Notes under the pieces: generated by a model
Database searches by the model: none
What the model saw: the letters and a program-made list of their open reading frames with translations, nothing else
What the model was told of the DNA's origin: nothing
In this document: one piece after another, positions 1 through 23,692 of the stretch
How positions within the stretch are numbered: the stretch's first letter is position 1
How the letters are laid out: every line of letters begins with the position of its first letter
Virus record (IMG/VR): IMGVR_UViG_3300046535_000306
Location: 1 to 23,692 of that record
Strand: one strand, 5' to 3'
DNA: 23,692 nt
Source of the DNA: a virus
Program-made: the position numbers and the translations under genes

Positions 1-2048
1 TAGTAGGCCGTGCTGCCACGCGAATTGAATCCTGCGAAGTTGCCCACACCTGCGCTGCCGCCCGACTTTGGTCCGCCGGCCTTACTGAACGCGCCACTCA
101 GCAGAGCCGCGGCGGCGATCGCGATGCCCACATAGGGAACTGCGACCCCGAACGCGGCTAAGGCCTCTGCGCTGATACCTGCCGCCGACGCCGCATCACC
201 GAGCAGCGCTGCCGTCGGCGGACCCACACCGCCAGCGCCTAAAGAACCGAATAGGCTGCCAGTGATTCCCCCACCACCACCGGCGCTGAACAGACTTCCG
301 AGCAGGTTTCCGGCGCCGCCGATACCGCCGCTTGCGCCACCGACCCCACCGACGAACGAGCCCGCGAGACTATTTGCCACCGGCTGCAATAGCGGCTGAA
401 GGACCAATTTCTTGAACAAGTCTTCCGCGTAGCGCTTGAGATCGTCGAACGCGCTCTTACCGTTGAACAGGAAGCTAGCGAACATATCGGCGAAGTCATG
501 GTCGATCGTCTTCGCCGCCTGCTCTGCTGCCTTCTCGGCTTCCTTGAACGCCTGCGCCAAGTCTTGCTTGGCTGCGAGGTCTGACGTGGCCGCGATTGCG
601 GTGTCGAGCAATTGCACGTTATAGGTCAGGCCCTCCGCTTCCGCCGCCGCCCGCTGCAGCCCGAGCCGGTAGATTTCCGTTTGCGTTGCGGTCAAGCCGA
701 ACGTTTCGTTCTGAATCTTCAGTTCTTCATTCTGCTTGACGAGCGAGTCGGTATAGGCGGCTGCGTCATCGGCGATTTTCTTTTCGGCCGCCGAGTATTG
801 CTCGAGCGCGGCACCCGTCTCCTTGACCGCGTCCGCCAGAACCTTCTGGCGTTCGGCGAGATCCTTGTTCGCGTCAATCAGCGCATCGTCTGCACCCTTC
901 GCCCCGAGCAGATCGGCCTTCCATTTTTCGTATGCAGTGCTGCTCAGGGTCAGCTTGGCGTAGGTGTCGACTAGCGATTCGGTAAAGGATTCGAGTGGCG
1001 TCTTCGCAGCCGTTACCGCCGCCGCATAGTCGAGCACCGGCTTCGTGCTCCATGCGTCGCCATAGACGGACTGCGGATTCTTCGAACCGCCGCCAGGAAT
1101 CTGCGCATTGAGCACGGCCTGCAACTGCGCTATGTGCTTCGCCGTCTGGTCGGCCTGGTCGGAAAGCCCTTGCAGGCCAAAGCCGAAGGCAGCCCACCCG
1201 CTATCTTTTCCCTTCGCGATTTGCTCGTTCAGCCCAGCCAACTGAGTCTGCAGTTCGGCGATATTCGTCTTGAGTTTGTCCGCTGGAATTGCGGCCACGG
1301 CGATGGAGTTGACCCAATCGAATCCAGCATCGCGCGCCGCCTTGAAACCTTCGATGAAGCCGGTAAGCGACGGGACCACGTCGCGCAGGATAATGTCCTT
1401 GAACGTCGTCGCCTCGACGCCGAGTAGGCGGATTTGCTCCGACAGTTTCGCCGCAGCTTCGGCGTCTGCTGTCGTGGTCGTCACAAGGTCGCCCGTCGCG
1501 CTCGCCAGACTGTGCATGGCCGCGATGATCTCCGGCCCGCTGCGCCCAAACAGATCACGCGCGATGGCAGCCTTGCCCGCGCCGTCGGCGTATTTTTCCA
1601 GCGCGACCGAAACGTCTTCCAATGCCTGCGCCGGGTCTTTGGCCGTTACCCCCAGGAATTCCAGCGCCTTCTGTGCCTTGGTGCTGCTGCTGCCGATCGT
1701 CTCCATCTGCGACGCGAGCTTCTCGAGCAGACTGCTGAATGTCTCGAAATCGGTGCCGCTCAGTTTCGCCGCATTCGACAATCGCGACAGATCTTCGACG
1801 CTTGAGCCGGTCACCGTCGATAGCTTGTGCAGTTCCTCGGCTGCGGAAATGACGCTCTTCGTGTACTCGGCGATGCCCGCGACGGACAGCCCCACGCCCA
1901 GCGCCGTGAACAATCCGCTGATCTGCGACGTTACCGCTGTCGCCGTCGCGCCGAGCTTGGTGAACCCAGCCGCCACCGATGTAAGCGCCGTCTGCGACGA
2001 GTCGGTCGCCGTGATGTCAATACGGGTTACTGCGGCTAGGTCGGCCAT
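1..2048 (-). CDS. Tail tape measure protein (C-terminus beyond the left edge)
   Basis: The frame is open from an ATG at 2048 to the window edge, giving 682 visible codons without a stop; an in-frame TAA at 2054-2052 sits just upstream, so this is the first possible ATG. The N-terminal part (MADLAAVTRIDITATDSS) leads into alternating hydrophobic and helical segments (residues 20-250), a charged coiled-coil-like middle, and a Gly/Ala-rich hydrophobic region near the left edge, preceded by FNGKSAFDDLKRYAEDLFKK. This is the pattern of lambda gpH-type tape measure proteins, which set tail length and help DNA entry. Its place directly after the frameshifted chaperone pair supports the call. No strong ribosome-binding site is visible; AAGGTGA lies rather far upstream. 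The true length cannot be seen here. Confidence 0.93.
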   Translation of the reverse strand, partial: MADLAAVTRIDITATDSSQTALTSVAAGFTKLGATATAVTSQISGLFTALGVGLSVAGIAEYTKSVISAAEELHKLSTVTGSSVEDLSRLSNAAKLSGTDFETFSSLLEKLASQMETIGSSSTKAQKALEFLGVTAKDPAQALEDVSVALEKYADGAGKAAIARDLFGRSGPEIIAAMHSLASATGDLVTTTTADAEAAAKLSEQIRLLGVEATTFKDIILRDVVPSLTGFIEGFKAARDAGFDWVNSIAVAAIPADKLKTNIAELQTQLAGLNEQIAKGKDSGWAAFGFGLQGLSDQADQTAKHIAQLQAVLNAQIPGGGSKNPQSVYGDAWSTKPVLDYAAAVTAAKTPLESFTESLVDTYAKLTLSSTAYEKWKADLLGAKGADDALIDANKDLAERQKVLADAVKETGAALEQYSAAEKKIADDAAAYTDSLVKQNEELKIQNETFGLTATQTEIYRLGLQRAAAEAEGLTYNVQLLDTAIAATSDLAAKQDLAQAFKEAEKAAEQAAKTIDHDFADMFASFLFNGKSAFDDLKRYAEDLFKKLVLQPLLQPVANSLAGSFVGGVGGASGGIGGAGNLLGSLFSAGGGGGITGSLFGSLGAGGVGPPTAALLGDAASAAGISAEALAAFGVAVPYVGIAIAAAALLSGAFSKAGGPKSGGSAGVGNFAGFNSRGSTAY

Positions 2049-2078
2049 CGCTTACTCGGGGGTCACCTTGCGGGCGGT

Positions 2079-2105
2079 GCCGAAATTAGCTATCCTGTCT
2101 TCGGC
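2079..2105 (-). other. Inverted repeat before the tape measure gene
   Basis: Arms GCCGAA (2079-2084) and TTCGGC (2100-2105) are perfect complements around a 15-nt loop, inside the gap between the chaperone stop and the tape measure start. No T-tract follows on the minus strand, so it is not a standard intrinsic terminator. It could be an RNA structure that affects processing or translation of the tape measure gene, or chance in GC-rich DNA. Confidence 0.3.
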
Positions 2106-2121
2106 CGCGCGGGGCTGCCAG

Positions 2122-2146
2122 GGGGTGGAGTAAAATTTCCCACCCC
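2122..2146 (-). other. GC-rich hairpin in the chaperone/tape measure gap
   Basis: Arms GGGGTGG (2122-2128) and CCACCCC (2140-2146) form a 7-bp GC-only stem apart from one A-T pair, with an 11-nt A/T-rich loop. On the transcribed strand the stem is followed by C- and G-rich sequence, not a U-run, so termination would not be intrinsic in the usual sense. This hairpin and the one at 2079-2105 fill most of the only sizeable gap between late genes here. Confidence 0.35.
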
Positions 2147-2181
2147 ACCCCGCACTCATCTCTAGATGGTCCATATCAGCG

Positions 2182-2930
2182 TTACGGAGTCTTGGCGCGG
2201 CCATCGTTTACGCTTCGCAGGAACACCCGGTCCAAGTCGCGCAGGATCCCGACCTCGACAGGCGACGGCGCGTTACCGGTAAGCGATGCCCAGGCGGCCA
2301 GATCCGTCCAAGCGAGGGCGTTAGGGCCGAACCCGCTATTGCCGCGCCCCCCGCTGACCTCGATAAACCATTCGAACAGATAGCGCAGTTCGTCGGGGCA
2401 TTGCGGAACCTCGAGTTCTTCGCTGACCACGCCGACGCGGGCAGCGGCTTCAAGGTGCTCGCGACGCGTCGCGCCGTCTTCCATTCGCTGAGAGAGGTGG
2501 AAGACGGATCGCGCATGGTCTAGGAGCTGGGCGACCAGCCCGCCGTAAAATTTGCGATGTCGGTGAGTGCGCTGCTGATCTGCGCCCGGATCGGCGCGCG
2601 CAGGTTGCTGTAGAGGTCGCGGGCGGCCTGCGCAGAAAATGGCACGTCCTCGCCAGCCTTCATCAGATTCCTCCACCCCAGCGTCATCGCGACCAGGTAT
2701 TCGGTGTCCTCGGCATCGACCTCGTCGACGTCTTCCTCGAGCTTGACCTTGCCGCGCCGGTTCATCTCGGAACGGATGCGTCTGACGGTTTTCTTGCGCC
2801 ATCCTTGGCGCACGGGATGCCCCGGACCGGCGAGCAGGAAGACGGTCGCCGTCTTGTCGCCAAGTTTGTTCAGCAGCGGATATTCGATAACGTCAGGGCT
2901 TTCTATATCGTCTAGGTCGAGCGCATCCAT
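2182..2930 (-). CDS. Tail assembly chaperone, -1 frameshift fusion (gpGT-like)
   Basis: This is the long product of a programmed -1 frameshift. Ribosomes start at ATG 2930, read 128 codons in the first frame, slip at 2553-2547, and continue for 121 codons in the second frame to the stop at 2184-2182, giving 249 residues. The junction reads ..LTDIANF-YGGLVAQLL. The second-frame part is acidic/aromatic with FEWFIEVSGGRG and a C-terminal LDRVFLRSVNDGR. In lambda, gpG and gpGT are made in a fixed ratio, load onto the tape measure and recruit tail tube subunits. The order tail tube, frameshifted pair, tape measure is the same here. The second frame has its own ATG at 2802, but expression from that alone would be unlike the known systems. 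The call rests on context and the slippery site rather than on strong sequence motifs. Confidence 0.85.
2520..2930 (-). CDS. Tail assembly chaperone, short zero-frame product (gpG-like)
   Basis: A 136-residue protein starting MDALDLDDIESPDVIEY and ending FTAGWSPSS. It is the product of ribosomes that do not slip. The ATG at 2930 has GAGGA about 5 nt upstream. The protein is acidic at its N-terminus, has a basic stretch (RKKTVRRIRSEMNRR, about residues 45-59), then an acidic one (EEDVDEVDAED). The zero-frame stop TAG (2522-2520) comes 24 nt after the slippery heptamer, within the stimulatory stem-loop region. By analogy with lambda gpG it should outnumber the fusion and act as a chaperone for the tape measure. 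Its ribosome-binding site overlaps an inverted repeat (2937-2982). Confidence 0.88.
   Translation of the reverse strand: MDALDLDDIESPDVIEYPLLNKLGDKTATVFLLAGPGHPVRQGWRKKTVRRIRSEMNRRGKVKLEEDVDEVDAEDTEYLVAMTLGWRNLMKAGEDVPFSAQAARDLYSNLRAPIRAQISSALTDIANFTAGWSPSS
2524..2553 (-). promoter_or_regulatory. -1 frameshift cassette (slippery heptamer and stem-loop)
   Basis: On the minus strand the heptamer A AAT TTT (2553-2547) fits X XXY YYZ in the zero frame (GCA AAT TTT), so both tRNAs can re-pair one base back as AAA TTT. After a 5-nt spacer (ACGGC) comes a 7-bp stem, GGGCTGG (2541-2535) with CCAGCTC (2530-2524), including one G-U pair and a 4-nt TCGC loop. The -1 frame then stays open for 121 codons. 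These are the standard parts of bacterial and phage -1 frameshift signals. Confidence 0.92.
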
Positions 2931-2936
2931 TGTGTC

Positions 2937-2982
2937 CTCGCGACGTGTGAACCCGCACCGGACACTCGATCCACGTCGCGAG
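2937..2982 (-). promoter_or_regulatory. Inverted repeat overlapping the chaperone ribosome-binding site
   Basis: Arms CTCGCGACGTG (2937-2947) and CACGTCGCGAG (2972-2982) are perfect 11-bp complements around a 24-nt spacer. In the mRNA the 3' arm ends with the GAG of the GAGGA ribosome-binding site, just before ATG 2930, so pairing would partly hide that site. This could lower translation of the chaperone relative to the tail tube gene ahead of it. The effect is inferred; the repeat is seen. Confidence 0.5.
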
Positions 2983-3011
2983 ACGAAGACCGAGGCCGGG
3001 CGGGCGGGTTA

Positions 3012-3030
3012 GCTCGCTCACGGAGCGAGC
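3012..3030 (-). terminator. Hairpin at the end of the tail tube gene (no U-tract)
   Basis: A perfect 7-bp stem, GCTCGCT (3012-3018) with AGCGAGC (3024-3030), has a 5-nt loop and spans the TGA of the tail tube gene. No T-run follows on the minus strand (TAACCCGCCC), so it is at most a weak or factor-dependent terminator, or an mRNA 3'-end stabiliser. A drop in expression after the very abundant tail tube protein would make sense. Confidence 0.4.
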
Positions 3031-4232
3031 GAGTCCTGAAACCAAATGTTAGTGGCCTCGCTATCAGTCCCGGTGCCGCCAGCGGTGTTGTCGATTGCAG
3101 TAAATGGCGCGCTGATGCTTAGCGAACCCTGGCCGTCTGTCGGTTTGGTGTTTCCGATAATGCAAGCTGGCAGACTGAAACACATGAAATCGGACGCGGC
3201 CGCGGTGCTAGCAAACGTCGCGACGTTGATGGCGACGGCGGTTCCAGCAACGTAAGCGTCAACCATTGTCGAGTCTTGAAACTGCGTGACGATTGTTCCG
3301 TCGACGTCGATCGGTCCGGCATAGACATCCGGTGTATAGTTGCTGCCGACGCAGGCCACGGTCGTCATGTTTCCGTTGACCTTGAACTGGAGGCTGGTGA
3401 CCGCACCCTGAAGCGTTCCGCCGAACTTGACTAGACCCGTGACCGCCGTCAACCCGCCGCTTGTCGTGACTGCAGTTGGCGACGAGAAGTATTGCGAGGA
3501 ACTTGGCGTTTGGCCGAAGCCCTTGCCGAGCAGGGCAAGCGTGCATTCCGCGTATCCCGTCGCTGGCAGCGCGAAGTCGCACGACGCTATTCTGTCGCCC
3601 GATGTAACGTGCGACATATTCGGGGTGTCTGAAAAGAACCGTTCGAACGTGTACGAATCATTTGTGTGCCCGGTGCTCGGCACGTAACTGATCTTTCCGG
3701 GGATGGTGACCGTGCAACTAGAGATCGGTCCTTCGGCGACCATCGCGACGCCATTGGCGACCTGCACCGTGATGACGGTCGCGGTCGACGAGATCACGAA
3801 TAGATTCTTGTTGAGGTTCGCTGCGTTCAGCGCGCCTGCAGTCAGCCGGATCACCATGCCCTGCTTGATGCCGCCAGTCAGGAATCCCGTGCCGGTAATG
3901 GTGAATGTCACGCCGGACCCCGCGGCGATCGTCAGCGATACGCCGGTCATCGCAGACACTGCAGTGAAGTCGCGACGCACCAGCGAGCCAAGTAGCGCGG
4001 TGTAAGTCCCGCCGCTTAGTTCTCCGTTTAGCGACCCTTCTGCGTGGCGCGATCCCTTTACATATGACTGGCGCTTTTGCGTCGTGTTGATTTCCGCGCT
4101 GCTGTAAAAGGCCGCGACCTCGCCGATGTCAGCCGTTTTGCGCCGCAAGTACTGCGCGCCGCTAGCGCCGGCCAGCGTGCCCCAGGTCGACTCTTTCTTG
4201 TACGCCAGTTTGGTGAAAATGCCGGTTGCCAT
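3018..4232 (-). CDS. Major tail tube protein
   Basis: A 404-residue protein starting MATGIFTKLAYKKESTWG. AGGAG lies 8 nt upstream of ATG 4232. It is rich in Gly, Ser, Thr and Ala and almost free of Cys-rich or catalytic motifs. Two regions (about 1-90 and 185-404) resemble the N- and C-terminal parts of siphovirus tail tube proteins, with an inserted beta domain (about 95-175: FLTGGIKQGMVIRLT.., NLNKNLFVI.., ITVQVANGVAMVAEG), an insertion seen in many long tube proteins. A segment with GTLQGAVTSLQFKVNGNM and the C-terminal DSEATNIWFQDSLAP fit the family. It should form stacked hexameric rings of the non-contractile tail. The order terminator, tube, chaperone, tape measure supports the call. 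Confidence 0.87.
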   Translation of the reverse strand: MATGIFTKLAYKKESTWGTLAGASGAQYLRRKTADIGEVAAFYSSAEINTTQKRQSYVKGSRHAEGSLNGELSGGTYTALLGSLVRRDFTAVSAMTGVSLTIAAGSGVTFTITGTGFLTGGIKQGMVIRLTAGALNAANLNKNLFVISSTATVITVQVANGVAMVAEGPISSCTVTIPGKISYVPSTGHTNDSYTFERFFSDTPNMSHVTSGDRIASCDFALPATGYAECTLALLGKGFGQTPSSSQYFSSPTAVTTSGGLTAVTGLVKFGGTLQGAVTSLQFKVNGNMTTVACVGSNYTPDVYAGPIDVDGTIVTQFQDSTMVDAYVAGTAVAINVATFASTAAASDFMCFSLPACIIGNTKPTDGQGSLSISAPFTAIDNTAGGTGTDSEATNIWFQDSLAP

Positions 4233-4242
4233 GGTCTATCTC

Positions 4243-4698
4243 CTAGATCCGAACATCCGGGGCGTTTTCCGGCGTCGAGTATTTAATTTCGAAAACTAAC
4301 GGCAGCCGGCCGACCGGCTTGTCAGCGGTTCCAACCATGTCGAACGGCCCCGACGAGGTCAGCGATATGCTGGTCCCGAGTGATGCAATTGCGGCGAGCG
4401 GCATAGCAAGCGCTGCCTCGACCTGCCGCGCGATCTCGTCGAGTGATGCGTCGAGCCCCGTTACGCCTTGCGCGAAGCACGCCACCGTAAGATGGAGCGT
4501 CCGCTCCAATCGCCGCGGGAAAGCGCCCATCGTGGTGATGTCCGACGATTCGCTGTCGGTGAACACCGTGAGCGCTGGCAAATCGACACCCTCCAGCGGA
4601 TAGACGCGTGACTGGAAAACGCTCGAACCGGTCGTCGATAATCCAACCAGGGCGCCGGTGATAGCGTCCCGAATCTGTGATCGGAGGTGCGCGGCCAT
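4243..4698 (-). CDS. Tail terminator / minor tail protein U-like
   Basis: A 151-residue protein beginning MAAHLRSQIRDAITGALVGL. An N-terminal helix is followed by the pattern VFQSRVYPLEGVDLPALTVFTDSES, then RRLERTLHLTVACFAQG, an Asp-rich helix (LDASLDEIARQVEAAL) and a final beta hairpin (VGRLPLVFEIKYST). This alternation is typical of lambda gpU and related tail terminators, which cap the tail tube and bind the head-tail connector. It sits 10 bp before the tail tube gene, as in lambda-like phages. A gpZ-like neck role is an alternative; no separate Z homologue was recognised. Confidence 0.75.
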   Translation of the reverse strand: MAAHLRSQIRDAITGALVGLSTTGSSVFQSRVYPLEGVDLPALTVFTDSESSDITTMGAFPRRLERTLHLTVACFAQGVTGLDASLDEIARQVEAALAMPLAAIASLGTSISLTSSGPFDMVGTADKPVGRLPLVFEIKYSTPENAPDVRI

Positions 4699-4703
4699 TC
4701 ACG

Positions 4704-4889
4704 TTAGCAACTGAACAGTCGACCGCCGCGAATACCAAGCGCACCGAGGCCGCCGAGCACGTCGATCAGCAGAAAGACGCAGAGGACGATCAGCGCGATC
4801 GTGATGAGCGTGCGGCCGATCGGCGGCAGCCCAGGCAGGTACGCGAGCAGGCAAGCCAACACAACGATCAGAATGATTAGGCCGACCAT
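4704..4889 (-). CDS. Small two-helix membrane protein
   Basis: A 61-residue protein (MVGLIILIVVLACLLAYLPG...) with two predicted membrane segments, residues 2-20 and 27-48, separated by a short LPPIGRT turn, and a Gly/Arg-rich C-terminus. Its ATG shares one base with the TAA of the gene ahead (TAATG), so translation is likely coupled. Tiny membrane proteins are often found among head and tail genes of proteobacterial phages, but their role is unknown. It has no catalytic motif and is not clearly a holin. Confidence 0.7.
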   Translation of the reverse strand: MVGLIILIVVLACLLAYLPGLPPIGRTLITIALIVLCVFLLIDVLGGLGALGIRGGRLFSC

Positions 4890-5170
4890 TACTGCACCTC
4901 CAATCGCATCAGGACAACGGCGCCGTCGTCCAGCTTCTGGATGCCGGGGCGCACCTTGTAACTCACGCCGCGCACGACAGCCGTAGAACCGTCGACGATG
5001 CCCGCAACGTCGGTGGCCGCGCAGGTGATCGTCGGGGAGTCCGACGAGAAGTGACCGCCGAGCGTCTCGATGTAGCCGATGTCGAAATGGACGTAGATCG
5101 CCGCGCCGTTGACCGTGGCCAGTTCAGCCATAGGCGGCGCAAAGAACGCGGCGATGTTTTCACCGTCCAT
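4889..5170 (-). CDS. Probable head-tail joining protein (gpFII-like)
   Basis: A 93-residue protein starting MDGENIAAFFAPPMAEL. The sequence AIYVHFDIGYIETLGG, then ITCAATDVAGIVDGSTAVVRGVSYKV and ending DDGAVVLMRLEV, follows the pattern of gpFII-type connectors: a short N-terminal helix, then a beta barrel with a G-x-x-Y-x-V turn. Such proteins bind the portal-adaptor and provide the site for the tail. ATG 5170 follows the previous stop by 1 nt (TGACATG). An in-frame start at 5248 would add 26 very basic residues and overlap the proline-rich gene, so it was not chosen. Function is inferred from pattern and position. Confidence 0.6.
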   Translation of the reverse strand: MDGENIAAFFAPPMAELATVNGAAIYVHFDIGYIETLGGHFSSDSPTITCAATDVAGIVDGSTAVVRGVSYKVRPGIQKLDDGAVVLMRLEVQ

Positions 5171-5171
5171 G

Positions 5172-5312
5172 TCACTTGCAGGGCGTGACCTTCGGCGCAC
5201 CAGGACCAGGTCCCATCGGATGCGACGGCAGCGACGGTGCCGGCGCATGAGGGGAGACCGGCGCTGGAGGCGACGTCGGCTTCGGCTTCGACAGCGGGAT
5301 GTCGCCGGCCAT
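5172..5312 (-). CDS. Proline-rich miniprotein
   Basis: A 46-residue ORF starting MAGDIPLSKPKPTSPP, with 15 prolines, several Lys and His, and no hydrophobic core. It begins 2 nt after the decoration-protein stop (TGATCATG) and ends 1 nt before the next ATG (TGACATG), so it exactly fills the gap between two genes, which is the main reason to believe it. It cannot fold as a globular domain; it may be a flexible linker or scaffold peptide. No family was recognised. Confidence 0.55.
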   Translation of the reverse strand: MAGDIPLSKPKPTSPPAPVSPHAPAPSLPSHPMGPGPGAPKVTPCK

Positions 5313-5314
5313 GA

Positions 5315-5695
5315 TCAGACGACGTGCTTCTTGCCGCCAGCCGTGACGCCGACGATCGACGGACCCGTGACGATGGTGCCCACGTACCCGAGGAAACCGC
5401 CGACGACTTTGCGGGGGTCGACGACGCACTTGCCGGTCGTGTTCGCCGCATTGCTTGAGAAGGTCGCGCCGGTGATGTCGGCTGCGCCGGTTCCATTGGC
5501 ATCGGTCGCCGACTGCAGTTTCCCGACGATGGTTCCGGTGACGGCGCCCAGAACGGCGACGACCACGATTTCGCCCTCATACGGACGGACGTCGAGCCAC
5601 TTCGCGGAACCGCTCGTCGCCGCCGCGGTATTCGCGGCGGATACCGAGTCGAGAATGCTCGTGAACGTTGCAGCAGACCCTTGACTGAATAGCAT
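5315..5695 (-). CDS. Probable head decoration or minor capsid protein
   Basis: A 126-residue beta-rich protein starting MLFSQGSAATFTSILDSV. It contains WLDVRPYEGEIVVVAVLGAV, then GTIVGKLQSATDANGTGAAD and a C-terminal GGKKHVV. Short proteins of this pattern, with a D-V-R-x-Y-E-G core and a repeated T-G-x-I/L-x-x-x-L-Q-S motif, often follow the capsid gene in siphoviruses. AAGGAG lies 9 nt upstream of ATG 5695, a strong site that fits an abundant virion protein. A role on the capsid surface is inferred from position; no enzyme motif is present. Confidence 0.6.
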   Translation of the reverse strand: MLFSQGSAATFTSILDSVSAANTAAATSGSAKWLDVRPYEGEIVVVAVLGAVTGTIVGKLQSATDANGTGAADITGATFSSNAANTTGKCVVDPRKVVGGFLGYVGTIVTGPSIVGVTAGGKKHVV

Positions 5696-5697
5696 GA

Positions 5698-5895
5698 CTA
5701 TTTCTCCTTCGTGCCGGACTTCTCCGGCGGTTTCACTTCGACGGATGGCACCGGCGTCGCCGGCTCTACCACTTTCTCGACGGCGCGGATGTGGCTGAAG
5801 TAAATGAACGTGTGCTCGTCCATGTCGGTCGTGTCACCAGCCTGTAGGTGCTGGTTGACCCCGACGCAGATGTTGCGGATGGCGCGGACCTTCAT
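5698..5895 (-). CDS. Small conserved head-region protein
   Basis: A 65-residue protein starting MKVRAIRNICVGVNQHLQAG and ending with a Pro/Lys-rich tail (PPEKSGTKEK). The first 40 residues look like one small beta domain (HTFIYFSHIRAVEKVVE), the remainder is disordered. ATG 5895 lies 2 nt after the capsid stop TAG (5900-5898); a longer frame starting inside the capsid gene is less likely. Small proteins of this kind are common between capsid and head-completion genes; function unknown. Confidence 0.62.
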   Translation of the reverse strand: MKVRAIRNICVGVNQHLQAGDTTDMDEHTFIYFSHIRAVEKVVEPATPVPSVEVKPPEKSGTKEK

Positions 5896-5897
5896 GG

Positions 5898-7943
5898 CTA
5901 CGACAGGTTCGTGCCGACGCAGAAGGATGTCGGGTAGCGGAGCATGACGTCCACCATCCACATCGCTCGGATGCCGACCTGCGCCGTGTTGAAGCGCGTG
6001 CCGCCGTTGTCCGTCGACAGTTCGAGGACGCCCCATTCGCCGATGACCACTTCATCCCATGAACCGAAGATGATGTTGGCGCTCGACAGTTGCTCGGACG
6101 ACATCGCGTTGAAGCCGACCAGGTTGCCGTCGAGCATGTTGCCGGTCCACAGCGGCGTGTCGGTACTGGTGAAGCGCTGCACTTGCATAAGCCGCGCCGC
6201 GCCAGCGGTCGTCGTGACCCAGCCCGGATTGCCGCGAATGGCGTTCAATGCGCCGACGGTCGAAACGAACGCCAGGATCTTGGCATAGGTCGCGCTCGCG
6301 GCGTCCTGCCCGCTGGTGATGCCGGCGGTGTTCATAATCCCGATCGGCTGCGCGCCGCCCGTGCCGTTGATGACCGCAGCGTCGACGCCGTCGATTGCGA
6401 CGTCGGCAGCCAGGTCAGCCATGACGAACGCTTCCGCTGAGGGCGACGCTTGACGGAGCAGTTGCTCGTCGACATCGGTGATGGCGATACAGGTCTTTGG
6501 CGTCATGGACAGTTGACCGAGCGCCTGGTCGGCAGCGGTGACGCTGGTACCTGCGCCGGCTTGCCAAGTCACGGACACCTTGCCCGTTTGACGCGGGAAG
6601 GCGACATTGCCCTGCAGGCCCGACAGCACGCGGGAGCCCATGCGCATCGCCACCGAGCGGTTGCGCAGGATGTCGATAAAGCCCATGTTCTCGATGCCGA
6701 CCATGTATCCGCCCTTGCTGCCTGGCGTGATCGACATCGCGCGCGTCGCGGCTTGTTCGCCGACGCTGCGCTGCAGCACTTCGCCTGGAACGAGCAGGCC
6801 GGCGCTCTCGCCGCGGTTCAGTTGCTTGGCGACCTGCTTCGAGCACTCGATTTCGAACGCGGCTTCGCGGTTAAACTCGGAATTGCGACCACCGAAATGC
6901 AGGGCGCGGATTGCCCGGAACAGGCTGTAGCGCTGCGTTTCCTTGTTGGTCATCCCGACGTTGGTCGCGACGGTAGGATTGGACCGGCCGCGTTCTTCCA
7001 TCGCCAGGAGCGCGGCTTTCGACACATCGGCGAGCGACGTGCCGTCCTGAATCCAACCGTCAATCACGCGAACGTCGCTGATCTTCGCAGCCTTCGCGAT
7101 GTTGATGATTGATTCGCGGCGCTCTTTTTCCGCGTCGACAGCGCTGATGCGGCTGATTACGGTCGCTGCGGCGGCTGCCGCGGCGGCTGTGGGATCGGCG
7201 CCGCCGGCCGCTTGTGCTACTTGTACTGCATCCATCGTAATGCTCCTTGCGGCGACGGCCGCGCTATTTGCACCTGTATTCGGTGCGGGTTCAGTTGTTT
7301 GTGTGGTGACGGCAAGCGACCGTCCGACGCCGACCGTGGGATCGGCGGCCATCGTCACGAGCGACGATTCGCCCGGCTCCCAATCGACCACGTCATAGGT
7401 CGGCATGTCATCGTCGGCGCGCTCGAATGCGCCGAACTCTTTGTCGAGCATCGAGCGGAAGTGCGGAACATCCGCGCCGCGGGCGCTCAACGTCGATGAG
7501 AGCAAACGCTCGAACGCTTGGCCGTCGAGCTCGCGCTTGCCCTTCTTCGTCCGCTCGACAACCTTATGGATGCGGTATCCGGAACTGATCTGGCGAAGGT
7601 GGCCGCCCTCGATGAGTCCGATTGCGTCGCGTCCGGGCTGCGTCGCCGAGGTCACGCTTACGCTCGCGCGCAGGACGCCGTCTGGGGAAATCTTCGCGGT
7701 GTCTGGAACGTGCGACCCGCGGATGTCGTCCATATTGTGGTTGAACAGGAGAGATGCGCCAGTGTTCAGGCGACCGAGGCGCACGGCAGCAGGGTCCATC
7801 GACAACACCTCGGTGCCGTACCAGCGCTCAACCGGATACCCCGACGCAATGGCGATCGGCAGCACCAGGTCTTCGCCTTCCTTGCGTGCTGCGGCCGCGG
7901 GCTTCTCGATCGTGGAAAAACGTCGCATTGCGAAATCGTTCAT
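5898..7943 (-). CDS. Prohead protease fused to HK97-type major capsid protein
   Basis: A single 681-residue protein carries two functions that are separate genes in HK97. Residues 1-210 match the U35 prohead protease: SLLFNHN with likely catalytic His69, RQISSGYRI with likely catalytic Ser120, and the end motif WEPGESSLV..ADPTVGVGRS (188-209). Residues 210-330 are a low-complexity linker (eight alanines, 253-260) and a charged helical region that may act as a built-in scaffold (delta) domain. Residues 330-681 match HK97-fold capsid proteins: GGYMVGIENMGFIDILRN, PRQTGKVSVTWQAGAG, the VNGTGG-like loop VINGTGGAQPIGIMNT, and a C-terminal FNTAQVGIRAMWMVDVMLR. ATG 7943 overlaps the portal stop (ATGA) and has GGAGG 7 nt upstream. 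Self-cleavage would release the mature capsid subunit; the cleavage site is not visible by eye. Confidence 0.93.
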   Translation of the reverse strand: MNDFAMRRFSTIEKPAAAARKEGEDLVLPIAIASGYPVERWYGTEVLSMDPAAVRLGRLNTGASLLFNHNMDDIRGSHVPDTAKISPDGVLRASVSVTSATQPGRDAIGLIEGGHLRQISSGYRIHKVVERTKKGKRELDGQAFERLLSSTLSARGADVPHFRSMLDKEFGAFERADDDMPTYDVVDWEPGESSLVTMAADPTVGVGRSLAVTTQTTEPAPNTGANSAAVAARSITMDAVQVAQAAGGADPTAAAAAAAATVISRISAVDAEKERRESIINIAKAAKISDVRVIDGWIQDGTSLADVSKAALLAMEERGRSNPTVATNVGMTNKETQRYSLFRAIRALHFGGRNSEFNREAAFEIECSKQVAKQLNRGESAGLLVPGEVLQRSVGEQAATRAMSITPGSKGGYMVGIENMGFIDILRNRSVAMRMGSRVLSGLQGNVAFPRQTGKVSVTWQAGAGTSVTAADQALGQLSMTPKTCIAITDVDEQLLRQASPSAEAFVMADLAADVAIDGVDAAVINGTGGAQPIGIMNTAGITSGQDAASATYAKILAFVSTVGALNAIRGNPGWVTTTAGAARLMQVQRFTSTDTPLWTGNMLDGNLVGFNAMSSEQLSSANIIFGSWDEVVIGEWGVLELSTDNGGTRFNTAQVGIRAMWMVDVMLRYPTSFCVGTNLS

Positions 7944-9547
7944 CGTTGCCCTCCGACCGCGGCGAGACGCGCCGGCGGCGTGGTTGATGGTTCCGGCGGC
8001 GCAGAGGTCGAGGGTTCGCCTTGAACCGTCTGCGGATTCGGACGCGCAGCGCTGATTGCGGGAACGACCGCCGGATCTGTATCGAGCACGATGCCCTTGG
8101 CTGCAAACATCTTCAGTTCGCGGTCGCGCTCGGTGACGATGTCTTCGACGTCGCGTCCGTCAGCCGTCTGCGCAATGACGCTGCTCACAGTGGTGAATCC
8201 GCAGCGCACTGCCTTTTCGAAGGCTTCGACCTCTTTGGTCGGATCGACCCAGCTCCAGCCGCGCGGCTTGAAACTGACGGCATCGCCGAAGCGGTCTGGA
8301 CTCGTGCCATAGGCTTCCAGCGAGATAGATGGAATCGCACGCGCCAACACAGCCTGCTGCAGCCACGTTTCGTGCAGACCAGTGCGGAAGGCGCGAATGA
8401 ACCACTGCTGCAGCATCTTCCAGAGGTCGCGATCGTCGAGCAGACCGAGACGGCTGCTCGAATAGTTCGACTGCGAGTAGTCGCGCGACAGCGATTCGTA
8501 ACTGACCGATGAGCCCGCGGCCATCTCGCGCAGCATGGCGCGCATGAACGGATCGAAGGCAGTGTTCGGCCGGTTCGGCGTGACGAAGTTGAGCTTCTCG
8601 CCGGACAGCAGTTTCTGAACCGAGCCCGGCTCAAGGTCGAAATTCTGGGTTCCGTCGGGCTGCGGGACGCCCATCGGTTCGGTCGGGTCAGCCGTTTCGA
8701 TCGTCGCCAAGTAGCAGGCGGCACCGCGCGCAGCGACGAGCTCGGCCTCGCTGTAGCCGTCCATGTCGTTCAGTTTGCGGATGCACGCGTGCAGCCACGG
8801 CTCGCCGCGCGTCTGCGGCCAGCGGTCGACGAGCTTCAGGTGAATAATCTGGTCGGCCGGAACGCGCTCGACCTTGTTGATCACCGGCAGGTAGCCGTTG
8901 AACTCACCCGGATGGAAGTTCCATATCCAATACGCAAGCGGGCGGCCGAAGCTGTCGAGCTCGACGCCCATGCGCAGCGCGGCGCCGTTGGTGATGGGCA
9001 CTGGCGGCGAAGCAGTCGTGAACTTGTCGGCGAGACGCTCCGGCTCAATCAACTCGAGAGCCAGCGGAACATCCGAGTCGCCGAACTTCTGGAAGTGCTT
9101 GCGGATGAACACCTCGCCGGTCTCGAACACCTCGCCCATCGCTGCGCGTTCGAAGTCCGAGAAGTGTAGGACGCCGCCGGTGTGGCAGCTGTCTGCCTCG
9201 CACCACTCTGTCCATGCTTCCTCGATGTCGCTGTTGATGCGCTCGTTGAGTCCGTCGCGGCTCGTCATCACCTGCGCTTGCATCCCGATGCCGGCGCCGA
9301 CGACGTTGTTGACGACGATGACCTTCGCCCGCTTCGCATAGGACGAATCGCGCACCAGTTGGCGCGAACGCGAACGCAGCAGACCGAGGCTGGAGATGAG
9401 TTCCGAGTCGGCGCTGAAGTCGCTCTGCCCGAAGCCGCCGAGTAGTTTGCTACCGCGGGCAGCCTGATACATGCGCCGCGCCACTTCTTGCCCGGCAGAT
9501 TGCGCCGCCGGCTTTGCCAGCCAGTTGTCGACGCCGGACCAGATCAT
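7940..9547 (-). CDS. Portal protein, lambda gpB family
   Basis: About 535 residues from ATG 9547. In-frame TTG (9571) and GTG (9559) lie upstream, overlapping the previous gene, and no start has a convincing ribosome-binding site, so the exact start is open. Lambda-family portal features are clear: an N-terminal YQAARGSKLLGGF segment, then LISSLGLLRSRSRQLVRDSSYAKR, VVNNVVGAGIGMQ, the FETGEVFIRKHFQKFG strand, LELIEPERLADKF, VPADQIIHLK..WPQTRGEPWL and the later SYESLSRDYSQSNYSSSRLG helix that lines the channel. The C-terminal 50 residues are Pro/Ala-rich. It should form the dodecameric ring at one capsid vertex that binds terminase. Gene order portal, then protease/capsid is standard. Confidence 0.94.
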   Translation of the reverse strand: MIWSGVDNWLAKPAAQSAGQEVARRMYQAARGSKLLGGFGQSDFSADSELISSLGLLRSRSRQLVRDSSYAKRAKVIVVNNVVGAGIGMQAQVMTSRDGLNERINSDIEEAWTEWCEADSCHTGGVLHFSDFERAAMGEVFETGEVFIRKHFQKFGDSDVPLALELIEPERLADKFTTASPPVPITNGAALRMGVELDSFGRPLAYWIWNFHPGEFNGYLPVINKVERVPADQIIHLKLVDRWPQTRGEPWLHACIRKLNDMDGYSEAELVAARGAACYLATIETADPTEPMGVPQPDGTQNFDLEPGSVQKLLSGEKLNFVTPNRPNTAFDPFMRAMLREMAAGSSVSYESLSRDYSQSNYSSSRLGLLDDRDLWKMLQQWFIRAFRTGLHETWLQQAVLARAIPSISLEAYGTSPDRFGDAVSFKPRGWSWVDPTKEVEAFEKAVRCGFTTVSSVIAQTADGRDVEDIVTERDRELKMFAAKGIVLDTDPAVVPAISAARPNPQTVQGEPSTSAPPEPSTTPPARLAAVGGQR

Positions 9548-9551
9548 CGGA

Positions 9552-10124
9552 TTAGCCACGGCTAAGCCCAATCTGAATGCGGAACGGATCGCCGAGGCCC
9601 TTGGCCATCGCCGTCGCGCGCTGCTCGAGCGCGAGGTCGCCGAGCGCGGTTTGAATGGCGACCACGAAATCGGAATCGTTCTTGAACACCATGCGCCGAC
9701 TGCCGATCGAGTATTCCTTGATGCCGCCCTGGCTCACTGAGTAGGCGGCGCGCGCTGCCTTCAGGTCATCGACCGCCTTCTGCGCCTGGCTGCGAAAGTC
9801 CGTCCCCGCCGGCGAGGTCGCGCGGTTCGCGGTGACCACCGTCTGCCCGTCATCAACGGGAATGCTGGCGCCGGTCTTTTCGACCTTCGACGCCCAACCG
9901 TATGCGCCCGGCGTCCAGGTGTTGGACGTTCCCGGACCGATCTGGACGCGATACTTCTGCGCGTCGCCGTCGGAGCCGCCTGACGCCGCATTGAAGCTGA
10001 TGTTGTTGCCTGTCGCCGACTGCGCGGTCAGGTAATAGGTGAGGGTCCAGCCGTCAGTCGCGGGGTAGCCTGCAACTGACACATCCCAATCAAATGAATC
10101 GCCCGCACCGAGCTGTGCCTTCAT
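9552..10124 (-). CDS. Conserved structural protein next to portal (Ig-like plus gpW-like)
   Basis: A 190-residue protein with two parts. Residues 1-100 (AGDSFDWDVSVAGYPATDGW, then LTYYLTAQ, WTPGAYGWASKVE) have the W-x-L-x-Y and YPA-x-D-G-W pattern of a beta-sandwich found in many phage proteins encoded just before the portal. Residues 110-190 (FRSQAQKAVDDLKAARAAY.., EYSIGSRRMVF..) are helical with a G-x-R-R/x turn like gpW-type head-tail joining proteins. It may therefore help connect portal and tail. No clear ribosome-binding site is seen before ATG 10124. The call is by pattern memory and position. Confidence 0.65.
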   Translation of the reverse strand: MKAQLGAGDSFDWDVSVAGYPATDGWTLTYYLTAQSATGNNISFNAASGGSDGDAQKYRVQIGPGTSNTWTPGAYGWASKVEKTGASIPVDDGQTVVTANRATSPAGTDFRSQAQKAVDDLKAARAAYSVSQGGIKEYSIGSRRMVFKNDSDFVVAIQTALGDLALEQRATAMAKGLGDPFRIQIGLSRG

Positions 10125-10177
10125 GGAACGTCATTTGACGCGTCCCGCGAAAGCGAGTTAACCCAAAACTGAGACTT

Positions 10178-11680
10178 TCAGCCGAGACGGCGGATGCGTG
10201 GCGTCGACGACGCACTGCCGAGCCGCTCAGTCGTCGGCAGGACGTTGTCGACAAAGTCCGCATTGGCTGCAAACACTGCGCGGAATAGATGACCGCTGGT
10301 CGTTGCGGCAACACCGAGCCCGGTCGAGGCGACTACGGTCGCATGAGTCAGCGAGCCGCCCCCAGCCGTCATTGCTTGGCCGACGAGGAATGACAATCCC
10401 TCTTGCGCGGTCAGGATCGTTCCTTGGCTGACCGTTGTCGACAAGCCGACTAGCGCGATGCCTACACCGACGCCAGCCGACGCCACCGTGGCCGCTTGGC
10501 CTGCCAGCAATGGTGCTGTCGCAGGAATGGGCGTTCCGACGCCTGACGTCGCCGCTATCCCGATCAAGGCCGCGCTGCCAGGAGCGCCGCCGACCATCGT
10601 TCCTTCCGCCGATGATGCAGCAGCGCCCACAAGAAGCACTGACGTCGATTCGACTAGAGTGCCGGTCGCTGCTGTCGAAGACTGACCGGACGTAGCTACG
10701 GCGTCAGCAGGAACTTGCGTTCCACGACCGGCGGTCGCCGCGATACCGGTCAGCGTGATAGAGCCACCAATGGACAGACCGAAACTGCCCTGCCCCATCG
10801 TCGCAGCGATTCCGGTCAACGTGTCGGCACTGGCTGGTACCGCTGTGCCGACCGCAAAAGTCGCGGCAATGCCTGTCTGCGCCAAGGTCGATGCTAAAGC
10901 GAATGTCCCGCCTGCCGACGTTGCAGCAGCGCCCGCAATAAGTTCACCTGCGCCGAGCGTTCCTTGGCCAGAAGTCGCAGCAATACCCGTCAGCGCATCC
11001 GCATCAGCCGGGATTAGCGTTCCACCTGCGGATGCTGACTCCAATCCGGTAAGCGTTGCACTGCCTGGTGCTGACGCTTGGATAGTCCCTTGCGCGGATG
11101 TCGCTGCGATTCCAGTCAGCGCTGTGTCTGTGGCAAGCGCTGGCGTGCCTGATGCGGTTGTGGCGGCGTTCCCGGTTAGAGCGTCCGCAACCGAATCGGT
11201 AAGCGTACCCGCGGCAGCGGTCGCTGCGAATCCTGTCTGAGTCATCGCGAGAGCCGGGATCAGCGTGCCGAGCGCAGACGTCGCGGCGGCGCCGGTCATT
11301 GCGACAATGCTGGACGGCGCTAGCGTGCCGGGCGAACTGGTTGCCGCTATGCCGGCCGGCAGCGCATCATTCTCTATCGCTGCCGTGCCGCCGGCTGCAG
11401 TAGCCGCGATGCCGACGAGTGCGGCAGCATAGTCGACCGCACCGGCAATCGCGCCGCTGGCTGATGTTGCGGAAATACCGCTAAGCGCGAAGTCGACGGC
11501 CGGTGTTAGCGTTCCTCCGGAAGCGGTGGCGGCGATGCCGAGCTGTACTGACTCGTTCGCGAGAGTAAATGCCCCGACCGATGACGGCGATTCCAATCCA
11601 ACCGGAACGCTCTGGCGGTCAGCACCAACCGGCGACCAGTCAGCGATGGTACTTCGTGCAATCGGGCTGGATGCAATCAT
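10178..11680 (-). CDS. Tandem beta-repeat virion protein (about 22 repeats)
   Basis: A 500-residue protein. After an N-terminal motif, MIASSPIARSTIADW, residues 28-469 hold about 22 copies of a roughly 20-residue unit with consensus G-I-A-A-T-S-A-x-G-T-L followed by about seven variable residues and an L-T. The C-terminus (ERLGSASSTPRIRRLG) is not repetitive. It is almost free of Lys, Cys, Trp and His and rich in Ala, Gly, Ser and Thr. Similar G-x-x-A-T-x-x-x-G-T repeats occur in structural proteins of many phages, so an elongated beta-solenoid or fibre shaft is likely. ATG 11680 has AAGGG about 10 nt upstream. No enzyme motif was found. The exact location on the virion is unknown. Confidence 0.75.
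   Translation of the reverse strand: MIASSPIARSTIADWSPVGADRQSVPVGLESPSSVGAFTLANESVQLGIAATASGGTLTPAVDFALSGISATSASGAIAGAVDYAAALVGIAATAAGGTAAIENDALPAGIAATSSPGTLAPSSIVAMTGAAATSALGTLIPALAMTQTGFAATAAAGTLTDSVADALTGNAATTASGTPALATDTALTGIAATSAQGTIQASAPGSATLTGLESASAGGTLIPADADALTGIAATSGQGTLGAGELIAGAAATSAGGTFALASTLAQTGIAATFAVGTAVPASADTLTGIAATMGQGSFGLSIGGSITLTGIAATAGRGTQVPADAVATSGQSSTAATGTLVESTSVLLVGAAASSAEGTMVGGAPGSAALIGIAATSGVGTPIPATAPLLAGQAATVASAGVGVGIALVGLSTTVSQGTILTAQEGLSFLVGQAMTAGGGSLTHATVVASTGLGVAATTSGHLFRAVFAANADFVDNVLPTTERLGSASSTPRIRRLG
10274..11599 (-). repeat. Array of about 22 coding repeats, period near 60 bp
   Basis: Degenerate tandem units of 18-23 codons (mostly 20) encode G-I-A-A-T-S-A-x-G-T-L motifs. 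DNA copies differ at many positions while the protein motif is kept, so this is an old, selected protein repeat and not a recent DNA expansion. Confidence 0.85.
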
Positions 11681-11695
11681 CGCTTCGCGCCCTTG

Positions 11696-12610
11696 CTACA
11701 GATTACCTTCGGACACCCATGTCCCCGGCGAGCCCGACACCGTGCAAGACCATGCTTTAGGGCTGCCTACCGCTGGAGGATCGCGCACTACGCGTTCATC
11801 CGTGGTCCATGACAGCGTTGTGTCAGTCGGAATCGCCGGACCGCGCCACGAATCGGCGTTGCGCTGAAATACTTGCGTTGCGCCAAAGAATTGCATATCG
11901 GGCTGGATAACAGGCTGAACTACTCGCGCTGCTGCGCACCCGGCAGACAGCAACTTGTCGCCGTTAGTTGGTATCCTAAATTCTATCGTGGCAGCGTAGG
12001 AGGTAACGCCAGCCTGCACAAGATAAACCCACTGAAACGATATCCATTCGCCCTTGCTAATAGAATTGCTGTCCAGCGTTTGCACTCCAGCGCCCCACGC
12101 GTCAGCCAGCCCACCGCCATTAATGGCATCGCTGACCAGAAAATCCAGGGTAGTCCCGGTGTTCGTTGTAGGTATCTGAATGCGGGCCGTGAAAACCAAA
12201 TAATTGCCGGCAACGCAGGTAATCGGGGTTGACCAGTCCAGCAGCACTTTGCCGGGGGTGCCGGACGCGGTAACTTGAACAATATGCGTCTGTTCCCCGC
12301 TCGGTCCGGTGGCCGTGGATGCCGTTGTCGCGGCGCTGGTTAGCGTCGGCACAGTAGTTGGAAAACTCAAAACGGCATGCGGAGGGCGCGCGGTGAGCAT
12401 ATTCAGCGCCACTAGCTGCTTCATTTGGTGCTGCAGCCCCTGGACGGCGACGTGCATATCGCGCATATGCTGGCTCGTATGGTCCACCACCTGCGCGGGC
12501 GCCGGGGCTTGCTGCCACGACTGCATCGGCATAGGTTGCGCGTGATACGGTCCAACCTCCTGCGCATCGCTGGCCGCGATATGCTGCAGCATGTTATGAA
12601 ATATGCCCAT
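11696..12610 (-). CDS. Lectin-like virion protein with spike-type C-terminal motif
   Basis: A 304-residue protein. Residues 1-75 are helical (MLQHIAASDAQEV, a Pro/Gln-rich stretch, then HMRDMHVAVQGLQHQMKQL), perhaps a trimeric coiled coil. Residues 85-235 look like a jelly-roll, as in carbohydrate-binding domains (LLDWSTPITCVAGNYLVFTARIQ, TLDFLVSDAI). The last 60 residues end in PPAVGSPKAWSCTVSGSPGTWVS, a motif often found at the C-terminus of phage tailspikes and fibres. This suggests a receptor-binding or capping subunit. ATG 12610 has GAGGG 4 nt upstream, overlapping the previous stop. The carbohydrate-binding role is inferred from fold-like patterns only. Confidence 0.6.
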   Translation of the reverse strand: MGIFHNMLQHIAASDAQEVGPYHAQPMPMQSWQQAPAPAQVVDHTSQHMRDMHVAVQGLQHQMKQLVALNMLTARPPHAVLSFPTTVPTLTSAATTASTATGPSGEQTHIVQVTASGTPGKVLLDWSTPITCVAGNYLVFTARIQIPTTNTGTTLDFLVSDAINGGGLADAWGAGVQTLDSNSISKGEWISFQWVYLVQAGVTSYAATIEFRIPTNGDKLLSAGCAAARVVQPVIQPDMQFFGATQVFQRNADSWRGPAIPTDTTLSWTTDERVVRDPPAVGSPKAWSCTVSGSPGTWVSEGNL

Positions 12611-12616
12611 ACGCCC

Positions 12617-13411
12617 TCAATGTAATAGCAGCACTATTGCGTCATCCTCGTCCTGAGCCTGTTGCGCCTGATACGCCTCTAGCGCGAGCTGGCCCCTGAT
12701 TGCAGCCTTGTACATTTCATCGATCTGCGCCGACAAGGCGTCTAGCGTGGGCTGCAGGTCCGGCAGATTGCTCTTGAGCAGCGGCGGTTCTGTAATCGGC
12801 TCAATGAAATTCTTGCGCGGCCGCTTAGGCTTACTCGCTGCCTTGGCGAGCTTGGCCGCGTTCTCCTGCGCCAGTTCGTACAGCTGCGCGAGCACCTCTT
12901 CGGCGTGCGCTTGGTCGCGGACCTCGTAATACTGTCCATCGACTTCGATGTATTGCTTGCGAGTACCGCGCCCACGCTTGCCGCCACCGACTGGTGTAAC
13001 GGTACTGGTTACGCCGCTCTGCGCGAACGTCGGCAGCAGACCGGTCAGCGTAATAGTGCCGAGCGGCGCTACCTCGCTCTCGCTCTGATCGAGCGTCGGC
13101 AGAAGCTGCGTTAGTGTCAGTGTGCCGAGCGGCGCGGCCTGACTATTGCCCTGCGTCAGCGTCGGAACAAGCTGCGTCAGGGTTATGGTGCCCAGCGGGG
13201 CGACTAGGCCTTCTTGCTGGTCGAGCGTTGGTACGAGCTGGGTTAGGGTTATCGTCCCCAGATCCGCCGCGATAGCGTTGTTATTGGTCTGGTCTAGCGT
13301 CGGCGTTAAGCCGATAAGGGTTAGAACACCCAGAACACCCGCAGCAAACGTTACGCCCGCATTTTTAAGGCTCGCTATAGAGGTACTAGCGATTGGGGCT
13401 TTAGAGATCAC
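12617..13411 (-). CDS. Short tandem-repeat virion protein, GTG start
   Basis: A 264-residue protein starting MISKAPIASTSIASL. Residues 27-133 hold five repeats, four with an exact period of 22 residues: L-G-T-I-T-L-T-Q-L-V-P-T-L-D-Q. Residues 145-264 form a different C-terminal domain: a basic turn (GGGKRGRGTRKQY), then YIEVDGQYYEVRDQ, then helices rich in Ala, Glu and Gln. This turn plus I/V-x-V-D-G is a pattern seen after such repeats in other phage virion proteins. The start is GTG 13411, whose last base overlaps the previous TGA (GTGA). The N-terminal P-I-A-S motif and repeat phase match the 500-residue protein nearby. Confidence 0.7.
   Translation of the reverse strand: MISKAPIASTSIASLKNAGVTFAAGVLGVLTLIGLTPTLDQTNNNAIAADLGTITLTQLVPTLDQQEGLVAPLGTITLTQLVPTLTQGNSQAAPLGTLTLTQLLPTLDQSESEVAPLGTITLTGLLPTFAQSGVTSTVTPVGGGKRGRGTRKQYIEVDGQYYEVRDQAHAEEVLAQLYELAQENAAKLAKAASKPKRPRKNFIEPITEPPLLKSNLPDLQPTLDALSAQIDEMYKAAIRGQLALEAYQAQQAQDEDDAIVLLLH
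13013..13333 (-). repeat. Five coding repeats, 66-bp period
   Basis: Units begin at residues 27, 51, 73, 95 and 117 of the encoded protein; the last four are spaced exactly 22 codons (66 bp). Each encodes L-G-T-[IL]-T-L-T-[QG]-L-[VL]-P-T-[LF]. DNA units are similar enough to point to more recent duplication than the repeat array at 10274-11599. Confidence 0.88.
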
Positions 13412-13740
13412 AGACTATCGTCCCAGAAAACCTTTCCATCTGCCTCATAGCCCTCGGGCAGAATGAACAGGCACTGCCACAGCGCCGAGCCGTCCTTGGT
13501 CGCTGTGATCTTGTGCGGAACATTCGCCCTGAACACGAAACAGTTAGGCGCTGCGACCGTCTTAGTCTCGCCCTCGGCCGTTACCTCTACCGCGCCACTT
13601 AGGACGACCGTGTAATGGTCGAGCGTGTGCATATGCTCGGGCTCGCCTTCGCCCGCCGCGTGCTCGAACAGGCGGAAAACAAAGGCAGGAGCGGCTGCGG
13701 TTGGAATGAATAGCGCCTCGGAACCGTTCATGACAGGCAT
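13408..13740 (-). CDS. Cupin-domain protein in the tailspike operon
   Basis: A 110-residue single-domain cupin. Motif 1 is PEHMHTLDHYTVVLSG (His36, His38, with Asp41/His42 where Glu is usual) and motif 2 includes VPHKI (His76), giving a likely metal-binding set of three or four histidines. The core has the usual G-x-V-x-V turn and a second beta-strand pair ending LWQCLFILPEGYE. Its end overlaps the GTG of the repeat protein (GTGA) and its start overlaps the tailspike stop; ATG 13731 (Met4) would give the common ATGA overlap and is an alternative start. Cupins include isomerases, dioxygenases and sugar-binding proteins, so the role here, perhaps on a sugar or a spike-bound metal, is unknown. 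Confidence 0.85.
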   Translation of the reverse strand: MPVMNGSEALFIPTAAAPAFVFRLFEHAAGEGEPEHMHTLDHYTVVLSGAVEVTAEGETKTVAAPNCFVFRANVPHKITATKDGSALWQCLFILPEGYEADGKVFWDDSL

Positions 13741-15401
13741 ACCAGCGTGTCGCCAGCGGGCAGCGCCGTCGTAAGCAGTGAATCAACCGCCGCGAATACG
13801 GTGGGTATCGTATAAGCAACCGCAGATATAGTACCGGCTGTGTTGACTCTAATACCGTGATAACCATACCCGTCGATGTCCATCATAATCACCTCAGTGC
13901 CAGTACCCGACGTCTCGATGGACGATACGACGGTCATTTTCGGCCGATTGGTAACTCCAACATCCCTATAGAAAAGATTTCGCGTAGTCCCGGCGAAATG
14001 CGTAGGATTGTTAAATTGCAGATCGGCCGCGGCCGGATCACCGAAAACGAACGGCCACGGACCTCTTGCCGTCGTGTTGTCGGCTGTGTTCTGGATGTTT
14101 ACCGCATCGAAAACAATCCGCTGGCCGTAGATTAGAACAATCGGGCCGCTATGGTTGTATTGTTGATGGTAGGAATAAGGAGCGCTCCACAGGCCGCCCC
14201 GCACAGAGACACCGTTACACGGATTATCAATCCGCATATTACAGAGCGTGTTCTCGAAATATGGATTATCAACCACGGCGCCAGACACATTTCGAAGCGC
14301 TATACCAATGGTCGGTCCTTGAATAATGCAATTCGCTATTGTGCAGGAATAACCACCGTTGACCGCCACCCCATATGAGCAAATACTGGGGTCCGTGCTG
14401 TAACCCCCGGTGTGCAATCGCTGCACATTCACTGCTTGGGTATGCTCTGAAATATAGATGCCGTAGTTCATGGCGGCACCGTTCATAATGATGTCTTCAA
14501 AGTTACAGACATATGTATAGTGCGCCATTATCCCGATATTAAACGTGCCGTAGAACCAGATGCGGCGGCAGACGTTGCCGTAGCTTTTATAAAACTGGAT
14601 CCCGGTGTGTGTGGCGTCATTTAGATCAAACGCCAAGTCCTCAACGCCCGATGAATAGCCCCCGAAACCGTCGCCGCTGACCGCGCCTAGCCCGCCACTA
14701 TCAATGTTTTTAATGCACACCTGACGGGGGGCGCCGGGCCTGAATATGATTCGCGGGTCCGTCAATGTGGCCGGATCGTTAACGAGTAGCGCGCGCCTTG
14801 GGCCGCCTAGAATCTGCCCCTTCTGCAGCTTTAGCGTCCTTGTGATTAGATAGGTGCGAGGCGCGTACACAAAATGCGCCCCCGTATCTAATGCCGCCTG
14901 AAATGCCGTGGTGTCGTCGGTTATGCCATCGCCCGCACACCCAAAATCGTCCACGCACACAAGCGGATCGAGAATGCTGAACGTTACACTATTGACGGTT
15001 ACATATACATTTTTCGTGCCAACCGAGAAATTCACCAGTTGATTGTTATTGCTACTGGTCAATACTGCGGACCGAGACAGCACTGTGCCGTCCCAGACGC
15101 CGTGCCCCGTCTCGAACTCGCCCACGACGGTTACGCCTTCTATCGTGTAGTCAAAGTGCGTGCCAGCCGTGACCGCGGCCGCGAATGTGCGGCAGCCAGA
15201 CATGGCGCCGCCCATTGTAATCGGCCCATTACCGAAGCTGGTCGTCGTCTCGCCTACACGGTCATAGAATGACTTGTCCCCGTTGAATATCGCGGGCGGC
15301 CGGTAATTGGTAGACGGTCGATTAACATAATCGCGTAGCCCGATAGCGGCCGGCGACGTTACCGACGGCCCACCAGGTGAAACCGGCGCTCCAAAGGGCA
15401 T
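13728..15401 (-). CDS. Tailspike with right-handed beta-helix (pectate lyase-like)
   Basis: A 557-residue protein. Residues 1-140 form an adaptor-like domain (FYDRVGETTTSFGNGPITMGG, then TVLSRSAVLTSSNNNQLVNF) common at the N-terminus of phage spikes. From residue 151, DDFGCAGDGITDDT starts a pectate-lyase-3-type beta-helix with the usual D-D-x-x-A-F-Q-A-A-L, followed by many short turns (NVCRRIWFYGT, NFEDIIMNG, NVQRLHTGG, IANCIIQGP, VVDNPYFEN). Such spikes bind and often cut host surface polysaccharide; specific catalytic residues cannot be named from sequence alone. The gene is AT-richer than its neighbours: 26 of 60 bases are G or C at 14221-14280, against 35 of 60 at 8581-8640, a sign of transfer. 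It has no clear ribosome-binding site; its ATG is 3 nt past the previous stop. Confidence 0.9.
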   Translation of the reverse strand: MPFGAPVSPGGPSVTSPAAIGLRDYVNRPSTNYRPPAIFNGDKSFYDRVGETTTSFGNGPITMGGAMSGCRTFAAAVTAGTHFDYTIEGVTVVGEFETGHGVWDGTVLSRSAVLTSSNNNQLVNFSVGTKNVYVTVNSVTFSILDPLVCVDDFGCAGDGITDDTTAFQAALDTGAHFVYAPRTYLITRTLKLQKGQILGGPRRALLVNDPATLTDPRIIFRPGAPRQVCIKNIDSGGLGAVSGDGFGGYSSGVEDLAFDLNDATHTGIQFYKSYGNVCRRIWFYGTFNIGIMAHYTYVCNFEDIIMNGAAMNYGIYISEHTQAVNVQRLHTGGYSTDPSICSYGVAVNGGYSCTIANCIIQGPTIGIALRNVSGAVVDNPYFENTLCNMRIDNPCNGVSVRGGLWSAPYSYHQQYNHSGPIVLIYGQRIVFDAVNIQNTADNTTARGPWPFVFGDPAAADLQFNNPTHFAGTTRNLFYRDVGVTNRPKMTVVSSIETSGTGTEVIMMDIDGYGYHGIRVNTAGTISAVAYTIPTVFAAVDSLLTTALPAGDTLVCLS

Positions 15402-15404
15402 CGA

Positions 15405-16058
15405 TTAATTGCGACTGAAAATGTACGCGAACTGCGGAATAACGCTGTTCGTCGTGCTCAGCGTCTTACGGATCGTGATATTCCCGTTGATGGTCGTGTC
15501 CACTGAAGCCGACGTTCCGCCGAATGCGATCGTATTCGGGTTCGCCGTGCCCGAGCTGATGCCGCCATTCATGGAAAAGAATCCGGTGCCGATAACCGTG
15601 CTATTCGCACCAGCGGCGCCGACAGTGCGCACAACTAGGTCAAACGCCAGATACCACGCAGCAATCGCCGCCGTCACCGTGCCCACGGTCAGCGACACCC
15701 CAAGCGTGGTGCCAGCTGGACCCCACTGCGGGGTAATGATCGCCGTGCCGCCGGTCAGTGAAATGGTGCCGCCCGCGCGCACACAGTAAATCTTGCCCGC
15801 CTTCGCATCGTTGGCGAAGATCGGCGTAAACGTGATGCCGGCCCACAGGTCCTCGATCGTGGTCGCAGTCAACGTCGTCAGGTTGGCGATGGGCGGATCG
15901 ATGTACGGGCCGTCGGCATACTGTGGACGCGCCTGATGCAGTTGGAACGGCGTGCGCATCTGGCCTATCTCCTGACGCGCTAGCCCACGCTTGAACATGC
16001 GCTCGAACTGCTGCGAAGTCGTTGGCGCCGCCTTGATTGGATCAAGAATATCTAACAT
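15405..16058 (-). CDS. Beta-rich virion protein of unknown role
   Basis: A 217-residue protein starting MLDILDPIKAAPTTSQQ. Residues 1-45 are helical and charged (FERMFKRGLARQEIGQM), possibly an anchor to the virion. Residues 55-217 are a Gly/Thr/Ala-rich beta domain (IYCVRAGGTISLTGGTAIITP, WYLAFDLVVRTVG, FFSMNGGISSGTANPNTIAFGG) with a jelly-roll-like pattern. A strong site, AAAGGAAAAC, lies ahead of ATG 16058. It sits directly before the tailspike, 3 nt from its start, so a base or collar for the spike is a reasonable guess. No family name was recognised. Confidence 0.6.
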   Translation of the reverse strand: MLDILDPIKAAPTTSQQFERMFKRGLARQEIGQMRTPFQLHQARPQYADGPYIDPPIANLTTLTATTIEDLWAGITFTPIFANDAKAGKIYCVRAGGTISLTGGTAIITPQWGPAGTTLGVSLTVGTVTAAIAAWYLAFDLVVRTVGAAGANSTVIGTGFFSMNGGISSGTANPNTIAFGGTSASVDTTINGNITIRKTLSTTNSVIPQFAYIFSRN

Positions 16059-16070
16059 TTTCGTTTTCCT

Positions 16071-16544
16071 TTAGGCGATGCGGATGAGAGCGTTCGAGCT
16101 GTCGTTTGTGGGCATCGTGAGCGTAAAATTGCCCGCAGTCACAGTCTGCGATCCGAAGGTAAATACAGCGACCGCCTTATTGCTCTGCGAACTGTTGTAA
16201 AGCGTCGCGCAATCGAACGCGGTCGACAGCGTGACAGTGCTCCATGTCACGTTCGCGCTCGGCGTCCAGTAAGCTGTCGTGCCGCTGGTCGTTGGCACTG
16301 TCGCATTGGTGACTGCTGCGCCGCCTGCGGTGTAGTTGGTGCCGCTGACCTCATTGCTCGATGAGTAGGCGGTCGTGCCCGCACCTTGCGAGCCGGTCGC
16401 GAGGTAGAGGGCCATCTTGAAACTGTCGACCGTCGGCGATGTGAGACTGGTGCGCGACGTGATGGTCGGCGATCCGAACTGATGCACGCTACCGGTGAGC
16501 AGTTCTCCTTTGAAACTTGTGCAGATTGCGGCTGAGTTAGCCAT
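16071..16544 (-). CDS. Conserved beta-rich virion protein
   Basis: A 157-residue protein starting MANSAAICTSFKGELLTG. It contains FKMALYLATGSQGAGTTAY, then EVSGTNYTAGGAAVTNA, TAYWTPSANVTWSTVTLSTAFD and VFTFGSQTVTAGNFTLTMP. This exact pattern (A-L-Y, GT-x-A-Y, E-x-S-G-T, then strand pairs ending V-F-x-F-G-x-Q-T-V) recurs in structural proteins of many phages of proteobacteria, so it is conserved although its function is not known to me. The ribosome-binding site AAGGA lies 8 nt upstream of ATG 16544, which is just past the previous TGA. A surface or tail location is likely. Confidence 0.68.
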   Translation of the reverse strand: MANSAAICTSFKGELLTGSVHQFGSPTITSRTSLTSPTVDSFKMALYLATGSQGAGTTAYSSSNEVSGTNYTAGGAAVTNATVPTTSGTTAYWTPSANVTWSTVTLSTAFDCATLYNSSQSNKAVAVFTFGSQTVTAGNFTLTMPTNDSSNALIRIA

Positions 16545-16545
16545 T

Positions 16546-16803
16546 TCATGTTCCTTTTTCGACGCCCGTTTGCAGGCCTGATTTCAATGTGACCCATCGG
16601 TCCTCTCGCACCAGGCGGCCCCGGTAGAAGTAACGCCGCGTCATCGTCAGCGATCCGCCATCGTCACGCTGTCCGACTTTAATCGCTAGTTCTGTCTGTC
16701 GTTTCGGCCCTTCGGCCGTATCGATCAGCGGGCAACCGTCGGCATCGGCCACCACTGCGACCGGAGTCCCGTCGATGCGTTCGATGATCGGCTGGTCGTC
16801 CAT
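16546..16803 (-). CDS. Small hypothetical protein in the adsorption block
   Basis: An 85-residue protein from ATG 16803, beginning MDDQPIIERIDGTPVAVVAD and ending VTLKSGLQTGVEKGT. It is mixed alpha/beta with many charged residues (RRYFYRGRLVREDRW), unlike its beta-rich neighbours, and looks like a soluble small domain. ATG lies 2 nt after the previous stop (TGAACATG), so coupling to the 346-residue gene is likely. A longer reading from 16923 would overlap that gene by about 120 nt and is not supported. No function can be given. Confidence 0.6.
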   Translation of the reverse strand: MDDQPIIERIDGTPVAVVADADGCPLIDTAEGPKRQTELAIKVGQRDDGGSLTMTRRYFYRGRLVREDRWVTLKSGLQTGVEKGT

Positions 16804-16805
16804 GT

Positions 16806-17846
16806 TCAGTTCGCTATGACCTGCAACTTGAGCGCCTGCGCGTAGTCGATCGTAGCCGCCTCGCCGCTGCTCAATGTTTGCGTGAATGTCGTCAAACTCG
16901 AGGGTGCCGGACTGTGCACCCACTGCTTGACGGTGGTCGAACCCTGCCGCAAGTTGACCGTGATCGGCGTGGACGCGTCGCCCTTGATGCGGTAGCGAAT
17001 CACTCGCCCGCTGGTCGTGCCGTCATTGCCGACCGTGCCAAAGGATATTTCCGCGGTATCGGCGGTCGGATTCAGCGCCGAGATGATGTAGTCACCGTCA
17101 TCGGCGACGGATTCGTCGAGCATCGCGAACAACGAGCCGCCCGAGCTCGGGGTCCATGTCCCGGACGACACATCGGATAGCGGGTGATAGTGCGTCGTGC
17201 CCGGACTACCTAGTCCGGCAACCACCTCGGCGGCCGCCTGCACATAAATGACTCCGCCGGAGGAAACATTCCAGCTCATCACGGTCGATGAAGCGCCCGC
17301 GAGATCGGAGCCCCATAAACCCACTAGGGTGTCGTGACCGCTAAGCTCGAGACTCTGTCCACCAAGCGGCGTCAGGCCAGCTAGAATCCCAGATGTCACC
17401 GCTGCGTCAGTAACATAATTACCTGATGCGGATGAAATGGTGAGACTTTGAGTGCCCGTGCCAACCACCGCGGCACTGCTATCAGTGTTGCCCGTTGGAG
17501 TTGTCGCATGCGTCCCGGTAAAGGTAGCGGCGGCACACTCACCGTAGATCGTGCCGCCGGATCCAGAGACGACAACCGTCTGCGCTCCACTCGTAGGCGC
17601 GAGCAATTCATAAATCGCGGCGTAGTAGTAATACGTTCCGTCAGAGCCTACGGAATCCTTGGCCAACGTCATGGCATTCCCACCGTAGGTAACGGTGGTG
17701 AAGCCGCCCCAACTTGAAATCAACAACGCGCCCGAGAACGTGACCCGAACGTAGCTCGGCGTGCCTGACGGTGTGTGCGTCCACGATTGCGTGGAGCCGC
17801 CCGCAAAGGCTGCGGATACGCTTCGGGCGTCAACAGCGGCGGACAT
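16806..17846 (-). CDS. Ig-like/beta-sandwich virion protein
   Basis: A 346-residue protein. Residues 1-110 form a domain with STQSWTHTPSGTPSYVRVTF, VTYGGNAMTL and SGAQTVVVSGS, a pattern I associate with beta-sandwich domains of phage virion and cell-surface proteins. Residues 110-215 continue as a second beta domain. From about 217, TTHYHPLSDVSSGTWTPSSGG opens a C-terminal domain that includes VRQGSTT-like NLRQGSTTVKQW and LKLQVIAN, seen in other phage structural proteins. It has no enzyme motif. ATG 17846 lies 4 nt after the preceding stop, with GGTGA some 13 nt upstream. Host-surface binding is plausible but not shown. Confidence 0.6.
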   Translation of the reverse strand: MSAAVDARSVSAAFAGGSTQSWTHTPSGTPSYVRVTFSGALLISSWGGFTTVTYGGNAMTLAKDSVGSDGTYYYYAAIYELLAPTSGAQTVVVSGSGGTIYGECAAATFTGTHATTPTGNTDSSAAVVGTGTQSLTISSASGNYVTDAAVTSGILAGLTPLGGQSLELSGHDTLVGLWGSDLAGASSTVMSWNVSSGGVIYVQAAAEVVAGLGSPGTTHYHPLSDVSSGTWTPSSGGSLFAMLDESVADDGDYIISALNPTADTAEISFGTVGNDGTTSGRVIRYRIKGDASTPITVNLRQGSTTVKQWVHSPAPSSLTTFTQTLSSGEAATIDYAQALKLQVIAN

Positions 17847-17850
17847 GGCG

Positions 17851-20547
17851 TTATCCGTTCACCAGTGGCATAAAAAACGTGCCATCGAGTTTCCCAGGCG
17901 TCCACGTCATGCACTTCAGCCCTTGGTGAAACGCGAACTTGCCCATAATAATTTCGGGGTTCGGATACACGTCTATCAGGTTATTCCCAGGCAACTCGCT
18001 CAAATAGGTCGCGGCGAATGTGATCGGATCGACTGCGTAGAGACTCTGCCGAGAGATATTGCCTTGCGAACTGTCGCGCCAACACCCTGCGAGCAGGTAG
18101 CGATCATTGAAGCTATCGTGCACGAACATGTTGTAATTGTTATCGAGCGGGAATGACGCCCCCAGTCCGCTGACCGAGTGCTGCGTGGCTATCATCGTAT
18201 TCAGATCAACTACCGTGAATGCCTGCTCGCTCGTTGAACTAGTAAGAAACCACTTGTTTCGCGGGCCGTCGATAAAGCTGGCGCTGAAAGTGTTAGCGCC
18301 GACACCGTTGATACTGAACACCGACCAAATATTGGTCGAACGCGTCCACGTTCTACCAGTGTTTGGGCTGCCGAACGCGCCATCCCATATCCAAAGATCA
18401 TGCGTAGTCGGGTGTATGGTGCAGGGCGACCCAAATGCGTTGTTGCCATTGTTGGTTCGCGCCCACGAGTGCCACAGGTCCCAGGTGTTCGTGACCGTAT
18501 CGAATGCGTCGAGAAAACAGGTGTCGACGTTCTCGTCAGGCGTATGCCCAATTTCCAGCGGGCCGCCGGGCCCGAGCAGTATTCGATCGTGCGCCCCACC
18601 ATCGGCTACGTTCGGATTGCTGCCCGCTAGTCCTGGCAGCGGTTGCAGAGAAAAGTAGGTGTGCCGCGTGCCGGGTAAGCCGCGAGGCAGCCCATTCGAG
18701 TCTAGGTAATATGGATACTCAGGCTTGAACTGCGCCGGCGGGCTGCCGGGGTTGACTTGTGCCCACGCAGGTGCGTTTTGGTTACAGTCGAGGCACCAAA
18801 AGTCATTGACCGTGTTGCCGCCGTGCGCCCCAGTCACGCCGGCATAGACCTTTCCGTTGATCGCTGCCGCACCGCCCCAATCATCGAATGCGAAGGCTAG
18901 GCTGCCGGTTGGCACACTCGACGAACAGGCACCCCACGTATCCTTGATAAGGTTAGTGCTGCGCCATGTGGGATACGTCGTTGCCGCCGGCGCCAACTCG
19001 GCCGGCGGCCCCATATAATTCGTACTCGTACCGACGCGCGCGCAACGGTGATGCATAATCCCGAGCGGCAACGCCAGACCCCCGTGATACAACTGCCACT
19101 GGTTGTCGTCGTACAGATCACCAGCCGCCTTTTTCATCGACCGCGTCTCGGAATAGACTTGGTGCCCGTTGACGTAGCAACTGATCTGCCCGTCCGCGTT
19201 TCCGAACGTTCCCAAGTTCGTATACATCTCCAGGCTGTACCAGCGATTGGTGCGCATGAAAACGTTGCCCAGCCACGTCCACGCCTGATCGCCGTTGATG
19301 TCGTATCGGTATAGCCTCAACCCATAGACGTTAGGATTGTTTGGCAGCGATGGCTGGCTGTACTCAAAAATGTGCGCAACCGTTCCGCCGGAAGGTGAGT
19401 TAGTCACCTTCGGTCCGGTCAACTTCATCCCGAGCGCGGCGGGGTTGAATCCAGTCTGGATATCGTCCTCGAGCCAGTAGCAGGCGCGCGTCCAGATGTC
19501 ATTCCGCGCGGCGAACGGGATCTGCACGGTAATGATGCGTTGGTTCGCGTTCCCCGGCGCACTGGCGCAGCGCAGATAATGCATGTTGCCGTTGGCAGAG
19601 TCGGTGAGGTACTCCGGGCTGTAGACCCAGCCATCAACGCCCAGGCCGCCTTGCATGTCGCCGCCGCGCGCGATCGACGCGTCGAACACCGCTTGCTGGC
19701 TCGTGATGTCGAGGTCGTAGATGTTCGGCGTCACCGACGCGCCGATAAATGGGTAGTCGAGAATCAACGGCCCCACGGTGTGATAGATGCTCACCGTGCA
19801 AGACTGGTTAGAGTTCAGGAACAGGACGAGCGTGCTTCCTAGCGACGGATTGCGCACGAACAGGGTGTTGAACTGGTCTGATCCACCTATCGCGATGGAG
19901 AAACCTGAACTGGGACCGACTTCAAAAGCGTCAGCGTTCACGCCGTCAATCGTCGGCAGCGCCGAGGACTTCTGCATCCCCTTCACGATGATGTCGCCGC
20001 CGATCCCGGCGATATTGAATGTGACAGGACCAGCGGAAGGAACCACCTGCGAAGCGAACGGCGTCGGGCCGTTAAAAAGGCCGTTCTTGTCGAGCCAATC
20101 GCCACCAGTCTGTGTCCAGGCGGCGCCCAGCAGCAGATCGGCGTACACCGTGTTGGTCGGGCCGTTGCTGACGTTGATGCGCGTCTGTCCGCCGACTTCG
20201 ACGATCGGAATACGCTGGTTTATGATCGGCATCGTTGCGCTACCGGTGTCGCGCCAGTGATTCGCGCCCAGCCATTCGTAGACGTTGAAATGCTTGGCCA
20301 GGTCCGGGCTCTTTGCCCATATCGAACCGTTGATCCATGCGACCTGCATCGCGTGGCCATTGGTTCGCGCGCCGTTGCGACAGACCCAGTTCGCCGTGTC
20401 GATGCTCCACTGCTCGCCATTGGCCGTGAACGACGGCGGTGGCGACGGCGGACCGATAGAGGTGCCATCTGGTGAGTCCACGAAGGTGCCGAGTCTCGAG
20501 ATCCCGCTCCCATGCCCGCTGCAGCATGGCGTGAGATGCAATCCCAA
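17851..20547 (-). CDS. Large multidomain adhesin or depolymerase-like protein, TTG start
   Basis: The largest intact gene here, 898 residues. The first start is TTG 20547 (TTG 20541 is an alternative); no ATG is close. Residues 1-40 include two cysteines and a PPSPPPSF linker. Residues 41-125 contain NWVCRNGARTNGHAMQ and VYEWLGANHWRDTG, a W/Y-G-rich pattern like carbohydrate-active phage modules. Residues 275-500 resemble a concanavalin-like or polysaccharide-lyase jelly-roll (YWLEDDIQTGFNPAALGMKL, then WYSLEMYTNLGTFGNADGQI, CYVNGHQVYSE). Residues 530-898 carry repeated beta-blades with GKVYAGVTG, NDFWCLDCN, HDLWIWDGA and DRYLLAGC, probably a propeller. It may bind and cut a host glycan. Function is inferred from domain patterns. 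Confidence 0.65.
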   Translation of the reverse strand: MGLHLTPCCSGHGSGISRLGTFVDSPDGTSIGPPSPPPSFTANGEQWSIDTANWVCRNGARTNGHAMQVAWINGSIWAKSPDLAKHFNVYEWLGANHWRDTGSATMPIINQRIPIVEVGGQTRINVSNGPTNTVYADLLLGAAWTQTGGDWLDKNGLFNGPTPFASQVVPSAGPVTFNIAGIGGDIIVKGMQKSSALPTIDGVNADAFEVGPSSGFSIAIGGSDQFNTLFVRNPSLGSTLVLFLNSNQSCTVSIYHTVGPLILDYPFIGASVTPNIYDLDITSQQAVFDASIARGGDMQGGLGVDGWVYSPEYLTDSANGNMHYLRCASAPGNANQRIITVQIPFAARNDIWTRACYWLEDDIQTGFNPAALGMKLTGPKVTNSPSGGTVAHIFEYSQPSLPNNPNVYGLRLYRYDINGDQAWTWLGNVFMRTNRWYSLEMYTNLGTFGNADGQISCYVNGHQVYSETRSMKKAAGDLYDDNQWQLYHGGLALPLGIMHHRCARVGTSTNYMGPPAELAPAATTYPTWRSTNLIKDTWGACSSSVPTGSLAFAFDDWGGAAAINGKVYAGVTGAHGGNTVNDFWCLDCNQNAPAWAQVNPGSPPAQFKPEYPYYLDSNGLPRGLPGTRHTYFSLQPLPGLAGSNPNVADGGAHDRILLGPGGPLEIGHTPDENVDTCFLDAFDTVTNTWDLWHSWARTNNGNNAFGSPCTIHPTTHDLWIWDGAFGSPNTGRTWTRSTNIWSVFSINGVGANTFSASFIDGPRNKWFLTSSTSEQAFTVVDLNTMIATQHSVSGLGASFPLDNNYNMFVHDSFNDRYLLAGCWRDSSQGNISRQSLYAVDPITFAATYLSELPGNNLIDVYPNPEIIMGKFAFHQGLKCMTWTPGKLDGTFFMPLVNG

Positions 20548-20569
20548 ACTACCCGAAAATGAGACTGGG

Positions 20570-20836
20570 CTACGCCTTCACTTTCCGACTCATGTAGCGG
20601 TAGCCGGTACTGCGCGGGATGTCGTTCTCAACGAAGGCTTTCGCTGCTGGCGTGCCCGCTTTGAGACTTACGGATAGGGATACCAGCCTGGTTTGAGTCG
20701 GGACGTCCCGCTTAGCTAGGTAAACCTTCTGGCCGCCCCACTCTCGGCGAAGGGCGCGCTCGAACTTGTCCGCAGCGGCGCCCGTAATGCCGGCAGCGAG
20801 CGCTTCCATCTTCAGACTTCTCCAGAATTCAGACAT
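20570..20836 (-). CDS. Mor-like helix-turn-helix protein
   Basis: An 88-residue protein starting MSEFWRSLKMEALAAGITG. It contains ALRREWGGQKVYLAKRD (about residues 28-44), close to the L-R-x-x-x-G-G-x-x-x-Y-I/L-x-K signature of Mor-type activators, followed by AKAFVENDIPRSTGYRYMSRK, a likely recognition helix-turn-helix (residues 66-84). GGAGGTG lies 8 nt upstream of ATG 20836, a strong site that overlaps the end of the terminase gene. Mu Mor switches on middle or late genes; here it sits between the terminase and the adsorption block, so it might control late expression or act in packaging. DNA binding is inferred from the pattern. Confidence 0.55.
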   Translation of the reverse strand: MSEFWRSLKMEALAAGITGAAADKFERALRREWGGQKVYLAKRDVPTQTRLVSLSVSLKAGTPAAKAFVENDIPRSTGYRYMSRKVKA

Positions 20837-20839
20837 AGG

Positions 20840-22780
20840 TCACCACCTCCCGATAAACCCTCGTCCTCGCGACGTGGAGGTGTGCTTGAAATCAGGCCGC
20901 TGCGGCGGTTTCGGCTCGGCCTTGTCTGCTGGTAGCTCAACTGCAGCCGGCGCCTCGTCTGGCTCGATCTGGGCCTGCCTGCGATCCCAATCGGCAACCT
21001 TCCAGCGCGGGATCCCGAGATAGACCGCCGCGGCGTAGCCGTAGACCCAAAGGTCGAGCGGTTCGTTGCGCCGGCCTTTGCGCAGCGTCCACTCCGAACG
21101 CGGGCGCCCGCGCACGTAGCGCGTGATCAACTGCTCAGCCGTCAGCCCAAGGTAGAAGTCGTCGTCGAGCTGGCTCGAGGTGTGGATGTAGCCCGGCCCC
21201 GGCTTCACCACTGACAAGCGCTGGTAGAGCAGATGCTTCGCGGTATCCGACCCGACCGGCCAGATACGCGCGCCGGCCTTCAGCTTCTTTCCCTTCCAGG
21301 TCGTATCGCGCTCGGTCGGCTTTCCAATAATCGACTTCCCCGCCTGGCTCTGCCCCTTGATCGCCAGGACGTGCCGACCCTGCCGGCGACGCGTGAAGTT
21401 CTCGACCGCGATCGAATGGTGGCCGCCGTGGTCGATCGCGCACGCGGAGATCCGCATGTCGACGCCGAATTCGTTCCGCAAGGGCGCGAGCAGCAATTCA
21501 TCGAGCCGGGTCCAGACGACCTCTTCGGCCGGATCCCCGAAAATTTTCTGGTAGTCGACCCACCAGCATTCCTCGCCGCGGCCCCAGCCGAAGATAGCGA
21601 ACTCGAGCCGGTCTCCCTGGACGTCGACCGCAGCCGTCAGCACCAGCGTTCCCCGTGGAACAGTGCGCAGGTCGTAGGGGTCCGCGCGCTTCTGGACCTC
21701 GGTCTCCGCAACGCGATTTCCGTGCAGTTCCCACGTCTCGGCCAGCCGCGTATTCGTCCAGACCTGCATCAGCGTCTGGTCGCCGGCGTCGCTGGTCGCC
21801 TTCGCGTCCAGGAACTCGCGCACAATCGACGCCCACGATAGCCAGCCCAGCGGCGAGTACAGGCTCGACAGCCAATAGCCGCGGGTGCGCGCGCCAGGCG
21901 CCTCCGGAATCCATTCTCCAGCCGCCAGCATCGCGGTCTTCGCCGTCTCCGAAATCGGCTCGCTACAGACCTCGCAGACGCAGTGCGTCGTCGACGGATC
22001 GTCGTCTCGCCACTTCAACTGCGCCCAGCGCAACACCTGGAGCGCGCCGCAATGCGGACACGGAACATGAAAACGGCGCCGATCCGACGCCGTGTAGGCT
22101 TGCTCGATCCGGCTTTCGCCCTTTATCGTGCAGGTCGATGTCTTCAGTCTTTTCCGTCGCGCGAAGGTGTCCTGCCGTTTCTCCGCAACAGAGATCGGAT
22201 CGCCTTCATCGTCGATCGACATCGGGTAGGAGTCAATCTCGTCGAATAGTAGATCGCGAGCAGGCATAGAGCGAAGGCCAGCAGCACTATTAGCCCCAGC
22301 GATAACCAGAATGCCACCATCGAACTCCTTCTCGAGCAGCGTGTTCCCAGAATCACGCGCCCGAGCTCGCTGCACCTTGTTGCGCAGCACCGGCGTTGAT
22401 TCGATCAGCGCGGCAACACGTTGTTTGCTGAATCGCTTCGCCAGGTTCAGCGTTGGTTGCACCAGTAAAATAGGACCAGGGTTGTAGTCTATCGAGTACC
22501 CGATCCAGTTTAGGCACATCTCAGACTTACCCAGCTGCGTACCGCACCACATAACAACTTCCTCGACGTCAGAATCGTGCGACAGGCACTCCATCGGCTC
22601 GCGCAAGTACGGCGTGCGGCTAGTGCGCCACTGTCCAGGCTCTGCGGCGGCCTTTCCGGAAAGAATGCGATTGCCGTCAGCCCATTCCGCAACGGTGAGC
22701 AGCGCCCGCGGCGCGAAGATTTCCCCGAACTTTTCCCGTACAAAAATTTCCTCACGTTCAAGTACCGGCGAAGACATCAT
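20840..22780 (-). CDS. terL: Terminase large subunit, GpA family
   Basis: A 646-residue DNA-packaging motor of the lambda gpA family. The ATPase domain has a Walker A variant CGTQLGKSE (79-87) and Walker B DLLFDEID (176-183). A zinc-binding region follows (Cys241, Cys244, Cys267/269, Cys272). The nuclease part has TAAVDVQGDRLE (Asp386) and ACAIDHGGHHS (Asp450), which fit the RNase H-like metal-binding acids. ATG 22780 overlaps the TerS-like gene by 23 nt, with GAGGG some 14 nt upstream. Length is normal for the family. It cuts concatemeric DNA at cos or a similar site and pumps it into the prohead through the portal. Confidence 0.96.
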   Translation of the reverse strand: MMSSPVLEREEIFVREKFGEIFAPRALLTVAEWADGNRILSGKAAAEPGQWRTSRTPYLREPMECLSHDSDVEEVVMWCGTQLGKSEMCLNWIGYSIDYNPGPILLVQPTLNLAKRFSKQRVAALIESTPVLRNKVQRARARDSGNTLLEKEFDGGILVIAGANSAAGLRSMPARDLLFDEIDSYPMSIDDEGDPISVAEKRQDTFARRKRLKTSTCTIKGESRIEQAYTASDRRRFHVPCPHCGALQVLRWAQLKWRDDDPSTTHCVCEVCSEPISETAKTAMLAAGEWIPEAPGARTRGYWLSSLYSPLGWLSWASIVREFLDAKATSDAGDQTLMQVWTNTRLAETWELHGNRVAETEVQKRADPYDLRTVPRGTLVLTAAVDVQGDRLEFAIFGWGRGEECWWVDYQKIFGDPAEEVVWTRLDELLLAPLRNEFGVDMRISACAIDHGGHHSIAVENFTRRRQGRHVLAIKGQSQAGKSIIGKPTERDTTWKGKKLKAGARIWPVGSDTAKHLLYQRLSVVKPGPGYIHTSSQLDDDFYLGLTAEQLITRYVRGRPRSEWTLRKGRRNEPLDLWVYGYAAAVYLGIPRWKVADWDRRQAQIEPDEAPAAVELPADKAEPKPPQRPDFKHTSTSRGRGFIGRW

Positions 22781-23069
22781 GCCGCGCGAAAACCGCCCTC
22801 ACTGCATTCAATTCGTTCGCCACAAAACGCCGAATAGCTGCAATCTCCGCCTCGTTCCTGCCGAACGTCGCTGCAACTCGATCAGGAAGCGGCGATAGTT
22901 GCGTCACCAACTCGGAGGCAAGAGCCTTCTCTGCCCGCTCGACCTTATCCTTCCGCATCAGCGAACCTTCCCGCTCCTGCAGTTCGAGCATCGCCAACTT
23001 CGCCTGCGCCTCATCACGACGATCACGCCAGTCGTCGACAGCGGGCGGCGATAATTTGGTGCGCCTCAT
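22758..23069 (-). CDS. Terminase small subunit-like protein
   Basis: A 103-residue, charged, mostly helical protein. The pattern RRDEAQAKLAMLELQEREG, then LMRKDKVERAEKALASEL, SPLPDRVAATFGRNEAEIAAI and ELNAVRAVF matches the short Nu1-like or small-subunit proteins encoded before GpA terminases: L-E-x-x-x-x-x-G-x-L-x-x-x-x-V then L-P-x-R-x-A. It lacks an obvious N-terminal helix-turn-helix, so DNA recognition may involve another protein. ATG 23069 overlaps the previous stop (ATGA), with GAGG 7 nt upstream. Its end overlaps the GpA start. It should help terminase choose the packaging site. Confidence 0.75.
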   Translation of the reverse strand: MRRTKLSPPAVDDWRDRRDEAQAKLAMLELQEREGSLMRKDKVERAEKALASELVTQLSPLPDRVAATFGRNEAEIAAIRRFVANELNAVRAVFARHDVFAGT

Positions 23070-23281
23070 TCGTCATCCTCGATCACCACCGGCGTCGACG
23101 CCGTCTTTCGACCAGGCTTACCGCGTAACGGCTCAAGCAGCCAGTTGCGCGCCACATTCGATTTCACATGCCAGCCACGGCACTGCACACACCGAAACGC
23201 GTGCGCGCCCATCGGTTCGTCACGCTTCGATGCAAGCGCTTGCTCAAAGGTAAGAAAGCTGGCGCCGTCGAGGCAGGTCAT
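23066..23281 (-). CDS. Small zinc-binding protein
   Basis: A 71-residue protein with FRCVQCRGWHVKS (Cys31, Cys34, His38) and an N-terminal TCLDG (Cys3), a likely four-ligand zinc site. The rest includes ALASKRDEPMGAHA and an acidic C-terminus, VVIEDDE. The Y/F-R-C-x-x-C-x-x-W-H motif occurs in many small phage proteins encoded near terminase genes. It is linked on both sides by ATGA overlaps. It could bind DNA near cos or act with HNH, but no function is established here. Confidence 0.65.
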   Translation of the reverse strand: MTCLDGASFLTFEQALASKRDEPMGAHAFRCVQCRGWHVKSNVARNWLLEPLRGKPGRKTASTPVVIEDDE

Positions 23282-23692
23282 AGGAGCGCCAATTGTGGCG
23301 CGATCGCGTTATCCGCGGCGTGACCGTTAGGTTTCCGCCAGACAGACCACTCGTTCGCCTCCCTCGTTTTGATGCGATGACAGTTAGCACACAGCAACTG
23401 CAGCCCGTGCGATGCGCCCGGATTCTTGATGAGTGACCTGATTTCCTTGGTAGCTGTGTGCGCCGTCGTCCTCTTGCCAGTAGTCCGACGCAATATCGGC
23501 GTCACATGATCGAACTCAAGAACTCGTTCGTCATCGGTTCCGCACCTTACACACGCGCCGCCGAGAAGCGCGATCCCCTCAAGACGAAGCTTCTTGTTCG
23601 CATCCCGAGCCGCCTGCATTCGCTCGTCGTCGGTTTGACGAATCTTCGGCGCTATCGTCTTCGGTTTCGCCTTTCCCTTTGCCTTGGTCGCG
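23278..23692 (-). CDS. HNH endonuclease (N-terminus beyond the right edge)
   Basis: At least 113 residues from ATG 23619, but the frame stays open to the window edge with a Lys-rich segment (KAKGKAKPKTIAPKIRQTDD), so the true start may lie outside. Counting from that ATG, it has a zinc pair Cys23-Cys26, the nuclease core LEFDHVTP (Asp37-His38), and LLCANCHRIKT with Cys77, Cys80 and His81, the standard zinc-supported HNH fold. In HK97-like phages an HNH protein next to the terminase stimulates cos cleavage; the location here, just before the TerS-like and GpA genes, fits. A free-standing homing-type nuclease is the alternative. Confidence 0.88.
   Translation of the reverse strand, partial: ATKAKGKAKPKTIAPKIRQTDDERMQAARDANKKLRLEGIALLGGACVRCGTDDERVLEFDHVTPILRRTTGKRTTAHTATKEIRSLIKNPGASHGLQLLCANCHRIKTREANEWSVWRKPNGHAADNAIAPQLALL

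Follow-up and report, generated by a model that had tools for sequence, protein, structure and literature searches.

We propose that two overlapping reading frames on the minus strand of a virus record constitute one gene with two products, the longer of which would arise through -1 programmed ribosomal frameshifting, as in lambda G/GT; from sequence comparison, we put the probability of this reading at about 0.95. The record, hereafter the window, is the whole stretch of DNA analysed, and comprises 23,692 bases with head and tail genes on its minus strand. A preliminary description had already suggested a -1 programmed frameshift in the tail assembly chaperone, and this is now supported by the gene order, the domain assignments, matches to fused protein families, the conservation of site, frame and codon choice, and a relative annotated as gpG/gpGT. 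The elements of the locus, in the direction of transcription, are the following.

3018-4232, minus strand: tail tube protein, 404 aa, upstream neighbour (PF18906 Phage_tube_2, E 1.2e-25; phrog_290, E 6.6e-38)
2936-2939, minus strand: GAGG, resembling a Shine-Dalgarno sequence, 5 nt ahead of the G start codon; putative function
2520-2930, minus strand: zero-frame ORF G, predicted tail assembly chaperone (gpG analogue), 136 aa (from the ORF, phrog_313 and the predicted fold)
2547-2553, minus strand: slippery heptamer A AAT TTT (from sequence and phase, and conservation in relatives)
2524-2541, minus strand: hairpin GGGCTGG-TCGC-CCAGCTC, 7 bp with one G-U and a 4-nt loop; possible stimulator (from sequence)
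2182-2547, minus strand: -1 frame extension T, 121 codons plus stop TAA (from PF23812, fused PHROG families and the predicted fold)
3-2048, minus strand: tape measure protein, downstream neighbour, running past the window end (phrog_9570 and other tape measure families)

Gene order and predicted products of the G/T locus

The locus has the lambda-type order of tube, G/T and tape measure genes, with the two overlapping frames in between. ORF G starts with ATG at 2930, stops with TAG at 2522-2520 and is matched by phrog_313, 'Tail assembly chaperone' (E 1.3e-9), while the -1 frame runs from TAC (2547) to TAA at 2184-2182. The predicted GT product consists of G residues 1-128 followed by 121 residues, 249 aa in all, with the junction ..IANF-YGGLV... 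The coordinates and lengths given in the preliminary description proved correct to the base on rechecking, and recomputation agrees with its predicted pair of 136 and 249 residues and with a -1 frame open for 121 codons to 2182.

The T extension, translated from 2553, belongs to the Pfam family PF23812, Phage_TAC_18 (E 3.4e-12), scoring 46.7 bits against a curated cut-off of 27 and covering profile positions 8-79 of 79. Furthermore, a virtual GT aligns unbroken across the junction with two fused families that are both called tail assembly chaperone, namely phrog_8233 (residues 82-217, E 5.9e-6, compared with 0.0049 for G alone) and phrog_15027 (residues 95-237, E 0.0029, compared with 0.024 for T alone). 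An NCBIfam search returned no family, and nothing credible came from searching the PDB by sequence with G or with a profile of T. A 50-codon ORF at 2052-2204, without a notable family match, overlaps the end of T and spans the gap to the tape measure gene.

The structure model of G has a mean pLDDT of 86.4. Searching the PDB for this model with Foldseek found nothing with E < 1, and VIA re-alignment to 117 chains gave three with Z of at least 2. The best of these belong to 2ob9, the tail assembly chaperone of HK97 (Z 4.5, rmsd 6.1, 101 aligned residues, 8% identity), and to YqbN, 3klu (Z 4.2, rmsd 4.9, 95 aligned residues), which we take to be a prophage tail chaperone. Because these Z values are low, the fold likeness of G to both is only a hint, and that to 2ob9 lies below the level that would establish kinship alone. 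The T model, with a mean pLDDT of 93.4, opens with a helix at residues 2-20 and matches fused viral tape measure/tail assembly chaperones in BFVD; an Escherichia phage Seurat protein of 268 aa matches it with E 4.9e-4 and a TM of 0.82 by query, and the K1H protein of 259 aa with E 9.1e-4. VIA-align of the T model found middling helical look-alikes only.

The slippery site and its conservation in relatives

The preliminary description had the zero frame ending 24 nt after a perfect A AAU UUU heptamer (2553-2547), and this is confirmed: the heptamer is in the correct phase, the zero-frame codons being GCA AAT TTT ACG, and the 24 nt to the G stop are 2546-2523. It is the single in-frame X XXY YYZ within the 373-nt overlap of the two frames. 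Codon shuffles of this overlap contain at least one in-frame X XXY YYZ in 31.7% of cases, and one with Y = A/T in 10.4%; since some such motif is found in about 32% of the shuffles, the window heptamer alone is weak evidence. Judged by sequence comparison, its significance comes from its conservation in relatives and not from the window alone.

Relatives were sought by several routes. With T as query, tblastn showed that 127 phage records encode T, many matches beginning at query residue 1 or 2, which is the junction, and tblastn with G found one phage record. Seventeen of the first 41 T matches were inspected, and then three more (DMU1, PMBT14 and Serbin), which were left out of the heptamer counts. 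A DNA-level search of the phage collection found nothing similar, and scans of viral contigs found no relatives with T alone and one with G alone. A portal protein query identified 13 viral loci, with a T match by tblastn in locus L022 alone, and no loci in genome contigs. From the viral-contig scan with alignment A2, 80 of 99 loci were kept, and the corresponding scan of genome contigs supplied one; L002, L022 and the window were also added to the set. An HMM placed T in 100 of the 114 sequences, which form 32 clusters at 70% T identity; T was not placed in L001 (the window's own locus), in L074 (a match of 31 residues only) or in 12 of the 13 portal loci. The junctions of L018 and L075, the latter with an insertion in T, were corrected by hand, raising the clusters with a heptamer from 26/32 to 28/32, and that of L011 is an extrapolation, so its row is unreliable.

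Frames were compared in related phages, as the preliminary description had called for. In 97 of the 100 loci, the sequence upstream of T keeps a -1-related frame open over 100 codons or more; the exceptions are L058 and L072, both cut by a contig end, and L009 (Pseudomonas phage PaMx28), with a long G ORF in the other frame. A canonical in-frame heptamer lies no more than 18 nt from the junction in 96 of the 100 loci and 28 of the 32 clusters, compared with 8 in 3,105 at other upstream codons of the same G frames, or 0.033 expected per locus. The clusters are distributed over the heptamers as follows.

T TTT TTC: 12 clusters
T TTT TTG: 3 clusters
T TTT TTT: 2 clusters
T TTT TTA: 2 clusters
A AAT TTT: 5 clusters, the window included
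A AAT TTC: 2 clusters (A AAT TT[T/C] type together 7/32)
A AAA AAG: 2 clusters (L052, L058), 9 nt downstream of the aligned position
Junction without a canonical heptamer within 18 nt: 4 clusters (L002, L003, L011, L061)

Two of the four clusters without a canonical heptamer keep UUU as the A-site codon, L003 with G GAT TTT, the sequence of Roseobacter phage CRP-6, the best phage match, and L002 with G TCT TTT. PMBT14 carries TTTTTTC at the junction; Serbin has no heptamer there, but AAAGGGT just before the G stop.

Codon choice points in the same direction. At the junction, 30 of the 32 clusters encode Phe by TTT and none by TTC, the remaining two having no Phe there, whereas elsewhere in T and G the Phe codons are TTT 84 times and TTC 143 times (Fisher p 2e-12, an approximate value with clusters taken as independent). 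Among the 11 clusters of at least 60% GC, the ratio TTT:TTC is 11:0 at the junction and 9:66 elsewhere. Protein constraint alone would not give a TTT-only Phe codon, and selection therefore appears to act on the nucleotides of the junction.

The stem-loop is the weakest element of the predicted signal. The 5-nt spacer (ACGGC, 2546-2542) and the 7-bp hairpin (2541-2524) are present as had been described, but the hairpin is not energetically special, the folding stability of the 55 nt downstream of the heptamer being ordinary (z = +0.2). In dinucleotide shuffles, a hairpin of at least 7 bp beginning 4-9 nt past the site is found at a frequency of 2.4%, by a criterion set after the hairpin had been seen. 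When stretches of 37 and 57 nt are folded alone, the minimum-energy structure differs from this hairpin, which appears in folds of 81 and 87 nt. Taken over the 32 clusters, the RNA beyond the site folds somewhat more stably than its shuffles do (mean z -1.5, s.e. 0.3), but this is not so in the window, and the hairpin therefore counts as a candidate stimulator only. Visual inspection of the 37 nt upstream of the heptamer revealed no Shine-Dalgarno-like stimulator.

Two further observations concern individual relatives. At 1150-1300 of L009, the slippery run of PaMx28 is one T shorter than in its relatives, and the short T run together with the shifted G ORF of this record perhaps reflects a homopolymer sequencing error. 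In Rhizobium phage RHph_X2_24 (L008, 1581-2207), a homing endonuclease is annotated directly between T and the tape measure gene.

Alternative explanations and the proposed mechanism

Most public records of relatives imply a T gene separate from G and started independently; its start in the window would be ATG 2484, the first one in the T frame. Among the 20 records inspected, only DMU1 carries a joined CDS and one is unannotated, the rest giving G and T apart, T mostly as a separate hypothetical protein, or omitting T. However, ATG 2484 has no Shine-Dalgarno-like sequence, whereas G is preceded by GAGG, and the position of the first T-frame start varies from codon 4 to codon 111 across the clusters (L011 left out). 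Six of the 32 clusters have no T start within the first 80 codons, five of them having one only at codon 84-111 and one none at all. Moreover, the T residues ahead of ATG 2484 are conserved and form the confidently predicted helix of residues 2-20; going by the model, a protein begun at residue 24 would lack this helix, making the ATG 2484 start improbable. The heptamer and the junction TTT codon are conserved as well. Separately started frames in relatives had been named in advance as an observation that would count against a frameshift; in the comparison no fixed T start was found, and the frameshift is not refuted. Judging from these sequences, the T extension is unlikely to be independently started, and we regard a separate T gene as very improbable.

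A sequencing error or mutation that split one ancestral gene, with the heptamer present by chance, seems to us the least probable explanation of all; it could draw on the frequency of heptamers in shuffles of the window and on the homopolymer length that varies between records, as in PaMx28, but the same -1 relation and the same site recur in loci from many sources. Slippage by RNA polymerase during transcription, instead of by the ribosome, might be suspected from runs of 7-8 T at the site in several relatives (L022, L006, L012 and L015 among them). The window, however, has only AAATTTT and six other clusters have AAATTT[T/C], and runs of the AAATTTT type are shorter than those at which transcriptional slippage is known, so that this origin of the GT frame is also highly unlikely.

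In the ribosomal frameshift that we favour, most ribosomes would read G and terminate at 2520. A minority would pause on the A AAU UUU heptamer, where tRNA-Asn occupies the P site and tRNA-Phe the A site; having moved back by one base (to AAA UUU), these would read the -1 frame to 2182. The product of this slippage would be GT, carrying the TAC_18 domain at its C-terminus. By analogy with lambda, the role of G may be to coat the tape measure protein and that of the T part of GT to recruit the tail tube protein, both G and GT departing before tail completion. The sequences show the frames, the site, the assignment to families and the conserved frame, site and codon choice, and from these we infer the slippage itself, how often it happens, what the proteins do and whether the hairpin helps.

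The sites of the relatives also suggest a tentative refinement, which we consider possible but rather doubtful, namely that the A-site UUU is under constraint and the P-site half may decay. Because CRP-6 with G GAT TTT and L002 with G TCT TTT keep UUU, some members might shift mainly by the A-site tRNA-Phe, without full P-site re-pairing. If this is true, the group would contain, at a single homologous position, natural sites that grade from canonical to half-canonical.

Relation to known systems and other features of the window

Xu, Hendrix and Duda are reported to have described, in 2004, a conserved tail-assembly frameshift in dsDNA phages. The G/T locus resembles lambda gpG/gpGT in its position between tail tube and tape measure genes, in a late -1 shift in G, in having a short and a long product and in its X XXY YYZ site, and sequence similarity is not required for this likeness. 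It differs from lambda in its site, A AAU UUU, and in the TAC_18 assignment of T, and no lambda G or T family is among its Pfam matches. The earlier statement that the proteins show no obvious similarity to lambda's thus stands for lambda itself, but T does fall in a known tail-assembly-chaperone family, PF23812. According to PMC5009743, both lambda proteins, gpG and gpGT, bind the tape measure protein, the tube protein is bound through the T part, the ratio of the two products matters, and the -1 shift in tail assembly is widely conserved. PMC3483164 reports like sites predicted in two Burkholderia phages and RNA structures at such sites that are frequent but not universal, and in PMC10885494 the program PRFect treats non-canonical motifs as usable. 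A search of the literature on tail frameshifts with AAATTTT or TTTTTTC returned no title on this site, and the heptamer is not claimed to be unpublished.

The closest annotated precedent is Acinetobacter phage DMU1 (MT992243.1), in which gpG is annotated along with a 'tape measure chaperone gpGT' frameshift product, the latter as a joined CDS. DMU1 shares the homologous T domain and the same -1 relation with the window, but its T is about 26% identical and it has T TTT TTC at the same place instead of A AAU UUU. With Phage_TAC_18, phrog_8233 and phrog_15027, the window shares the domain and colinearity across the junction, at low identity, and represents a new sequence. Since DMU1 is already annotated with a gpG/gpGT frameshift, the window adds a member to a known system, and the G/GT finding is sound but ordinary, otherwise textbook biology. 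It unites two unnamed ORFs in a single gene that has two products, and it shows that the records of many relatives list separate hypothetical proteins, with improbable starts, despite the conserved site, frame and codon choice. In addition, the 32 clusters yield an alignment of naturally occurring slippery sites at a single position.

Elsewhere in the window, the terminase gene (20840-22780) is separated from the portal gene (7940-9571) by about 11 kb of tail-fibre-like and accessory genes (9552-20547), an unusual location for such a block, which includes the following.

13408-13740: cupin
13728-15401: pectate-lyase-like protein
17851-20547: 898-aa protein

The proteins encoded at 10178-11680 and 12617-13411, for which no Pfam match was found, contain short degenerate repeats of the GIAATSA.GTL type and the TLTQLVPTLDQ type, and a 66-bp tandem repeat is present at 13056-13204. 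At 5898-7943, the prohead protease and the major capsid protein are encoded in one 681-aa ORF (PF04586 and PF05065).
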